Shown here: positions 1 to 64,000 of the stretch, piece by piece | How positions within the stretch are numbered: position 1 is the first letter of the stretch | Layout of the letters: the number at the start of each line of letters is the position of its first letter | From: Bacteroidota bacterium | Lineage (GTDB): Bacteria > Bacteroidota > Ignavibacteria > SZUA-365 | Assembly: GCA_003246455.1 (NCBI GenBank) | Contig: QKAF01000015.1 | Location: 65,193 to 129,192 of the forward strand | Direction: 5' to 3' | Length of the DNA stretch: 64,000 nucleotides | Translations under genes and position numbers: made by a program | The notes under the pieces: generated by a model | Seen by the model: the letters and a program-made list of their open reading frames with translations, nothing else | Told to the model about the DNA's origin: nothing | Database searches by the model: none

Positions 1-452
1 CTCACAACATCACCATCCTCTGGGTCGATGAGAACTATGTCGTGGAGTTTGATATCGAGTATCCGCAGGGCACGAGTTTTGTCGAAGCGCATGAACTGGC
101 GGGCGAGGTCGAACAGCGGATCCGTGATAATGTGCCAAGCATTTCCGACGTGCACATCCACCTGGAAGAGGAAACGGTCAGCGTACTCTCCGCCCGCGAA
201 TGCACCGTGGGAGAAGATGCCTTGATCCATCAGGCGAGAGAGAAGGTCCGCCTGCATCCGCAGGTGCTCACCGTGTCCTCGATGTCCTGCCTGGCCACCG
301 AAGACGGACTGCGGCTGTCAACCACGTTTACGCTTCCCCCCACACTCTCCCTGCGGGAAATGCATGGTATCGTCGATGCAATCGAGAGCGAGCTGAAAGG
401 GCTGGATCAGCGGATCATGAAGGTATTCATTCACGCCGAGCCGGCCGGCTGA
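1..452 (+). CDS. Cation diffusion facilitator (CDF) transporter, C-terminal part only
   Basis: The frame is open from the window edge (first full codon at base 3), so the membrane part and true start lie outside. What remains is about 150 residues of cytoplasmic region. Residues near the edge (YVVEFDIEYP, then a helix EAHELAGEVEQRI and VHIHLEE) match the ferredoxin-like dimerisation domain that follows the six membrane helices in CDF metal exporters. A second copy of the same fold seems to follow (LSLREMHGIVDAIESEL, then IMKVFIHAEP), so the protein would carry two tandem regulatory domains. Family members export Zn, Fe, Co or Mn by proton antiport; the metal cannot be told from this part. The gene ends 22 bp inside the 3' end of the convergent flavin reductase gene. 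Confidence 0.7.
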   Translation, partial: HNITILWVDENYVVEFDIEYPQGTSFVEAHELAGEVEQRIRDNVPSISDVHIHLEEETVSVLSARECTVGEDALIHQAREKVRLHPQVLTVSSMSCLATEDGLRLSTTFTLPPTLSLREMHGIVDAIESELKGLDQRIMKVFIHAEPAG

Positions 453-940
453 TCGCTGCTCTTCGCGAGACACCCGTATTTTCCGCGATAATACAGCAGC
501 GGCGGCGCATCCTCCCGCAGCGTCTGCATCTGCAGGACCTCACCGAGAAAGATCGTATGATCCCCTCCTTCAAAGGTCTCGACGACCTTCACCTCGATAA
601 ACGCCAGGGACCCATCGATGACGGGACACCCGCTCTCCGTCTCCCATGTTTTGACATGATCAAAGCGCTCCGCGGGCGGTGCGCCGGAGAATATTGTTGA
701 CGTGAGCCGCTGGTCCTCTGCGAGGATGTTGACGACGAAGAACCCCGTTTCACTGATATACTCATGTGATGTCGTATTCTTCGCGATGTTTATCTGAATC
801 AGCATCGGGTCGAGAGACACCGACGTAAAGGAATTGATCGTAAGTCCGAAATAGCAGTCCTGCCTCTTTGTCGTGACGACAGCGACGCCCGTGGCGAATG
901 CTCCGAGGACCTGTCGATACAGCATGTTCTGTTCAGTCAT
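431..940 (-). CDS. Flavin reductase-like FMN-binding split-barrel protein
   Basis: This is a 169-aa protein of the flavin reductase domain family (PF01613 type). The family signature runs through it: LYRQVLGAFATGVAVVTT at the start, then GLTINSFTSVSLDPMLI, FVVNILAEDQ, and a C-terminal HTIFLGEVLQ. Such proteins bind FMN or FAD and either reduce it with NAD(P)H for a partner oxygenase or act as heme/flavin oxidoreductases. No partner oxygenase is visible next to it. The frame stays open further upstream, but that stretch is antisense to the aldehyde dehydrogenase. The chosen ATG follows an AAGG ribosome site and is where family similarity starts. It is co-directional with the dehydrogenase upstream, but a hairpin lies between them. 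Confidence 0.85.
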   Translation of the reverse strand: MTEQNMLYRQVLGAFATGVAVVTTKRQDCYFGLTINSFTSVSLDPMLIQINIAKNTTSHEYISETGFFVVNILAEDQRLTSTIFSGAPPAERFDHVKTWETESGCPVIDGSLAFIEVKVVETFEGGDHTIFLGEVLQMQTLREDAPPLLYYRGKYGCLAKSSDQPAGSA

Positions 941-1005
941 GGAATAACCTTCAATCGTGAGACTGTAAAACACGCGAACACAGCGATTAAGTGCCCGCAT
1001 ATGAA

Positions 1006-1038
1006 GAAAGCCCCGGCATGAAGATGCCCGGGGCTTTC
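1006..1038 (-). terminator. Hairpin between aldehyde dehydrogenase and flavin reductase genes
   Basis: Two perfect 11-bp arms (GAAAGCCCCGG and its complement) flank an 11-nt loop, just past the stop of the aldehyde dehydrogenase on the minus strand. After the stem the minus-strand transcript reads TTCATATG, so the U-tract is poor. It may be a weak or bidirectional terminator that lowers read-through into the flavin reductase gene. Confidence 0.55.
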
Positions 1039-1058
1039 GCAGTATCACGACACGGGGA

Positions 1059-2591
1059 TCAGAGGTCGAATTTGATTCCCTGTGCCAGCGGCAGAGTTTC
1101 GCCGTAATTGATCGTGTTCGTCTGCCGGCGCATGTAGGCCTTCCAGGCATCCGAGCCCGATTCCCTGCCGCCACCGGTTTCCTTCTCTCCGCCGAAGGCG
1201 CCACCGATCTCGGCGCCCGAGGTACCGATATTGACATTCGCGATGCCACAGTCCGAACCCCAGTGAGAAAGGAATGCTTCGGCTTCCTGCAGCTTGTCGG
1301 TGAAAATCGACGACGACAGCCCCTGCACGACGTCGTTCTGGATTGCGATCGCATTGTGAACGTCGCCGCTGTACTTGATGAGGTACAGGATCGGGGCGAA
1401 CGTTTCTTCCTGGACGATCTCGAACGAATTCTGCGCTTCGACGATCGCGGGACGGACGTAGCAGCCCGATGCGTACGCATCACCTTCGAGCACCTCGCCG
1501 CCGTAGATGAGCGTGCCGCCCTCTTTCTGCGCCATTTCGATGGCCTTGACGAACATCGCCACGGCGCCCCTGTCGATCAGCGGACCGACGTGGTTGCCTT
1601 CGTCCATCGGTGTCCCGATCCGGAGTGACTGGTACGCCTTGACGAGGGACTCCTTCACCTGGTCGTAGATATCCTCGTGAATGATGAGACGGCGCGTGGT
1701 CGTACAGCGCTGTCCGGCAGTGCCCACGGCGCCGAATACGGCAGCGGGGATCGCCATCTTCAGATTTGCGTTCGGTGTGAGGATGATCGCGTTGTTTCCG
1801 CCGAGTTCGAGGATGGCGTTGCCGAACCGACGTGCAATCACCTCGTTGGCATGGCGGCCGACGCTTGTCGAGCCTGTCACCGAAACCAGAGGAATACGCT
1901 TATCGTTGAGCATGCGCTCACCGACCGTGGATCCCTTCCCGATGACGAGGGAGAACAGACCTTCCGGCAGATTGTTCTCGCGCAGCACCTCGGCGATGAT
2001 GTTCTGACACGCGATCGCGGTAAGCGGCACCTTTGACGACGGTTTCCAGACATTGACGTCGCCGCAGACCGCGGCGATCATCGCATTCCACGACCAGACC
2101 GCTACGGGGAAATTGAATGCGGAGATCGTCAGGACGATGCCAAGCGGATGGTACTGATCGTACATCCGATGTTCCGGACGCTCAGAATGCATGGTGAAGC
2201 CATAGAGCTGACGGGAAAGACCAACGGCGAAATCGCAGATGTCAATCATTTCCTGAACCTCTCCGAGACCTTCCTGGAGGGATTTTCCCATTTCGTAGGA
2301 CACGAGCGCACCGAGCGACGCCTTGTATTCGCGAAGGCGGTTGCCGATCTGGCGAACGATGTCCCCGCGTTTCGGAGCGGGCACGGTTCTCCAGCTGACG
2401 AACGCTTCCTGTGCCTTCGCGATCACGGCCTCATAATCCGCTTCCGTCGCCTGATGAACCCTGGCGATGAGCTTGCCGTCTGCCGGGGAATGGATTGCAA
2501 GTTCGCCGCCTTCGGCGTTCTCGAGCCATTGCTGACCGGTGGAGGCACCGTAATTGATTTCTTTGATTCCCAGTTTGCTGAGGAAATCCAT
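1059..2591 (-). CDS. Antiquitin-type (ALDH7) aldehyde dehydrogenase
   Basis: This 510-aa NAD(P)-dependent aldehyde dehydrogenase matches the ALDH7/antiquitin branch rather than the generic family. It has the catalytic thiol in GTAGQRCTTTRRL, the general base in LELGGNN, and the antiquitin C-terminal block SGAEIGGAFGGEK followed by GGGRESGSDAWK and INYGETLPLAQGIKF. Characterised ALDH7 enzymes oxidise alpha-aminoadipate semialdehyde (in equilibrium with piperideine-6-carboxylate) in lysine degradation, or betaine and other aldehydes. That substrate is inferred from the family here. It starts 2 nt after the stop of the Rrf2 regulator, whose last codons contain its ribosome site (AGGAAGAGGG), so the two are translationally coupled and presumably share the palindromic operator upstream. 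Confidence 0.93.
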   Translation of the reverse strand: MDFLSKLGIKEINYGASTGQQWLENAEGGELAIHSPADGKLIARVHQATEADYEAVIAKAQEAFVSWRTVPAPKRGDIVRQIGNRLREYKASLGALVSYEMGKSLQEGLGEVQEMIDICDFAVGLSRQLYGFTMHSERPEHRMYDQYHPLGIVLTISAFNFPVAVWSWNAMIAAVCGDVNVWKPSSKVPLTAIACQNIIAEVLRENNLPEGLFSLVIGKGSTVGERMLNDKRIPLVSVTGSTSVGRHANEVIARRFGNAILELGGNNAIILTPNANLKMAIPAAVFGAVGTAGQRCTTTRRLIIHEDIYDQVKESLVKAYQSLRIGTPMDEGNHVGPLIDRGAVAMFVKAIEMAQKEGGTLIYGGEVLEGDAYASGCYVRPAIVEAQNSFEIVQEETFAPILYLIKYSGDVHNAIAIQNDVVQGLSSSIFTDKLQEAEAFLSHWGSDCGIANVNIGTSGAEIGGAFGGEKETGGGRESGSDAWKAYMRRQTNTINYGETLPLAQGIKFDL

Positions 2592-2593
2592 TG

Positions 2594-3037
2594 CTACCCT
2601 CTTCCTGATGATGAAGATAATGGTTGAGTGGCTTGTATGAATGAGAGTACGTGCGCGATGGAGATCCCGCGCATGCGTCCCTCGATATCGATCTGAATGT
2701 CTGCGAACAGGCGGAAGAAATAATCGTTCACTGCCGAGGAGATGTCCGCGTCGGATTTCGAAATGTCGAGGTGGAAAGCTTTCCGGGTCTCGACGGCGCA
2801 GTAGACTTCCTGCAGATGGATCTTCTCCGGCGGACGGGTCAGCGAGAATCCTCCGCTGAGACCGCGTGTGGCATGGACGATGGACTGCTTGGCAAGCATG
2901 GAGAGAATGCCGCGAATGCGCGTGGCATGGATCCCGGTTGCCCTCGAGATATCCTCGCTGCTCTGCGGTCCCGAACCGCTCCTCGCGAGGAAGCAGAGCG
3001 CCTGAACGGCGCAGGTGAGTTTGGTTGAAGCCGACAT
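2594..3037 (-). CDS. Rrf2 family transcriptional regulator
   Basis: This 147-aa winged-helix regulator has the Rrf2 order: MSASTKLTCAVQALCFLA (helix 1), SEDISRATGIHATRIRGILSMLAKQSIV (recognition helix), then a wing with RGLSGGFSLTRPP. The three clustered cysteines that bind the Fe-S cluster in IscR and NsrR are absent; the only cysteines are in helix 1 and in YCAVE. It is therefore probably an apo-type or small-molecule sensor. It is the first gene of a unit with the aldehyde dehydrogenase, 2 nt apart. A 21-bp palindrome begins 10 bp upstream of the ATG and overlaps the predicted -7 box, which suggests autoregulation and control of the dehydrogenase. Confidence 0.85.
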   Translation of the reverse strand: MSASTKLTCAVQALCFLARSGSGPQSSEDISRATGIHATRIRGILSMLAKQSIVHATRGLSGGFSLTRPPEKIHLQEVYCAVETRKAFHLDISKSDADISSAVNDYFFRLFADIQIDIEGRMRGISIAHVLSFIQATQPLSSSSGRG

Positions 3038-3038
3038 G

Positions 3039-3096
3039 CGTCTGTAATTGTTACAGGTCCTGTAACAATTTACGCAGACGGAGCATCACGAACAAC
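3039..3096 (-). promoter_or_regulatory. Rrf2 operator palindrome overlapping a promoter
   Basis: At 3048-3068 there is a perfect inverted repeat with 10-bp arms (TTGTTACAGG and its complement) around one central base. It is flanked by outer arms CGTCTG (3039-3044) and CAGACG (3075-3080). On the minus strand a -7 box TAAATTGT (3072 down to 3065) overlaps the palindrome, with GTTG 20 bp further upstream (3093-3096). An operator on the -7 box of a regulator gene is typical of autorepression. That the Rrf2 protein binds here is inferred from position. Confidence 0.6.
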
Positions 3097-3138
3097 AGGA
3101 TAAAAGTCCCCCCTGTCCGTGATGTCGTTTTCCGAAGA

Positions 3139-5829
3139 TCAGATCACGCCGGCGAGCAGTTCTTCCATCGTCTTGATGAGAACCGCGTGGTCGACCGGTT
3201 TCGAGAAATAGCGGTTGCACCCGGCAGCGAGACAGCGCTCGCGGTCGGACGAAAAGGCATGGGCAGTGACGGCGATCACGGGGATTTTCCCATACCGTGG
3301 AATCTTGCGGATGTCGCTGACGAAGTCGAGGCCGGATTCCTCACCGCCGAGAGACACGTCGGCGATGACGATATTGACTTCGCGGTTCATGATGATATCG
3401 TTCGCTTCCGCAACGCTCTCCGCGGTGAAGACGTTGTAGTGTTTACGCAGCGTGATCTTCATGAACTGGCGTGTATCCGAATCGTCTTCCACCACGAGGA
3501 GATTCGGGAGCTTTCGCTCATCGGAAGGCGGCGCAGGCACCGGCGTCACCCGTTCCTTCTTCACGAATTTCGACACTTTCGGAAGATTTTCGCGCGAGAC
3601 GATCAATTCCTCAGGGAGCGTGATCGTGAAGATCGAGCCGACACCGCGCGCGCTCTTGACGGTGATCCTACCGCCGATCTGCTCGAGATACCGCCGCACC
3701 AGGGCGAGACCGAGCCCCACGCCTTCGAAGGCGTGGCCGGGGGAATCGTTTGACGGCGTGGAGATCTGGAACATCTTCGTCTGATACTCTTCGGATATTC
3801 CGACCCCGGTATCCTCTACGTCGATCGCCAGCTCGCCTGTATCGCGCTGATAGAGCCGCACTTCGATGTATCCCTTCCGGGTGAACTTCACGGCGTTTTC
3901 GAGCAGGCTCTCGAGACTGCGCGCCAGGAAGGTTTCGTCGGCATGCACTTTGACGTCCCCGAGCTGGTTGTCGAAGGAAAGCGCGAGCGTTTTCTTCTCC
4001 GCCAGCGACTTGATACCCAGGATGCTTTCTTCGACAACTTTCCTGACGGAAACTTCGCTGTCCTGAAATTCAATATTCCCCGTCTGCAGTCGGGAGATAT
4101 CCAGGATGAGGTCGATGGACTTCGTCAGTCTCTCCGCCGATTCGAAGACGAATCCGAAGTACTTGTCCTGATCCTGCGTCATCGAGCTTTTCAGCTCGGA
4201 TGAAATGTGGTTCAGGTACCCGATCATGATGTACAGCGGAGTCCGGATTCCGTGGGAGATGTTCGCGATGAAGGCATCTTTGAGCTTGTCGGCTGCCTCG
4301 ACGCGTTCCTTCGCCGCGATGAGGGACTGCTCGATTTTCTTTCGCTCGGTGATGTCGCTTTTGATCGCGATGAAGTGGCTGATCGTCCCGAACTGATCCT
4401 TGACCGGGGTAATGGTCTGTTCCTCGTGATAGCGGCTGCCGTCTTTTCGATGATTGACGAATTCCCCTCGCCAGACTTTCCCGGCAAGAATGGTATCCCA
4501 CATCTCCGTGAAGACCTCGTTCCGCGCATCACCGGGATTGAGGGTGCGGAGATTTCTCCCGAGGGCGTCATCGAAGGTAAATCCGGTCAGTTCCGTAAAC
4601 GCGGGATTGACCCAGATGATGTTTCCCTCGTAGTCGGTGATCACGATGGAATTCGCAGCGGCTTCCAGCGCCGCGCCCTGCAGTTTGAGCTGCGATTCGG
4701 CGTCCATGCGATCGGTGATCTCGCGCACGATGGTCACCGTCTGTTCCATGCCGCTCGGCGCGATACGGGCTTCGAAGTACCGCATCTTGTCCATGAACGG
4801 GATCGAGTACTCCTGCACCTGCACTTCCCCGTTTTTCAGTGCGGCGTCGAAATACGGTTCGAACTGCGCCATGAGCGACCAGGCATACTGCTCGCGGGTC
4901 ATATCCGACTTCAGTTCCCCGGGGGGAATAAGCAGAACGGGATCGGGAGAATAAATGCCGCTGCCGTCACGAAGAAGCATGAGATCGGGAAGTGCACTGA
5001 GCACGGCGCGCTGCCGCGATTCCGACTCGCGCAGGGCTTCTTCCACCCGGCGTCGTTCGTCGACTTCCTGATTGAGTTCCGCCGTTCGTTCGTTGACCCG
5101 CTGCTCGAGCGTCAGGTTGACGGTCTCGAGTTCATCATACGCGCCGCGGAGATTGTTGACCATCTGGTTGAAGGAGAATGCCAGGTGGCCTACCTCGTCC
5201 TGCGACGAGACATTCGCGGTTTTCACAAGATCACCGCGCGCAATCTGCTCGACGGTCTGCACCATGCTCCGGAGCGGATTCGTGATGACCGTGGAGACGC
5301 CGATAACCGTCGCGACGCCGATAAGGAAAATGATAAGGCTGATCAGCGCGATGGTGGTCTTGCTTTCATCGATCCGATGATTGACGTCGCGCGTGGAAAG
5401 CCCGAGATACACCATGCCGATCGTCTGACCGCCTGCACGTATCACGCTGCCGGCTTTGCATACGCCGGCGACGGGGCCGAACGGTGTATCCGTTGCCGTG
5501 TAGGCGACCTCCTCCGCGATCGGTTTGTTGATCGCCTCGACGACGTTCCCCTTGGAGTCGACGACGACCGCATAGATGAGCAGCGAATCCTGGCTTGCGG
5601 TGTTGAGGGCAACCTGCCGCTCCTCGATGGAATCCAGCGAGCCCTGTTTTCCCATGAGCATCGCGGTCGTTGCCGAGAGGGTCTCGGCACGCCGGAGAAG
5701 ATTCTGGTTGTCCTGATCTTTCAGCCGCGCGGGGAAGAATATGAAAATGAAAATCGATATCGTCCAGAACAGCAGAGATATGACCGCTGTCAGCTTCGCG
5801 CGAATGGAAAGATTCGCAAATATCTTCAT
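3139..5829 (-). CDS. Membrane-bound hybrid sensor histidine kinase (HAMP-PAS-PAS-HisKA-HATPase-REC)
   Basis: The protein is 896 aa. It has two membrane helices (about 13-33 and 158-180) around a periplasmic sensor of about 120 residues, then a HAMP domain, a short coiled coil and two PAS domains (about 270-375 and 380-500). The second PAS carries the classic WVNPAFTELTGF core. Next come the dimerisation helix with His526, an ATPase domain (ENAVKFT, DTGVGIS, GVGLGLALV) and a C-terminal receiver with phospho-acceptor Asp near 824 (IVIADVSLGG) and the SKP lysine. The H-box reads SHGIRTPL: the acidic residue that normally follows the phospho-histidine is Gly527. The gene is last in the pilus gene run, 57 bp after pilQ, so it may be co-transcribed; no ligand can be inferred. 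Confidence 0.88.
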   Translation of the reverse strand: MKIFANLSIRAKLTAVISLLFWTISIFIFIFFPARLKDQDNQNLLRRAETLSATTAMLMGKQGSLDSIEERQVALNTASQDSLLIYAVVVDSKGNVVEAINKPIAEEVAYTATDTPFGPVAGVCKAGSVIRAGGQTIGMVYLGLSTRDVNHRIDESKTTIALISLIIFLIGVATVIGVSTVITNPLRSMVQTVEQIARGDLVKTANVSSQDEVGHLAFSFNQMVNNLRGAYDELETVNLTLEQRVNERTAELNQEVDERRRVEEALRESESRQRAVLSALPDLMLLRDGSGIYSPDPVLLIPPGELKSDMTREQYAWSLMAQFEPYFDAALKNGEVQVQEYSIPFMDKMRYFEARIAPSGMEQTVTIVREITDRMDAESQLKLQGAALEAAANSIVITDYEGNIIWVNPAFTELTGFTFDDALGRNLRTLNPGDARNEVFTEMWDTILAGKVWRGEFVNHRKDGSRYHEEQTITPVKDQFGTISHFIAIKSDITERKKIEQSLIAAKERVEAADKLKDAFIANISHGIRTPLYIMIGYLNHISSELKSSMTQDQDKYFGFVFESAERLTKSIDLILDISRLQTGNIEFQDSEVSVRKVVEESILGIKSLAEKKTLALSFDNQLGDVKVHADETFLARSLESLLENAVKFTRKGYIEVRLYQRDTGELAIDVEDTGVGISEEYQTKMFQISTPSNDSPGHAFEGVGLGLALVRRYLEQIGGRITVKSARGVGSIFTITLPEELIVSRENLPKVSKFVKKERVTPVPAPPSDERKLPNLLVVEDDSDTRQFMKITLRKHYNVFTAESVAEANDIIMNREVNIVIADVSLGGEESGLDFVSDIRKIPRYGKIPVIAVTAHAFSSDRERCLAAGCNRYFSKPVDHAVLIKTMEELLAGVI

Positions 5830-5886
5830 GGTTCAGCCTTCTACGCTTTCACTGGTGCGTCTAAACCGCTTCGATGAATTCGAGTC

Positions 5887-7155
5887 CTACTCGCCCCGGC
5901 TTTCTTTTGCAGATTCAATCTGCCGGAGGAGGCTTTCGCGCAGTACGTTCAGTCGCTCGGATTCCTTCTGGAGGGCGTCCTGGTTCGAACGAATTTCCGC
6001 CATCTTTCTTTCCACGCGCTTTTCAATGGAGGGAACGATATCGGCGCGGAGGACGATGATCAATTCCTTCTTATCTACCGTCAGTTCCTCGTACCCGAAG
6101 AGATACTTCAGGCCGAACACCCACCACGGAAGGTCCTTCAGGAACGGAATACCACGGCGGAGACTTTTCGCCTCATTGGTGACGAGTCCGCCTACCACGG
6201 TCTCTTCACTGTCTATCAGGATGACCGAGGTCGAGGCGACGGTCTTGTTGATCACGGAAGAAACCGGATCAGGCTGAAAGCTGCTGCGCTCCGCCGTGAT
6301 GTCGAGCTTGACGAATTCGAGGGAGTCCTTGACGAGCACCGTCGGCGTGACCTCGATGATCGTACCTGTGCTGAAGAATTTTTCAATCGTGTTACCGGAG
6401 AAATCCTTCTGCTTGATCGAGAAATCCTGTCCAACCTGGATGCGTCCCTTCTCTCCGGATCGCACCGTGATGTTGGGACTCGAAATCAGTTCTCCAAGAT
6501 TCTCCGACTGCAGGGCCTTGAGTGCCGCAAGCAGCTCCGCGGTCCCGTTGCCGATCGCGAGAGTCGATATGTTTCCCAGCTCGATCGTGGTCGCCCCCGA
6601 GCTGCTGCCGTCGTCCTGCACGGACAGCATCGACGTCCCGGTGGAAGACATCTCGACACCGATCTGCGTCGACGGCGTGGTATTGGTCAGGAACCAGTCC
6701 AGGCCCAGACGTTCGAGCTCTGTGCGGTTCGCTTCGAAAAACACTGCGGAAATCTGCACGTCGCGGGAAACGAGCGCCTGGTCGATGGCGGCTTTTCCGG
6801 TATCGGATTTCGCCGTCGATTTCTGGAGTTCGAATACGCGGATGTAATCCTGTCCTTCTTCGAACCAGTACCCGCTCGCCTTCAGTACGAGTTCGAACGC
6901 ATCCTGCCAGTACATGTGCGTGATATTGATCCCGACTTTATCCCGGCTGCTGCCGTCGAAAATGACCGGTTTACTGCGGAATCGCTTGCTGGCGGTGTTG
7001 AAGATCTCCATCGCCTGATCGAATGTCGTGACGGCGTCCATGGAGATCAGCTCTTCGGGAGCGGTATACTGTCGTACCGGGAGCCGGTCCTGCGCCTGGG
7101 AGATCAGTGCCGGCAGAAAGAGCAGCGCGATGATGAGGAAGTATCGTTGTTTCAT
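5887..7155 (-). CDS. pilQ: Secretin, PilQ/GspD family, short form
   Basis: This 422-aa exported protein (signal peptide MKQRYFLIIALLFLPALISQAQ) has one N-terminal secretin/TonB short-type domain (about 40-115, INITHMYWQDAFELVLKASG). The secretin domain follows (about 130-370), with LISSPNITVRSGEKG, SVILIDSEETVVGGL and RGIPFLKDLP. It should form the outer-membrane ring through which the pilus passes. It is much shorter than classical PilQ (over 600 aa) and lacks AMIN and multiple N domains. It ends with a charged coiled coil of about 45 residues (ERLNVLRESLLRQIESA), which is unusual after a secretin pore. It lies 8 bp after the pilO/P-like gene, in the usual pilM-N-O-P-Q order. Confidence 0.88.
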   Translation of the reverse strand: MKQRYFLIIALLFLPALISQAQDRLPVRQYTAPEELISMDAVTTFDQAMEIFNTASKRFRSKPVIFDGSSRDKVGINITHMYWQDAFELVLKASGYWFEEGQDYIRVFELQKSTAKSDTGKAAIDQALVSRDVQISAVFFEANRTELERLGLDWFLTNTTPSTQIGVEMSSTGTSMLSVQDDGSSSGATTIELGNISTLAIGNGTAELLAALKALQSENLGELISSPNITVRSGEKGRIQVGQDFSIKQKDFSGNTIEKFFSTGTIIEVTPTVLVKDSLEFVKLDITAERSSFQPDPVSSVINKTVASTSVILIDSEETVVGGLVTNEAKSLRRGIPFLKDLPWWVFGLKYLFGYEELTVDKKELIIVLRADIVPSIEKRVERKMAEIRSNQDALQKESERLNVLRESLLRQIESAKESRGE

Positions 7156-7163
7156 GTGATCAC

Positions 7164-8075
7164 CTAATTTTTTCGTTTCGTGCCGAGATACTGGTTCTCG
7201 AGGCGTAACGTCAGGATATAGCGTTCGATGATGCCGCCCTTGTTGAGCATGAACAGGACCTGTCGGCGCTCCGGCATGATTTTGGAAACGTAGCCCAGGT
7301 AAACTTCATCTCCCTCACTGAGCATCACGAGTTGATTCTTCTGGTCGCTGATGAACGCCCTTCCCTTCATGATCGCCAGCAGCGTCGAATTTTCGACGTT
7401 CGGAAGATCGAAGGTGTTCGGCGGAATTTCCGGAATGACAAGCGAACGGAACGGATCGTATGAGATCGGCGGAAACACCGTCGATGCGACCGACGGGGTG
7501 TCCAGCGAATCCGCAAACGGGAGCTGCTCCGAATAGTACGCCAGCACGTCGATGTCGAACTGCACGGTATGGGTGATGCGGCCGTGCTCGTCATCCACGG
7601 AGTGGACCTCGCGTACGTCGAAGTTCCGCAGTTTCATCAGACGCGGACCGAACTCGAGGAACTGCACCAGTCGCGCAAAGCTCTCGAAAGAACCCTGCCC
7701 GGCGAGATGATAGCGGGTGTAGCCGCAGCCGTTCTGCTGGACCTGTTCCTGTGTGAAAACGTTCAGATCCAGTTCCGGGCTCTGCGCGAGGATTTCATTC
7801 AGATAAATATTCGTATTGCTGGCGGACTCTTCCGTCGCGAGCGTCTTGGGACGCTGACGCCAGGCGGCGTTCAGGATTTCCACCCGTTCCTGCACCTGGA
7901 CCAGCCGATCGAAGAGGTCGTCCGCATCGCCCAGCTGCTGCTGGATGCGGTCCCGTTCCGCCTGGAGCTCGTCGATACGGGGCGCCTGATAGAAATAAAT
8001 GTAGGCGGCTCCTCCGCCTCCGATAAGGAGGATGAGCACGGCCAGGATGATGCTGTTTCGTACGGCGTATGGCAT
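7164..8075 (-). CDS. PilO-like alignment protein fused to a PilP-like domain
   Basis: This is a 303-aa inner-membrane protein. One membrane helix (about 7-27) is followed by a coiled coil (DELQAERDRIQQQL) and a PilO-like ferredoxin fold (about 95-185). After a Pro-rich linker comes a C-terminal beta-rich domain (about 220-303: LLAIMKGRAFISDQKN, GDEVYLGYVSKI, VLFMLNKGGIIERY). That domain resembles the PilP/GspC periplasmic domain that docks on the secretin. A PilO-PilP fusion fits the gene order pilMN-pilOP-pilQ. The frame extends 29 codons upstream, but that segment overlaps pilN; the chosen ATG lies 10 nt after the pilMN stop and has an AGAGGA ribosome site. The PilP assignment is by motif and position only. 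Confidence 0.7.
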   Translation of the reverse strand: MPYAVRNSIILAVLILLIGGGGAAYIYFYQAPRIDELQAERDRIQQQLGDADDLFDRLVQVQERVEILNAAWRQRPKTLATEESASNTNIYLNEILAQSPELDLNVFTQEQVQQNGCGYTRYHLAGQGSFESFARLVQFLEFGPRLMKLRNFDVREVHSVDDEHGRITHTVQFDIDVLAYYSEQLPFADSLDTPSVASTVFPPISYDPFRSLVIPEIPPNTFDLPNVENSTLLAIMKGRAFISDQKNQLVMLSEGDEVYLGYVSKIMPERRQVLFMLNKGGIIERYILTLRLENQYLGTKRKN

Positions 8076-8085
8076 GGGCTGTCCT

Positions 8086-9762
8086 CTAGTTCTCCTTGGT
8101 CGCTGCGGCCGGTGTCTTCGCTGCGGGCGTCGTCGCGGTATTTCCGGCGGCTGGTGCGACATCGCCGATTACCGTGCGAACCGAATCGTGCCAGCGTGCC
8201 GCGCGGGAATTGCTGTACGGGTACGTGCTGTCCTGCTTCAGGTGAATATCGTAACGGAACACCTTCGCCTCGCCGATCTCCTGCACAGTGACCTCACGAA
8301 GCCGGGTCACGCCGATCGACGTGGAGAACGTGGGAATGCTTGCACGCTTGAACGCATATCCCACGATCGCGAGACCGCCCGTTTTATCCATCGTCATCTC
8401 GCTCACCCACGCGTCGCGCAGCGCATCCGCCCCCCTGGCGAGCGTGTCGAGCGTTTCCGTCCATGCTTCGGCATTCAGCAGCAGGGTGTCGAGAGTGGTT
8501 GTCGCAGTACGGATCGCCTTCGACCTCTGGTCGAGTTCGGTAATCTTGTTGACGACGATTTTCTGTTCCTCTATCTGCTGCCGGTCGAAATCCAGGGCCG
8601 AGGAGATGGTCGCCAGTTTCGATTGTTTTTCCAGGCCGACGACAGTCAGCGCCGTGACGGCGACGAACAGCAGCAGAAGCAGCAAGACGCCATGCCAGGC
8701 AAGGCGGAATCGCTTCTGATCTTCGCGAATGCGCGCGGGCAGAACATCGAGGCGATAGAAATGCGGATTTTTCGGCTGGAGGGCCTGCCATGCGAGGGAA
8801 ATCGGCACGAGGTAGTTGTTCATCTCCCGGAGGATGTCCTTGTCATCGGAGTGACCGATGCGCAGGCGCTTCAGGGAATGAAACACCACCTCGGGGTTGT
8901 TCTCGAGAATTTCCTCCTTCAGCCCGATTTCCTCGGCCTTGCCGCTGAGAACCACCTTGTCCGGATTCAGGTAGCCGGCTCCTTCCGCGGTGAGTTCGAT
9001 GCGGTTGTACAGCGTGGAGACGAGATGCGCATCGTGCGCGCCCTGCTGGATGGCCGGAGCGATGTACTCGATATCGTGGCCACGCATGACGAAGAAGTGC
9101 GTGACGTCGTCGTCGACATGGATGACGTGCATGATTTCGTCCGCTTCCGCGCGGAAGTGCACGCGCACCATGTTGATCAGTGCGACTTCGTTGCTCGTGA
9201 TGGAGTCGAGCCGCGGTCTGCGCTTCTGTCCGCCCTGGGCGGATGTGCAGATATCCACCATCGGCGAGTCCTCGAGTCGAGCGATCGCCAGAACCTGTTT
9301 TTCGCCGGCCTTCTCGAGGGCGACGGCGCGCTTCTGCAATTCGAGATTCAGGAGCTTGCCGACCTCTTCGACGACGCGGGTGCGGACTTTCCCGGGGGTG
9401 TCCTTCTTGTCGACGGGAAGGATGAACGTCCGGACGTACGGCACTTCAAGACCGAGCGTGAAGTTGGCATTGGGCACAAAATGCGTGGCGATGAATTCCC
9501 GGATCGAACTGAGATCGATACCGGAATCGCCGTCCCCTTCGGCCCCTCCTCCTCCTGCGGCTTCGTCGAATGGATTATCCGATTTCGGAACTCCTTCGTC
9601 ATCCAGGCCGCCGCCGGTGAACTGCTTGACGGGCAACGGCATCGAAGCGAGATCGAGGACGTTCAGCTTCGTACCGGTGCGGCCGAGCGTCGCCAGACGC
9701 AACATTGCGCCCTCGATGGAGATTCCGATACAGATTTGCTGTGGTCGTACCGCTTGACTCAT
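8086..9762 (-). CDS. PilM-like/PilN fusion protein of type IV pilus alignment complex
   Basis: The protein is 558 aa. Residues 1 to about 365 look like a divergent PilM actin-like ATPase fold (ICIGISIEGAMLRLA at the start, later VIHVDDDVTHFFVMRGHDIEY and PDKVVLSGKAEEIGL). It is interrupted by a Gly/Asp-rich insert near 50-85. Residues from about 375 match PilN: a short cytoplasmic FYRLDVLPARIRE segment, one membrane helix (WHGVLLLLLLFVAVTALTVV), a coiled coil and a periplasmic fold. An Ala/Pro/Thr-rich tail ends the chain. PilM normally clamps the cytoplasmic N-terminus of PilN, so the fusion would lock this contact. The actin nucleotide motifs are degraded. The gene lies 22 bp after pilT. 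Confidence 0.78.
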   Translation of the reverse strand: MSQAVRPQQICIGISIEGAMLRLATLGRTGTKLNVLDLASMPLPVKQFTGGGLDDEGVPKSDNPFDEAAGGGGAEGDGDSGIDLSSIREFIATHFVPNANFTLGLEVPYVRTFILPVDKKDTPGKVRTRVVEEVGKLLNLELQKRAVALEKAGEKQVLAIARLEDSPMVDICTSAQGGQKRRPRLDSITSNEVALINMVRVHFRAEADEIMHVIHVDDDVTHFFVMRGHDIEYIAPAIQQGAHDAHLVSTLYNRIELTAEGAGYLNPDKVVLSGKAEEIGLKEEILENNPEVVFHSLKRLRIGHSDDKDILREMNNYLVPISLAWQALQPKNPHFYRLDVLPARIREDQKRFRLAWHGVLLLLLLFVAVTALTVVGLEKQSKLATISSALDFDRQQIEEQKIVVNKITELDQRSKAIRTATTTLDTLLLNAEAWTETLDTLARGADALRDAWVSEMTMDKTGGLAIVGYAFKRASIPTFSTSIGVTRLREVTVQEIGEAKVFRYDIHLKQDSTYPYSNSRAARWHDSVRTVIGDVAPAAGNTATTPAAKTPAAATKEN

Positions 9763-9784
9763 ACGCGCTCTCGGCCGGACAGCA

Positions 9785-11098
9785 TCAACTGATCTGCTTG
9801 TTGATCAGCTGCCGCAGCCGTTTTTTATTGTTGGCGAAATTGATGGCTTCGTCTATACTGATGATGTTGCTCTTGAACAGCCGGAACAGGTCCTGTTCCA
9901 TGGTGATCATACCGAGTGCTCCGCCCTCGGTGATCATCTGGTAGATCTCTCCGGTGTTCCCGTTCTTGATCGCCGCCCGTACGGACGGGGTCACGAGCAG
10001 GACTTCCTTGGCAAGCACCCGCTTGCGATCAAGCGTGGGGACAAGCTTCTGAGAGATGACCAGCTTGAGGACATCCGCGAGACGGTTGCGGACGCGATCC
10101 TGTTCCTCCGGCGGCACTTCGCCGATGATGCGGTCGATGCTTTCGACAGCGGCGGAAGTATGCAGCGTCGAAAAAACCTTGTGACCGGAGTCCGTGATTT
10201 CCAGCGCCGACATGATCGTCTCCGGGTCGCGCATCTCACCGATCACGACGATGTCGGGGTCCTGGCGCAGCGCCTGTACCGTGCCGTCCTTGAACGACAT
10301 GACGTCTCGTCCCACCTCGCGATGCCGGACGACGGATCGCACGGGAGAATGGACGTACTCGATCGGTGCGCCAATGATAATGATGTGCGAATCGACGGCA
10401 TTGTTGTTCGCATCGATGATCGCATCCAGCGTCGTGCTCTTTCCGGAACCGGTTATTCCCGTCACCAGGATCAAACCTTCCTTCGTGTTTTTGAGATTGA
10501 CGACGTTGGTGATATTCGGATGGAAGTTGTAGCTCGCGTACGGCCGGATTTTCGCGGTGATGGCGCGCATGTTCATTCCGAGCGCATCGAGATCGAAATA
10601 CGCCGTTCCGCGGTAGCGGAAGCGCTCCCCGTTCTCCTCGACGTGGTAGGAGAAATCGAGACTGCGGCGCTCGAGCAGCGTTTCCCGCTGCCGGGGCATG
10701 ACGAGGGACTGGATGAGCACGTCACAATACGGAGACTCCAGCCGCGGAAGATCTTTCTGCGGCAGCTTGCTGCCGTGAACGCGGAACCAAATTTCCCCGC
10801 GTGTGCCGAAGCTGCCGACGTCGATATCCGACGCCTCCAGATCGCGCATGCGTGCGATGATTCGCTCGTAAAACATCCGGAGGACCTGTATCGCCTTTTC
10901 ATCCAGCGATTCGATCTTTTTCTTTATGAACTCCTGTTTCTCGGTTCCGAAATAGTGCGTGGGCATGTCCTTGACGACGAAGTCCATGACCTTCATCGCA
11001 TTCGACAGGATACGCTCCGGAATAACAGGTTCCGCAGGCACGCGGACAGCGTCCTTCCTGATTGATGTTGCAGAGGTGGTTACGGGGTCTTGACTCAT
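9785..11098 (-). CDS. pilT: PilT-like pilus retraction ATPase
   Basis: This 437-aa hexameric secretion ATPase is of the PilT type. It has an N-terminal PAS-like domain (about 70-180), Walker A GITGSGKSTTLD, Walker B VVIGEMRDPETI and the His box STLHTSAAVESIDRI. PilT energises pilus retraction at the inner membrane. The Asp box, usually IEDPIEFVH, reads IGAPIEYVH, so its acidic pair is lost, while the Walker B glutamate is kept. The N-terminus is about 60 residues longer than in classical PilT. It belongs to the minus-strand pilus run but is preceded by a 155-bp AT-rich gap that could hold its own promoter. Confidence 0.88.
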   Translation of the reverse strand: MSQDPVTTSATSIRKDAVRVPAEPVIPERILSNAMKVMDFVVKDMPTHYFGTEKQEFIKKKIESLDEKAIQVLRMFYERIIARMRDLEASDIDVGSFGTRGEIWFRVHGSKLPQKDLPRLESPYCDVLIQSLVMPRQRETLLERRSLDFSYHVEENGERFRYRGTAYFDLDALGMNMRAITAKIRPYASYNFHPNITNVVNLKNTKEGLILVTGITGSGKSTTLDAIIDANNNAVDSHIIIIGAPIEYVHSPVRSVVRHREVGRDVMSFKDGTVQALRQDPDIVVIGEMRDPETIMSALEITDSGHKVFSTLHTSAAVESIDRIIGEVPPEEQDRVRNRLADVLKLVISQKLVPTLDRKRVLAKEVLLVTPSVRAAIKNGNTGEIYQMITEGGALGMITMEQDLFRLFKSNIISIDEAINFANNKKRLRQLINKQIS

Positions 11099-11154
11099 AA
11101 TGCCTGCTGTCGGGTGTTCACAGATTCAATTGAGGTTCGGTGCTCTTTGCTAAA

Positions 11155-11223
11155 CCTGTGCTTCACCTTTTTAACCGGATGCATTGAAATATAATTATTT
11201 AATTCTCTCATGGGAAGCACAGG
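11155..11223 (-). promoter_or_regulatory. Inverted repeats around an AT-rich stretch upstream of pilT
   Basis: Two perfect 10-bp inverted arms, CCTGTGCTTC (11155-11164) and GAAGCACAGG (11214-11223), lie 49 bp apart. The stretch between them is very AT-rich and contains TATATT on the minus strand. It sits in the 155-bp gap between the third minor pilin gene and pilT. It could be paired binding sites bracketing an internal promoter, or a long RNA hairpin. Nothing links it to a known regulator. Confidence 0.35.
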
Positions 11224-11253
11224 AAGAAAAAATAGTGCAAAAATTTCTCCGGG

Positions 11254-12291
11254 TTATTCCCAGTATTTGAAGACCTCGACGCCCAGCAGACCGAGGTTTC
11301 CGAGTACGGTCATGAGCGTCGTGTAGCTGTACGCAACCGAGGGATTCCCCGTCACGTTCACATGCGTGACTTTCGTCGGATCGGTATTGCCGACCCATAC
11401 GGTGCCGAGGATTGCCGGCGTACCCGTACCGCCGAGCGACAGGATGACATCTCCCGACATCGCGAGAATAATGCCCTTCCACTCGATTTTTCCTTTCATG
11501 ATAAGCTGACCGTCAACCACGAGAATCCCCGCTCCCGAGATCGTCCCCGACCAGCTGAGGTTTCCTGGGACGTACACGATTTCCGGCTGACTGATCGTCC
11601 CGTAAACCGCATTGTTGGAGTAGGTACCCGCTGGGATCGTGATGGTCCGGCGGTCGCGGTAGAACTGATGAAGCTGTGTGAGGTTCGATGAACTGAACGA
11701 ACCAACGCTGCCCACACCGCTGGCACCGATCACCCTGCTGGCAATTGATCCTCCGGACGCGGAATCGAGCTGCTTCTTTACGTCCGCGACCGATTCGTCG
11801 GTCTGCACGCCGATTCCTTCCACTGCGGGATAGATGCCCGGGCTGCCGTCGAGGTTGTGATCATGACCGTCAATTAAAAACGCCTTTCCGTCACTGGTTA
11901 CTTCAACGGAGTCGCCGAAGACCGTCAGCGCGCTTTCGACCGTCGGGAAAATCGAGCTGAGTTTTGCCTCCAGCACGGAATTGTGGCTGACGCCGTTGAT
12001 CGTTCCGACCGCGGTAATGCGCACCGTATCGAGGCCGATGTCAATGATGCGGACGGAGACCGTCCCTCCCACAACCGGGAAATTGCTGTATCCTGTCCGC
12101 CACGTTTTCTGCTGCCGCAGCTTCGAGATGGCGAGGTTGATTCCGCTTCGAGTCACATTAAGCGCCTGTTCCCGTTCGAACAGACTGGCGGTGGTCTCGT
12201 TGGAGTAGTCCCAGGCGCCCATGAAACCGAGCACGGACACGCCCACGAGCAGCGAGGATAATGCGACGATGATGAGTGCTTGCTGACCCAT
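11254..12291 (-). CDS. PilX-like minor pilin/assembly protein
   Basis: This 345-aa protein has an N-terminal hydrophobic helix that starts almost at once (MGQQALIIVALSSLLVGVSVLGF), then an amphipathic helix NVTRSGINLAISKLRQQKTWRTGY and a large beta-rich region. The arrangement (pilin helix, repeated-element helix, long beta-helix-like body with IVYVPGNLSWSG, GILVVDGQLIMKGKIEWKG) resembles PilX/GspK-type minor pilins that cap or prime the pilus. No K/R-rich leader, prepilin peptidase site or Glu5 is present. It is third in the trio of minor pilin-like genes, 14 bp after the second. Function is inferred from position and architecture. Confidence 0.6.
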   Translation of the reverse strand: MGQQALIIVALSSLLVGVSVLGFMGAWDYSNETTASLFEREQALNVTRSGINLAISKLRQQKTWRTGYSNFPVVGGTVSVRIIDIGLDTVRITAVGTINGVSHNSVLEAKLSSIFPTVESALTVFGDSVEVTSDGKAFLIDGHDHNLDGSPGIYPAVEGIGVQTDESVADVKKQLDSASGGSIASRVIGASGVGSVGSFSSSNLTQLHQFYRDRRTITIPAGTYSNNAVYGTISQPEIVYVPGNLSWSGTISGAGILVVDGQLIMKGKIEWKGIILAMSGDVILSLGGTGTPAILGTVWVGNTDPTKVTHVNVTGNPSVAYSYTTLMTVLGNLGLLGVEVFKYWE

Positions 12292-12305
12292 GGAGCTTCT
12301 CCGTT

Positions 12306-12860
12306 TTACAGATTCTGGGGGGTAATGGTGAATTCGTTCAAGGAATACTGATACTCCCCGTTCACCTTCATGTCGCTTTGCATGCGAAGGCTCACACCGA
12401 TCGCCATGATGCTGGAAATGCTCGTGGTCTTCGTCATCGCACCGTAGGTATCGGTGGTGAAATAGTTGAAGCGGAAAGCCGTCAGCCCGAGATCCTGTCC
12501 GCGCTGTTTTCTTCCATTGACGATCCGGTACAGCAGCGACCCGCTTTTCTCGCTGATGAGGGCGCTCGCCGTTCCGTAATAATACCCTACGGTATCGAGC
12601 TTCCCGTCATTCTCGAGGTCTGCCCGGAACACGAAGCAGTTCTCATCCGCGCGCAGGATCGGAAGTGTGTCGCAGCCGTAGCCGACTTTTCTCAGATCGA
12701 AACGCATCGTTTCGGTCACGTCGCTCATATCGGTCTGCGCCGTGATCTTATTCGTGCTCTCAATCTGCGACTCGGTGCGTTCCCCCATGAAAAAGGAGAA
12801 ATTGAGAATGATCATGCCTGCGATGATGACCGATCCGATGATATCAAGGTGACTGCTCAT
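12306..12860 (-). CDS. PilW-like minor pilin
   Basis: This 184-aa protein has an N-terminal membrane helix (about 6-25), then an amphipathic stretch with TDMSDVTETMRFDLRKVGYGC and a small beta domain. The pattern of a helix followed by an MRFDLRKVGY-type segment is typical of PilW/PilJ minor pilins, where a shortened helix precedes a globular head. Cysteines near 62 and 74 could pair. It starts 1 nt after the stop of the preceding gene, so translation is coupled. There is no classical prepilin cleavage motif. Specific role not provable from sequence. Confidence 0.55.
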   Translation of the reverse strand: MSSHLDIIGSVIIAGMIILNFSFFMGERTESQIESTNKITAQTDMSDVTETMRFDLRKVGYGCDTLPILRADENCFVFRADLENDGKLDTVGYYYGTASALISEKSGSLLYRIVNGRKQRGQDLGLTAFRFNYFTTDTYGAMTKTTSISSIMAIGVSLRMQSDMKVNGEYQYSLNEFTITPQNL

Positions 12861-12861
12861 G

Positions 12862-13374
12862 TTAAAACGCCGCGATATATGACATGGTTACTGTGTCGGG
12901 AGAAAATTCATTGGAGACGGTGACGGTCACGAGCTTCGAGAACGTGCGCGTGGTCGTCGGAATGGATGGCGTGGTGGGCTGGACGAAGGTCACCCGGACG
13001 GAAACCGTGTAGCCCCAGGTATCCCAGAGACATTTCGGCGTCGTGACCGTCGGTGTCGTTCCCGGGGCGGGACTGCGGAAGACCGAACCGTGAAAGTCGT
13101 CGACGTCGGGGAATCCCGGATATTTTTCGGTGTAGGCTGGTCCGCAGCTGCTGAGGTCGGTGACCCTGACGATACTCGTCGCCGTCAGCTTCTGATCGTA
13201 CACCTTCGATTTGATCTCATCGATCATCGAGCGGGCGATGGCCACCGCTTTCTGCGTGTATTCGTTGCTGTCAAGCACGTCCTCGTTCTGGAAATTGGCG
13301 GCGCGGAAGTTCAGCATCACTATTCCCAGCAGCATGAACGCCGCAATCGTGAGCATCATCTGTCCTGTGTTCAT
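12862..13374 (-). CDS. PilV-like minor pilin
   Basis: This is a 170-aa protein with an N-terminal hydrophobic helix (MNTGQMMLTIAAFMLLGIVMLNF), an amphipathic continuation (KAVAIARSMIDEIKSKVYDQ) and a Thr/Pro-rich beta domain containing two cysteines (near 77 and 115). The segment AIARSMIDEIKSKVYD is like the conserved helix of PilV/GspI minor pilins. It is the first of three minor pilin-like genes, 75 bp after pilB. No peptidase site or Glu5 is seen. Together the trio could form the priming tip complex of the pilus. Confidence 0.55.
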   Translation of the reverse strand: MNTGQMMLTIAAFMLLGIVMLNFRAANFQNEDVLDSNEYTQKAVAIARSMIDEIKSKVYDQKLTATSIVRVTDLSSCGPAYTEKYPGFPDVDDFHGSVFRSPAPGTTPTVTTPKCLWDTWGYTVSVRVTFVQPTTPSIPTTTRTFSKLVTVTVSNEFSPDTVTMSYIAAF

Positions 13375-13449
13375 TCCTGCCTCTGTTTATCACGCATTGA
13401 CCGGTTACCTGTTTCGCTCCGCGGCACCTTGCACGCGGCGACACGCTCA

Positions 13450-15246
13450 TTATTCATCAGACATCGTTGCGGCGATGACCTCGGCAACGGAGGTTACACC
13501 TTCCTTGACGCGTTCCCGCGCACTCGCGCGCAGGGTCAGCATTCCCTGACTGATCGCGATGGTGCGGATCTTGTCTTCATCGATATCGTCGCCGGAATCG
13601 AATACCGCCTTGCGGATTTCTTTCGAGAAAAACAGCGACTCGTGAATGGCCGCGCGTCCCTTGTAGCCCTTGATGCAGTGCTGACACCCGACAGGTTCAA
13701 AAAATGTCGTGGTTTCAATTTCTTCCGGTGTGAAGCCGACATTGAGCAGTTCCGCTTCATCGAGATCCCGGGTCGGCCGCTTGCACTTCTGGCAGAGCCG
13801 GCGCACGAGGCGCTGGGCGACTACGAGGTTGATGGCGTACGCGATGAGGAAGGGCTCGATACCCATCTTGAAGAGTCGGGTGACCGCGCTGGGGGCATCG
13901 TTGGTATGAAGCGTGGAAAATGTGAGGTGACCCGTGTTCGCGAGCTTGATCGCGATGTCCGCCGTCAGCTTGTCACGCATCTCACCGACCATCACGATAT
14001 CCGGATCGTGTCGCAGAATCGCGCGGATAGCCTGTTCGAAATCCACCTTGTGGGATATCTTGATCTGCCGCGCGCCGTCGATCACGTACTCGACCGGATC
14101 CTCCACCGTCAGGGCATTGACCTGTGGCGTGATCACCGAATACAGCGCGGCGACGAGCGTCGTGCTTTTGCCGCTTCCGGTCGGACCGGTCAGGATGATC
14201 ATTCCCTGCGGTTTCGAGATCGATTCCTGGAACCACTCGAAGGCCTTCGGCTGAAATCCGATCTTGGAAATATCCTTGATCACCTTCCTGCTGTCGAGCA
14301 CGCGGATGACGATGCTCTCGAACTTCTGCGCGAACTCGGAGCCGGCGATGGGAAGAGCCGACACACGGAATCGGATGATGACGTTGTCGATCGTCCGCTG
14401 GATGAAACCGTCCTGTGCGGCATCACGCTCGAAGCGATCGATATTCATGCTTCGATCCTTCACCACGGCCAGCACCGCTTCCGGACGCGTTCCTTCGACC
14501 TTGTTCCACAAGGCCAGCTTTCCATCGACGCGGAAGTGGAACTCCGTGACCAGTTTCGTGGTCGGGAAGATATGGATATCGCTCACGCCCGTCCGTACCG
14601 CCTCGACCAGGCAGCCCTCGAACAGGTTGACCAGCATGCTTTTGTTGATTTCCTGGTCGAGCTCCGCTTCGTCGATGCCGGATTCCATGTCCGACTCATG
14701 CAGTTCGGCTTCCATCTCCTTGATGCTCTCGAGGAAGATGTTGTCGCCGCGGAGAATGTTGTCGAGATGGGGCTGCAGCGCCTTGAGTTCCGCGTAATAG
14801 ACTTCGTACTTCAGCGCGCGGAAATAGCTGGCGATACGCGGAATCTCCCGATGGATCGGGACCGCGGACACGAGGACGAGCTTGTCCGGGGTACGGGCGT
14901 CGAACTGCAGAGGCAGCGTCCGCGCCTTGAACAGCATGGATTTCTGCTCCGGCGTCAGTGAATCGACCATCTGCTTGATGACACTCAGACGGCGTTCGGT
15001 CATCGCCTCGTCGATCTTCAGGGTTTTGAACGCGTAGATCCGCGCGACCTCCGAGAAGACCGTATGATGATCGAGCGCGTACTCATCGACGAGTATCTCC
15101 GCAAGGCTGCGATGCTTGTGACCCGCTTCCTTCTCCTTCGTGGCAATCGCCTTGGACACGGTTTCCCGGTCGACGATCCCCTTGTGGAGAAGAGCGATGC
15201 CGACTTTATCGATTTTCCGTTCCAGTAAGGAAGCTGCGGCATCCAT
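13450..15246 (-). CDS. pilB: PilB/GspE-type pilus extension ATPase
   Basis: This 598-aa ATPase has an N-terminal T2SSE_N/MshEN-like domain (LLHKGIVDRETVSKA, LAEILVDEYALDHHTV). The core has Walker A TGPTGSGKSTTLV, Asp box VEDPVEYVIDGARQ, Walker B DIVMVGEMRD and the His box TFSTLHTNDAPSAVTRL. A zinc-binding module with CQKC and CQHC separates the extension ATPases from PilT. PilB powers pilus assembly by turning PilC. The start overlaps the end of pilC by 41 bp, which implies translational coupling. Length and motif order are normal for the family. Confidence 0.93.
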   Translation of the reverse strand: MDAAASLLERKIDKVGIALLHKGIVDRETVSKAIATKEKEAGHKHRSLAEILVDEYALDHHTVFSEVARIYAFKTLKIDEAMTERRLSVIKQMVDSLTPEQKSMLFKARTLPLQFDARTPDKLVLVSAVPIHREIPRIASYFRALKYEVYYAELKALQPHLDNILRGDNIFLESIKEMEAELHESDMESGIDEAELDQEINKSMLVNLFEGCLVEAVRTGVSDIHIFPTTKLVTEFHFRVDGKLALWNKVEGTRPEAVLAVVKDRSMNIDRFERDAAQDGFIQRTIDNVIIRFRVSALPIAGSEFAQKFESIVIRVLDSRKVIKDISKIGFQPKAFEWFQESISKPQGMIILTGPTGSGKSTTLVAALYSVITPQVNALTVEDPVEYVIDGARQIKISHKVDFEQAIRAILRHDPDIVMVGEMRDKLTADIAIKLANTGHLTFSTLHTNDAPSAVTRLFKMGIEPFLIAYAINLVVAQRLVRRLCQKCKRPTRDLDEAELLNVGFTPEEIETTTFFEPVGCQHCIKGYKGRAAIHESLFFSKEIRKAVFDSGDDIDEDKIRTIAISQGMLTLRASARERVKEGVTSVAEVIAATMSDE

Positions 15247-16654
15247 GGTAGATCCGTTTCAGATAGTGAGCAAATGGTCCGGTGGCGATAAGCATGTGGA
15301 GGTACCAGAAATCACCCATGCCGGGGGCGGATTTCGGTTTGATCACGGCCGTCTCCGAGGAGACGATGGTAATGGCCGTCATGACGATCATGATGATGAG
15401 GGCGACCCACAGCTGCATGAAATCCACGACCGACTTCAATTTGTAGGTGGTTTCACGCTCGTAGTAGTTCGCCAGCTGGAGAGCGGTCTCCCTGACCATA
15501 CCGGTTTCGGCTCCTGCGTGAAAACGTGAGAGCGCGGTCTTCGTGAACACGCCGGCGGCTTCGAACGACTCGTGCAGACCCTTTCCGTGCTTGAGCATCA
15601 TGGGGATGGTAATGAAGCGAATCTGATGCTCGAAGTACTTGTTCCCGGTCGCCTCCGCGGCGGTCTTGATCACGTCGATGTTCTCGCCCGAGCCGCTGTA
15701 CAGCGAGTAGAACACACGGCAGAACACTTCGATCGCGGTTTTGTGGATCAGGCCGCCGAGCACCGGAATGCGGAAGGACTGCTTGTCGGCCCAGAGACGG
15801 CCCTTCTCGTTTGTGAAGAACATGAAAATTCCGACGCCGATGCCGATAATCGCGACAATGAAATAGAGGATATTCGCGACAATCCAATCCGACAGCTCGA
15901 GTGTCGCTTCCGTCATTGGCGGCAGCTCGATCCCGTACTTGAGGAACATGCGGGCAGTTTCCGGGAAGATGTACGCGACGTAAAAGATCGTCGCGAGAAT
16001 CAGAAGCACGAGGGTGATCATCGGCATGAGCATGGCGCTTTTCATGCTCTTCTTGAATTCCATCCGCCGCTCGAGGAACTTCGCCGTCGAATCGTACATC
16101 TCCGCCATGGCGCCGCTCTTCGAGGCGAGACCGAGCATCTTCGCGGTGAATTTCCCGAGAATGTGTTCGTACTTCATGAACACACGCTCGCTCTCCGCTC
16201 CCTTGCGCAGATCGGTGTTGATGTCCTTGAGCGTTTCCTTCAGCACCTTGTTTTCGATGTCGTTCGCCAGAAGATTCAACACCTCGTTGAAGGGCAGCTT
16301 CTCACGCAGCAGATCCGCGCTCAGGCGGACGAAGGTGATCAGGTCGGCCACGGGCGGTTTGCCCAGATTGATATTCAGTTTCTTGCGGACATAGACGACC
16401 TTGTACCCCATCGAAGTCAGCGCATTGTCGACCTCCGCCTTCGAGTACGCTTTCTGTTCGCCTTCCAGGACTTTATCGCCCTTCTGCGCCTTGTATACGT
16501 ACGACGTACGCTTTTCGAGCTTGTCGAGGCGAAATGCGCGTCCTTTCGACAGCTCCTGAATTTTCTTCTTCGCCTCGGCGGCGTTTCCCGCGGAAATCGT
16601 CCCCTGGATGATTTTCCCCGAGGGTCCGACGCCCTGGAATCTGAAGTCTGCCAT
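15206..16654 (-). CDS. pilC: PilC/GspF-type inner-membrane platform protein
   Basis: The protein is 482 aa with the family layout: a basic N-terminal domain with Ala-rich helix (about 1-100), the first T2SSF domain (LITFVRLSADLLREKLPFNEVL, about 105-225), membrane helices near 205-230 and 260-285, the second T2SSF domain (about 310-430) and a last membrane helix (LWVALIIMIVMTAITIV). It anchors the pilus motor in the inner membrane. The frame reads further upstream, but the chosen ATG begins the conserved MADFRFQG segment and has an AAAGGA ribosome site. It is first in the pilus assembly run and has its own copy of the conserved composite promoter element. Confidence 0.92.
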   Translation of the reverse strand: MADFRFQGVGPSGKIIQGTISAGNAAEAKKKIQELSKGRAFRLDKLEKRTSYVYKAQKGDKVLEGEQKAYSKAEVDNALTSMGYKVVYVRKKLNINLGKPPVADLITFVRLSADLLREKLPFNEVLNLLANDIENKVLKETLKDINTDLRKGAESERVFMKYEHILGKFTAKMLGLASKSGAMAEMYDSTAKFLERRMEFKKSMKSAMLMPMITLVLLILATIFYVAYIFPETARMFLKYGIELPPMTEATLELSDWIVANILYFIVAIIGIGVGIFMFFTNEKGRLWADKQSFRIPVLGGLIHKTAIEVFCRVFYSLYSGSGENIDVIKTAAEATGNKYFEHQIRFITIPMMLKHGKGLHESFEAAGVFTKTALSRFHAGAETGMVRETALQLANYYERETTYKLKSVVDFMQLWVALIIMIVMTAITIVSSETAVIKPKSAPGMGDFWYLHMLIATGPFAHYLKRIYHGCRSFLTGTENR

Positions 16655-16738
16655 GCTTTTTTCCTTTCTTATCCTACTTCCTGAGAGTGCCTGCAAGTGT
16701 TGAGATACAACGTGCATATGCCTGCACCCTCACGCAGT

Positions 16739-16783
16739 AAGTTAGGGCGCCATTCTTAACAGAGACTTAAACGGGGATTACAA
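16739..16783 (-). promoter_or_regulatory. Composite promoter element upstream of pilC (copy 3 of 3)
   Basis: Read on the minus strand this holds box 1 TTGTAAT at 16783, box 2 GTTAAGAAT 22 bp on, 7 bp of GC-rich spacer, then a -7 box TAACTTAC beginning at 16744. The 32-bp two-box part agrees with the pilin copy at about 21 of 32 positions, with both ends (7 bp each) identical and the same 7-bp spacing to the -7 box. It ends 98 bp upstream of the pilC ATG; the pilin copy lies 97 bp upstream of its ATG. There is no TTTG at the -33 position. Confidence 0.6.
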
Positions 16784-16872
16784 AGCCGAAAGGATGCCGG
16801 GGGGGTAACGTGAAATGCGGCCGGGGATTTTTTCGTCATGCGGAAATACTAACCCCTTCAACAGGGGCGGGT

Positions 16873-17289
16873 TCACCATCCCGCAAAAGCCACGGAGAGA
16901 CGCCGGGAAGGATCCGCCGGCCGCATGTCGACCAGGACCGTGACCGATTTTGAGGGATCCGTTGCGGACGTCGCGCGGATGCTGACGGTCATTCCTTCCG
17001 CATCGGCGATCGAAAAGACGCCGCTCAGATTGTGCCCTTCTCCCCTTGCGTCCGCTTCCATCCCGCAGTCGCGAATCGTGATGCCGTCGAAACTGTTGTT
17101 CCCTCCGCCGAGCATGGCGGGGGTCTGGAAATATCCCTGGGCGTTGGATGCCAGCTTCAGGCAGTCCTGCGCAAGCGCGTCCCTGCTCGACTGTTCCGCG
17201 CTCTGATCAAAGAAAAGCAGGGATATCGCCACGGCGATTCCGACAACAACGACTCCCAGGACGATCATCAGTATCTGCTGCGAACCCAT
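16873..17289 (-). CDS. Small pilin-like protein, paralogue of the upstream gene
   Basis: This 138-aa protein has an N-terminal hydrophobic helix that begins at residue 3 (MGSQQILMIVLGVVVVGIAVAISLLFF), then an amphipathic helix with DCLKLASNAQGYF and a beta domain. It is clearly related to the next gene upstream: both share the MG-x-QQ start, the LGGGNNSF-GIT core and a second cysteine in DCGM, so a conserved disulfide is likely. Size and layout suit a pilin subunit, but there is no charged leader, no cleavage site before a Phe/Met and no Glu5. A short weak hairpin (CCCCT/AGGGG, 16853-16867) follows the stop on the minus strand. A terminator separates it from its paralogue, so it may be expressed less. 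Confidence 0.55.
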   Translation of the reverse strand: MGSQQILMIVLGVVVVGIAVAISLLFFDQSAEQSSRDALAQDCLKLASNAQGYFQTPAMLGGGNNSFDGITIRDCGMEADARGEGHNLSGVFSIADAEGMTVSIRATSATDPSKSVTVLVDMRPADPSRRLSVAFAGW

Positions 17290-17337
17290 GGCTGCACTCC
17301 TTCCGATCCTTCAGCCGAACCTGTGACAGCGTACAAA

Positions 17338-17367
17338 GACGCCGCTGCCCGTACGGACAGCGGCGTT
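17338..17367 (-). terminator. Terminator after the first pilin-like gene
   Basis: A GC-rich hairpin with arms ACGCCGCTG and CAGCGGCGT closed by a further inner CCGTACGG dyad lies between the two pilin-like genes. On the minus strand it is followed by CTTTG, a short U-tract. It would end most transcripts of the upstream pilin and leave partial read-through into the second one. Confidence 0.65.
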
Positions 17368-17406
17368 GAACCGAATGCTATAATCAGAGAGGATAGTCCT
17401 CAGTGC

Positions 17407-17808
17407 TTACCAGGCCGTGTAGTCAACCGTCACGCGGGTCTCATCCGTGGTCTGTGTCATATCCACGTTGACGGTGACGGATTTTGTCGCATCGGTGGCC
17501 GATACGCCCGTGACGGAGAATGCATCAGCTGCGCCGGTGACGGTGTAGGTACCGTTGACGTTGGAGCCGTCAGCCGCCATACCGCAATCCTCGAGCGTGA
17601 TACCGTTGAAGGAGTTGTTACCGCCACCGAGCATGGTCGGCTTGCGATAGAAACCCTGAGCGGCCGACGCGAGGCGGAGGCAATCCTGGGTGATGGCATC
17701 CTTGTTGGCCTGCTCTGCGTTGGTACCAAAGATATTGATACCGACCACAACTGCGATACCGACGATAATGACACCGAGAACGATGAGAAGAAGCTGTTGC
17801 GTACCCAT
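17407..17808 (-). CDS. Small pilin-like protein, candidate major pilin
   Basis: This is a 133-aa protein: a membrane helix from residue 3 (MGTQQLLLIVLGVIIVGIA), amphipathic extension (NKDAITQDCLRLASAAQGFY), then a beta-rich head with LGGGNNSFNGITLEDCGM and a Thr-rich end. Two cysteines, also kept in the paralogue, probably form a disulfide. It lies behind two copies of the composite promoter element, has its own terminator and a good ribosome site (CAGGAGA), all expected for an abundant subunit. It lacks the classical type III leader and Glu5; if a prepilin peptidase acts, the only candidate site is after Gly2. That it is the major pilin is inference from context. Confidence 0.6.
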   Translation of the reverse strand: MGTQQLLLIVLGVIIVGIAVVVGINIFGTNAEQANKDAITQDCLRLASAAQGFYRKPTMLGGGNNSFNGITLEDCGMAADGSNVNGTYTVTGAADAFSVTGVSATDATKSVTVNVDMTQTTDETRVTVDYTAW

Positions 17809-17889
17809 AACAAATCTCCTGGAAAATGGTGAAGAGAGAGTGAATGTTTAGAAAAGGAACCTTGTTTTCTTACTGCGAAAATCTACTGT

Positions 17890-17936
17890 CCAAGTTATGC
17901 GGCAATTCTTACAAAGGGCTGAATTCTGAATTACAA
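17890..17936 (-). promoter_or_regulatory. Composite promoter element upstream of pilin gene (copy 1, proximal)
   Basis: On the minus strand: box 1 TTGTAAT (from 17936), box 2 TTGTAAG 22 bp later, 7 bp, then -7 box TAACTTGG (17897 to 17890). The -7 box fits the Bacteroidota consensus TAnnTTTG in all but one place, but no TTTG lies 19-21 bp upstream. Two direct repeats two helical turns apart next to a -7 box suggest an activator site replacing the -33 box. It begins 97 bp upstream of the start codon. Confidence 0.62.
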
Positions 17937-18020
17937 CGATGTAACATTTGGCGGGGAGTGTGACTGTCGTGGTGGAGCATCGTACGTATCGTCTCGCTGG
18001 CCTGATAAATGTTACAGAGG

Positions 18021-18067
18021 CCAATTTATAAGGCGAATCTTACAAACCGCTGAATGCTGCATTACAA
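18021..18067 (-). promoter_or_regulatory. Composite promoter element upstream of pilin gene (copy 2, distal)
   Basis: This has the same layout as the proximal copy: TTGTAAT from 18067, TTGTAAG 22 bp later, 7 bp, then TAAATTGG (18028 to 18021). The 32-bp two-box part matches copy 1 at 27 of 32 positions. It lies 131 bp upstream of copy 1 and just downstream of the sensor kinase gene, so it could give a second start for pilin mRNA. Confidence 0.58.
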
Positions 18068-18139
18068 GAGTGAAAGGTACGAACAGGCGGGAGCGGAAGG
18101 CGGGGCGAGCTTTTAATCAGACTATCGGGTATTATTCTT

Positions 18140-19192
18140 CTATTTGCCGATATTGCGTAGCGGGAGGCGCACGGTGAACGTACTGCCCTCACCCGGCACA
18201 CTCTGGACATCGATGGTTCCCCCGTGATTCTTGACGATCCAGTGCACGAGGTAGAGTCCGAGCCCCGTGCCCTTTGTCCCCTGTTTCTCTGAATCGTTCA
18301 CGCGGTAGAAACGCTCGAACAGGCGCGGGATGGCTTCATGCGGAATGCCGATTCCCGTATCCTGCACATGCACGGCGACAAAATCGTCCTCCCGTTCCAT
18401 CGAAAGCCGCACGGTGCCGTTTTTTCTGTTGTACTTGACAGCGTTATCAATGAGGTTGAGAAGCACGCGGCGAATGCGCAGCGGTTCCGCCTCGATGAAC
18501 GCGTCAATGGTCTCTCCCAGTTCGAATTTTATTCCGGTCTGTTCCGCAAACATTTCCGCTTCGTCGGCGAGTTCCTCGACCAGTTCGCGAAGATCGACCG
18601 GGGACAGTTCAATCGGACGCTCGCCGATCTCCGTCTTCGCGATGAGCAGAAGGTCGTCGAGAATGCGGGACAGGCGCATGATTTCTTCATGAAGACTTCC
18701 GAGCAGCTGCTGGTACTGATCGGGAGTCTTCGGGTTGCGGAGTGCGAGCTCGATCTCCCCGCGCATGATCGTCAGCGGTGTCCGCAGTTCATGCGAGGCG
18801 TTGGCCGAGAACGTCTGAATCTGTTCATACGCCGTCTGCATGTTCTTGATGGTGCTGTGCACCGTGTGCATCTTGTCCCGGAAATCCTCCTCCCTGTCAT
18901 CGCCGTCTCCCGCCATGCCCACGCGAAAGGTGTCACGCTGTTTTTTCGGATGCAGCTCCTGGGAGATGATCCAGCCGATCGCCAGCGCGAAAAACAGGCC
19001 TGCGGGGATGAACAGGATTCCGATGCCCGTGAACGTCGATCGGTAGCGTTCGAGGACGCTGGCGTCAAAGATGTTGAGGGAATAGAAATGCTGCGTGAAG
19101 ATCGTGATGACCAGAAGGAAGATCAGCACGAAGGCCCCGAAAATCGTCGAAGAATAGAGAAGAATGGCTTTCTGTCGCGCACCGAGCGTCAT
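18140..19192 (-). CDS. Sensor histidine kinase of an OmpR-type two-component pair
   Basis: The protein is 350 aa. Two membrane helices (about 10-32 and 56-76) flank only about 23 periplasmic residues. A linker with an acidic patch follows, then the HisKA domain with His134 in ASHELRTPL and a complete ATPase domain (NLIDNAVKYN, DTGIGIP, GTKGTGLGLYL). The very short external loop suggests that it senses the membrane or a protein partner rather than a soluble ligand. Its ATG overlaps the stop of the response regulator gene (ATGA), so the two are co-translated. It lies directly upstream of the pilin-like genes on the same strand. Confidence 0.9.
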   Translation of the reverse strand: MTLGARQKAILLYSSTIFGAFVLIFLLVITIFTQHFYSLNIFDASVLERYRSTFTGIGILFIPAGLFFALAIGWIISQELHPKKQRDTFRVGMAGDGDDREEDFRDKMHTVHSTIKNMQTAYEQIQTFSANASHELRTPLTIMRGEIELALRNPKTPDQYQQLLGSLHEEIMRLSRILDDLLLIAKTEIGERPIELSPVDLRELVEELADEAEMFAEQTGIKFELGETIDAFIEAEPLRIRRVLLNLIDNAVKYNRKNGTVRLSMEREDDFVAVHVQDTGIGIPHEAIPRLFERFYRVNDSEKQGTKGTGLGLYLVHWIVKNHGGTIDVQSVPGEGSTFTVRLPLRNIGK

Positions 19193-19866
19193 TCTTCTTC
19201 ATCCTTGAGAATGTACCCTACCCCGCGGATGGTATGAATGAGCTTCACATCGAAGTCGTCGTCCACTTTCTTGCGAAGGCGCGTCATGTACACGTCGAGA
19301 ACGTTCGTCCCCGTATCAAAGGTGATTTCCCAGATGTGCTCGATGATGGCCGAGCGCGTGAGAACGGTGTTCTTATTGCGAAGGAGGTACTCCAGGAGCT
19401 TGAACTCCTTCACGGTCAGATCGATCACGGTACCGCCCCGCTTCACGATATGCTGAATCTGATCGAGTTCCAGCGTATCCGCGCCGAGCACGTTGCTCGG
19501 TTTGTCCATCTGCGCGCGCCGCAGAAGCGAGCGGACGCGGGCGATGCACTCGGCAAGCGCAAAGGGTTTGGTCAGGTAGTCATCCGCCCCGATGTTGAGC
19601 ACCTCGACCTTGCTTTCGAGCTGCCCTTTCGCGGTCAGCACGAGCACGGGGGTCGATTTCTCCTTGCGGAGTTCCTTCAGGACCTCGACGCCATTCATCT
19701 TCGGGAGCATGAGGTCGAGGATGATGACATCGTAGCTTTCCGTCATCGCCAGGAACAAGCCCTGCTCCCCATCCTGCGCGGTGTCGACGGAAAATAATTC
19801 TTCTTCAAATCCTTTTTGAAGAAACTGGGAAACCTTGATTTCGTCTTCTACGATAAGAAGTCTCAT
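19189..19866 (-). CDS. OmpR/PhoB-family response regulator
   Basis: This 225-aa regulator has a receiver domain with phospho-acceptor Asp51 (VIILDLMLPKMNG), the acidic pair in VEDE and Lys100 (YLTKPF). A winged-helix DNA-binding domain follows (LTVKEFKLLEYLLRNKNTVLTR, TNVLDVYMTRLRKK, IHTIRGVGYIL). Proteins of this type bind as dimers to tandem direct repeats upstream of -10 boxes. It is co-transcribed with its kinase and is the nearest DNA-binding regulator to the repeated TTGTAA boxes of the pilin and pilC promoters. That it binds those boxes is inference. Confidence 0.92.
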   Translation of the reverse strand: MRLLIVEDEIKVSQFLQKGFEEELFSVDTAQDGEQGLFLAMTESYDVIILDLMLPKMNGVEVLKELRKEKSTPVLVLTAKGQLESKVEVLNIGADDYLTKPFALAECIARVRSLLRRAQMDKPSNVLGADTLELDQIQHIVKRGGTVIDLTVKEFKLLEYLLRNKNTVLTRSAIIEHIWEITFDTGTNVLDVYMTRLRKKVDDDFDVKLIHTIRGVGYILKDEEE

Positions 19867-19899
19867 TGCGGCCGATAGTATGTTGAGTAAACCGCGGGT

Positions 19900-19929
19900 A
19901 TTTTACGGCAACCACAGACAATTTGCAAA
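19900..19929 (-). promoter_or_regulatory. Candidate promoter of the response regulator-kinase pair
   Basis: On the minus strand TTTG (19929 to 19926) is followed after 20 bp by TAAAATAC (19905 to 19898). This fits the -33 TTTG and the TA of the Bacteroidota -7 box, but not its full TAnnTTTG. It lies 30-60 bp upstream of the regulator ATG. Confidence 0.35.
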
Positions 19930-19956
19930 TACGCCGTCCGATGAGGGACGGCGTAT
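19929..19956 (-). terminator. Terminator of the chemosensory operon
   Basis: A perfect hairpin with 11-bp arms (ATACGCCGTCC and its complement) and a 6-nt loop lies downstream of the last chemosensory gene. On the minus strand it is followed by TTTGCAAATTG, a modest U-rich tail. It separates the chemosensory run from the two-component genes. Confidence 0.7.
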
Positions 19957-20020
19957 TCGCTGTTTTCACATGCCCGCGGCGAAATGTCCGGGGCGTTCTG
20001 TCCTTGGCCGATCGCGGGAA

Positions 20021-21310
20021 TCAGTTCTCGGGCTGCCTCACCGGCAGGGCGAAACTGAACTGCGATCCCTTCCCGGGTTCGCTCTGGAGCCAGATCCGGC
20101 CGTTGTGCTTTGATACGATGCTCTCTGCGATGGCGAGTCCGAGGCCGGTGCTCTTCTCGTTGCCCGTCGGCTTGACGCTGGTCGTACTGAAGGGTTTGAA
20201 GAGACGACCCTGCTCCTTTTCGGGAATTCCCGGGCCGTGATCCCGTACAGAGAACATGACTTCCGCATCGTCCCACTGGATCGACACTTCGATGGCGGAA
20301 CCCTTGAAGGAGAATTTGATGGCGTTGTCGATCAGATTCCCCATCACCTGTTCGATGCGGGAAGGATCGAAGAGAAAGTGCGGGATGGTGTCGGGCAGCG
20401 AGACGGCGATGTCCACCCCTTTGTTCTTCGAAGCGAAGGCGCTGCGCTCGATCACATTCCGGACCAGCTGGGCGAAATCCGCCATCTCCAGTTTCAGGTC
20501 CATTTTTCCCGTTTCGATTTTATGGACGTCGAGCAGGTCATTGATCATCTGCACCATGTAGGTGCTGCTGCTCTGTATCGCGGAAATGATCGTCCGCTGA
20601 TCCTCTGATATGTTCTCGCTGTTTTCCTTCAGCAGGAAGTCGCTGTAGCCCTCGATCAGGTAGAGGGGATTCCGGAGGTCGTGCGCGGCCATGCCGAGGA
20701 GCATGTTCTTCTGTTCGTTGAGCTGCTTGAGCTGTTCGTTGCTTTTTTCGATTTCTTCCTGCACCGCCCGCAGCTTCTTGTTCGCCTGCTCGAGTTCCCG
20801 GTTCTTCTCCACGGCGTTCTCGTAGGTGGAAAGCAGAAGATCGATGATCTGGATGCGTTCCGAGGTCAGATAGTGCTTCTTGTTCGCAAAGTAGATCTCG
20901 ATCCCCATGCCCGTGCGCATGCGCGTACGAACGTCCATGTTGATCAGGATGTACTTGATGCGCGAGAGCAGCGCCTCTTCGCTGTAGGGTTTGTTGAGGA
21001 AATTGTCGGCGCCGCTTTCCAGGCCGCGGATGATGTCCTGCGGGTCGGAGAGCGTGGTCAGCAGGATGACCGGAATGCTGCTCAGTTCGTCATCGGCCTT
21101 GATGCGGGTGCAGAACTCGTACCCGTCCATCTCCGGCATCAGCACATCGGAAATGATCATGGTCGGACGACGCTGCGCGATGGCCTCGAGCCCTTCCCTG
21201 CCGTTTGTCGCGAGACGGACCGCGTATTCCTGTTTCTCGAGAATGTACTTGAGTTTCAGTGCCTGGGTCGGGCTGTCTTCGACGACAAGGATTTCAATTC
21301 CGGTTGACAT
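20021..21310 (-). CDS. Response regulator-histidine kinase (REC-coiled coil-HisKA-HATPase)
   Basis: This is a 429-aa soluble protein. An N-terminal receiver (Asp55 in MIISDVLMPEMDG, NKPYS lysine) is followed by a helical linker and coiled coil (about 165-200), a HisKA domain with His210 (MAAHDLRNPLYLIEGY) and a HATPase domain (NLIDNAIKFSF, DHGPGIP, STGLGLAIAESIV). It is the last gene of the chemosensory operon, starting 1 nt after the cheB stop. With no CheY in the operon, its receiver could take phosphate from CheA and pass the signal on to its own kinase core; this is inference. Confidence 0.88.
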   Translation of the reverse strand: MSTGIEILVVEDSPTQALKLKYILEKQEYAVRLATNGREGLEAIAQRRPTMIISDVLMPEMDGYEFCTRIKADDELSSIPVILLTTLSDPQDIIRGLESGADNFLNKPYSEEALLSRIKYILINMDVRTRMRTGMGIEIYFANKKHYLTSERIQIIDLLLSTYENAVEKNRELEQANKKLRAVQEEIEKSNEQLKQLNEQKNMLLGMAAHDLRNPLYLIEGYSDFLLKENSENISEDQRTIISAIQSSSTYMVQMINDLLDVHKIETGKMDLKLEMADFAQLVRNVIERSAFASKNKGVDIAVSLPDTIPHFLFDPSRIEQVMGNLIDNAIKFSFKGSAIEVSIQWDDAEVMFSVRDHGPGIPEKEQGRLFKPFSTTSVKPTGNEKSTGLGLAIAESIVSKHNGRIWLQSEPGKGSQFSFALPVRQPEN

Positions 21311-21311
21311 G

Positions 21312-22424
21312 TTATTCCTGTTCTGCGGTATTCGGGTGCACGTGGTATCCGTCGCCCGTGTCTTTGTTCACTGCGGACTGTGCCGCGGTCAGCGAAAGCA
21401 GCGCGTGACCGATTTCCTGCACCGGCAGCACGGAGCTGACCGCGGATAATTTGATCGCCTCACCCGGGATGCCATGGATGAGGGAGGTGTCCTTATCCTG
21501 CGCGATCGTTACCGCACCGGCCTGGTGGAGATGGAGCATTTCCTGTGCGCCGTCGTTACCCATTCCCGAGAGGACGATCGCGACCGCGTGCCCGCCATAC
21601 GTCTCGTGGACGCTGGAAAACAGACGCGCGATGGAAGGTTTGAATCCGTTGATCGGCTCGTCGTCAGCGAGAAGAATACAATGTTTTCGGTCAACTGTCA
21701 AATGCACATCATCCGGTGCGAGGTACACGGTTCCCGCCGACAGCGGCGCCCCGTTTTCCGCGATCAGCACCGTGAGTTCCGTCTGTTCATCCAGCCATCC
21801 CGCCAGTCCCCGGAGGTACCCTTTCGCGATGTGCTGTACCACGAGAATCGGCAGCGGGAATTCGGCCGGCAGGTGTGAAAACACCTCCTGCAGCGCCTTG
21901 GTCCCTCCTGCCGAAGCACCGATGACGACGATATCGACATGCAGATTTTCCTTCCCCGCCGGGTGAAGGTCCTGCGGAACACGGGTCAGCGACTCGAGTC
22001 TCGCGCTGTCCCAGCGTCGCACCACCTTTACCTCGGACATCAGTCGGAGGCTTTTCGACAGCTGCTCGGCGAAAACCGGCTCGTCCGGGCTGCCCGTGTA
22101 TGCCGGAAGGGTCAGCAGGCTGAGCGCTCCGGCGTCAAGCGCGCCGGCTGCCTCGAGTTCGTCGCCCCGCTGGTTCTCCATCGTCAGGACCACTAAGGGA
22201 ACGGGATGCCCTTCCATGATGGCACGGGTGACTTTCGTGACGCTTTCCCAATCGTGCCCCCCTTCCACAGCCACGATCTCCGCCCCGGAGGATGCGAGCT
22301 GCGCGATGACATCCGTGATCCCGTACATGGTACGGACGATCTGGATGTCGTCGCGGCGTACGCACAGCTGTTCGAGACGCTGTGCCCATCCGACGGTAAA
22401 TGCTATGGAAAAGACCCTCACCAT
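21312..22424 (-). CDS. cheB: CheB-type protein-glutamate methylesterase with degenerate receiver
   Basis: The protein is 370 aa. The C-terminal half is a complete CheB methylesterase: Ser171 in VVIGASAGGTKAL, His198 in VVQHIAKGYL and Asp291 in LSGMGNDGA form the catalytic triad. It removes methyl groups from receptor glutamates. The N-terminal 130 residues keep a receiver-like size and pattern, but the phospho-acceptor position reads IVAVEGG (Glu54, no Asp), the upstream acidic pair is missing, and the lysine position is SLLTLP. The domain cannot be phosphorylated in the normal way, so activity may be constitutive or set by protein contact. It lies 1 nt after cheA. Confidence 0.9.
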   Translation of the reverse strand: MVRVFSIAFTVGWAQRLEQLCVRRDDIQIVRTMYGITDVIAQLASSGAEIVAVEGGHDWESVTKVTRAIMEGHPVPLVVLTMENQRGDELEAAGALDAGALSLLTLPAYTGSPDEPVFAEQLSKSLRLMSEVKVVRRWDSARLESLTRVPQDLHPAGKENLHVDIVVIGASAGGTKALQEVFSHLPAEFPLPILVVQHIAKGYLRGLAGWLDEQTELTVLIAENGAPLSAGTVYLAPDDVHLTVDRKHCILLADDEPINGFKPSIARLFSSVHETYGGHAVAIVLSGMGNDGAQEMLHLHQAGAVTIAQDKDTSLIHGIPGEAIKLSAVSSVLPVQEIGHALLSLTAAQSAVNKDTGDGYHVHPNTAEQE

Positions 22425-22425
22425 G

Positions 22426-25173
22426 TCAAATCAGCCTCTCGATGACATCGATGAGGTTGCTTTGATCGAAACTGCTCTTGTTGATGTAGGCGTTGGCTCC
22501 GACGTCGAATCCGCGCTCCCTGTCTTCCTGCGTCTCAAGACCGGTGACGAGGATGAGGGGCGTCTCGTGCATCTTCTCGTCCTTGCGCACCGCCTCGGTG
22601 AGTTCGAAACCGTTCATGCGCGGCATTTCCACGTCGGAAACGATGAGATCGAAATGTTCCTCACGCATGTGCGTGAGAGCGTCGATGCCGTCGACGGCGG
22701 TTATCACTTCGTACCCCGAATTGACCAGGATGTCATGGAGGAGGACGCGTGAGGTAATCGAATCGTCCACGACCAGCAGGCGCTGGCGCTTCGTTTCCTT
22801 CGACGGCTGCTCGGACCTGCCCGGTGCGACCACACCGCGTGAGGCGTCGAAAAGGTCCGGAACCTGAAGGACGAGCACGAGTTCGCCGCTGCTGAGAAGC
22901 GTGGCGCCGGCGACCGTCCGAACCCGTGAAACCGGGGCAGGCAGCGGCTTGATCACGACGTCCTGTTCCCACAGAATATCGTCGACCTCGACGGCGAGCA
23001 GGTTGGATGAAAGACGAAGCAGAAGGACGATCGCCTGGGGCTTCTCCTCTCTCTTGCCCGCATTCTGGCCGGTCAGAATTTCTTCCAGCCTGCGGACAGT
23101 CACCGTCCGTCCGTGATAATCGATGACGGATTTTCCGTCCAGCTGGGAGAAGTTCTCGCGATGCACACTGATCCCGCGTTCGACGAACTGCAGCGGAACC
23201 ACGTAGAGCCGTCCCTGGCTGCGGACCAGCACGCCGCGCGCGTTCGAGAGCGACAGAGGGAGTGAAATCCGGAACAGGGTCCGTACTCCCTTCTCCGTCT
23301 CGATCTCGATTTCTCCGCCGAGCGAGAGGATGTTTTCACGAACGACATTGAGTCCGACGCCGCGACCGGAGAGGTCGGTGATGATCGGGCTCGTGGTGAT
23401 GCCGGAAAGGAAAACGAGATCCAGCGCATCCCGGTCGGTAAGCTTGCGGGCCTTTTCCTCCGTCAGCAGTCCGTCGGCGACGGCCTTTTTCTTTACACGC
23501 TCGATGTCGATGCCGCGTCCGTCGTCTTCGAGGAGGACCTCGATTCGATTGTCCCGCGCGGTCTGGATTGTGAGGGTAATGTTCCCCGTCACGGATTTCT
23601 GTGCCTTCGCCCTGGCCGCGGTGTCCTCGATACCGTGATCGAGGCTGTTGCGCAGCAGATGGAGGAGCGGGTCCTTCAGTGCCTCGAGTATCCGTTTGTC
23701 GATGCGGATTTCATCGCCCTGCACCTGGAAGCGGACCTCCTTGTTCAGATCGCGCGCGAGCTTGCGCACCATCGGCGGCAGCGGGTCGGTGACGAGCGAG
23801 AACGGCAGGAGGAGAAGCTGCTTCGCATTCTCCATCATCACGTCGGACATGCTTTCCATGATGTACATCGTGCCGCGGCCGTCTTCGAGATTCTTCCCCA
23901 CCGCCGACTCGATACCTTCGACCTGGCGCGCGGTCCATTTCATGAAATTCTGCAGCTTCTCGTACTGCCCGGAATAGTAGTCCGCATCCCGTTTCCGGCC
24001 GACAGAGAACTGCGTCTCTTCCAGTACACTCTGACGCTGCTTGTGGTACTCGCGAATCCACTCGCGGCACTGATCCATAACCCGCCGAAGATCCGCGGCG
24101 TGTCGACCGAGCATGAACTTGATGCTGCTGAGTTCCTCTGTCTGACGGTAGAGCGACTCGAGTTCTCCGATCGGAACGCGTATCGTGTCCTTGACGCTGC
24201 GGAATGCCGTACCGGTTCCCGGCACTGCCATCCCGTCTTTTGGAGACGCCTCGTCCCGTTTCGCTCCCGCGGGCGCCGGTGCGGCGGTTTTGGCAGTGTC
24301 CGCGAATTCCTTCACCGGCTCCGCGCTGCTGGTCGCTGTGATATCGAGCGGCGCCTGAGCCTGATCCGGCTTCCCTGCCGGCGTTCCGGCACGCAACCCT
24401 TCATTCTCGGAAATGCCCGACTCGGACGTCCCGTGTGTCGGCGTGGACGACAGGCGGTGCGTCCCGTTGCCGTTTGCAGGCGCCTGGTGTCCCGCGAGGG
24501 ATGAAAGTCCTGGAATACGATCGAGTCCCGGAATGGTCGGGAGTCCGGGAATCGACGAAAGGCTCCGCGCCGCCGGCTGCTTCGGAACTACATTCACGTT
24601 CGACTCAGCATCCCCACTCGACGAGGCTTCCCCGCTCGAAGACAGCGTCGAGTCGGCGGGATGGTTCGATGCGGAATTATCCGACGGCAGCGCATCCTCC
24701 GGAGAATATCCTGCTGATCGCGGATCCGATTCTGATATCGTCGGCGCTGCGCCCCCGGCCGCGCTGCGTGCTCCGCTCTTGCTGCTCAGTTCCTTCAGTG
24801 TCTCGACGATCTGCTCGAGGGGCTCATACGTCAGCGGGAATTCCGCATCGCTCGTGAGCATTTCTCCGAGCAGGTCCACGGCAATGGCGCTTGCATCGAA
24901 CTGCTCGCGTGTCGCGAGATTGGGATCTTTCTTCCAGATGGAAAACAGGCTTTCGAGAGACTGGCAGACCGCTTCGATATCGGCACGGTTGATCGCGCGT
25001 GCCGCGCCTTTCAGACTGTGGGCTTCGCGGAAAATGAGCTCGATCACTCCCTGGCGCTCACCGTTGGCGGTGTGCTCCAGATCGCTCAGGCATTTGCTTA
25101 TCGTGCGGAAGTGTTCGTCCGCTTCTATCGCAAATGCTTCACGCAGCTTTTGAAGAAATTCGACTTCGTTCAT
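22426..25173 (-). CDS. cheA: CheA-type chemosensory histidine kinase with C-terminal receiver
   Basis: The protein is 915 aa. An Hpt domain (His52 in REAHSLKGAARA) is followed by a long low-complexity Ser/Pro/Ala linker (about 130-300, with the repeated tetrapeptide IPGL), a dimerisation/helical region (about 320-430) and the ATPase domain (LLRNSLDHGIED, DDGRGID, SGRGVGLNVV). A CheW-like domain (about 640-760) and a receiver with Asp847 (LIVSDVEMPRMNG) complete it. The order matches hybrid CheA proteins of Frz and Pil-Chp type systems. It starts 23 bp after the mcp gene. The attached receiver may act as phosphate sink or output because no separate CheY is present. Confidence 0.93.
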   Translation of the reverse strand: MNEVEFLQKLREAFAIEADEHFRTISKCLSDLEHTANGERQGVIELIFREAHSLKGAARAINRADIEAVCQSLESLFSIWKKDPNLATREQFDASAIAVDLLGEMLTSDAEFPLTYEPLEQIVETLKELSSKSGARSAAGGAAPTISESDPRSAGYSPEDALPSDNSASNHPADSTLSSSGEASSSGDAESNVNVVPKQPAARSLSSIPGLPTIPGLDRIPGLSSLAGHQAPANGNGTHRLSSTPTHGTSESGISENEGLRAGTPAGKPDQAQAPLDITATSSAEPVKEFADTAKTAAPAPAGAKRDEASPKDGMAVPGTGTAFRSVKDTIRVPIGELESLYRQTEELSSIKFMLGRHAADLRRVMDQCREWIREYHKQRQSVLEETQFSVGRKRDADYYSGQYEKLQNFMKWTARQVEGIESAVGKNLEDGRGTMYIMESMSDVMMENAKQLLLLPFSLVTDPLPPMVRKLARDLNKEVRFQVQGDEIRIDKRILEALKDPLLHLLRNSLDHGIEDTAARAKAQKSVTGNITLTIQTARDNRIEVLLEDDGRGIDIERVKKKAVADGLLTEEKARKLTDRDALDLVFLSGITTSPIITDLSGRGVGLNVVRENILSLGGEIEIETEKGVRTLFRISLPLSLSNARGVLVRSQGRLYVVPLQFVERGISVHRENFSQLDGKSVIDYHGRTVTVRRLEEILTGQNAGKREEKPQAIVLLLRLSSNLLAVEVDDILWEQDVVIKPLPAPVSRVRTVAGATLLSSGELVLVLQVPDLFDASRGVVAPGRSEQPSKETKRQRLLVVDDSITSRVLLHDILVNSGYEVITAVDGIDALTHMREEHFDLIVSDVEMPRMNGFELTEAVRKDEKMHETPLILVTGLETQEDRERGFDVGANAYINKSSFDQSNLIDVIERLI

Positions 25174-25196
25174 GACGCTGTTGTACCGGGAGTGAA

Positions 25197-26993
25197 TCAG
25201 AGTTTGTACCGTTCGACGAAGCGCTGCAGACGTGTGCCCAGCTCCTTGAGATTCTGCGCCGTCAGTTCCACCTGATGGATCGATTCCACGTTCTGCTCGC
25301 TGGCGGATTTGATATGCTGAATCGCCGTCGTGACCTGGTCCAGCCCGACGACCTGCTCCTTCGCCGACGCGGCGATCTGAAGCATGGATTCCGCGGTTTC
25401 GTTGATTCCCGTCATAACGGTCTGAATCGCGCTGCCCGACTGCGAAGACAGCTGCGCACCGTCTTCGGCCAGCTTGGTCCCGCGTTCGGCGACCATGACC
25501 GCCGAGGCCGTCGCCTTCTGCGTATCGATGAGAATGGACCGTACTTTCGACGTCGCCTGCTTAGACTGTTCCGCGTGATTACGGATTTCCTTGGCCACAA
25601 CCGTGAAGCCTTTCCCGTACTCGCCGGCTTTCGCCGCTTCGATCGCGGCATTCACCGCGAGGATGTTCGACTGCTCCGCGAGATCATTGACCGAGGTCAC
25701 GATATCGCCGATTGCCTGCCCCTGCTCGGACAGTTTGATGATGCTTTCTGCGATGCCGCGCATCTGTTCCCGGATATTCTCCATGCTCTGAATGCTCTTC
25801 CCGATCGCGTCGACACCGTCATGCGAGATGCGCAGCGTCTGCTGCGTATTGTCGGAGATCATCTTCGCTTTCTGGTTCGACAGCTGCGATGCCTGTTTCA
25901 CCTCCTGAAGCGTGGTCGCCGTTTCGTTGACGGAGGATGCGGTCTCCCGTGCGCCTGCCGCGATCTGCACCATCGTTGAGGACAGCTCGGCGGTTGCCGC
26001 AGCCAGCACGTTGATGCCTTCGATCATCTCGCGGATCTGCGTGCGCAGGCGGTGCACCATTGTGGAGAGCGCCTTGCCCAGCACGTCCTTTTCCGAGAGC
26101 GGTGTGATCTCGACGGTGAGGTCGCCATCGGCAATGCGTGCGGCGATCTGCGCCTCGTGGTCCGAGTTGGCACGAAGCTTCTCGAGCGTCTTCAGCAGTT
26201 CCCCGACCTCGTCGTGCCGATCGGTCGTGATCGGAATATTCGTATCGCCCTGTCCGAGCCGCTCGGCGATTTCCGTTGCAAGACTGAGCGGGTTCGAGAT
26301 GAGCCGCGATATCACGGAGGCGAAGAAAATCACCAGGAGGATTCCGATGCCGAAGATCAGAATCCGTCCCAGGAGGGCGGTATCCTCGATGGACTTGATC
26401 CGATCCTGCGATGCGTCGAACAGATTGCGAAGCTCATAGCTGAACAGATCGAGCGCATTCACGAACGCCATGTCGTTGTCTTCGAAGTCCGCGCGCATCA
26501 GGCGCAGTGCGTCGACGTTCTGCTGCTCTATGAACGGCAGCGCCTTGGTCGCGAGTTCTCCATACGCTTCATGCGAGCGCGTCAGTTTCACGAATTGCTT
26601 GTTCACGTTCTGCAGCGAAGCCGCGACCTCTTCGCCGACGAGCACCTGGCGCGCCGATTCGACAAGATTCGTCACCCGCGTGATCAGTCCCTGCACCTTG
26701 TTCTGCTGCTGAAGGTACTGGTCGCGCAGTTCGCTGATGTTGCCGCCGGCGACATCCGGACTCGCCTGAAGGCGCAGCCGGTTGAACATCATCCGGGCAC
26801 GAAGGAACTCGCTGACCACCTCGTTGCCGGCCTGATTGAGCGGGATCTGGGTGTCCTGCAGAATCTGGTATTCCCGCAGCGACCGGTTCGACTGCAGGTT
26901 CTCGACCGCGATCAGCGCGAGAAGAAACGCGATGACCATGCCAAATCCGATGAACAGCTTGTATTTCGTTTTCAGGTTCGCAAACCAGCGCAT
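25197..26993 (-). CDS. Methyl-accepting chemotaxis protein
   Basis: This 598-aa receptor has a membrane helix at about 12-29, a four-helix-bundle-type periplasmic sensor of about 180 residues, a second membrane helix (about 210-232), a HAMP domain with a HAMP-like extension, and the long cytoplasmic coiled coil. Its hairpin tip (NDLAEQSNILAVNAAIEAA, then KGFTVVAKEIRNHAEQS) contacts CheA and CheW. It ends RFVERYKL with no CheR-docking pentapeptide. As the only receptor in the operon it is the dedicated input; the helical sensor type does not reveal the ligand. Confidence 0.93.
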   Translation of the reverse strand: MRWFANLKTKYKLFIGFGMVIAFLLALIAVENLQSNRSLREYQILQDTQIPLNQAGNEVVSEFLRARMMFNRLRLQASPDVAGGNISELRDQYLQQQNKVQGLITRVTNLVESARQVLVGEEVAASLQNVNKQFVKLTRSHEAYGELATKALPFIEQQNVDALRLMRADFEDNDMAFVNALDLFSYELRNLFDASQDRIKSIEDTALLGRILIFGIGILLVIFFASVISRLISNPLSLATEIAERLGQGDTNIPITTDRHDEVGELLKTLEKLRANSDHEAQIAARIADGDLTVEITPLSEKDVLGKALSTMVHRLRTQIREMIEGINVLAAATAELSSTMVQIAAGARETASSVNETATTLQEVKQASQLSNQKAKMISDNTQQTLRISHDGVDAIGKSIQSMENIREQMRGIAESIIKLSEQGQAIGDIVTSVNDLAEQSNILAVNAAIEAAKAGEYGKGFTVVAKEIRNHAEQSKQATSKVRSILIDTQKATASAVMVAERGTKLAEDGAQLSSQSGSAIQTVMTGINETAESMLQIAASAKEQVVGLDQVTTAIQHIKSASEQNVESIHQVELTAQNLKELGTRLQRFVERYKL

Positions 26994-27010
26994 GATCAGA
27001 CCTCTTTTTC

Positions 27011-27664
27011 CTATTCCTTGCTGTCTTTCATTACCGGCCTGTCGTCTCCCGCGACAAGCTGGTCCTGAAGCACGACGCGTGCATTGAGAATTAATACGTT
27101 GCCTTTGGCGAGCCCGTGCAGATACGTCCGGGAACGCTCATGAATTTCCGACGGAAGATCCTGCAGTTCCCTTCTGTCGAAGCTGCGCATGCCCTGCACC
27201 GAGTCGACGAGGAACCCGACCTTGTAGCTCTCGTGCCGAACCATCAGCACCCGGTGCATCGTGGTCAGATCGGATGCCGGGATATTCAGGACGCGCTTGA
27301 GATCGACGACGGAGAACAGGATTCCCCGGAGACTGGAGATGCCGAGGATGGCCTTGTTCGTATTGGGAAGCGCGACGAGATTCTGCAGGGGGATCACTTC
27401 TTCGATCTCCTCGCACGCGACGCCGTAGAGGTCGTTCCCCAGCATGAACAGCACCACGTCCTGGCTCTCGCCGGCATCGGTATGCACGGGCGCGTTTTGT
27501 ACGGCGAACGCTTTCGAGCGCCGGTGAAGCACGTCGGCATTTTCCTGGTCGGTGTCGAGCTTCTGCTGTTCGAGGCTCGCGCGGACGGAGCCGAGCAGTT
27601 CATGGATATGCTTCCACTGCTCCGGATCGTACTGCTGCGTGTATGTCGTATCGCGCATGCTCAT
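27011..27664 (-). CDS. cheW: CheW-like coupling protein, first of two
   Basis: This is a 217-aa protein with an N-terminal extension of about 65 residues (helical, charged) before the CheW fold (VVLFMLGNDLYGVACEEIEEVI, ISSLRGILFSVVDLKRVL, VGFLVDSVQGM). It links receptor and CheA. The start chosen is the ATG that overlaps the cheR stop by one base (TGATG); a TTG one codon upstream is also in frame. It lies between cheR and mcp, which is the usual place. The N-terminal extension has no recognised match. Confidence 0.87.
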   Translation of the reverse strand: MSMRDTTYTQQYDPEQWKHIHELLGSVRASLEQQKLDTDQENADVLHRRSKAFAVQNAPVHTDAGESQDVVLFMLGNDLYGVACEEIEEVIPLQNLVALPNTNKAILGISSLRGILFSVVDLKRVLNIPASDLTTMHRVLMVRHESYKVGFLVDSVQGMRSFDRRELQDLPSEIHERSRTYLHGLAKGNVLILNARVVLQDQLVAGDDRPVMKDSKE

Positions 27665-29205
27665 CAATCAATGAAGGTGTGTATGACTTCGATCATCCGT
27701 TTCGCGCTGATTTCGCCCGGTTCGAGGATGCGTTCGAGGTCGCCTTCCGTCTCGATCAGCTGAAGGGCAATGCTGAAATGCCGCCGCGCCTTCGCCGTAT
27801 TGCCGAGCTGATGATGCAGGGTGGCAATGGAAAAATGCGCGGGGATGAAGTCCTGATTCAGATACAGGGCGCGTTCATACGCCTGCAGCGCCTGCGTCGT
27901 CTCACCGTTTTCCCGAAGGATCGTCCCATGCATGTAGTGAGCGTGGGGGTCCATCTTGTTCAGGGAGATCGCCTGTTTCGCAACGACGATCGCGTCGTCG
28001 AGGCGGCCGGCATCGGCATGCTGACGGGCTTCGAGTATGAGGTGATGGACATTATCCGGAAGCTGTTTCTCCGGCTGTACGGACGGGGTCTGCTCCGCGG
28101 CTGCCATGTCGCGGACAGGCGTGGCGTCGGCGCGTGACGAACTGCCCTGGGGCGTGTCCGCCTGCGGCCGCGGAAACGCGGGCGTTTCATGCGCCGGTGC
28201 ATCTGCCTTCTCGATGTGCTTGTCACGGGATGAGAAAAGCCCCGCGAACGGGTTGCGCAGTCCTTTTGGCGGCAGCGGCACCGATTCTTCCTTCTCCGTA
28301 TCCGCAGTTTCCTGTTTCTCGTGACGGAACGTGAGAATCTGCGGGATATGCGCCTGCTTGCGGAACAGCGTGGCTTCCCCGAATCGGACGCCTTCAAAGC
28401 CCGGATTGTTGATCAGGGTTGTCTCCGTCAGACTCGGAATGAGCCACCCGCCTTCGGTCAGGGAGCGCCGGAAGCCCTGGATGATATTCTTGACCTTTTC
28501 GCGCGTGAAGTACATGAGGACGTTGCGGCAGAAAACGAGATCGAAACCGCCGGGATACAGCGCCGGGGCGCTGACGAGGTTGAGCATCTTGAATTCGGTG
28601 CGATCCTTGATTCTCGCCACGACCTCATGCCGGCCGTCATCCGTCTGTTCGAAGTACGAGGAGTGAATCTCCGCCGGGACGTCACGAAACGACCAGTCGC
28701 GGTATTTCCCCTCGCGCGCCCGTTCAATGGCGACCGGATTGACGTCCGTGCCGAGGACGCTGTATTTCCACCCTTCCTTCCCTTCGAGGAAAGAATCGAG
28801 AAGAATTGCCAGCGTGTACACTTCCTCGCCGGTGCTGCATCCGGCGCTCCAGATGCGCACGTGATTATCCCCCTGCGACTGTTTGCGCTCCAGCAGGGCC
28901 GGCAGGACGTGGTCGCGGAGAATCGAGAACACCACGATTTCGCGGAAGAAATAGGATTCGCCTATCGTCAGGTGCTTCGCGAGTGTGCGTATGACGTTTT
29001 CGTCGTGCTCGCTGTTTACCAGCCAGGCGAGAAATGCGGATGTATCCGTGAATCCGAGCTCACGGGCTGCCGGCTTCAGCAGACGAAGCAGATCGCTCCA
29101 CTGATGCGGCTGATACCGGAGTCCCAGCAGCGTATCGATTTTCTGCATGACGCTGGCGAGATGGATGCCGGAATCGAGGTTCTGGGCTCGCGCTTCTGCG
29201 TTCAC
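27664..29205 (-). CDS. cheR: CheR-type chemoreceptor methyltransferase with TPR tail
   Basis: The protein is 513 aa. An N-terminal helical domain and an SAM-dependent methyltransferase domain (WSAGCSTGEEVYTLAILL, VLGTDVNPVAIERA, FDLVFCRNVLMYF) cover about residues 20-290. A variable Pro/Ala-rich linker (about 300-380) leads to about three TPR repeats (ADAGRLDDAIVVAKQAI, HYMHGTILRENGETTQAL, FSIATLHHQLGNTAKA). CheR with C-terminal TPRs is known from FrzF and related systems, where the repeats tune substrate choice. It methylates receptor glutamates. Its start overlaps the upstream cheW stop (ATGA). Confidence 0.92.
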   Translation of the reverse strand: MNAEARAQNLDSGIHLASVMQKIDTLLGLRYQPHQWSDLLRLLKPAARELGFTDTSAFLAWLVNSEHDENVIRTLAKHLTIGESYFFREIVVFSILRDHVLPALLERKQSQGDNHVRIWSAGCSTGEEVYTLAILLDSFLEGKEGWKYSVLGTDVNPVAIERAREGKYRDWSFRDVPAEIHSSYFEQTDDGRHEVVARIKDRTEFKMLNLVSAPALYPGGFDLVFCRNVLMYFTREKVKNIIQGFRRSLTEGGWLIPSLTETTLINNPGFEGVRFGEATLFRKQAHIPQILTFRHEKQETADTEKEESVPLPPKGLRNPFAGLFSSRDKHIEKADAPAHETPAFPRPQADTPQGSSSRADATPVRDMAAAEQTPSVQPEKQLPDNVHHLILEARQHADAGRLDDAIVVAKQAISLNKMDPHAHYMHGTILRENGETTQALQAYERALYLNQDFIPAHFSIATLHHQLGNTAKARRHFSIALQLIETEGDLERILEPGEISAKRMIEVIHTFID

Positions 29206-29777
29206 GAGATTTCCCCTTCCAGAGTGATGGGATCCGTGTGTAATTCCGTCGGCAGAACGACCTGCTCAGGTCTGCAGCAGGCGTCGATATCGAGGACGAG
29301 AACCATGTCCTCCTCCACGGAAACGACACCCTTGAACAGCAGAGCGCCGTTCCCCGTCATCGGATCGACGGGATGGCTCGCATCGAGTTCCACGAGATCC
29401 TCTACGGTCTCGACCAACAGGGCGATGGTCTGCCGGGTCGCACGAACAATGATGAATTTATGCTGCGGTTTCAGCAGCGTCACCTCCCTGCCGATGAGCA
29501 CCGCCGTGTCGATGACCGGCATGACCTCACCGCGAAGGCTGATCATCCCGGCAATCGTCGATGCCAGGCCTGGAGCATGAAGAATCTCGAATGCAGGAAC
29601 CACCTCGGTCACTGTCTCCAGCGGCACGGCGAGCAGTCTGTCGTGCGTCCGAAACATGAGAATGGTCTGTATGGGAGTTTCTTTCATGGTGTCTTGCAAT
29701 GTCTGGTCGAAAGGTTCGCAGATGCGGATTGACGTGTGCGGTTCGACTGCGAAACTGCCTGCAAGATACCGTGGCAT
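29202..29777 (-). CDS. cheW: CheW-like coupling protein, second; first gene of the chemosensory operon
   Basis: A CheW fold (ILMFRTHDRLLAVPLETVTEVV, GMISLRGEVMPVIDTAV, ALLVETVEDLVEL) fills most of a 191-aa frame. The start is uncertain. The first ATG gives 30 extra residues before the domain; a second ATG at 29685-29687 would give a standard-size 161-aa protein. The first is kept because an AT-rich tract with a TACATTTT box lies just upstream of it (29797-29825) and the codons in between look coding. Neither start has a strong ribosome site. Two CheW proteins in one operon are common in Frz-like and Pil-Chp systems. Confidence 0.83.
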   Translation of the reverse strand: MPRYLAGSFAVEPHTSIRICEPFDQTLQDTMKETPIQTILMFRTHDRLLAVPLETVTEVVPAFEILHAPGLASTIAGMISLRGEVMPVIDTAVLIGREVTLLKPQHKFIIVRATRQTIALLVETVEDLVELDASHPVDPMTGNGALLFKGVVSVEEDMVLVLDIDACCRPEQVVLPTELHTDPITLEGEIS

Positions 29778-29927
29778 TCTTTCGGGAATCTGAATACCGG
29801 ATTAATAAAATGTAATCGTAAAACAGGGAACTGATTGGCGAGAATTCGCCGGGGTTTGCCGGAGGGTGTGGGGAGAGGATTCGCTATGGGCGGGATGTCG
29901 GCAGCGGAATAGCGGGCGAATACCCTG

Positions 29928-29960
29928 AAAAAAGACCGGAGGCCGTGACGGCCTCCGGTT
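29928..29960 (-). terminator. Rho-independent terminator of purB
   Basis: A hairpin with perfect 10-bp arms (ACCGGAGGCC and its complement), 5-nt loop, is followed on the minus strand by C and six Ts. It lies 9 bp past the purB stop and closes the plsY-htrA-purB unit. Confidence 0.85.
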
Positions 29961-29968
29961 CATCGGAA

Positions 29969-31270
29969 TTATTCGCCGCCGAGGCCGAGTCGATCGAATA
30001 TCATGTCGACGTGCGTTGTGCCACGATTGACGTCGAAACACGTGTCGAGTTCCTCCGCGCTGAGCATCGCGGTGATTTCGGGGTCACTCCCGACGAGATC
30101 GCGCAGATGCACGTCTTCCTTCCAGACACGCATGGCGTGGCCCTGGACGATGCGGTAGGCGTCCTCACGCTGCATGCCTTTTTTCGTCAGCGCCAGCAGC
30201 ACCTGCTGGGAGAAAATGAGCCCGCGCGTGCCGTTGAGGTTCCGCAGCATGTGTTCGGGATAAACGAAGAAATTCTCGACGATATGCTTCATCTTCGCCA
30301 GCATGTAATCGAGCGCGATGGTCGCGTCCGGAAGTATCACCCGTTCCACGGACGAATGCGTGATATCCCGCTCGTGCCAGAGCGCCTGATTCTCCAATCC
30401 CGCAGTGGCGTATCCGCGGAGCAGACGCGCCATTCCCGCGACGCGTTCGCAGGTGATGGGATTGCGTTTGTGCGGCATGGCCGAGCTGCCCTTCTGCCCT
30501 TTCGCAAAATACTCTTCGACCTCGAGGACCTCTGTTTTCTGCAGATGCCGTATCTCCGTGGCGAATTTCTCGAGGGATCCGCCGATGATCGCGATCGTAC
30601 TGAGAAACTCGGCGTGGCGATCGCGCTGGAGGATCTGCGTGCTGATCGGCGACGGCGTGAGATCCATTTTCTCGCAGACGTATTTTTCCACGAACGGATC
30701 GATGTTCGCGTATGTCCCCACCGCTCCCGAGATCTTCCCGAACGAAATCCGTTCGATGGCGCGGTCGATGCGCTCCAGATTCCGGTTCATCTCTTCATGC
30801 CACATCGCCATTTTCAGACCGAAGGTCATCGGCTCCGCATGAATTCCATGAGTGCGTCCGATCATCGGCGTGTATTTGTACTTGCGCGCCTGCACGGCGA
30901 TGGTGTCCCTGAGCGTGCGCATACCGTCGCGCAGCAGCAGTCCCGCGCGTCGTGCCATGGCCGACAGTGCCGTATCTCCGACATCCGAGGAGGTCAGACC
31001 GAGATGGATGAAGCGGGATTCCTCTCCGACGTTCTCCGCCACGTTCGTGAGAAAGGCGATGACGTCGTGATTGAGCGTCTTTTCCAATTCGTTGATACGC
31101 GCGACGGAAAAATCGGCGCGCTGCTGAATCACCGGTATCGCTTCTTTCGGGATCAGCCCGAGCTCGGACTGCGCTTCGCAGGCGTAGATTTCGATTTCCA
31201 GCCAGGTCTGAAACTTGGCCTCGTCGGTCCAGAGCGTCCCCATTTCGGGACGCGTGTAGCGTTGAATCAT
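29969..31270 (-). CDS. purB: Adenylosuccinate lyase
   Basis: This 433-aa enzyme of the fumarase/aspartase superfamily is purB by its motifs: GLTSSDVGDTALS, the active-site MIGRTHGIHAEPMTFG, and the signature KGSSAMPHKRNPI. It cleaves SAICAR to AICAR and adenylosuccinate to AMP, in both purine synthesis branches in the cytosol. Length is normal for the short bacterial form. It starts 9 bp after htrA and is last in the unit before a strong terminator. Confidence 0.96.
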   Translation of the reverse strand: MIQRYTRPEMGTLWTDEAKFQTWLEIEIYACEAQSELGLIPKEAIPVIQQRADFSVARINELEKTLNHDVIAFLTNVAENVGEESRFIHLGLTSSDVGDTALSAMARRAGLLLRDGMRTLRDTIAVQARKYKYTPMIGRTHGIHAEPMTFGLKMAMWHEEMNRNLERIDRAIERISFGKISGAVGTYANIDPFVEKYVCEKMDLTPSPISTQILQRDRHAEFLSTIAIIGGSLEKFATEIRHLQKTEVLEVEEYFAKGQKGSSAMPHKRNPITCERVAGMARLLRGYATAGLENQALWHERDITHSSVERVILPDATIALDYMLAKMKHIVENFFVYPEHMLRNLNGTRGLIFSQQVLLALTKKGMQREDAYRIVQGHAMRVWKEDVHLRDLVGSDPEITAMLSAEELDTCFDVNRGTTHVDMIFDRLGLGGE

Positions 31271-31279
31271 TGTCTCCTC

Positions 31280-32407
31280 TTATTCGAGTTTCAGATCGAT
31301 TGTCTTTTTCTGATTGTTGCGCAGGATCTCGAGTGTGATGTCCTCGCCGCGCAGGGAGTAGCGGATGAGTCCGTCAAGAACGCCGATCGCATACACCGGT
31401 TCGCCGTTGGCCTTGAGGATGATGTCGGCCACCTCGAGGCCCGCGCGTGCGGCGACGCCTCTGCGGCTCGTGATCTGCGTGACGATCGCGCCTTCAGCGC
31501 GGTCGAGATTATATGCCTGCGCGATGGCGTCGTTGACCGGCTGCACCCGGAATCCGGGGATGAACTCCCGGTTGACCTTCCCGTCCTTCATCAGGATATC
31601 GACGATCTGGCGCACTCGGTTCATCGGCACTGCGAAGCCGAGGCCCACGCTGCCCTGATTCGGGGTATAGATGACCGTGTTGATGCCGATGACTTCCCCG
31701 AGGCTGTTGACGAGCGGCCCGCCGCTGTTTCCGCTGTTGATCGCCGCGTCGGTCTGGAGCATGTTCCGGTACACGCGGCCTTCATTTTCATCGAGAGTGA
31801 CGTGCGTCGCGCTGATGACGCCGACGGTGACGGTGGCCTTCGCGCTTCCCGACATGAGGCCGAACGGGTTGCCGAAGGCAATGCTCCATTCACCGACGAT
31901 GACGTCGTCCGAATTTCCGAGTTTGATGTACGGGAGGTCGTGTTCCACGTCGATTTTCAGCAGGGCAATATCCGTCACCGGATCGGTGCCGATCAGTTTC
32001 GCGGGTATTTTTTCGCGGTTGGTCATGGTGACCGAAATTTCTTCGGCGCCGCCGGCGACGTGATCGTTGGTCAGGATGTAGCCGTCCGGCGAAATGATGA
32101 AGCCGCTCCCGAGCACGGGGACCAGCGAATACTGATCGCCGTAAAACAGCCGAAAGAATGGATCGACGCTTCGGCGCTGCACCTGCGTCGCGTTCACGCC
32201 GACGACGGCGGGACTGACCATTTCAACCGCATGCGTGATCGAGTTCCGGCGTGAATTGGATATGTCATCGCCGACAGCCTTCGAGGATCGCTGGGTGGCG
32301 GCAGGATCTTCTCCCTGCCACGTGCGACGCTCGGCATTGCAGGCCGTCGTTGCAGCGAATACGAATACAAGCAGCAGCAGTGGTGCGTGTGTGATAAAGC
32401 GAAACAT
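31280..32407 (-). CDS. htrA: HtrA/DegP-type serine protease, lipoprotein
   Basis: This 375-aa protease has a lipoprotein signal with lipid-modified Cys23 (FVFAATTAC). Its trypsin-like domain has catalytic His116 (ILTNDHVAGG), Asp146 (VTDIALLKID) and Ser228 (NSGNSGGPLV). A single PDZ domain follows (about 275-370: RRGVAARAGLEVADIILKAN). Members degrade or refold damaged envelope proteins; one PDZ makes it DegS-like in layout, but it is lipid-anchored rather than held by a membrane helix. It sits 4 bp after plsY and 9 bp before purB. Confidence 0.92.
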   Translation of the reverse strand: MFRFITHAPLLLLVFVFAATTACNAERRTWQGEDPAATQRSSKAVGDDISNSRRNSITHAVEMVSPAVVGVNATQVQRRSVDPFFRLFYGDQYSLVPVLGSGFIISPDGYILTNDHVAGGAEEISVTMTNREKIPAKLIGTDPVTDIALLKIDVEHDLPYIKLGNSDDVIVGEWSIAFGNPFGLMSGSAKATVTVGVISATHVTLDENEGRVYRNMLQTDAAINSGNSGGPLVNSLGEVIGINTVIYTPNQGSVGLGFAVPMNRVRQIVDILMKDGKVNREFIPGFRVQPVNDAIAQAYNLDRAEGAIVTQITSRRGVAARAGLEVADIILKANGEPVYAIGVLDGLIRYSLRGEDITLEILRNNQKKTIDLKLE

Positions 32408-32411
32408 CCGT

Positions 32412-33053
32412 TTACCTGTCGTTTGTATGTTGACGATTCGTAACGATGAGTGTTTTCAGTGGGTCGATATGCTTGAGAAACACGATGCCGCCCAGGACGA
32501 AGAAGACCAGGGGGAGGGCCCACGGCTGAGGGACGGGAAAAAGGCTCGACCATGTGAAAATCTGACGCGCGAGCAGAACGACAAACGGGGAAAGCACAGT
32601 CGCGGCGATATTTCCAAAATGGACGTCGCGTGATTTCCAGAATCCCGCGAGCCAGAAAAGTCCCCAGAGAGCCACGAACAGCGGGTTGAACGCAAGCGCC
32701 GCACCCGCGGCGGATGCCAGGCCGCGTCCCCCCTTCCACCCGATCCAGGGAGAGTAATTATGACCGAGAACCACCGCACAGAGTGCCGTGCCGGCGCTGT
32801 AAAAATCACCGGGAAAGAACTGCGATACGAGCAGAACGGGAATCGCTCCTTTGAGCACGTCAACGAGCAGGACGACGAGACCGATGTACCGGGAGCGCGT
32901 GACCTCGTAGGCGTTGAGCGTGCCGATGTTGCCGCTCCCTTCCGTCCTCAGATCCTGTCCCCTCTTCTTCCGCACGACGACGTAGGCGGTGGGAAACGAG
33001 CCGATGAGAAAGGAAATCAGGGCAGCAATGGCGATATGACCGATCTGAAGCAT
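32412..33053 (-). CDS. plsY: Glycerol-3-phosphate acyltransferase PlsY
   Basis: This 213-aa polytopic membrane enzyme has three conserved loops: GSFPTAYVVVRKKRGQDLR, GSGNIGTLNA and GHNYSPWIGWKGGRGLAS. It transfers acyl groups from acyl-phosphate to glycerol-3-phosphate, the first step of phospholipid synthesis. The frame is open further upstream; the ATG chosen begins the first membrane helix (MLQIGHIAIAALISFLIGS). A -10-like TATATT (33065 to 33060, minus strand) lies only 6 nt before this ATG, so the mRNA could be almost leaderless. Confidence 0.92.
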   Translation of the reverse strand: MLQIGHIAIAALISFLIGSFPTAYVVVRKKRGQDLRTEGSGNIGTLNAYEVTRSRYIGLVVLLVDVLKGAIPVLLVSQFFPGDFYSAGTALCAVVLGHNYSPWIGWKGGRGLASAAGAALAFNPLFVALWGLFWLAGFWKSRDVHFGNIAATVLSPFVVLLARQIFTWSSLFPVPQPWALPLVFFVLGGIVFLKHIDPLKTLIVTNRQHTNDR

Positions 33054-33227
33054 TTGATAAATATACAAGTTTGGAAGGAGAGAATCCCGTGCATTACGCC
33101 TGCCCCTCCCCGACCGCGACCGCCGCTCCGGGCCGGTTCGCGTGCGGCGTCGAAAATCCTGATTCCATGCCGGGGAGGCCAATCCCGCTAGTGGCTTCCC
33201 ATTTCAATACTTACGGAACTGTTTTTC

Positions 33228-33259
33228 ATTGACAATAGCATATTGTTTTCATAACTTAG
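33228..33259 (+). promoter_or_regulatory. Promoter of the sppA-HU run
   Basis: ATTG (inside TTGACA at 33229-33234) is followed by TAACTTAG at 33252-33259. This reads as TTGACA-N17-TAACTT in the sigma70 style or as -33/-7 boxes 20 bp apart in the Bacteroidota style. The predicted start is only a few bases before the first ATG of sppA (33269). Confidence 0.6.
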
Positions 33260-33268
33260 TGATCCACA

Positions 33269-34219
33269 ATGAGTTACTGGAAGTTTGAAACGATGGGCAA
33301 TAGCGGTAAGTGGATAGTCGGAATTCTGGCGGCCTTCGCGGGCATGGCCTTCCTGGTCATGGCGCTTGCGTTCTTCATGCTCGTAACCGCGGTAACCACC
33401 GAGGGCACCAGCGATACCGTCGAGGAAACATACGGCGGAACGGGCAGCGAACGCGTCGCCATCATTGAAATCGACGCCCCCATCGTTGACGCGGAAGACG
33501 TCATCCGGCAGCTGCGGAAGTACCGGAAGCGTTCGTCCGTCAAGGCCGTGGTGCTTCGTCTCGATTCTCCGGGCGGCGGCGTCGTTCCCAGTCATGAGAT
33601 TTTTGAAGAAGTGCGCCGGGTCCGGAAATACGGGAAACCCGTGGTTGCCTCGATGGGGTCAGTGGCTGCGAGCGGCGCATACTACATCGCCTGCGGCGCG
33701 GATGTCATCGTCGCCAATCCCGGTACGATCACCGGCAGTATCGGTGTCATCAGCGAGTTCGCGAGTTTCCAGCCCCTGCTGGAGAAGATCGGCATTGAAA
33801 ATACGACGATCACCAGCGGCGAGTTCAAGGATACGGGCAATCCGACGCGCCGCATGCGTCCGGAGGAACGCGCGTATCTGCAGCGTACGGTCGACAACGT
33901 GTATGCGCAATTCCTCGAGATCGTCGCGGAGGGTCGGCACCTGGAAGCGGATTCCGTTCGTCAGCTCGCGGATGGCAGGATTTACACCGGAGAGCAGGCG
34001 TTCGGCAACGGACTGGTAGACACACTGGGCACGTTGTACACGGCCATCCGCATCGCCGGGAACCTCGGGAAGATCAAGGGCGAACCGCGCGTGATGCGGG
34101 AGAAAGAGCAGGAAACCGTGCTCGATCTTCTGGTCGGCACGCAGGCGCGTCGATCGATCGAGCAAATGGGAACGCACATGCAGGCAGGCGGTCCTCTCGA
34201 ATACAGAATGCATTATTAA
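33269..34219 (+). CDS. sppA: Signal peptide peptidase SppA (36K-type)
   Basis: This 316-aa membrane protease has an N-terminal membrane helix (about 14-42) and one SppA/ClpP-fold domain. Conserved blocks are VVLRLDSPGGGVVPSHEI, SMGSVAASGAYYIA (nucleophile Ser135), PGTITGSIGVI and the general-base Lys187 in TSGEFKDTG. It degrades leftover signal peptides in the membrane. An alternative ATG at 33293 has a GGAAG ribosome site and would drop 8 residues; the first ATG would make a nearly leaderless mRNA from the promoter just upstream. Confidence 0.93.
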   Translation: MSYWKFETMGNSGKWIVGILAAFAGMAFLVMALAFFMLVTAVTTEGTSDTVEETYGGTGSERVAIIEIDAPIVDAEDVIRQLRKYRKRSSVKAVVLRLDSPGGGVVPSHEIFEEVRRVRKYGKPVVASMGSVAASGAYYIACGADVIVANPGTITGSIGVISEFASFQPLLEKIGIENTTITSGEFKDTGNPTRRMRPEERAYLQRTVDNVYAQFLEIVAEGRHLEADSVRQLADGRIYTGEQAFGNGLVDTLGTLYTAIRIAGNLGKIKGEPRVMREKEQETVLDLLVGTQARRSIEQMGTHMQAGGPLEYRMHY

Positions 34220-34239
34220 CAGTTCCAAAAGGTTGTGTC

Positions 34240-34533
34240 GTGACAAAAGCAGACATCGTCGATAATATTGCGGCCGCCACGGGCCTCACGAAAGTCGAGA
34301 CCGAAGCCGTCGTTGACGGATTCCTCGCGACCGTGAGCCAGGCCCTCAAGGAGGGGCATTCCATTGAGATCCGTGGCTTTGGGAGTTTCAAGGTCAAGAA
34401 GCGGAAGGCACGGATGGCGCGGAATCCGCGAACGGGCGAAGAGGTCTTCGTCGACGAGCACTACGTACCGATTTTCAAGGTTTCGAAAGAATTGCGCTCT
34501 GGAGTCGATCAGAATCTGAAAGCGAAGGAATAA
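34240..34533 (+). CDS. HU/IHF-family DNA-binding protein
   Basis: This 97-aa histone-like protein starts with GTG behind an AAAAGG ribosome site. It shows the HU fold: MTKADIVDNIAAATGLTKVE, then IEIRGFGSFKVKKRKARMARNPRTGE with the DNA-intercalating proline in ARNPRTG. It bends and compacts DNA. It lies 20 bp after sppA, and its stop overlaps the next gene start by one base (TAATG). Confidence 0.93.
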   Translation: MTKADIVDNIAAATGLTKVETEAVVDGFLATVSQALKEGHSIEIRGFGSFKVKKRKARMARNPRTGEEVFVDEHYVPIFKVSKELRSGVDQNLKAKE

Positions 34534-35303
34534 TGGCGGAAGAGAAGAAAATCTGTGCGTCATGCGGTTCGCCGCAGCCTCTCGACGCGACAATCTGCGA
34601 CATCTGCGGTCATGACCTGACGGTCGTGGAAGCCCCCGTACCGACGCCTCCCGCTGCCGCGGAGCCGTCGCCCGCGCAGCGTCCCGCACCGCAGCAGAAG
34701 AAGAAAAGCGGCGCGAAAGGCAGTCCGCGCAAACCTGCGCCTGCCGGCACCCCGCTCTTTTCCACGATGCAGTGGCTGGCGATTACCGTGGCATCGTTCA
34801 TTCTGGGCGGTGTGATTACCGCCTCCTTCCTGCCGCAGCAGGGCACGGATTCCGCCGCGGGATCGGACAACGCCACGATGACGCAGGGCAGCCAGCCCGA
34901 TCTTCAGACGCTCAACGCGGCCAAGGCGGCGGTGGATGCCAATCCGGAAGACCCGGGCACAATCCTCATTTACGCCAATGCCCTCCACGATGCAGGCATG
35001 GAAGAGCAGGCGATCGTCCAGTACAAATCGTATCTTTCAAAGAATCCCGACGACCCGGATGCGCGAGTTGATCTCGGAATTTGCTATTTTAACCTGCAAG
35101 AGTACGATGCGGCCATCGCGGAGATGGAACGCGCCGTGACCGCGCATCCCGAACATCAGTTGGGAACGTATAATCTCGGGATCGTATATCTCAACGCCGG
35201 GAACAAGGAAAAAGCCCGCGAATGGTTTACCAGGGCGCGCGACATGGATCCCGAATCGGCACACGGCAGAAACGCCGCACAGTTATTACGCGAGCATTTT
35301 TAA
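34533..35303 (+). CDS. Zinc-ribbon, membrane-anchored TPR protein
   Basis: The protein is 256 aa. An N-terminal zinc ribbon (Cys8, 11, 22, 25: CASCG and CDICG) is followed by a Pro/Ala/Lys linker, one membrane helix (about 78-100) and about three TPR repeats outside the membrane (ALHDAGMEEQAIVQYKSYL, DLGICYFNLQEYDAAIAEM, NLGIVYLNAGNKEKAREW). It probably works as a scaffold at the inner membrane; partners are unknown. Its start overlaps the HU stop by 1 nt, so they are translationally coupled. Confidence 0.75.
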   Translation: MAEEKKICASCGSPQPLDATICDICGHDLTVVEAPVPTPPAAAEPSPAQRPAPQQKKKSGAKGSPRKPAPAGTPLFSTMQWLAITVASFILGGVITASFLPQQGTDSAAGSDNATMTQGSQPDLQTLNAAKAAVDANPEDPGTILIYANALHDAGMEEQAIVQYKSYLSKNPDDPDARVDLGICYFNLQEYDAAIAEMERAVTAHPEHQLGTYNLGIVYLNAGNKEKAREWFTRARDMDPESAHGRNAAQLLREHF

Positions 35304-35367
35304 CGTCGAAACACTGACGCGATACATTCACTATTTTTTCATCGATTCTTGATTGGAGGTACACGCT

Positions 35368-35463
35368 ATGCCTTGCGGCAAGAAAAGAAAGCGCCATAAA
35401 ATGGCGACGCACAAGCGCAAGAAACGTCTGCGTAAGAACAGACATAAGAAGAAAAACCGCTAA
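35368..35463 (+). CDS. 31-aa basic COX24/AURKAIP1-domain protein (mS38-like)
   Basis: This is a very short gene: ATG at 35368, TAA at 35461-35463, with a strong GGAGGT ribosome site 7 nt upstream. The product has 31 residues, more than half Lys or Arg, beginning MPCGKKRKRHKMATHKRKKR. This matches the short bacterial proteins of the COX24/AURKAIP1 family, whose mitochondrial relatives are the small-subunit ribosomal protein mS38. A ribosome-associated role is likely but inferred. It lies between the TPR protein and the HIT protein genes, 10 bp before the latter. Confidence 0.85.
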   Translation: MPCGKKRKRHKMATHKRKKRLRKNRHKKKNR

Positions 35464-35473
35464 ACGTTAAGCC

Positions 35474-35995
35474 ATGGATAGACTCTGGTCTCCCTGGAGA
35501 TCGCAGTACATTCAGACGTTTGGCACCGAACTGGAAGGCAAGGGCTGCGTGTTCTGCGAAGCCCTTGCATCTTCCGACGACGACGCGCATTATCTCGTTC
35601 GTCGTCATGAGCATTGCTTCACGATGTTGAACCTGTATCCGTACAACAGCGGTCACCTCCTGATCATCCCGACGCTGCATACCGCATCGTACGCGGACCT
35701 CCCTCTTGCCGCGTACCGGGAAATGACGGAACTGCTTCGTAACTGGATGCAGGTCCTGGACAAGGTCATGCACCCCCAGGGATACAATATCGGGTCGAAT
35801 ATCGGACGCGTTGGCGGGGCTGGTATCGATCAGCATGTGCATATGCACATCGTGCCGCGTTGGAACGGTGACGCGAATTTCATGCCCGTCATCGCCGACA
35901 CGAAAGTCATCTCCGAGTCAATGGAAGACACGCTGCGAAAACTCCGCGAGGAGTTCGATGCCGCGTTCGTCTCTCCCACCACTCACGACCGCTGA
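35474..35995 (+). CDS. HIT family nucleotide hydrolase/transferase
   Basis: This 173-aa histidine-triad protein has the triad His121, His123, His125 in QHVHMHIVPRW. The N-terminal MDRLWSPWRSQYI and CVFCEA segments are typical of the Fhit/Ap4A-phosphorylase-like bacterial HIT proteins. It acts on dinucleoside polyphosphates or AMP adducts; the precise substrate cannot be read from sequence. It directly follows the 31-aa gene and probably shares its mRNA. Confidence 0.9.
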   Translation: MDRLWSPWRSQYIQTFGTELEGKGCVFCEALASSDDDAHYLVRRHEHCFTMLNLYPYNSGHLLIIPTLHTASYADLPLAAYREMTELLRNWMQVLDKVMHPQGYNIGSNIGRVGGAGIDQHVHMHIVPRWNGDANFMPVIADTKVISESMEDTLRKLREEFDAAFVSPTTHDR

Positions 35996-36022
35996 ATTCA
36001 TTCATGTTTATTAGGAGCATCT

Positions 36023-36421
36023 ATGTCTGACAACGCAACCCGCAACCTGATGCTGGGATTTCTCTCAGGCGCGGTGGTCGGTGGAATCGTCGCACTCCTG
36101 TATGCACCGAAACCGGGCAAGGAGCTTCGCGGGGAACTTCTGCAGAAAGGCGGCGAACTCACCGGGGACATCGAGGATTACCTGCAGGATGCCCAGGAAA
36201 AGGCCAAGATCATCATCAATGAGGGCAAGGAGAAATCCGGCGCGCTCATTACCGAAGCAAAACGGCGCGCGGACAGCCTGCTCAAGGATGCGGAAAACAT
36301 CCTGAGCGGCGCGAAAAACCGGGTCAGCGAAGAAGGCGACCGCCTCAAATCCGCTGTCAAGGCCGGCGTCGACACCTACAAGGAAGAACGCGACAAACAA
36401 GCCCCCGCAACCGAGGCGTAA
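36023..36421 (+). CDS. YtxH-domain protein
   Basis: This 132-aa protein has one N-terminal membrane segment rich in small residues (LGFLSGAVVGGIVALLYAPKPGKELR), the YtxH hallmark. A long charged amphipathic helix follows (EDYLQDAQEKAKIIINEGKE onwards). Family members are general-stress or envelope proteins without known activity. It has a strong AGGAG ribosome site and lies 11 bp before the next gene, which also encodes a membrane-helix/coiled-coil protein. Confidence 0.82.
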   Translation: MSDNATRNLMLGFLSGAVVGGIVALLYAPKPGKELRGELLQKGGELTGDIEDYLQDAQEKAKIIINEGKEKSGALITEAKRRADSLLKDAENILSGAKNRVSEEGDRLKSAVKAGVDTYKEERDKQAPATEA

Positions 36422-36432
36422 GAGAGGTTCCC

Positions 36433-36825
36433 ATGGACGTAGTGCAGGACATCCTCCTGCTCGTTCTCCTCGCCGGCGGTATCGTCCTCGTGTTCGTTCT
36501 GATATCCGTCCTGCGAGCGACAAGAACGACACTCGAGAATATCAGCACGGATATCCGTCGCCTGAGCGATCAGACACTTCCGGTTCTTGCAAAGGTGCAG
36601 GAAGTTGCCGAGCAGACAGGCGAAGCAATGGCGGTCATTGCCGAAAACCGCGACAAACTCACCGCGGCTGCGGAGTACGTGCGGAAGGTGACCGAGAACA
36701 TCTACCGACTCGAAAACATCCTGCAGGAGCAGGTCGAACCGGGAGTTGTCGGTCTCGCCAGACGCCTCGCCGGGCTGCGGAAAGGGATTGACGCGTTTCT
36801 CGAAAACTGGCGTACACGGCACTGA
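36433..36825 (+). CDS. DUF948-like membrane coiled-coil protein
   Basis: The protein is 130 aa: one N-terminal membrane helix (DILLLVLLAGGIVLVFVLISVL) followed by a long amphipathic helix with regularly spaced hydrophobic residues (TLENISTDIRRLSDQTLPVL, then KVQEVAEQTGEAMAVI). This is the layout of DUF948/YoxC proteins, which commonly sit beside YtxH genes as here. No enzymatic motif is visible. It is 5 bp upstream of the UbiA-type gene. Confidence 0.7.
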   Translation: MDVVQDILLLVLLAGGIVLVFVLISVLRATRTTLENISTDIRRLSDQTLPVLAKVQEVAEQTGEAMAVIAENRDKLTAAAEYVRKVTENIYRLENILQEQVEPGVVGLARRLAGLRKGIDAFLENWRTRH

Positions 36826-36830
36826 ACGGC

Positions 36831-37733
36831 ATGAGCGTGACGGCGACGACCACCGAGTCCCGGCTTGTTCTGCTGATCAGAACGATGCGGATACAGCAGT
36901 GGACAAAGAACGTTTTTGTTCTTTCTCCTCTGCTGTTTTCGCTGCATCTCCTCGATCCGAGCGCCTTGATGCATGCGGTCATCGGGTTCTTGCTCTTCTC
37001 GCTCATCGCCAGTTCCATTTATATTCTCAACGACATCGTTGACGCGGACGTCGATCGCTCACATCCGGTGAAACGGCAGCGGCCGATTGCTTCCGGGGCT
37101 CTCCCGCTGGGATATGCTTCTGCAGCCGTTGCGGTCCTCTTCGCAGTTGCGATCGGGCTCGCGATGTACGTTCACCGCGGGTTCGCCTTCGTGCTGATCG
37201 GCTATTTCGGTCTGAATGTCGTGTATTCCTACGCGCTCAAGCGCGCGGTGATCATCGACGTCATGACCATCGCCGCCTCCTTCGTGCTCCGCATCGTCGC
37301 GGGCGCGATCATCATCGACGTCCCGATTTCGGAATGGCTGCTGATCTGCACTTCCCTGCTCGCGCTGTTTCTCGGGTTCAGCAAGCGGCGGCACGAAATC
37401 ACCGTCCTCGAAGCTGACGCGCATATCCACCGTCCCGTACTCCTCGAGTACAACACCTATTTTCTCGATCAGATGATCTCCCTGGTGACGGCCTCGACGC
37501 TCATCTGCTATATTCTCTACACGGTGGACGACGACACGGTCGCGAAATTCGGCAGCAAGGCACTGCTGTATACCACGCCGTTCGTTCTCTACGGACTCTT
37601 TCGCTACTACTACCTCGTGCATCAGAAAAAAACAGGCGGCGATCCGACTTCCGAATTCCTCTCGGATCTTCCCCTGCTCGCCAATGTCATTCTCTGGGCG
37701 GCATCCGTTGTCGTCATCCTCTATTTCAGATGA
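36831..37733 (+). CDS. UbiA-family prenyltransferase, decaprenyl-phosphate phosphoribosyltransferase-like
   Basis: This 300-aa polytopic membrane enzyme has the first Asp motif NDIVDADVDRSHPVKRQRP and a second region with SKRRHEITVLE. Within UbiA proteins, the start RIQQWTKNVFVLSPLLF and the HPVKRQRPIASG form mark the group that transfers phosphoribose from PRPP to polyprenyl phosphate (DprE pathway precursor). No partner DprE1/E2 genes are visible, so the exact acceptor is uncertain. About eight membrane helices are seen, normal for the family. Confidence 0.83.
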   Translation: MSVTATTTESRLVLLIRTMRIQQWTKNVFVLSPLLFSLHLLDPSALMHAVIGFLLFSLIASSIYILNDIVDADVDRSHPVKRQRPIASGALPLGYASAAVAVLFAVAIGLAMYVHRGFAFVLIGYFGLNVVYSYALKRAVIIDVMTIAASFVLRIVAGAIIIDVPISEWLLICTSLLALFLGFSKRRHEITVLEADAHIHRPVLLEYNTYFLDQMISLVTASTLICYILYTVDDDTVAKFGSKALLYTTPFVLYGLFRYYYLVHQKKTGGDPTSEFLSDLPLLANVILWAASVVVILYFR

Positions 37734-37743
37734 AAGTACGCTC

Positions 37744-38856
37744 ATGAAAAGCAAAGTCGCAGTTCTGCGCACCACCCCGGAAACCGTCCTCGAAGACTAT
37801 ATCCGGCTGATGGAACTCGCCGGGATGACCGAAGCTCTCGATCGTTCCGCGACAACGATCCTCAAGGACAACATCAGCTGGCATTTCCCTTTCCCGGGTG
37901 CCAATACGACTCCGTGGCAGATGGAAGGCGTGGTCCAGGGACTGCGCAAGCACGGATACGACGATATCACCTGTGTGCAGAACAAGACCGTCGTGACCGA
38001 CGCCTTCAAGGGCGAGGATCTCAACGGGTATGTGCCCATCTTCAAGCATTACGATATCCCCGTCCTCTTCAATTTCAAGGAAGAGGATATGAAGTGGGTG
38101 CGGTACGAACCGAAAGCCGACATGATCGCGCTCTCCCGCGTGTATCCTGAGGGAATCTTCATTCCCGAGTACTTCATCGGAAAGAACATCATTCATCTCC
38201 CGACGGTCAAATGCCACATCTATACGACGACGACCGGCGCGATGAAGAACGCCTTCGGGGGGCTGCTCAATACGAAGCGACACTACACCCACAGCTGGAT
38301 TCATGAAACGCTCGTCGATCTCCTCGCGATTCAGAAGGAGATCCACTCCGGCGTCTTTGCGGTCATGGACGGCACGACGGCGGGGAATGGTCCGGGTCCG
38401 CGCACGATGTATCCGGAAATAAAAAACGTGATTCTCGCGAGCGCGGACCAGGTCGCGATCGACGCGGTCGCCGCGAAGCTCATGGGCTTCGATCCGCTCT
38501 CGGATCTGAAGTATGTCCGTCTGGCCCACGACCGCGGGCTCGGGACCGGAGATGTCCGGGAGATTGAAATCGTCGGTGACGACATCAGCGGTGAGAACTG
38601 GCATTTCCAGGTCGGCGACAACGGCGCCAGCCGCATCGGCGATATCATGTGGTTCGGACCGCTGAAGGGAATGCAGAAGCTGTTTTTCCACACGCCGCTC
38701 GTGCACCTGTTCGTCGCCGGCTCCGAGGTCTACCACGATTATTACCGCTGGCCGCTGAAAGACCGGAAGACCTTCGAGCACTGGCTCGAAGCCACCCCAT
38801 GGGGAAAGATGTTCGTGGATTACCGCAAGAACGGGATCATGACTCCGCTCGCGTGA
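37744..38856 (+). CDS. DUF362 domain protein
   Basis: This 370-aa protein fits DUF362: LPTVKCHIYTTTTGAMKNAFG, VMDGTTAGNGPGPRTM and NVILASADQVAIDAVAAKLMGFDP are typical blocks. Many family members carry a ferredoxin domain; this one has none. The activity of the family is unproven. The frame begins 20 codons upstream inside the UbiA gene, but the ATG at 37744 fits the conserved N-terminus. Its last 20 bp overlap the 3' end of the convergent kinase gene. Confidence 0.8.
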   Translation: MKSKVAVLRTTPETVLEDYIRLMELAGMTEALDRSATTILKDNISWHFPFPGANTTPWQMEGVVQGLRKHGYDDITCVQNKTVVTDAFKGEDLNGYVPIFKHYDIPVLFNFKEEDMKWVRYEPKADMIALSRVYPEGIFIPEYFIGKNIIHLPTVKCHIYTTTTGAMKNAFGGLLNTKRHYTHSWIHETLVDLLAIQKEIHSGVFAVMDGTTAGNGPGPRTMYPEIKNVILASADQVAIDAVAAKLMGFDPLSDLKYVRLAHDRGLGTGDVREIEIVGDDISGENWHFQVGDNGASRIGDIMWFGPLKGMQKLFFHTPLVHLFVAGSEVYHDYYRWPLKDRKTFEHWLEATPWGKMFVDYRKNGIMTPLA

Positions 38857-39937
38857 GCGTGAACGAGAACGTACTCCCTTCTCCGATCGCCGATTCCACA
38901 TGGAGTGTCTGTCCATGCCGCGCGATCATTTCCCTGCAGAGCATCATCCCCAGCCCCGTCCCCTTTTCCTTTTCCGTTCCGGGCATGCTGTTGATCTGCG
39001 TGCCCGCTTCGATCGCTTCCTGTAGGTCGCTGCTCATCCCCAGACCCGTGTCCCGCACATACACGGTCACGAGCGACGAATGCGCCTCGCTACTGGTTTC
39101 CAGGTAGATCCGGCCCCCGCGAGGCGTGTATTTAATGGCATTCGATACGAGATTGCGGAGGACCGTCGAAATCATCTGTGCATCCGCGACAACCTCGAGA
39201 CCCGTCGGAATGAGATTTTCCAGCGTCAGTTCCTTGTGCAGGATCTGCGTTCTGACGACAGCTTCGACGTTCGCCGCGACGGTATGCAGCGCGAAATTCC
39301 CCGGATTGAACGCAACGGTCCCGAGCTGGATACGGGACCATTCGAGCAGGTTTTCCAGGAGCGCATAGACGCTTTTGCTCGTTTGCCGCATCTCCCGGAA
39401 GAGCGGCTTGATTTCCGTAAGATCGAGTTCGTCGAGATTCTCCGTCAGATAGTCGGAGATGCTCATGAAGCTGCCCAGAGGACCTCGAAGATCGTGCGCA
39501 ATGATGGAGAACAGCTTGTCCTTGTCACGGACGGTTCGCGCCAGTTCGAGGCGTGAGCGACGCAGCTCGATGTGGACGCGGGCCCGCTCGAGCAGTTCCC
39601 GACGCTGAAAGGGCTTCGTGATGTAATCCACCGCCCCAAGCTCGAAGCCCTGGACGATATCCTCCTCCGCGGTCTTGGCGGTAAGGAATACGACCGGGAT
39701 ATCCTTTGTCCTTTCGTCCGCTTTCAGCCGGCGGCAGGTTTCAAAACCGTCCATATCAGGCATCATGATATCCAGCAGAATCAGATCCGGGCTGACATCC
39801 GCCGCGATTTCTATGGCCTGTTTCCCGCTCGTCGCGGCCGAAACATCATAATGCGCTTCGCGCAGGAAACTGCCGAGAACCTGAAGATTCCGAGTGATAT
39901 CATCGACGATGAGTATCAGAGGGTTTTTGTCATTCAT
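38837..39937 (-). CDS. Response regulator-histidine kinase (REC-HisKA-HATPase)
   Basis: This is a 366-aa soluble protein. The receiver (Asp56 in LILLDIMMPDMDG, ITKPF lysine) is joined by a short coiled coil to a HisKA domain (His148 in SIIAHDLRGPLGSF) and a HATPase domain (NLVSNAIKYTP, DTGLGMS, GTGLGMMLCREM). It resembles the kinase at 20021 in layout. It begins 12 bp after the stop of the large Reg_prop kinase, so the two are probably one transcription unit, with this receiver as a plausible phosphate acceptor for that kinase. Confidence 0.88.
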   Translation of the reverse strand: MNDKNPLILIVDDITRNLQVLGSFLREAHYDVSAATSGKQAIEIAADVSPDLILLDIMMPDMDGFETCRRLKADERTKDIPVVFLTAKTAEEDIVQGFELGAVDYITKPFQRRELLERARVHIELRRSRLELARTVRDKDKLFSIIAHDLRGPLGSFMSISDYLTENLDELDLTEIKPLFREMRQTSKSVYALLENLLEWSRIQLGTVAFNPGNFALHTVAANVEAVVRTQILHKELTLENLIPTGLEVVADAQMISTVLRNLVSNAIKYTPRGGRIYLETSSEAHSSLVTVYVRDTGLGMSSDLQEAIEAGTQINSMPGTEKEKGTGLGMMLCREMIARHGQTLHVESAIGEGSTFSFTLTRAES

Positions 39938-39949
39938 GGTGTGCCGCCG

Positions 39950-42900
39950 TCAATCGTGATCCTCCGTTGTCGTGTGCGGAGGAGGTTCTTTTCCCTTATC
40001 GTGGATCACTGCGAGAATTCGGGGAAACTCCTCCAATGTAAGCGGCAGACGCTCCATATCAAAGCTTCGCACCTCCCGCACGAGTCGGTCGCTCCAGTCG
40101 ATCAGCGGCTGGTAATGTGCAATCTCCGCGCGTTTTCGCAGGTCCGTCGCAAAGGACTCTATTTCGTGCATGATGTACGTCCGTTTGAGCCGCTCCCAGC
40201 GAAGGAGCTCCCGTCCGGACAGGTCACTGTACAGCGCGCGGAGATCCTCAGGCGAGACGGTGCTTTCGGCTTCCTGCGACATGCCCGTCACCGGTTCATC
40301 CGAATGCTGTTCGGCCGCGGCCGCCGACCGCATGTGATGCCCTTCACCGAAATCCATCTCCATCGTATCCGCGACGACGGAGACGGACGGCAGGGTGATT
40401 CGAAAGCTCGTCCCGCTTCCCAGGCGGGAATTCAACGTAATCTCCCCACCCATCATCTGAATCAGGCGCTGCGTGATCGCAAGCCCCAGACCGGTCCCGC
40501 TGTAATCGGTATTTCTCCCCCGGCTGCCCTGTCGGAAGGGCTCGAAAACCCGCTGCTGCTGCGACGGGGCGATTCCCACACCGGTGTCGCTCACTTCGAT
40601 CAGCAGCGTACAGGAGTTTTTTTCCTGGGCCATGGTGCGGATCTCAATCGTGATGCGGCCGCGCTCGGTGAATTTCACCGCATTCCCGACGAGATTGAGC
40701 AGGATCTGCCGCATGCGCGTCTCATCGAGGTACAGGAGCTGCGGGACTCCGGGGTCGATCCGTACTTCGAAGCCGAGCTGTTTGGTGCTGACCTGGTAGG
40801 CGAAAAGCTGACGGATCTCATCGACGACACCCGCAATGCTCATCGGCTTGAATACCAGATCGAGCTTCCCCGCCTCGATCTTTGAGAGGTCAAGGATGTC
40901 GTTGATCAGCGTCAGCAGAGTTTTCCCCGAAACGGAAATGGACTCGAGGTAATCGCGCAGTTCCGCATCATGGATCCTGTCGTGAAGCAGTTCGCTGAAA
41001 CCCAGAATCGCATTCATCGGCGTCCGGATCTCATGACTGATATGCGCCAGGAATTCCGATTTCGTTGCGTTCGCCCGATACGCCTCCGCCTCCGCCCGCT
41101 TGCGTTCGTCGATCTCGAGCAGGAGGTTCGAATTCGCGTGCTGCAATTCGCTGGTCCGCTGTTCGACCTCCACGGACAGTCTTCGTTCCTGCGTGCGCAC
41201 ACGCGTCATCCTCCACCGGAAACCGAAGAACACCAGGCCGGCAAGCAGCAGACCGACCAGGATTCGGAACCACCAGGACGCCCAGAACGGCGGCTCGATG
41301 ATCAGCGTCACGGTCACACCCTGCCTGTTCCAGACGCCGTCGTTGTTCGAACCCTGAACGTGAAGGACATATTCCCCGGGTCCGAGTCCCGCGAAGCTGA
41401 GGAGCCGTTCGTACCCGAGCTCGATCCAGTCCTGGTCGTTTCCGTTGATCCGATACCGATACCGGTTCTTCTCCGGCCGATAAAAACTCAGCGCCGCGAA
41501 CGTGAAGGTGATCGATTCCTCCGGATATTTCAGTCGGATCGTATCCGGTCCCACACCTGCGTTCCGGAGATGGATTTTGCGGTTTCCTGAACGTACGCCC
41601 GCGATGACGACAGGCGGCACCGTCTGGTTCTTGTAGATGCGGTCGGGATAGAAATAGGTGAGTCCCTGCACGCCGCCGAAAAACAGCTCTCCCGAAGCGC
41701 TCCTGAAGAATGCAGCAGTGTTGAATTCATTTCCCTGGAGTCCGTCCTGGGTATCATACGTCGCAACGACCCCGGCTTCTGCATGAAATTTCACGAGCCC
41801 GTGATTCGTGCTCATCCAGAGGTACTGCCTGTCGTCTTCAAGGATGCCGTAGATCACATCGTTCGGGAAACCGTCACGGCGCGTCAGTGATCGGAACGTG
41901 CCGTTTTCCCGATTCATTCTGTTCAGTCCGAACGACGTGCCGATCCACAGTATCCCCCGGCTGTCCTCGAAAATGCACCGCACCGAATTGCTGCTCAGTG
42001 AGGTCGTGTCACCCCGGACATGCGTGAAGCCGGTGACGTCGCCATTGAGTCTGTCGAGCAACATGAGTCCGGAGCGTCCGGTACCCACCCAGAGGAATCT
42101 GTTCCGGTCTTCCCAGATGGCGAAGACCCCGCCCTGCTGCTCACCGAACGACTCCCTGGCGACCTCGGTCGGCAGACTGCCCGCGTCTCGCGTGTCCCAG
42201 CGCCACAGGCCGTGCGACCCTCCGATCCACAGAGTGCCGTCCGCGGCTCGGGCAATTTCATAAATCGTCAGATCGCTCGGATCGCTGAGTCCGCCGGACT
42301 CGTCCCGCAGGGGGATCCGCCAGAACTGTTCCGTTTTCTTATCGAAACGGTACAGGCCGCCGCCCTCGGTTCCGAGGATGAGATACCGCTGGGGATCGAC
42401 CGGATCCGGATGAATCACGAAGACATTATCCGCGTTCATTCCGGGAAAGGGTCCGTTTCCGGCCATCGAGCGGGGGTTTCGCCCGTAGACCGTCACCTTT
42501 CCGCTTTTTCTATCGAGCCGGTTGAAACCGCGATACCCGCCGATCCACAGAACCGAATCGCTGTCCTGATAAATCGCGCGGAAGCTGTGAATACTGATGT
42601 CCTCGCCGGCCCGCAGTCCGCGAAGCAGCAGATTGAATTCCTTGATTGCCGGCGCGTGCAGCGCGAGTCCCCTGCCGTTCATGCCGATCCAGACATTTCC
42701 CAGCCGGTCACAGTACAGCGTCCGTGTGCTGCTGCTCGGCAGCGAGGAAGGAACGAGAAGTTCCTCCAGCACGTGGGACAGGCGCCCATTGATCGTCTGG
42801 AGCACGTACAGTCCGTTCGATGCCGTGGCGACCCAGAGATTTCCCTCCGCATCCATGCGCATGCCCTTGATGAGGAGGTTGTAGGCCGGTTCCGCTCCGC

Positions 42901-43702
42901 GGAGGAGAGGATACGTTTTCCACACGCCGGTGCGTACGTCGTAGCGGTACAGTCGGCTGTCCTGCGCGCCCACCCAGAGATAGCGCGATCCCTCGAGTGT
43001 TATTCTGCTTACCCCGGTCACCCCTCCGTGCCGGTCGATCGAAGGAACGCGGATCTGCCGGACATTCCGGCTTTCCGGGTCAATGGCGAATAACCCGTTT
43101 CTCCCACAGGCGACGAAAAGCGCACCGGAACGCGTCATCGCCAGATCGGTTACCGCGTCAATCCGCGTGTCCGAGGACAGTTCCACTCTCATGAGTCTGC
43201 GGGACGCCGGATCGAATACCTGGACTCCCGCGTTTTCCGTTCCGATCCAGAGACGGCCTTTCCGATCAACCTGCAGAACGTTGATGACACTGCTTCGAAG
43301 CGCGGTCGCGGCGGAGTCTTCCCGGGCGAGTGAAGAGAACTTTCCCGCGTGCGGATCGTAGCGCTGCACACCCGCTCCCGATGTTCCGATCCAGAGATCG
43401 CCATCGGGATCCTCCGTCAGGGCGGTGACAATGTTTCCCTCGATGGCATCGGGGTTGACCGGATCCGGTCGAAAGACGAGAAACTGGTAACCGTCGAAAC
43501 GATTAAGCCCGTCGTCGGTCCCGACCCAGAGGAATCCCCGGCTGTCCTGTATAAGGGCGTTCACGCTCCCCTGCGAAAGCCCTTCTTCGACGCGGAGGTG
43601 GTCGAAGCGGAAGCGATCATGCAGCTGGGCAAACAGCGAAGGACAGGTGATCGCAAAGACCACCGGGAAAACGAACCAGTACGTAACGCCTTTTCGGATC
43701 AC
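39950..43702 (-). CDS. Reg_prop/Y_Y_Y two-component sensor kinase
   Basis: This 1250-aa membrane protein starts at a GTG. After a signal peptide come two seven-bladed propellers of Reg_prop repeats (DSRGFLWVGTDDGLNRFDG, DPDGDLWIGTSGAGVQRYD and many more, about 30-730). A Y_Y_Y domain (about 740-805, ending GEYVLHVQGSNNDGVWN), a membrane helix (about 808-830), HisKA (His890 in SHEIRTPMNAILGF) and HATPase (NLVGNAVKFTE, DTGVGIA, GTGLGLAITQRL) follow. The C-terminal 120 residues form a helical tail that usually follows a receiver, but no receiver and no AraC-type DNA-binding domain are present. In Bacteroidota such kinases usually sense glycan fragments in the periplasm; no sugar-use genes are adjacent. 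Confidence 0.9.
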   Translation of the reverse strand: MIRKGVTYWFVFPVVFAITCPSLFAQLHDRFRFDHLRVEEGLSQGSVNALIQDSRGFLWVGTDDGLNRFDGYQFLVFRPDPVNPDAIEGNIVTALTEDPDGDLWIGTSGAGVQRYDPHAGKFSSLAREDSAATALRSSVINVLQVDRKGRLWIGTENAGVQVFDPASRRLMRVELSSDTRIDAVTDLAMTRSGALFVACGRNGLFAIDPESRNVRQIRVPSIDRHGGVTGVSRITLEGSRYLWVGAQDSRLYRYDVRTGVWKTYPLLRGAEPAYNLLIKGMRMDAEGNLWVATASNGLYVLQTINGRLSHVLEELLVPSSLPSSSTRTLYCDRLGNVWIGMNGRGLALHAPAIKEFNLLLRGLRAGEDISIHSFRAIYQDSDSVLWIGGYRGFNRLDRKSGKVTVYGRNPRSMAGNGPFPGMNADNVFVIHPDPVDPQRYLILGTEGGGLYRFDKKTEQFWRIPLRDESGGLSDPSDLTIYEIARAADGTLWIGGSHGLWRWDTRDAGSLPTEVARESFGEQQGGVFAIWEDRNRFLWVGTGRSGLMLLDRLNGDVTGFTHVRGDTTSLSSNSVRCIFEDSRGILWIGTSFGLNRMNRENGTFRSLTRRDGFPNDVIYGILEDDRQYLWMSTNHGLVKFHAEAGVVATYDTQDGLQGNEFNTAAFFRSASGELFFGGVQGLTYFYPDRIYKNQTVPPVVIAGVRSGNRKIHLRNAGVGPDTIRLKYPEESITFTFAALSFYRPEKNRYRYRINGNDQDWIELGYERLLSFAGLGPGEYVLHVQGSNNDGVWNRQGVTVTLIIEPPFWASWWFRILVGLLLAGLVFFGFRWRMTRVRTQERRLSVEVEQRTSELQHANSNLLLEIDERKRAEAEAYRANATKSEFLAHISHEIRTPMNAILGFSELLHDRIHDAELRDYLESISVSGKTLLTLINDILDLSKIEAGKLDLVFKPMSIAGVVDEIRQLFAYQVSTKQLGFEVRIDPGVPQLLYLDETRMRQILLNLVGNAVKFTERGRITIEIRTMAQEKNSCTLLIEVSDTGVGIAPSQQQRVFEPFRQGSRGRNTDYSGTGLGLAITQRLIQMMGGEITLNSRLGSGTSFRITLPSVSVVADTMEMDFGEGHHMRSAAAAEQHSDEPVTGMSQEAESTVSPEDLRALYSDLSGRELLRWERLKRTYIMHEIESFATDLRKRAEIAHYQPLIDWSDRLVREVRSFDMERLPLTLEEFPRILAVIHDKGKEPPPHTTTEDHD

Positions 43703-43737
43703 GGGATTCGGCTGAAGAGTGGGTGGAATCAGTGAGA

Positions 43738-43768
43738 AAAAAGTAGTCCGAAATCTGCGAAAAACAAA
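43738..43768 (-). promoter_or_regulatory. Bacteroidota-type promoter of the Reg_prop kinase
   Basis: On the minus strand TTTG (43768 to 43765), a 19-bp spacer, then TACTTTTT (43745 to 43738) match the consensus TTTG-N19-TAnnTTTG at all but the last base. It overlaps the T-tract of the terminator from the preceding unit and lies about 36 bp before the GTG start. Confidence 0.55.
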
Positions 43769-43788
43769 GGGTGGCGAATCGCCACCCT
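43768..43788 (-). terminator. Terminator of the lut-homoaconitase-prpD unit
   Basis: A hairpin with perfect 9-bp arms (AGGGTGGCG and its complement) and a 3-nt loop is followed on the minus strand by TTGTTTTTCG. It lies about 50 bp past the prpD-like stop, and its T-tract merges with the -33 box of the next gene. Confidence 0.8.
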
Positions 43789-43839
43789 GATATTCATGGA
43801 ATCACTCCATAAAGAAGCTGAATGCGGACGATATCGGCG

Positions 43840-45207
43840 TCAAACGATCATGCTCTTCATGAAATCACGGGCGGAATATTCCTCACACGAAAAAATGATG
43901 TTCCGCTTTTCCTTCTGGCCTTCGGAAGTCAGCAGTTTGCTCGAAAGCGCGTTGAATTTGTTCTCGAGATCTTCCATCGTCATCGGCTCGCGCGGATCCC
44001 CCTTCGGATATTCCAGGTACTCTTCGAATACCTTTCCATCCTTCGTTTTCACCACCACCCTTGACGGCTGTTTGGCAGGGAACATCTCTTCGAATTCGAC
44101 AGATGCTTCGCCCTTGATGCGGTCGATCACTTCCCAGATCCGGGGATCCTTCAGTTTTTCATCGGAAAACGACTGCGTCGTGATCTTGTGATCGACGAGG
44201 CAGGCGGCCACGCAGTACGGGAGCGAATGATCCGCCGTCTCACGGGATTCCGGGCGATACTTGTGCGGATCGAACAGGATGTCGCAGGCGCGTGCAATCG
44301 TCGTGATCCGGACTTCCTCGATCTGATCATACGAAATGTCGTTTTCGGTGACGACCTTCAGCGTACAGCTCAGATGCGTATGGGTGAGCGCCTCGGTGGG
44401 GAACGCCTTCATGCTGCATTCGAGGATCCTGTATGTTTCACCGAGTCCGCCGACGAGCTTGCCGAGATCCCAGTCCGGTCCGTAAACATCCATGAGACCT
44501 TCCTTCCCTTCGAAGACGGCTTCGGTTCCCGAATACCCCTTCTCCGCCATGAGCGCGGCGAAGACGCCGGTCTGCACGGCCATCGGATCGACCGTGTTTT
44601 TCATCATGGTCAGTTTCCCCGCGGTCGGGCAGCCGATCGTATGGTTGTGCGAACCGTTTATCCCGATGGCGTTGACCATCTGATCGACAGTGAGACCGAG
44701 CAGCTTTCCGGCAACGATCGGGGACACGAACTGCGTCAGCGTGGCGTGATGCCATTTCCGCTCGCGAACACCCGGAACGGCAAATTCACAGAGCCGCTGC
44801 TCGAATTCATACGCCAGAACGATTGCGGTGATGACTTCCTTCATGGAGGAATTCATCCGTTCGCCCATCGCAAGGGCAGCGGGGATGATGTCGGAGGGAT
44901 GAGAAGGGTCTTCCTTCCAGTAAATATCGTTGAAGTCGAGAGCACGCACCATCAGGGAATTCACCAGCGTGGCGTTGACCGCGGGCATCTTATCTCCGAA
45001 GCCGATGATCGTGGCCTCCTCCCTGCCTCCCATCTCCAGATAGAGGTCGCGCATGATACCGACGTCCTTGGTCGCGGTTGCCCCGTATGCACAGCCGACG
45101 GAGTCGTAGAGATAGCGCTTCACCTCCTGGATCACATTTTCCGGGAGGTCTTCATAACGCAGACCCACGGCGAATTCCGCGATCTGCCTTGATATGCTCT
45201 TTTCCAT
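43840..45207 (-). CDS. MmgE/PrpD family dehydratase
   Basis: This 455-aa protein is of the MmgE/PrpD family. Its helical N-terminal domain has RYLYDSVGCAYG, LVNSLMVRALDFND and the loop WKEDPSHPSDIIPAALA. The middle has GSHNHTIGCPTAGKLTMMKN and the C-terminal lid has KAFPTEALTHTHL. Characterised members dehydrate 2-methylcitrate (propionate use) or related hydroxy-acids, or act as cis-aconitate decarboxylases. It lies downstream of a homoaconitase-like gene, so the pair could dehydrate and rehydrate a tricarboxylic acid. No methylcitrate synthase or lyase is visible. It is last in the unit before a terminator. Confidence 0.88.
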   Translation of the reverse strand: MEKSISRQIAEFAVGLRYEDLPENVIQEVKRYLYDSVGCAYGATATKDVGIMRDLYLEMGGREEATIIGFGDKMPAVNATLVNSLMVRALDFNDIYWKEDPSHPSDIIPAALAMGERMNSSMKEVITAIVLAYEFEQRLCEFAVPGVRERKWHHATLTQFVSPIVAGKLLGLTVDQMVNAIGINGSHNHTIGCPTAGKLTMMKNTVDPMAVQTGVFAALMAEKGYSGTEAVFEGKEGLMDVYGPDWDLGKLVGGLGETYRILECSMKAFPTEALTHTHLSCTLKVVTENDISYDQIEEVRITTIARACDILFDPHKYRPESRETADHSLPYCVAACLVDHKITTQSFSDEKLKDPRIWEVIDRIKGEASVEFEEMFPAKQPSRVVVKTKDGKVFEEYLEYPKGDPREPMTMEDLENKFNALSSKLLTSEGQKEKRNIIFSCEEYSARDFMKSMIV

Positions 45208-45297
45208 TAATCGTCCTCTAATGCGATGAAAATGATGGTTACTGCTGTTCGTGGCGGATTGCTGTCGTGTCCCGGAGCCGAAAGGCGCCGGGCCCGG

Positions 45298-47271
45298 TCA
45301 CGCTTGTAGGTTGCCGCTCACCCATGCCTCGAGTCCGCCGGCGAGAATCAGTTCCTGTGCGGCCGGACCGACCGGATCGATCGTGTATCGCACGCTGTCA
45401 ACAATGATTTCCGACCGGCGGAAATCGACACGTGCCTGAAGACCCGTGCGCACCGTCAGCGCATCCGCGCCGAACCGCCGCTTCAGATCATTGACGAGTT
45501 CACCCGCTTCGAGCACGAGAAATCCGTTGTTGATGGCGTTGCGCGCGTACGTCTCGCTGAGCGATCCTGCCAGCACCATGCGGATGCCCCGGTACTTGAG
45601 CGCGGTCGCCGCCTGTTCCCGCGAACTGCCGGTGCCGAAATTGAATCCTCCGACGAGAATATCGCCTTCACGTGCCAGTCCCTGCCATGCGGGATCATAA
45701 TTCTCCATGGCGACCTCGGCCTGCTGTTCAGCCGTGAAATCATCGTTGTACGTGTACTTGCCGGGGTATATCCCGTCCGTGTTCAGGTTGTCCTGATGGC
45801 AGAAAAGAAGTTCGCCTTCGACAACCTCGGGAAAGCCTTCGACGATGACCGTTTCCGCACGGTCGTCCGCAGGCCGCGTGTTGATTCGGATTCCGCCCGT
45901 GGGTTCCGCCGCAGGATACTCCATCGGCATGTCAATCGCACCCGCGATGGCGGAAGCCGCGACGACAGCAGGTGACGCGAGATATGCGAGGGAACTCGGG
46001 TCTCCCATGCGTCCCTTGAAATTCCGGTTCGTGGCCGAAATGCCGACTTCCCCGGCTTCCAGCAGTCCCGTTCCAAGGCCGATGCACGGTCCGCAGCCGG
46101 GCGGGAGCGCGATCGCGCCGGCATCGAGCAGCGCCTGCCAGTCGCCCCGCTTCTCACTCTCGCCCTGGACCTCGCTCGACGCGGCGGCAATGTAGAACTG
46201 TACACCGGAGGCGACCTTTTTCCCGCGGACGATTGCCGCAGCTTCGGCGATATCTTCCACCCGGCTGTTGACGCACGAAACCAGGTAGGCCTTGTCGATC
46301 TTGGTCTTCTTCTCCTGCATGACCGTCACCGCCGTCATGGTCTTCACATGATTGGGACCGGAGACAAACGGGCGGACACTTCCCAGGTCGAGCGTGATCT
46401 CCTTCGCGTAGAATGCGTCCGCATCCGCCGCAGGGAGATTCTCCTCGAGTTCGCCGATGCGCGATGCATTCATGCGCGGATGGATGCCATCCCCGTCCGC
46501 GTCCGAAGGCACCCCTTCCAGACCGCGGGCGGAAACGAATGCGGCGCGTGCCCGCAGCCAGGCGATGGTCACGCCATCCACCGGGAACACACCGGCCAGA
46601 GCCCCCCATTCCGTTGTCATGTTGGCGATGGTAAGCCGTTGATCCACATTCAGTTGACTTATTCCCTCTCCCTGAAATTCTATCGCATGGTTCAGGACTT
46701 CGTCATTATTGAAAAGACCGCAGAGAGTGATGATCACATCCTTGCCGGTAACACCCGGGAGCAGCGTACCGGTGAGTGTCACGCGAGCAACAGGCGGGAC
46801 CTTCCACCAGGTGCGGCCCGTAGCCCAGATCGCCGCGGCATCGGTACGGACGATGGGTGTACCGAGGCAGCCGAGGCCGCCATACATGTTCGAGTGACTG
46901 TCCGATGCGACGACCATGGTACCCGGCCAAGCGTATCCTTCCTCGCACATGATCTGGTGTCCGATTCCACGACCCGCGGGATAGAAATCCACTCCCATCG
47001 AACGTGCAAACGCCTCGATCTTGCTGTATTTCTCCAGGTTCTTTTCGCTTGTGTCCTGCACGTTGTGGTCGAGCGTATTGACAACCTGACGCGGGTTCGC
47101 GATGCGGGTCGCACCGATACTTTTGAATTTTGGAATCACCGCACCGGTATTGTCATGCGTCATGACATGGGCGGGCTGGATGTAAATGTAGTCGCCGCTG
47201 TGCACGGTCTGCCCCGCGGTCAGACCGATGGTGTACTGCTGCGCAATTTTCTCAACGATGTTCTGTGCCAT
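45298..47271 (-). CDS. Aconitase-superfamily hydratase, Lys4/homoaconitase-like single chain
   Basis: This 657-aa protein combines the Fe-S catalytic part and the swivel domain in one chain. The three cluster cysteines are Cys333 (AYLVSCVNSR), Cys393 and Cys396 (PPGCGPCIGLG). Substrate-loop motifs are DFYPAGRGIGHQI, ASDSHSNMYGGLGCLGTP, and in the swivel GGFNFGTGSSREQAATAL. As I recall them, long stretches (KYSKIEAFARSMG, LCGLFNNDEVLNHAIEF, GISATNRNFKGRMG, NTDGIYPGKYTY) resemble fungal mitochondrial homoaconitase Lys4 more than bacterial AcnA, AcnB or LeuC. It is compact for an aconitase. Substrate (citrate, methylcitrate or homocitrate) is open; neighbours favour a role with the PrpD-like protein. 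Confidence 0.82.
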   Translation of the reverse strand: MAQNIVEKIAQQYTIGLTAGQTVHSGDYIYIQPAHVMTHDNTGAVIPKFKSIGATRIANPRQVVNTLDHNVQDTSEKNLEKYSKIEAFARSMGVDFYPAGRGIGHQIMCEEGYAWPGTMVVASDSHSNMYGGLGCLGTPIVRTDAAAIWATGRTWWKVPPVARVTLTGTLLPGVTGKDVIITLCGLFNNDEVLNHAIEFQGEGISQLNVDQRLTIANMTTEWGALAGVFPVDGVTIAWLRARAAFVSARGLEGVPSDADGDGIHPRMNASRIGELEENLPAADADAFYAKEITLDLGSVRPFVSGPNHVKTMTAVTVMQEKKTKIDKAYLVSCVNSRVEDIAEAAAIVRGKKVASGVQFYIAAASSEVQGESEKRGDWQALLDAGAIALPPGCGPCIGLGTGLLEAGEVGISATNRNFKGRMGDPSSLAYLASPAVVAASAIAGAIDMPMEYPAAEPTGGIRINTRPADDRAETVIVEGFPEVVEGELLFCHQDNLNTDGIYPGKYTYNDDFTAEQQAEVAMENYDPAWQGLAREGDILVGGFNFGTGSSREQAATALKYRGIRMVLAGSLSETYARNAINNGFLVLEAGELVNDLKRRFGADALTVRTGLQARVDFRRSEIIVDSVRYTIDPVGPAAQELILAGGLEAWVSGNLQA

Positions 47272-47341
47272 GATGAATTCCTCGCATCAGGCGGTTCGGG
47301 GTATGAACGCGCTGCCTCTGGCGTCTCCCGACCGGCGGTGT

Positions 47342-47875
47342 TTATTTGACGAGTTCGAAGTCGATGAAATCGGCGTGATGGAAAACAATGCTCTCAGGAA
47401 GACGTTTCTCGCCGGTCCCCTCTTTCGAATGGGTCGCGATGATGTGCATGACTTCGGAGGGAAGTCCGTGTTTGAATGCCAGTCCGACACCGCTGAACGG
47501 GTGACGGATGTGCTTGCCGTAATCGGATTTTACCGCCTGTCCGTCGATGATCTCGAATTCAAGCAGCTTGCCGACGTCCGCGAGCATGGCTCCGGCGATC
47601 AGATAGTCACGATTGATCGGCGTCTTGTTCTTCCCGTGCACCGTGTCGAGCACGTCGTCACAGGCGACGCACATCAGGCAGACGGCGCGAACGTGGTCGA
47701 TGAAAGGAATCGAAACATTCTCCGCCAGGAGTGTGAAGGGAATCCGGCGGAGAAGTTCTTCCGTCCAACCGCGGAATTCGATGGCTTCCTGCCAGCAGTC
47801 GGTGACCTTGCCGCGCAGTTCCTGATCTTCGATGAGATTGATTTCCGGGAGCAGTCTCAGAACGAGTTCGCTCAT
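47342..47875 (-). CDS. HD-domain phosphohydrolase-like protein
   Basis: This 177-aa, all-helical protein has a degenerate-looking HD domain: IDHVRAVCLMCVACDDVL, then YLIAGAMLADVGKLLEFE (where HD is replaced by AD), KHIRHPFSGVGLAFKHGLP and IIATHSKEG. Metal ligands are partly kept. Proteins of this fold hydrolyse nucleotides or phosphate esters, but here no substrate can be named. It sits between lutC and the homoaconitase-like gene, 30 and 70 bp away, so it is probably co-transcribed with these metabolic genes; the link is unexplained. Confidence 0.7.
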   Translation of the reverse strand: MSELVLRLLPEINLIEDQELRGKVTDCWQEAIEFRGWTEELLRRIPFTLLAENVSIPFIDHVRAVCLMCVACDDVLDTVHGKNKTPINRDYLIAGAMLADVGKLLEFEIIDGQAVKSDYGKHIRHPFSGVGLAFKHGLPSEVMHIIATHSKEGTGEKRLPESIVFHHADFIDFELVK

Positions 47876-47905
47876 GTCATCCTCTGATAAAATGTATGGT
47901 GTTGT

Positions 47906-48601
47906 TCATTCCGCATTGTCAATGACGACAATCGTGAGCGTCGCGGGGCCGTGCACGCCCGTCACGAGCACCTTCTCGATATCGGCGGTCTTGCTCGGAC
48001 CGCCCACGATGGTCACCGCACTTGTCCCTTCCCTGCCCGTATGGGTTCTCAGCAGGCCGACGGTCTGCAGCAGCGAGGCGACAATCCGGTCGGCTGGCAG
48101 CAGGGCAATGTGCTCGACAGGCAGCAAAGATACGGAGCGGCTTTCATTTTCCGAAGAAGAAATGAGTATCGCACCCGAATCTGCGAGTCCCGCTTCCGCG
48201 ACCGTTATGCCCACATCCGCCGCGGCGTATTTCCGACGTGCTTCCGGGTTCCCTGCCGCGAGTTCCTCTTCCCGTACGTCACGGAGCGTGCAGCCCTGCG
48301 CGTGAAGGACTTCACGCATGCCGAGACGTTCGAAGAGTGCGTCGGCCGACAGGATGCACGTCTTTCCGCCGCCAACATGTCTGCTGATGAAGGGACCGAC
48401 GTCCGCCAGTGTCGCGACGCGAAACACCTGCGTCCCGGCTTCCTGTGCGCGGAGGAGGAATCGCTCCACATCAGCTCCCGCATTTCCGAACGCGAGTCCG
48501 CGAAGCCGTTCGTGCAGCGAGGCAAGCGACTGTTCCCTTTCGCCCTCATCTCCGGACGCGCCTCCACCGAGGGATGCGTACAGTCTTTCCCGTGCGCTCA
48601 T
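47906..48601 (-). CDS. lutC: LutC/YkgG LUD-domain protein
   Basis: This 231-aa protein has a single LUD domain: VGITVAEAGLADSGAILISSSENESR, LLPVEHIALLPADRIVASL, and VTIVGGPSKTADIEKVLVTGVHGP near the end, the hallmark of LutC. With LutA and LutB it forms the membrane-associated complex that oxidises L-lactate to pyruvate. Its start overlaps the lutB stop by 4 bp. Length is normal. Confidence 0.92.
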   Translation of the reverse strand: MSARERLYASLGGGASGDEGEREQSLASLHERLRGLAFGNAGADVERFLLRAQEAGTQVFRVATLADVGPFISRHVGGGKTCILSADALFERLGMREVLHAQGCTLRDVREEELAAGNPEARRKYAAADVGITVAEAGLADSGAILISSSENESRSVSLLPVEHIALLPADRIVASLLQTVGLLRTHTGREGTSAVTIVGGPSKTADIEKVLVTGVHGPATLTIVVIDNAE

Positions 48602-50022
48602 CCTCTCTCCTCCCGTTCAGTTTTCTCATCCCAGAGCTGCCGGAAGGATTTCTCCGGCGGAGAGGGAAAGTCCCGGGTCGCGCCCCACAGGGGGACACGC
48701 AGGCTGCCCTCCCTGTCACGGAGCAGCGGCGCGAAAAACCGCAGCAGACGCCCGCTCAGATCGAACAGCGCGCGGCGTTCCGCGATGTGCTGGAAAGCGC
48801 GCATGGCCAGCCGCTCGACATACTTCCCCTTCCGCCGCGCAGAAATCCGCTCTCTCCATGTGAGCAGCAGATGATGCAGATCGATGCGGACAGGACAGAT
48901 CTCGGCGCAGGCGCCGCAGAGCGACGATGCGAAGGGCATGGCGGCCGCCCGCTCCTCTCCCCGGAAGATGGGAGTGATGACGCTGCCGATCGGACCGGGG
49001 TAAATCGATCCGTATCCGTGTCCGCCGATCTTCTGGTAGACGGGACAGACGTTCATGCATGCCCCGCAGCGGATGCAGAACAGTGCGCTGCGAAGCTGCG
49101 GATCGGCGAGCATCCGTGTGCGGCCGTTGTCCAGGATAACGATATGCAGTTCCCCGGGACCGTCATGCTCCGCTTCGCGGCGCGGCCCTGTGAGCAGCGA
49201 GGTGTAGCAGGTAATGCGCTGGCCCGTGGCACTCCGCCCGAGCATATTGAGAAAAAGCGAAAGACTCTCGAAGTCGGGCAGCAGCTTTTCAAAACCCATG
49301 ACGGCGATGTGAACCTTCGGCATGCTCGTACTCAACCGCGCGTTCCCCTCGTTTTCGACGATGCAGATGGTACCGCTTTCCGCGACGGCAAAATTCACTC
49401 CCGAAATCCCCACGTCGGCGCGGAGAAAATCCTCCCGCAGAATGCGCCGGGCGACTTTTGTCAGATGCTCCGGATCGTCGCTGTATGCGATTCCCAGCTT
49501 TTCGGCGAACAAACGGCCGATTTCGCCGCGCGATTTGTGCAGCGCCGGCGCGGTGATATGCGACGGCGGTTCTCCGGCGAGCTGGATAATATATTCGCCG
49601 AGGTCGGTTTCTATCGCTTCGAAGCCCGCACGTTCCAGCGCGTGCGTAAGATCGATTTCCTCCCCGGTCATGGATTTGCTCTTCACCGCAACGCGACGCC
49701 CGTGCTTCCCTGCTATCTCGCACACGAGTCGCGACGCGTCGCCCGCATCCGCGGCGAAATGAACCTGTGCGCCCGCGGCAGCGGCATTCCGTTCGAATTG
49801 CGCGAGGTAGCTGCCCACGTTTTCCATGACGTGGCGCTTGATGTCATGCGTAGCATCGCGCATGTTTTCCCAGTCCGGATAATCGTCGACGACGGCGGCG
49901 CGCTTGACCAGTGACGTCCTGGTAGCCCGTGCGATATTCCCGCGGAGCTGCGGGTCATGAATACGCTCCGCGATGAGCAGCTTTATGTTCTCGGGTTCGA
50001 TGGGCGTGCGGAAGGCGGTCAT
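48598..50022 (-). CDS. lutB: LutB-type iron-sulfur LUD protein
   Basis: This is a 474-aa protein. The LUD domain (about 65-300: SKSMTGEEIDLTHALERAG, ADVGISGVNFAVAESGTICIVENEGN) is followed by two 4Fe-4S motifs, CIRCGACMNVCPVY and CGACAEICPV, and a C-terminal helical tail. It carries electrons in the L-lactate oxidation complex LutABC. It overlaps both lutA and lutC by 4 bp (ATGA), so the three are translationally coupled. Confidence 0.94.
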   Translation of the reverse strand: MTAFRTPIEPENIKLLIAERIHDPQLRGNIARATRTSLVKRAAVVDDYPDWENMRDATHDIKRHVMENVGSYLAQFERNAAAAGAQVHFAADAGDASRLVCEIAGKHGRRVAVKSKSMTGEEIDLTHALERAGFEAIETDLGEYIIQLAGEPPSHITAPALHKSRGEIGRLFAEKLGIAYSDDPEHLTKVARRILREDFLRADVGISGVNFAVAESGTICIVENEGNARLSTSMPKVHIAVMGFEKLLPDFESLSLFLNMLGRSATGQRITCYTSLLTGPRREAEHDGPGELHIVILDNGRTRMLADPQLRSALFCIRCGACMNVCPVYQKIGGHGYGSIYPGPIGSVITPIFRGEERAAAMPFASSLCGACAEICPVRIDLHHLLLTWRERISARRKGKYVERLAMRAFQHIAERRALFDLSGRLLRFFAPLLRDREGSLRVPLWGATRDFPSPPEKSFRQLWDEKTEREERG

Positions 50023-50747
50023 ACCGTCGCCCCAAGGATGTCCGCGATATGCATGGTACGGACGGTGCTTCCCCGCCGCCGGAGCATGCCGTCGATCTGC
50101 ATCAGGCAGCTCGAGTCCACGCCCGTGACGACCCCCGCTCCTGTCCGGAGAATGGAATCCGTCTTTTCCTCTGCCATCGCGCTGGAGACGTCGGCAAATT
50201 TCACTGCGAACGTGCCGCCGAAGCCGCAGCAGACCTCGGCCGCTTCCATTTCCACAAGTTCGAGTCCCGCAACCGCCGCAAGCAGCTGCCGCGGCTGCTG
50301 CTTGATGTGCAGCTCACGAAGGGCATGACACGAATCATGCAGGGTCACCGTTCCATCGAAGCGCGCCCCGACATCGGTGACGCCGAGAACGTCCACCAGG
50401 AAGCTGGTGAATTCGTGGATCCTCCCGCGAACACGATCGGCCATGGCTGCATACTCTGCAGGCAGCGTGAGTGCGGTGCCGTAGAACTTTGCAACCATGG
50501 TCGTGCACGAGCCCGACGGCGCAACGATGTAATCGGATCCGTCCCTGTCGAAGATATCCAGGAATTTCTTTGCAAGAACAGACGCTTCGTGGTGATACCC
50601 CGTATTGAACGCCGGCTGACCGCAGCAGGTCTGTGCCGCATCGTAGCGTACCTCCAGTCCCAGGCGTTCGAGCACGCGCAGCATGTTCATGCCGGAACCC
50701 GGATACAGCTGGTCGGTCAGGCAGGGAATAAACAGGGATACCTTCAC
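50019..50747 (-). CDS. lutA: LutA-type CCG-motif oxidoreductase
   Basis: This 242-aa protein has two Cys-rich (CCG) domains: TCCGQPAFNTGY and HDSCHALRELHI in the first half, and VCCGFGGTFAVKF in the second. It forms the lactate dehydrogenase module with LutB and LutC. The GTG at 50747 is preferred: it starts the conserved VKVSLFIPCLTDQ segment and lies about 35 bp after a promoter whose -7 box overlaps the first in-frame ATG (50795). It is the first gene of the metabolic unit that ends with the PrpD-like gene. Confidence 0.9.
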   Translation of the reverse strand: MKVSLFIPCLTDQLYPGSGMNMLRVLERLGLEVRYDAAQTCCGQPAFNTGYHHEASVLAKKFLDIFDRDGSDYIVAPSGSCTTMVAKFYGTALTLPAEYAAMADRVRGRIHEFTSFLVDVLGVTDVGARFDGTVTLHDSCHALRELHIKQQPRQLLAAVAGLELVEMEAAEVCCGFGGTFAVKFADVSSAMAEEKTDSILRTGAGVVTGVDSSCLMQIDGMLRRRGSTVRTMHIADILGATV

Positions 50748-50783
50748 GCGCAAACCTGGTTGGAACAACAGAAGACCGTGCTT

Positions 50784-50814
50784 CAAACTTAGCACAATTC
50801 GTCCAAACCCCGAA
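50784..50814 (-). promoter_or_regulatory. Bacteroidota-type promoter of the lut unit
   Basis: On the minus strand TTCG (50814 to 50811), a 19-bp spacer and TAAGTTTG (50791 to 50784). The -7 box is an exact TAnnTTTG and the -33 box is one base off TTTG. It sits in the 141-bp gap between the pirin gene and lutA. Confidence 0.6.
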
Positions 50815-50888
50815 GCCCGATTATTGCCGCGCTGCTCCGCGGTGCCGGAGCGTTTGTTCGAGCGCCGCGTTTCGGCAAGTCCCGCGGA

Positions 50889-51617
50889 TTATCCCGGATT
50901 CTGCATATCCCAGTTCTCCATCGGCAGATCGAAGAAGACCAGTTCACTGTCCTCGGTCGACGAAATCATCACCGAACTCTCCTCATCGATCAGGGCTGCG
51001 TCCCCCGGCGCAAGCGCGGTACCGTCGACGGTGATACCTCCGCTGATCAGAAACGCATACGCGCCGCGTCCCGCGTGAAGCACATGGGATACACTCCGCC
51101 CTGCATCGAGGCGTGAGATGTACATGATCGCGTCCTGATGTATCTCCAGCGCAGCTCCCTGCGGATTCTTCATCGCGACGGGAAGCAGTATGTTGCCGCG
51201 GGCCTCCGCGGAATATTCCTTCTGCTCGTACCCGGGTTCGAGTGACGCGGTATCGGGGATGATCCAGATCTGGAGGAAATGCAGCGTATCATCCGCCGAA
51301 TGGTTGAATTCCGAATGCGTAATGCCTCGCCCGGCGCTCATCCGCTGCAGCTCCCCGGCATGGATCACGCCATGGGAGCCCGTGCTGTCGCGATGCTCGA
51401 GTGCGCCCTCCACGACGTAGGTCAGAATTTCCATGTCCCGATGCGGGTGCGTCGGGAAACCCGCCCCCGCGCGGACATAATCTTCATTCAACACCCGCAG
51501 GGGCCCGAAATGCACCCACTTCGGATCGTACCACTGGTTGAACGAAAAGCTGTGCCGACTGTCAAGCCAGCCCGTCCTGCTTTCCCCTCTGTCTGATGCC
51601 TTCTGTATGCGCAGCAT
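50889..51617 (-). CDS. Pirin-family protein (YhhW-like)
   Basis: This 242-aa bicupin has the N-terminal metal-binding cupin with GAGFPTHPHRDMEILTYV (metal His pair) and HSEFNHS, then a second cupin lacking metal ligands. The start (WLDSRHSFSFNQWYDP) is diagnostic of pirins. Relatives oxidise flavonoids such as quercetin in vitro or act as redox-responsive co-regulators; the cell role here is unknown. A MarR regulator gene lies 64 bp upstream on the same strand, with an inverted repeat between them. Confidence 0.92.
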   Translation of the reverse strand: MLRIQKASDRGESRTGWLDSRHSFSFNQWYDPKWVHFGPLRVLNEDYVRAGAGFPTHPHRDMEILTYVVEGALEHRDSTGSHGVIHAGELQRMSAGRGITHSEFNHSADDTLHFLQIWIIPDTASLEPGYEQKEYSAEARGNILLPVAMKNPQGAALEIHQDAIMYISRLDAGRSVSHVLHAGRGAYAFLISGGITVDGTALAPGDAALIDEESSVMISSTEDSELVFFDLPMENWDMQNPG

Positions 51618-51627
51618 GCGATCCTCG

Positions 51628-51649
51628 AAATAATTGGAAGCTATTATTT
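51628..51649 (-). promoter_or_regulatory. Inverted repeat upstream of the pirin gene
   Basis: Seven-bp arms AAATAAT and ATTATTT around 8 bp lie 11 bp before the pirin ATG, within an AT-rich 64-bp gap after the marR gene. Size and position suit a MarR-type operator, but no footprint or second copy supports it. Confidence 0.4.
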
Positions 51650-51681
51650 TGAATTTGAAATATATATATAAAAAAATTTCC

Positions 51682-52134
51682 CTACATGGAAATACCGGAA
51701 CCGAGTTTCTTCAGCAGGCGAGAAAGTTCATCCTGTTCTCGCTCGTCGAGCACCGAGGCGACATCCTCGATCACCGCCGCATGCAGCGGGAAAATGCGTT
51801 CGATCATCTCCTTGCCCTCCTGGGTCAGTTCGACTGTGACTGATCGGCGGTCCTGCTCGGATTGAATGCGCCGCACGAGGTGTTCTTTCACGAGATTATC
51901 GACCACGCAGGTCATGTTCCCGCCGCTGACGAGCATTTTTTTCGAGAGCTGTCCGATGGTCATCGGTCCGAGATGAAACAGGCATTCGAGCGCTCCGAAC
52001 TGCGGCTGCGTGAGTCCGTATCCGCGAATATCGCTGGTTGACGCTTTGTTGAACACGGCATACGCTCGCGCGAGCTTGACCCACAAGCTGAGCGCCCCGT
52101 CCGCCTTCACCCCGTACCTGTTCGATGATTTCAT
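51682..52134 (-). CDS. MarR-family transcriptional regulator
   Basis: This 150-aa winged-helix regulator shows the MarR pattern: LTQPQFGALECLFHLGPMTIGQLSKKMLVSGGNMTCVVDNL, then a wing with RRIQSEQDRRSVTVELT, and a C-terminal dimer helix. MarR proteins usually repress neighbouring redox or detoxification genes until a phenolic or oxidant ligand binds. The frame continues 18 codons upstream, but MKSSNRYGVKAD is the likelier N-terminus. The pirin gene follows it, so marR-pirin could be one regulated unit. Confidence 0.87.
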   Translation of the reverse strand: MKSSNRYGVKADGALSLWVKLARAYAVFNKASTSDIRGYGLTQPQFGALECLFHLGPMTIGQLSKKMLVSGGNMTCVVDNLVKEHLVRRIQSEQDRRSVTVELTQEGKEMIERIFPLHAAVIEDVASVLDEREQDELSRLLKKLGSGISM

Positions 52135-52199
52135 TAGCAATAGAATATGATTTTCACGAAATCTATTCGCGGCGAAGGACAATTCCAAACACTCCCAGT

Positions 52200-52232
52200 C
52201 TTGAAAAATGGCGGGGCGTTCCGCTATATTTA
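52200..52232 (+). promoter_or_regulatory. Promoter of the AlkD-like gene
   Basis: CTTG at 52200-52203, 21 bp, TATATTTA at 52225-52232. It also reads as TTGAAA-N18-TATATT in the sigma70 style. The box ends 3 bp before the ATG chosen for the gene, so the mRNA would be leaderless or nearly so. Confidence 0.5.
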
Positions 52233-52235
52233 TCC

Positions 52236-52979
52236 ATGACCAGAAGTGAAGAGGAAGCCAGAGAAATCGTCGAGGAGCTGCGGAATCAGGGCAGCGAACG
52301 GAACCTTGCCGGAATGGCCCGGTTCGGGATCAATACCGACCGTGCGGTCGGCATGTCGATTCCTCCCCTGCGTGCGATGGGGAAGCTTCTCGGACGAAAT
52401 CACGACCGCGCGCTCGCCCTCTGGGACACCGGGTGGCATGAAGCGCGGCTGCTCGCGGTCTTTACCGACGAGGTGAAAAAGGTAACCCCTGCGCAGATGG
52501 AATCGTGGTCGGCGGATTTCAATTCGTGGGATATCACTGACCAGTGCTGCAGCAATCTTTTCATCCGTACACCGTTCGCCATGGAAAAAGTGCACGCATG
52601 GGCGGGACGGGAAGAAGAATTTGTCCGTCGTGCGGCATTCGCGATGATCGCATCGCTCGCGGTACACAGCCGCAGCATGGCCGATGACGATTTCCGCGCG
52701 CTGTTCCCGCTCATCGCCGCCTCGGCCGACGATGAAAGGAATTTTGTCAAGAAAGCGGTAAACTGGTCTTTACGGCAAATCGGAAAGCGCAATCTCGCGC
52801 TGCATCGCGACGCGGTTGCCTTTGCCGAAGAGCTGGCAGAAGGCGCTTCGCGCGCATCTCGCTGGATCGCCAGCGATGCACTGCGGGAACTGCAAAAGGC
52901 GGAAACCATCGACCGAATCCGTGCGAAGGAAACGCGTCGAAAACCGGCCGTTTCGTCGCGGCGCACACCGCCTCGCTGA
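52236..52979 (+). CDS. AlkD-like DNA alkylation repair protein
   Basis: This 247-aa all-helical HEAT-like repeat protein is of the AlkD family: MARFGINTDRAVGMSIPPLRA, LWDTGWHEARLLAVF, NSWDITDQCCSNLF, FVKKAVNWSLRQIGKRN. The Trp-Asp motifs (SWD, VNW) line the DNA-binding groove in characterised AlkD, which excises alkylated bases without flipping them. The upstream frame extends 37 codons more, but that part overlaps the marR promoter side and lacks similarity. The C-terminus is a basic tail. Confidence 0.88.
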   Translation: MTRSEEEAREIVEELRNQGSERNLAGMARFGINTDRAVGMSIPPLRAMGKLLGRNHDRALALWDTGWHEARLLAVFTDEVKKVTPAQMESWSADFNSWDITDQCCSNLFIRTPFAMEKVHAWAGREEEFVRRAAFAMIASLAVHSRSMADDDFRALFPLIAASADDERNFVKKAVNWSLRQIGKRNLALHRDAVAFAEELAEGASRASRWIASDALRELQKAETIDRIRAKETRRKPAVSSRRTPPR

Positions 52980-53026
52980 GCAGGCGCAGAGGAGAAACAG
53001 AGATCCGACATCAACGATCCATACAT

Positions 53027-54460
53027 ATGACCCGTGCGTTCATCGTCGCTGCCGCGTGCCTGATAACCCTGCAGGCACAGGCCCAGTCGTTCCAGGATTT
53101 CATCATCCGCGTCAACATCGCGCCCGAACAGCGTCGCCAGTACATGGTGGACAGCATGCTCGCGACGGTGCCGGCGTATCCCTTCACCGAAAATGATACG
53201 CTGGTCTGGTTTTTCTACAAGGGATCGGCGTTGGAGGTGGCTGTCGCCGGCGACATGAATTACTGGAGCGACGTGCAATCGCCGCTGCAGCGGCTCTCGA
53301 CGACGGATCTCTGGTATCGGCGTGAAACGCTCGCGCCCGATACACGGGTCGACTACAAGTTCATCGTCGACGACAGCTGGATCCTGGACCCGCGAAACCC
53401 GTTTACCGTTTCCGGCGGTTTCGGCCCGAACTCGGAGCTGCGCATGCCGGAATACATGCCGCCGGAAGAGATTCAGCACCACACCGGCGTGCCGCAGGGA
53501 CGGACCATCGACACGACCATCTCCAGCAGTACGCTGCACGGGAGCCGGCCGGTGAAAATCTACCTTCCCCCGGGATACGCGGAGAGCCGGGACCGCTACC
53601 CTGTTGTCCTCTTTCATGACGGACTCGATTACTACTCGCTCGCCAACGCCACGAATATTCTCGACAACCTGATTTTCGAGCAGCGGATTCCCCCATGCAT
53701 CGCCGTCTTTGTCCCGGCGATCGACAGGGCGCAGGAATATGCCGGAGCGCAGATCGACGCGTTCACCAGTTTCATCGTCGATACGGTCATGCACCATGTC
53801 GACGCCCAGTATCGCACGCGATCGGAGCCCCATGCCCGCGCGATGATCGGGTCATCGAACGGGGGCAATATCGCGCTGTACATCGCGATGAAACACCCGG
53901 AAATGTTCGGCTGTGTGGGCGCACAGTCGAGCAACATCATCAGTGCGATATCCAGCGCCTATGCCCAGTCGCCGGCGCTCCCCGTACGCGTCTATCTCGA
54001 CCTGGGCGTGTACGATATCACCCTTCTCGTCCCGCTCGTGCAGGGATTCCGCGATCTGCTCCAGACACACGGATACGACTACCTCTATCAGACTTTCAAC
54101 GAAGGTCACAGCTGGGGCAGCTGGCGTGCGCATATCGACGATGCACTGGAGTTTTTCTTCGCCGGTCTCCTCTCAAGCTCCGTCGTACCTTCCGCCTCGG
54201 AGGGGTTCAATGTCGGGGCGGCCTGGCCGAATCCGGCGGCGGAGCATATCACCCTCCCTTTCGCCTTCGACCGGGCGGAACACATCCGGGTTGCGCTCGT
54301 GGATGTTCTGGGAAGAGAGCTGCGGGTTCTGTATGACGGCTTCGCCGAGAGCGGCCCGCAGCAGCTCGCACTGTCCCTGCAGGGCGTCACGCCCGGAGCA
54401 TACCTGCTGCGTGTGACCGGCAGCCGCGAGACAAAGGCGGTTCGCCTGTCCGTTCGTTAG
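53027..54460 (+). CDS. Secreted esterase with type IX sorting domain
   Basis: The protein is 477 aa. After a signal peptide (about 1-20) come an immunoglobulin-like E-set region (about 55-150, VAVAGDMNYWSDVQSPLQRL), an alpha/beta-hydrolase domain of the enterochelin/feruloyl esterase group (about 165-390), and a C-terminal sorting domain (GFNVGAAWPNPAAEHITLPF, then LLRVTGSRETKAVRL). The nucleophile is Ser277 in MIGSSNGG; a likely catalytic His lies in NEGHSWGSW. It should be exported by the type IX system and hydrolyse an ester outside the cell; the substrate is unknown. Confidence 0.85.
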   Translation: MTRAFIVAAACLITLQAQAQSFQDFIIRVNIAPEQRRQYMVDSMLATVPAYPFTENDTLVWFFYKGSALEVAVAGDMNYWSDVQSPLQRLSTTDLWYRRETLAPDTRVDYKFIVDDSWILDPRNPFTVSGGFGPNSELRMPEYMPPEEIQHHTGVPQGRTIDTTISSSTLHGSRPVKIYLPPGYAESRDRYPVVLFHDGLDYYSLANATNILDNLIFEQRIPPCIAVFVPAIDRAQEYAGAQIDAFTSFIVDTVMHHVDAQYRTRSEPHARAMIGSSNGGNIALYIAMKHPEMFGCVGAQSSNIISAISSAYAQSPALPVRVYLDLGVYDITLLVPLVQGFRDLLQTHGYDYLYQTFNEGHSWGSWRAHIDDALEFFFAGLLSSSVVPSASEGFNVGAAWPNPAAEHITLPFAFDRAEHIRVALVDVLGRELRVLYDGFAESGPQQLALSLQGVTPGAYLLRVTGSRETKAVRLSVR

Positions 54461-54472
54461 AAGAACCTTTTC

Positions 54473-54528
54473 AAACTGGAAACGGCAGGCATGGACCCAC
54501 CCGGGGACATACCTGCCGTCTCAGTTTT
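54473..54528. terminator. Bidirectional terminator between convergent genes
   Basis: Arms ACGGCAGG (54482-54489) and CCTGCCGT (54512-54519) are extended by AAACTG and CAGTTT on the outside, with TTTT after the stem on the plus strand and AAAGGTTC context on the other. It lies between the stops of the esterase (plus) and the carboxyltransferase (minus) and can serve both. Confidence 0.65.
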
Positions 54529-54539
54529 CCGCCTTCCTG

Positions 54540-56087
54540 CTACAGGGGAATGTTTCCGTGCTTCTTGCGCGGGTTGGTATCCGCCTTGTTTTCGAGGATT
54601 TCCAGCGCGCGGATAATCCTCGGACGCGTATCCTGCGGTTCGAACACATCATCGATGTACCCGCGCTCCGCGGCGATGAACGGGTTGGCGAATTTCTCGC
54701 GATACTCGTTGATCTTGTCTTCCAGCGCCTGTTCGGGATTTTTCGCAGATGATATTTCTTTCTTGAAGATGATCTCCACGGCACCTTTCGGTCCCATCAC
54801 AGCGATTTCGGCAGAGGGCCACGCATAGTTGTAGTCCCCGCGGATGTGTTTTGAGTTCATGACGTCGTACGCACCGCCATACGCCTTCCGTGTAATGACG
54901 GTGATCTTCGGTACGGTCGCCTCCGCGAACGCATACAGCAGTTTCGCGCCGTGTTTGATGATGCCGCGCCACTCCTGATCCGTACCGGGAAGAAAACCGG
55001 GTACGTCCTCGAAGACGACGAGCGGAATATTGAAGCAGTCGCAGAAGCGCACGAACCGCGCAGCCTTGAGCGAGGCGTCGATGTCGAGAACGCCGGCGAG
55101 CACGGCCGGCTGGTTGGCGACGATACCGACGGAACGTCCGTCGTAGCGGGCGAACCCGACGACGATATTCGGCGCGTAATGCTCCTGCACTTCCATGAAA
55201 TCCGCATCGTCGACGGTCCGGCTTATCACATCCTTGATGTCGTACGGTTTGTTGGGATTGTCGGGGACGATCTCGTTCAGCGTCGCGTCGCGGCGGTTGC
55301 GATCGTCGGTCGGCGGCACGCGAGGCGGGCATTCCATGTTGTTCTGCGGAAGAAAACTCATCAGGCGCCGGATCGCCATGAGCGAATGCACTTCGTTCTC
55401 ATGCGCGAAGTGCGCCACCCCGCTTTTCGACGCATGCGTCATCGCGCCGCCGAGATCCTCCGAACTTACATCCTCGTGCGTCACGGTTTTCACGACATTG
55501 GGCCCCGTCACGAACATGTAACTCGACGACTCGACCATGAACACGAAATCGGTGATCGCCGGTGAATACACCGCTCCGCCTGCACAGGGTCCCATCACGC
55601 CGCTGATCTGGGGGATGACACCCGAGGCCAGCGTATTCCGGAGGAATATGTCCGCATATCCTCCCAGGCTCACGACACCTTCCTGAATTCTCGCGCCGCC
55701 CGAATCGTTGAGTCCGATCACCGGCGCGCCCACCTTCATCGCCAGGTCCATGATCTTGCAGATCTTCTCCGCATGGGTTTCCGACAGCGAACCGCCGAAG
55801 ACGGTGAAATCCTGGCTGAAGACGAACACCAGGCGCCCGTCGATCATACCGGTGCCCGTGATCACGCCATCGCCGAGGAAGTGCTGCGAATCAAGGCCGA
55901 AATCCTTCGAGCGGTGTTTGACGAATGCATCCATCTCCTCGAAGCTGCCGCGATCGAGCAGTATGTCGATACGCTCCCGCGCGGTGAATTTTCCCTTGTC
56001 GTGCTGTGCCTTGATACGCTTTTCACCACCGCCTTTCAGCGATTCTTCGCGCATCTGATGAAGACGCTTCCTGTTTTCTTCGGACAT
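54540..56087 (-). CDS. Acyl-CoA carboxylase carboxyltransferase/methylmalonyl-CoA decarboxylase alpha-type subunit
   Basis: This 515-aa protein is of the biotin-dependent carboxyltransferase family. The N half has [48 protein letters not shown] and [12 protein letters not shown]; the C half has [25 protein letters not shown] and [17 protein letters not shown]. It moves the carboxyl group between biotin and propionyl-/methylmalonyl-CoA. Whether it works as propionyl-CoA carboxylase or sodium-pumping decarboxylase depends on partners (biotin protein, beta subunit), none of which are adjacent. Confidence 0.93.
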
Positions 56088-56122
56088 AGGTTCCTGCTCC
56101 GGGTTGGATTCATGACATTGCG

Positions 56123-56935
56123 TTACAAATTCTCTTTCTCTTTCGCCGATTCCGCGTTCAGCGCGCGATCGAAAGCGAGTTCAAACGACGTTTCGATCGC
56201 GGTCACCGTCGACTCGGTATTCTCGATCTCTCCCATCAGGGAGTCGAGCTGCGCGGTCATTTCTTCCGGCTCCTTCATGGTGATGGATTGCTCCTTGAGG
56301 AGCATCACCATTTCCTCGAGCGTTCCGAGCTGCGCGTCGAGCAGTGCACTGTCGCCCTCCGCCTTGCGCAGTTTCTCAAGCCGCTGAGAGAGCACGGCGC
56401 GCTGCTTCGCCTTGACGTCGCGAATTCGCTCCTCGTCATCCTGCATCGCGGCATCGAGCTGTGCGATGCGTGCGGTGAGTTCTGAAGGGTTCTGCGTGGC
56501 GAGGTGCTTCGCATAGGTGTCGCGCGCGATCAGCATCCGAAGGTAACGTTCGAGCATCTCGTCGATCCGGGCCGTCATGCTCCCCAGGAAACCCCGGCTC
56601 GCTTCGCTGTACTGTTCGTAGTTCCTGCGTACCGCAACCGCGGTTGCCTCGAGCTTCCTGTACCTCTCGCGCTCGCCGGAAGGCAGTGCGTCCAGTTCCG
56701 CGCGCGTCCTGTCGGCGGCAGCTTCCAGCACGTCCGCGGCTTCCTTCCCGTCCACGCGCCTGCGCCATGCAGGCAGAGCCGGCGCTGCGGTGACGAAAAG
56801 CGCTTCCCCCCCGATGCCGAGGAGAACGGGCAGCGGATTTCCGGATGCGAGACTGATGACGCCGAGCCCGCCGAGGATGACGAGGCCGACCGGATTCTTC
56901 AGGGCTTTGAGAAAATAGGTGCCGTAGGAAGACAT
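56123..56935 (-). CDS. Unrecognised membrane protein with long coiled coil
   Basis: The protein is 270 aa. Two short hydrophobic segments near the N-terminus ([19 protein letters not shown] and [18 protein letters not shown]) are followed by about 200 charged, helical residues with coiled-coil spacing ([41 protein letters not shown]). I recognise no family. The frame is open another 41 codons upstream, but [15 protein letters not shown] lies just ahead of the first hydrophobic segment and behind a good promoter. It lies 35 bp upstream of the carboxyltransferase gene on the same strand, so it may be co-transcribed. Confidence 0.7.
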
Positions 56936-56989
56936 GCGATACAACGGCGCGCGAACGCCGCCCCTATGTGATGATGGCGCAGGAACGCG

Positions 56990-57022
56990 AAAATATAGGC
57001 ATATTGACGCATCCGTGCCAAA
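56990..57022 (-). promoter_or_regulatory. Bacteroidota-type promoter of the coiled-coil protein and carboxyltransferase
   Basis: On the minus strand TTTG (57022 to 57019), 21 bp, TATATTTT (56997 to 56990). This matches TTTG-N19..21-TAnnTTTG except for the last base. It lies about 55 bp before the ATG. Confidence 0.5.
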
Positions 57023-57122
57023 CCCGGGGGGAGATGATCCGAGACGCGGCACCCCCACCGAAAAAACCGCTGCGGGATACCGTGATCGGGGGGTATTTCA
57101 TCGTCCGGTCTGCGGGAGGCGC

Positions 57123-57155
57123 ATTGCATAACCCGGCGCATTTATCGTACATTTC
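57123..57155 (+). promoter_or_regulatory. Promoter of murA
   Basis: ATTG at 57123-57126, 21 bp, TACATTTC at 57148-57155; the -7 box matches TAnnTTTG in seven of eight positions. The murA ATG is 65 bp downstream. The divergent promoter for the other strand lies about 100 bp upstream. Confidence 0.42.
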
Positions 57156-57220
57156 ATGGATACCATTGCTTCGGCAGCTCGTCTGCCGCGGCTTTTTCTC
57201 CCAGCAGACGCTCAATATCC

Positions 57221-58483
57221 ATGGACAAATTCATCATCCGGGGAGGCCATCGTCTTCGCGGCGCAGTCACGATCTCCGGTGCGAAAAACGCCTCTCTCGC
57301 TCTCATGCCGGCAGCACTGCTGGCTTCCGGGACGAGCAGACTCGAGAACACGCCGCGCCTGCGCGACATCACCACCATGTCGACACTGCTCGAAACGATG
57401 GGCGTGACGGTGCGCCATCCGGGTACGACGATCGAACTCGACACGAGCGACATCCGGAGCCACGAAGCGCCGTACGATCTCGTGAAAAAGATGCGCGCGT
57501 CATTCTACGTTCTCGGTCCCCTGCTCGGGCGCTTCGGCCATGCGAAAGTCTCCTACCCGGGCGGCTGCGCGTGGGGACCGCGTCCGGTGGATCTGCACCT
57601 GAAGGCCATGGAAGCCCTGGGCGCGGAGATTCACATCGAGGCGGGATACGTGGTTGCGAAAGCCGACCGTCTCAGGGGCGCGGATATTTCCTTCGACATC
57701 AGCAGCGTGGGCGCCACAGGCAACGCGCTGATGGCGGCGGTTCTCGCCAAGGGCACGACGGTGATACGCAATGCCGCGACGGAACCCGAAATCACGCAGC
57801 TCGCGCAGTTCCTCACACGCATGGGCGCGCATATCGACGGCATCGGCAGCAACTGCCTTGTCATTGAAGGCGTGGACGAGCTGCATGCCGCAGACGACAC
57901 GAACATTCCGGATCGCATCGAGGCAGGAACGTACCTTGCCGCCGCCGCCGCTACCGGAGGCGAAGTCACCCTGCATCGCGTTGATCCCTCTCAGCTGACC
58001 GGCGTGCTGGCCAAGCTGCGCGCGGCCGGATGCGAGGTCGAAACGGCGGAAAACAGCGTCACGCTTCGCGCGCCGGATCGTCTCGAATCCGTCAACGTCA
58101 CCACGGCGATCTACCCCGGCTTCCCCACGGATATGCAGGCACAGTGGATGTCGATGATGGCGGTCGCCCGCGGGTCCGCGGTCGTCACGGACACGGTGTA
58201 TTTCGACCGCTTCAACCATGTTCCGGAGCTGCAGCGCCTCGGGGCGCACATCGACGTGACAAAAAACACGGCGGTGATCCACGGCGTGGAAGCGCTCACC
58301 GGCGCGACGGTGATGTCCACCGATCTTCGGGCCAGCGCATCGCTCATCATCGCGGGACTGGTCGCCGCGGGGAGCACCGAGGTGCTTCGCGTGTACCATA
58401 TCGACCGCGGGTATGAAGCCATCGAGCTAAAGCTGCGCGACCTCGGAGCAGACATTCAGCGCGTCGACAGTGAGGAATATTGA
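57221..58483 (+). CDS. murA: UDP-N-acetylglucosamine 1-carboxyvinyltransferase
   Basis: This 420-aa enzyme transfers enolpyruvyl to UDP-GlcNAc, the first committed step of peptidoglycan synthesis. It has Lys22 and the SGAKNASL loop, the catalytic Cys116 in [16 protein letters not shown] (the residue blocked by fosfomycin in known MurA), and the C-terminal [13 protein letters not shown] and [10 protein letters not shown] blocks. Length and motifs are standard. No strong ribosome site precedes the ATG. The following gene starts 1 nt past its stop. Confidence 0.96.
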
Positions 58484-58484
58484 T

Positions 58485-59486
58485 ATGCAGAGACCAGCGA
58501 TGTACCGCCTTTTCACCCTGCTCGTTTTCCTGATCCCGGCCCTGCTCCCAGCCCAGAACGGCGCCCCGGCACGTGCGCTGTATTTCAGCTTCTACACCGC
58601 TCCGCCTCCGACGGGTATCGGCAAGGCGGCACCCGTGTACCAGGGCTTCGCACGAAGCGACGATCGCGGTGAAAGCTGGAACAACCTCGGCTGGCTGACC
58701 AGCGCGGTCAGCGATTTTGCCGTTGATCCCGCAAACTCCGAGCGCATCGTTCTTGCCACGGATTACGGCGTTCTCGCCTCTTTCGACGGCGGTGAGAAGT
58801 GGAAGCTGATCAGCGACTGGAGCATGCCTCCGGTTCTGGCCGTGCGTCTGGATGGAGCGGAAATATGGGCTGCAACGGCCCGGGGCGTCTTCGTTTCTTC
58901 CGATCATGGCAGCGGGTGGACCGCCCGAAACGCGGGACTGCCGCCTAGAGACGGCAGCTACATCGCAGATCTCTGTCTCAGGGGAGACACGCTGCTCGCC
59001 GCAACCGCGGACGGGATTTTCCGCAGCATGAATGCCGGGGTTTCCTGGCTCCGCAGCGGTCTCAATGGCCTGGCGATCTCACGGCTCGTCGTGCATCCTG
59101 CCATCCCGAACCTCATCGCCGCGGTGGAAGAAGGAAAAGGCCTGTGGATCAGTACCGACGGCGGTCGGCTCTGGTCTGACCGCAGTGCCGGCCTCCCGTC
59201 GAAACGGGTCAAATGCGCGGCGTTCGATCCCCGCGATGAACACGTCCTGATTGTCGGAACGGCCGACATGGGCGTGCTGCGAAGCTCCGACCTCGGTGCG
59301 GCCTGGGAGCTCTCGAGCGGCGGACTCACGAACTTCAACATTACGGCACTGCTTTTCGACCCGGACCTGCCAGACCGCGTGTATGCCGGCGCGGAGAATG
59401 GGTCATTCATTTCGAACAACCGCGGCAAGACATGGCAGGCGTTCTCCGTCCGCCTCGGGTACGTCAGCGCCATGGAGATGCAGTAA
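58485..59486 (+). CDS. Exported Asp-box (BNR) propeller protein
   Basis: The protein is 333 aa: a signal peptide (YRLFTLLVFLIPALLPAQ), then about six Asp-box repeats of the sialidase/VPS10/Ycf48 kind (SDDRGESWNNLGWL, SDHGSGWTARNAGLP, STDGGRLWSDRSAGLP, SSDLGAAWELSSGGL, SNNRGKTWQAFSV). These fold as a beta-propeller. No catalytic residues of sialidases are apparent, so a binding or structural role is more likely. The ATG at 58485 follows a GAGG site inside the end of murA; a GTG 5 codons earlier and an ATG 5 codons later are alternatives. No sorting tail is seen. Confidence 0.75.
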   Translation: MQRPAMYRLFTLLVFLIPALLPAQNGAPARALYFSFYTAPPPTGIGKAAPVYQGFARSDDRGESWNNLGWLTSAVSDFAVDPANSERIVLATDYGVLASFDGGEKWKLISDWSMPPVLAVRLDGAEIWAATARGVFVSSDHGSGWTARNAGLPPRDGSYIADLCLRGDTLLAATADGIFRSMNAGVSWLRSGLNGLAISRLVVHPAIPNLIAAVEEGKGLWISTDGGRLWSDRSAGLPSKRVKCAAFDPRDEHVLIVGTADMGVLRSSDLGAAWELSSGGLTNFNITALLFDPDLPDRVYAGAENGSFISNNRGKTWQAFSVRLGYVSAMEMQ

Positions 59487-59487
59487 T

Positions 59488-61260
59488 ATGAGAACTCTGT
59501 TCCCCCTGCGGATCGCACTCCCCTTTTTCATTCTGCTGATTGCGACTCAGGCTGCGTCGGCGCAGCAATCTGCTTCAGACCGGAAGGACACGGTTGTGGC
59601 CTTCTTCCGCGATACTGACGTCGGCGTCGACTACGTGGCGGCTGCCAGCTGCATCAATGAATCCGAAACGCGGGAAGACGGGCTCGCGATGCTCGAACTG
59701 CTGACCTCCAGCATTTCCTCGGACGTGATCGAGCGCTATCGCATGACCACGGTCTACGTCCGGCTCCACGATTTCCTCCCTGATTCCATGCGGCAGAGAA
59801 TTGAATACATCTGGGGACATTTCCCGGTCCGGCCCTTTGACAGCGAACACGAAAAAATGGCGTATTACTCTTCGCTGTATCTGATGACCCGGTTCGAGAC
59901 AGACGACGCCGTTTTCTTCAATGGGAAATCGCGCAGTGAAAACGAACTGGATGCGCGTTCCTACCTCCTTCACTGGATGAAGGAAGTGACCGAGCAGGGG
60001 CAGCGGGAATTCGATTCGCCGACCTATGCGCCGGTCATGCTCGCATCGCTGGTCCTCCTGCGCGACTTCGCGCCGGACAAGGATCTGCGCCGACAGAGCG
60101 AGATCATGGCGCAGTGGCTGCTTGCGGATTTCGTGCACGATTACCTGAAGGGGAGCTATTGCGGCGCCCATGGGCGGGAGTTCTGGAAATCGGCGCTCAA
60201 TCCCGCAAGCTCGGAGATGTCGGCTGTCGGCTGGCTCTACTTCGGCGACGGTCCCCGGTGCTGGGGACGCGAACAGCTCTTTCTTTCCCTCAGCGATTTC
60301 GAACCGCATCCCGCAATTACACGGCTGCTTGCGCAGCGCGCGAAGCCGTACGAGTCCTGGGAAAGAAAACAGTGCGCGGAGACGTTCAGGAGCGGTGCAT
60401 CGGTCGGGGTCGACGGTTCGGAGGACGTGATCCGATACACCTACATGGATCCGCTGTACGGCATCGGTTCCATTCCGGGCGGTCTCGTCCAGGCGCGTGA
60501 CCAGCACAGCTGGGACGTCACATGGATTTCCGAGGATCCGAATCTTCCCGCAACGCTCTACCTCATGCAGCCGTATTCCGATCCGGCCGCGCTGATGCCG
60601 TTCATGCCTCACAGCGGCGAACTGGCACTGCGCAGCACGGGAATGATCGATGATCAATTCGGTGCGATCACGAAGACGGTCGGCGGCTCGCCCTATGAAG
60701 ACGTATTCCAGTACCGAAACACACTCATGGCTCTGTATGACATCGGCACGGTCTCGCGTTTCCCGGCAATAACCGGGATTTTACCTCCAAAAGTAAAAAG
60801 TCTCGATGTCGACAGCCTCCGCTCTCACTGGATCACCATCAATACCGGCGATGTCTACATCGGCGTCTATCCCCTTGCCCCGTACCGGCTCATCGAAGGA
60901 AGTTACGGCACCCTCTACTATTCGCCCATGAAGCGCAACGGCGTCATCGTCCAGGTCGTCGGCCGCAACGAGATCGGCTCGTACAAGGAGTTCATGAAGA
61001 AAATCCGCGCAACCCGCGTGGATACCACGCATTTTTCCGACCAGCTCCTGCTGCGCTACACCACCCTGAAAGGAGATGTCATGGAATGCACCTTCGGTGG
61101 TGCGCGCACGGTGAACGGAAAGACCGTCGAGATGCAGAAGGACATGCTCTTCGAAAGCCCCTTCCTCGAATCGAAGCGCGGATCGGGGATGCTCACCATA
61201 AAGTCCGATGCGGGCACGGTCGTCCTCGACATGCACGCCAGGGAGATACGGGAAGAATGA
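59488..61260 (+). CDS. Unrecognised exported protein
   Basis: The protein is 590 aa: a signal peptide (MRTLFPLRIALPFFILLIATQAASAQ), a helical half (about 50-340, e.g. EKMAYYSSLYLMTRFETDD, LASLVLLRDFAPDKDLRRQ) and a beta-rich half (about 360-590, TYMDPLYGIGSIPGG, HWITINTGDVYIGVYPL, GSGMLTIKSDAGTVVLD). A helical toroid followed by a beta-sandwich is seen in some polysaccharide lyases, but I cannot identify catalytic residues, so no function is given. It starts 1 nt after the preceding gene and lies between two Asp-box propeller genes, which suggests that the three work together outside the cytoplasm. Confidence 0.7.
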   Translation: MRTLFPLRIALPFFILLIATQAASAQQSASDRKDTVVAFFRDTDVGVDYVAAASCINESETREDGLAMLELLTSSISSDVIERYRMTTVYVRLHDFLPDSMRQRIEYIWGHFPVRPFDSEHEKMAYYSSLYLMTRFETDDAVFFNGKSRSENELDARSYLLHWMKEVTEQGQREFDSPTYAPVMLASLVLLRDFAPDKDLRRQSEIMAQWLLADFVHDYLKGSYCGAHGREFWKSALNPASSEMSAVGWLYFGDGPRCWGREQLFLSLSDFEPHPAITRLLAQRAKPYESWERKQCAETFRSGASVGVDGSEDVIRYTYMDPLYGIGSIPGGLVQARDQHSWDVTWISEDPNLPATLYLMQPYSDPAALMPFMPHSGELALRSTGMIDDQFGAITKTVGGSPYEDVFQYRNTLMALYDIGTVSRFPAITGILPPKVKSLDVDSLRSHWITINTGDVYIGVYPLAPYRLIEGSYGTLYYSPMKRNGVIVQVVGRNEIGSYKEFMKKIRATRVDTTHFSDQLLLRYTTLKGDVMECTFGGARTVNGKTVEMQKDMLFESPFLESKRGSGMLTIKSDAGTVVLDMHAREIREE

Positions 61261-61377
61261 TCCGCTCCGATTTTTCTTGAAAAAACGTTCGGATGTCCGG
61301 ATATTGAAAAAATACCTTCGCGCGCTTTAGCCTGCTGCGCGGACGGTTCCCCGTCATCATCATATCCGAAGTATGCA

Positions 61378-64000
61378 ATGAAGTTTTTTACCGCTTTCTT
61401 CATGCTGCTGGCAATAGCCGTCCCCCTCGCCGCGCAGAACCAGATCCCTTACAATTCCGTCGAACCCCGGGAAGGGCTGACGCTGTACCGCGACAGCGAG
61501 CGCTGGATTCGCGAGCGCTTCCGCTGGTTCCGTGAATTCCGTGTCGACGAGAACGGGAATATCCCCGAGGGCGCGCGCGAAAATGCCTGGCGTGACAGCC
61601 GGCGGATGTCGGTGTACAAACCGGCGGTTCTGCTGTCGAAGACCGGGAAGACGAGCAGCGGCACGTGGACCAATGTCGGTCCGAAAAACATCGGGGGCCG
61701 CATCACCGGCATTGCCATTCATCCCACCAATCCCGATATCGTGTACTTCACCGCCGCGGACGGCGGCGTATGGAAATCCGATAACGGGACCAGCCTCGCA
61801 TTCGAGGTGCGTCCCGTTTCCGACGATCTTCCCACGCTTGCGATGGGCAGCATCACCCTCGATCCGAGCAATCCGGACATCGTCTATGTCGGCACCGGCG
61901 AAGCCAACGGCAGCGCCGATTCCTATCCGGGCGTCGGCGTGGTGCGTTCTACCGATGCAGGCGCCACCTGGGAAGTCATGGGCGGAGCCGAGATGAAGAA
62001 TATCGGCGCAATCCGCGTGCACAATACGGACGGAAACATCATCATCGCCGCATCGCGCCAGGGGATGTTCCGTTCGGATGACGGCGGAAAAAACTGGACG
62101 AAAACCCGCAGCGGCAATGCGCATGATCTCGTCCTCCACCCCACCATCGACAGCGTGATGTTCGCCGCGGTGCAGAGCGTCGGCGTCATCCGCAGCACGG
62201 ATACCGGCCGCACCTGGACCGACCTCGACATGGGAATCGGCAAGGATTCGATCGGAAGAATCGCGGTCGACCTCTGCCTGACCCAGCCCGATATCATGTA
62301 CGCCCTCGTGGTGGGTGCCAAGGGAACGCTGACGAACAAAACCTTCGCCGTCATGAAAACAACAGACGGCGGCGAGACCTGGGAAAGGACGACCTCGGCG
62401 AAATCCCCTCCCAATTTCAGCAGCACCTACGGCTGGTACAACTGTGAAATCGCCGTGCATCCCACGGATCCCGAACGACTTCTCTGCGGGGGCGTGGGAC
62501 TGTACCTGAGTCTCAACGGCGGCCTGTCGTTCCAGTCGCGCTCCGGTATACATGTTGATCATCACGCGCTGGAATTTTCCCCCAGCGCGCCCGACGTCTG
62601 CTATAACGGCAACGACGGCGGATTTTATATCTCCGGCAGCGGAGGCATCAGTTTCACCAGCCTGAATTCCGATCTCCCCATCACGCAATTCTACGAGCTC
62701 GGGATTTCCTATCCCGTGCCCGGCATGATCATGGGCGGAACACAGGACAACGGATCGAATCGTCGCCCCACCTCGGGAGAGATCTGGGAGCACGAAACCG
62801 GCGGTGACGGTGCCTACTGCGTCCTCGACTACAGCGACTCGCTCGTGATGTATGCAGAGTACCAGAACGGTTCGCATCTCCGCAGCACCGACGGCGGCGT
62901 GCGCTGGACGGGACTGAACACGGGTCTTGTCGGCAGCGGTCCCTGGGTCACCCCGGTGGCGATCCATCCCACGGAGCCCGAGGTACTTTTCACCTGCACG
63001 ACCAAGCAGCTGTATAAAAGCACGAATCGCGGCGACCTCTGGGTCGCATTCCACGGCAACATGGATTCTTCACGCACCATCAACTACATCGCACTGTCTC
63101 CGCACAATCCGGATATCATGCTGGTTGGATACAACAACGGCCGGGTATGGATAAGCACCGATGCCGGCACCGTGTGGGAAAACATATCGACAGGTCTGCC
63201 TGGACGCAGCTGCACGGACATCATCTTCGATCCGGTCGACGCGAGCACGGTTTACGCTTCTTTCACCGGATACACGAAGGAATCCGTCTTCAGAACGACC
63301 GACCTCGGCGTTTCCTGGGAACAGATTTCGGGGAATCTTCCCGCGATACCGGTCAATGCGCTCGAGATCAATCCGGGAAAATCGGCACAGCTGTTCGCCG
63401 GAACGGATTTCGGTGTGTACACGACGCTGGACGGCGGAGAAACCTGGGAGATCTGCGGTGAGGGCATGCCCAAGGTGGTCGTCGTCGACCTCGAACTTCA
63501 TCCGTCCACCGGCATCCTGTACGCCGCCACGCACGGCCGGAGCATCTACGCCCTGCAGGTGGCCACTTCGGTGAAGCTGCTGAGCTTCTCGGCACAGCAC
63601 GACGGAGATCGTGTGCGTCTCGACTGGCAGACATCCTTCGAGAGCGCCAACCGGGGCTTCAGCGTTGAACGCGCCGCCGCCCTCGGCGGCTGGGAAGAAA
63701 TCGCCTTCATCGAAAGCCACGGCTCTTCCGCCGCCGTACGGCGTTACAACTATGCGGACGCTTCCCTTCCGTCGGGCGTCTCCACGCTCCGGTATCGACT
63801 GAAACAGGTCGCGATCGACGGCAGCATCGAGTACTCGCAGGAGATTCCGGTCGAAATGTCGAATGCCGCCGCCGCGGATTTCCAGCTCCATCAGAATTAT
63901 CCCAACCCGTTCAATCCGACGACGACGATCCGCTACACCCTTCCGCGGACCGCTCAGATGCGGCTCTATGTCACCGACGCTCTCGGCACCGTCGTCCGCA
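61378..64000 (+). CDS. Secreted Asp-box (VPS10/sortilin-like) propeller protein with type IX sorting tail, 3' end cut off
   Basis: The frame runs open from the ATG to the window edge (874 codons seen). A signal peptide (MKFFTAFFMLLAIAVPLAAQ) is followed by many Asp-box repeats (KSDNGTSLAFE, STDAGATWEVM, SDDGGKNWTKT, TTDGGETWERT, STDAGTVWENI, TTLDGGETWEIC) making one or two large propellers over about 90-720. A fibronectin-like region follows (LLSFSAQHDGDRVRLDWQ), then the start of a type IX sorting domain (FQLHQNYPNPFNPTTTIRY). It is expected on the cell surface or in the medium; the ligand is unknown. About 40-50 C-terminal residues are missing. Confidence 0.85.
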   Translation, partial: MKFFTAFFMLLAIAVPLAAQNQIPYNSVEPREGLTLYRDSERWIRERFRWFREFRVDENGNIPEGARENAWRDSRRMSVYKPAVLLSKTGKTSSGTWTNVGPKNIGGRITGIAIHPTNPDIVYFTAADGGVWKSDNGTSLAFEVRPVSDDLPTLAMGSITLDPSNPDIVYVGTGEANGSADSYPGVGVVRSTDAGATWEVMGGAEMKNIGAIRVHNTDGNIIIAASRQGMFRSDDGGKNWTKTRSGNAHDLVLHPTIDSVMFAAVQSVGVIRSTDTGRTWTDLDMGIGKDSIGRIAVDLCLTQPDIMYALVVGAKGTLTNKTFAVMKTTDGGETWERTTSAKSPPNFSSTYGWYNCEIAVHPTDPERLLCGGVGLYLSLNGGLSFQSRSGIHVDHHALEFSPSAPDVCYNGNDGGFYISGSGGISFTSLNSDLPITQFYELGISYPVPGMIMGGTQDNGSNRRPTSGEIWEHETGGDGAYCVLDYSDSLVMYAEYQNGSHLRSTDGGVRWTGLNTGLVGSGPWVTPVAIHPTEPEVLFTCTTKQLYKSTNRGDLWVAFHGNMDSSRTINYIALSPHNPDIMLVGYNNGRVWISTDAGTVWENISTGLPGRSCTDIIFDPVDASTVYASFTGYTKESVFRTTDLGVSWEQISGNLPAIPVNALEINPGKSAQLFAGTDFGVYTTLDGGETWEICGEGMPKVVVVDLELHPSTGILYAATHGRSIYALQVATSVKLLSFSAQHDGDRVRLDWQTSFESANRGFSVERAAALGGWEEIAFIESHGSSAAVRRYNYADASLPSGVSTLRYRLKQVAIDGSIEYSQEIPVEMSNAAAADFQLHQNYPNPFNPTTTIRYTLPRTAQMRLYVTDALGTVVR

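Follow-up and report, generated by a model that had tools for sequence, protein, structure and literature searches.

A candidate OmpR-family composite promoter at type IV pilus, chemosensory and surface-protein genes in an order of Bacteroidota

Promoters controlled by PhoB lack a -35 element, and PhoB recruits region 4 of the sigma factor (PMC4496699). The Pho boxes are direct repeats of 11 nt to which the protein binds head to tail (PMC4415409); those of E. coli are located close to the -10 box and take the place of the -35 element (PMC4971064). A further point of comparison is the TAnnTTGY box of Flavobacterium psychrophilum, which defines a separate promoter class tied to gliding genes among others (PMC9723704).

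A literature search for an OmpR-type pilus regulon in the group studied here, an order known mainly from metagenome assemblies, returned no relevant paper, which is not proof of absence. Here we analyse a 64,000-nucleotide stretch of DNA from one such genome (the window), in which a long promoter element recurs upstream of pilin, pilC and chemosensory genes. With a probability of about 0.82, we propose that this element is an activator-dependent composite promoter of the OmpR-family response regulator encoded at 19189-19866, through which pilus, chemosensory and surface-protein genes would be co-activated. All our conclusions are drawn from sequence. The proposed regulon is new, and its mechanism would be of a known kind.

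The element and the genes it precedes

Four copies of the element are present in the window. In the following list, scores are those of a matrix trained solely on sites from other genomes (the relatives-only matrix), and R1 denotes the sequence model of the element that was used for genome searches.

18021..18077, minus strand: copy A, distal pilin promoter (47-bp part 18021-18067); score 52.1
17890..17946, minus strand: copy B, proximal pilin promoter (47-bp part 17890-17936); score 48.0
16737..16793, minus strand: copy C, promoter of the pilC operon (47-bp part 16737-16783); score 46.8
29761..29817, minus strand: copy D, 5' of the CheW-first chemosensory operon (47-bp part 29761-29807); score 38.3, R1 E=5.9e-6

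Across 84 distinct sites the consensus unit consists of the half-sites YCTWAC, TGTAAT, ATTMAG and TGTAAG at an exact pitch of 11 bp (TnA cores at -8, 3, 14 and 25), followed by N10 and a -10 box of the form TAnnTTG, whose seventh position is G in 69% of the sites; conservation extends 47 bp upstream of this box. Tandem half-sites about one helical turn (10-11 bp) apart are a mark of composite promoters that depend on OmpR-family regulators. Copy A shows the half-sites CTTTCA, TGTAAT, ATTCAG and TGTAAG at the 11-bp pitch and the -10 box TAAATTGG (18028-18021), and copy B reads GTTACA, TGTAAT, ATTCAG and TGTAAG with TAACTTGG (17897-17890). The corresponding half-sites are CTTTCG, TGTAAT, TTTAAG and GTTAAG in copy C, with the box TAACTTAC (16744-16737), and ATTACA, ATTAAT, ATTCAG and CGAAAG in copy D, with TATCTTGC; the spacer is N10 in all four.

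The initial annotation had described three minus-strand copies built of two boxes. All three are present, copy C reaching 16737, 2 bp past the 16739 given there, but the fourth at 29761-29807 had been missed. TTGTAAT, a second box 22 bp on (TTGTAAG, TTGTAAG, GTTAAG) and the TAAATTGG/TAACTTGG/TAACTTAC box are indeed seen in each copy, and the match counts of 27 of 32 positions between the pilin copies and 21 of 32 between the pilC copy and that at 17890 hold, although the copy numbers had been swapped. Between the second box and the -10 box there are 10 bp where 7 bp had been given, while the distances of 97 and 98 bp to the gene starts become 81 nt (copy B to the pilin ATG) and 82 nt (copy C to the pilC ATG, 16654) when counted from the -10 box, their near-equality being preserved. 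Finally, both boxes are real, but the middle half-site (ATTCAG, ATTCAG, TTTAAG), lying exactly half-way at 11 bp, and the fourth (CTTTCA, GTTACA, CTTTCG), a further 11 bp upstream, had been overlooked.

The direct-repeat correlation among the half-sites peaks at lag 11. The inverted-repeat correlation of the core TAAT/ATTM half-sites is comparable to it, because TAAT/ATTA is self-complementary, so that it is the pitch that favours tandem over inverted binding. Inverted repeats were set aside as the main reading, since direct repeats fit both the 11-bp pitch and the way in which half-site types are exchanged; indeed, the last half-site of the pilC copies, GTTAAG, belongs to the type of the middle half-site, in support of a single protein reading direct repeats. 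Longer arrays also occur: two identical sequences with five consecutive 11-bp half-sites (G000:C158:16952-17018 and G000:C162:16350-16416) are found near two contig ends of this genome and probably represent one repeated locus split by assembly.

The genes of the pilus and chemosensory region, with the evidence for their assignment, are as follows.

5887..15246, minus strand: rest of the pilus operon, i.e. pilB, three pilin-like/minor genes, a pilT-like ATPase, pilM/N/O-like genes and the secretin (Pfam T2SSE, Secretin; ORFs)
15206..16654, minus strand: pilC (T2SSF), first gene of the pilus assembly operon (Pfam 6.3e-28)
16873..17289, minus strand: second pilin-like protein, 138 aa, 53% identical to the first
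17407..17808, minus strand: pilin-like protein, 133 aa (MGTQQLLLIVLGVIIVGIAVVVG...; context and predicted structure)
18140..19192, minus strand: membrane histidine kinase, proposed partner of the regulator (Pfam HisKA and HATPase_c)
19189..19866, minus strand: OmpR-family response regulator, proposed activator (receiver PF00072, 1.7e-29; Trans_reg_C PF00486, 2.7e-26)
20021..29777, minus strand: chemosensory genes CheW-CheR-CheW-MCP-CheA-CheB and a receiver-kinase (Pfam CheW, CheA; ORFs)

The labels of the minor pilins and of pilM/N/O follow from position and reading, and those of CheR, MCP and CheB from reading. PilC, PilB, a retraction ATPase and the secretin, which together define a type IV pilus locus, are represented by matches to T2SSF, T2SSE (two) and Secretin. 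A Pfam/NCBIfam search with the protein at 17407-17808 gave no match. Its AlphaFold2 model combines a long N-terminal helix (3-55) with a small sheet, and the top three Foldseek matches are type IV pilins, at non-significant values (E at least 0.27); taken together, context, model and these non-significant matches suggest that the protein is pilin-like. Both pilin-like proteins start with MG-[TS]QQLLLIVLG and thus have almost no leader and lack the usual GFTLxE motif, and the family is conserved across the class despite the absence of a Pfam/NCBIfam match.

Copy A is kept in the relatives G003 and G002, and a counterpart of copy B was found 5' of the pilin gene in the other genomes of the order that were examined. 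In this genome (G000), G003 and G002, a distance of 131-132 bp separates the two pilin promoters, and the sequence between them has diverged. G004 carries three pilin promoter copies, the entire promoter having been duplicated in tandem as a 105-bp unit (G004:C14:48963-49217, in L074), and G012 carries two about 101 bp apart; multiple pilin promoters therefore seem to have arisen more than once. Between the pilin promoters of the window lies a perfect 10-bp inverted repeat, TGTAACATTT / AAATGTTACA (17940-17949 and 18007-18016), which partially overlaps the fourth half-site of copy B and is kept in G003 and absent in G002.

Distribution of the element and the core promoter of the genome

The two-box pattern taken alone matches the window three times against 0.89 expected, a number reached by 7 of 100 shuffles. 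With the relatives-only matrix, the next best site in the window after the four copies scores -2.2, and the background reaches at most 9.8 in 30 first-order Markov windows and at most 7.5 in 400 kb of sequence from this genome. Among 53 sites unused in matrix building, three lie inside ORFs, compared with 78% of random control positions, and 45 precede an ORF start (51% in the control). When the pilC promoters of eight genomes are compared, identity is 97% within the boxes, 52% in the bases that separate them and 25% and 29% in the two flanks.

Absence of the element from syntenic relatives, which the initial annotation had named as the outcome that would speak against it, is not the case: R1 finds matches in all 16 genomes of the order (best E between 1e-10 and 1e-5). 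The pilin and pilC copies occupy the corresponding place in relatives, and the position equivalent to copy D is occupied in nine further genomes; the resulting figure of about ten genomes with an element 5' of the CheW-first operon includes some judged solely from the distance to the regulator gene. At E<=0.001 no match was obtained in 45 genomes of other families of the class (best 0.0056), and of 297 genomes drawn from across the phylum, only three that do not belong to the order fall below this threshold (best 6.3e-5), with one site each. The close relatives are listed as Bacteroidetes/Bacteroidota metagenome assemblies, and the more distant hits include a Melioribacteraceae and a Chlorobiota assembly. 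In the phylum family f31, arrays of TTTAAG type (L280, L281, L283) likewise combine an 11-bp pitch with N10 and a TAnnTT box and precede unrelated genes, namely one for a small zinc-ribbon-like protein and, in two genomes, one for a membrane protein; further OmpR-type regulators in the phylum therefore seem to share this geometry.

R1 locates 11 sites in this genome at E<1e-4, two of which are one sequence repeated at contig ends. Beyond the pilus region, unlinked elements recur before the same gene families in different genomes. These encode Hepar_II_III-like secreted proteins of about 875 aa, lipoproteins or secreted proteins (380-560 aa) whose C-terminal half is trypsin-like, repeat proteins (about 1000 aa) resembling SprB repeats, a PilX-like protein of 390 aa, minor pilins and a CHASE-HisKA kinase (the labels SprB, PilX and trypsin-like were given by reading, Pfam matches being weak or none). 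The description as a 'dedicated pilus switch' was accordingly too narrow, since the element also stands at the chemosensory-regulator operon, at SprB-like and other secreted proteins and at the CHASE kinase. The last of these bears the element in six genomes (L136, L141, L146, L153, L160, L172), in the variant form TTTTCAT...TGTTAAT. In G013-G015 there is one confident element per genome, so that a wide regulon is shown mainly for family f1.

The ordinary promoters of this genome were surveyed in 138 upstream regions from 400 kb (L259-L278). TTG-N20-TAnnTT occurs in 30 of the 138, other spacings giving 0 to 5, which agrees with the -33/-7 promoter expected of Bacteroidota. A TTG at the housekeeping N20 spacing is seen in 0 of the 84 elements, while the TAnnTT box is retained. 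The upstream core element is thus missing and regulator-type sites stand in its place, as in composite promoters dependent on OmpR-family proteins. Retention of TAnnTT without the -33 TTG suggests that an activator takes over the role of the upstream promoter element, and the promoters should be weak without it.

The candidate regulator and competing explanations

The product of 19189-19866, with its receiver domain and Trans_reg_C winged helix, is an OmpR/PhoB-type response regulator, and the kinase gene adjoins the regulator gene wherever the contig permits a view. Genomes of the order encode one to six OmpR-type winged-helix proteins. Clustering yields a single OmpR-family regulator family present in all 16, that of 19189-19866 (70-100% identity), the next clusters covering 12 genomes and then 10; the statement that this family is shared by all carries some margin, several genomes being fragmented and some incomplete. 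In G015, which is 70% complete, its member is the sole OmpR-family regulator detected. The recognition helix TNVLDVYMTRLRKK is found in every regulator copy that reaches it, with L changed to I in G014 and G015; at this place, members of the class that lack the element carry N[HK]LRNK or different variants. Two genomes, G007 and G012, have pilC at another location; there too the regulator-kinase pair adjoins an element and a gene for a pilin-like protein, and elements are also present at the distant pilC/pilin cluster. The 19189-19866 regulator is therefore most likely the protein that switches the element on, an identification built on co-occurrence, linkage and geometry. This agrees with the initial annotation, whose proposal of an OmpR-family composite promoter with this protein as the likeliest regulator is well supported by the comparative evidence, its anatomy having been incomplete.

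In the mechanism that we propose, the kinase (18140-19192) would phosphorylate the regulator, two dimers of which would bind head to tail on the four half-sites at 11-bp pitch, the last half-site ending 10 bp upstream of what would be an ordinary sigma-A -10/-7 box (TAnnTT). There the regulator would stand in for the missing -33 TTG and recruit RNA polymerase, as PhoB does. It would thereby co-activate the pilins, through two tandem promoters, and the pilus assembly operon, together with a scattered set of surface and secreted proteins. Both in the window and in G007, the chemosensory operon continues into the genes for regulator and kinase, which makes positive autoregulation likely, as the regulator would activate an element-bearing operon that carries its own genes. 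What the sequences show is the element with its architecture, conservation, downstream genes and missing -33 box, and its co-occurrence with this regulator; from this we infer that the protein binds there, that it activates and does not repress, that the kinase is its partner and that the loop exists. A bolder and still tentative extension, to which we lean less than to its contrary, is that chemosensory array, regulator-kinase pair and pilus constitute one self-reinforcing, switch-like surface-response circuit driven by the regulator and including the adhesin-like proteins and the CHASE kinase; were this true, a whole order of uncultured bacteria would switch to a piliated, adhesive state.

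The main alternative, unlikely in our judgement, keeps the composite promoter and assigns it to a different activator, either another OmpR-family member such as PhoB or an unrelated protein, with the linked pair as a neighbour or target. The regulator-site pairing is indeed indirect, the same co-occurrence could be displayed by a regulator from a different family, and the half-sites and their geometry resemble a Pho box (PMC4415409). Yet no other OmpR-family regulator is common to all 16 genomes and the pair stays beside the element in rearranged genomes. As for PhoB in particular, its equivalog models score the regulator at 186 bits against 296.2 and 165 against 270, and PstS-like genes (PF12849) have the element in none of eight cases from five genomes; a Pho regulon was rejected on these two counts. 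The closest NCBIfam model is that of heavy-metal regulators, TIGR01387, at 262.2 bits, below its curated cut-off of 279.2, and this family was rejected as well, so that the regulator is given neither name.

Considerably less probable is a reading in which the conserved boxes make up one long promoter for an alternative sigma factor. Such a class, TAnnTTGY, exists in F. psychrophilum (PMC9723704), and the prevalent G at the seventh box position here would suit it, but conservation at 11-bp pitch up to 47 bp from the -10 box goes well past a sigma footprint, and TAnnTT is also the core of the ordinary promoters of this genome. We regard it as just as improbable that the sites are operators for repression or anti-activation: activation is itself deduced from the arrangement of the sites, but these replace the -33 element instead of overlapping it, given that the housekeeping TTG is lacking throughout. 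The idea of chance similarity or of mobile-repeat copies can draw on the mild enrichment of the two-box pattern in the window and on the local 105-bp duplication in G004; it is already refuted, and its remaining probability is negligible, by the separation from background, the footprint and the intergenic placement, on which a chance origin was rejected, and also by the order-wide distribution and the unrelated flanks of different copies.

Relation to known regulatory systems

The composite promoter proposed for the 19189-19866 regulator amounts to a regulon defined from its binding site, promoter geometry, member genes and single best candidate regulator, all by sequence. Alongside PilS/PilR and sigma-54, it would provide type IV pili with an OmpR-type mode of control, with one promoter code joining pilus assembly, a chemosensory operon and adhesin-like secreted proteins, and it places otherwise unnamed secreted families in a pilus programme. 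The core promoter of the group, TTG-N20-TAnnTT, is provided along with it.

One close likeness is to the Pho boxes of PhoB/PhoP in E. coli and other bacteria, with which the element shares 11-bp direct repeats and the lack of a -35/-33 box. The sequence upstream of phoA in E. coli reads CTGTCATAAAG-TTGTCAC-N10-TATAGT, in which we take TATAGT to be the -10 box; the succession of last 7-mer, N10 and -10 box is the same in the element. The differences lie in the half-site sequence, in four half-sites as the standard unit, in the targets, which here are pilus, adhesin-like and chemosensory genes, and in a regulator that is not PhoB by curated models. The CusR/CopR/CzcR heavy-metal regulators likewise come close by their model (262 bits), whereas the regulator of the window falls below the cut-off, has an order-specific recognition helix and has no metal genes among its recurring targets. 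PilS/PilR-sigma-54 resembles the present system as a two-component system linked to pilin, but the regulator here is OmpR-type rather than NtrC-type; a sigma-54 pilin promoter was rejected, the -24/-12 site TGGCAC-N5-TTGCW having no match at these promoters with up to 2 mismatches. Finally, Pil-Chp-type chemosensory systems similarly place CheW/CheR/MCP/CheA/CheB genes beside pilus genes, while the operon described here ends in an OmpR-type regulator-kinase pair and shares the promoter element of the pilus genes.
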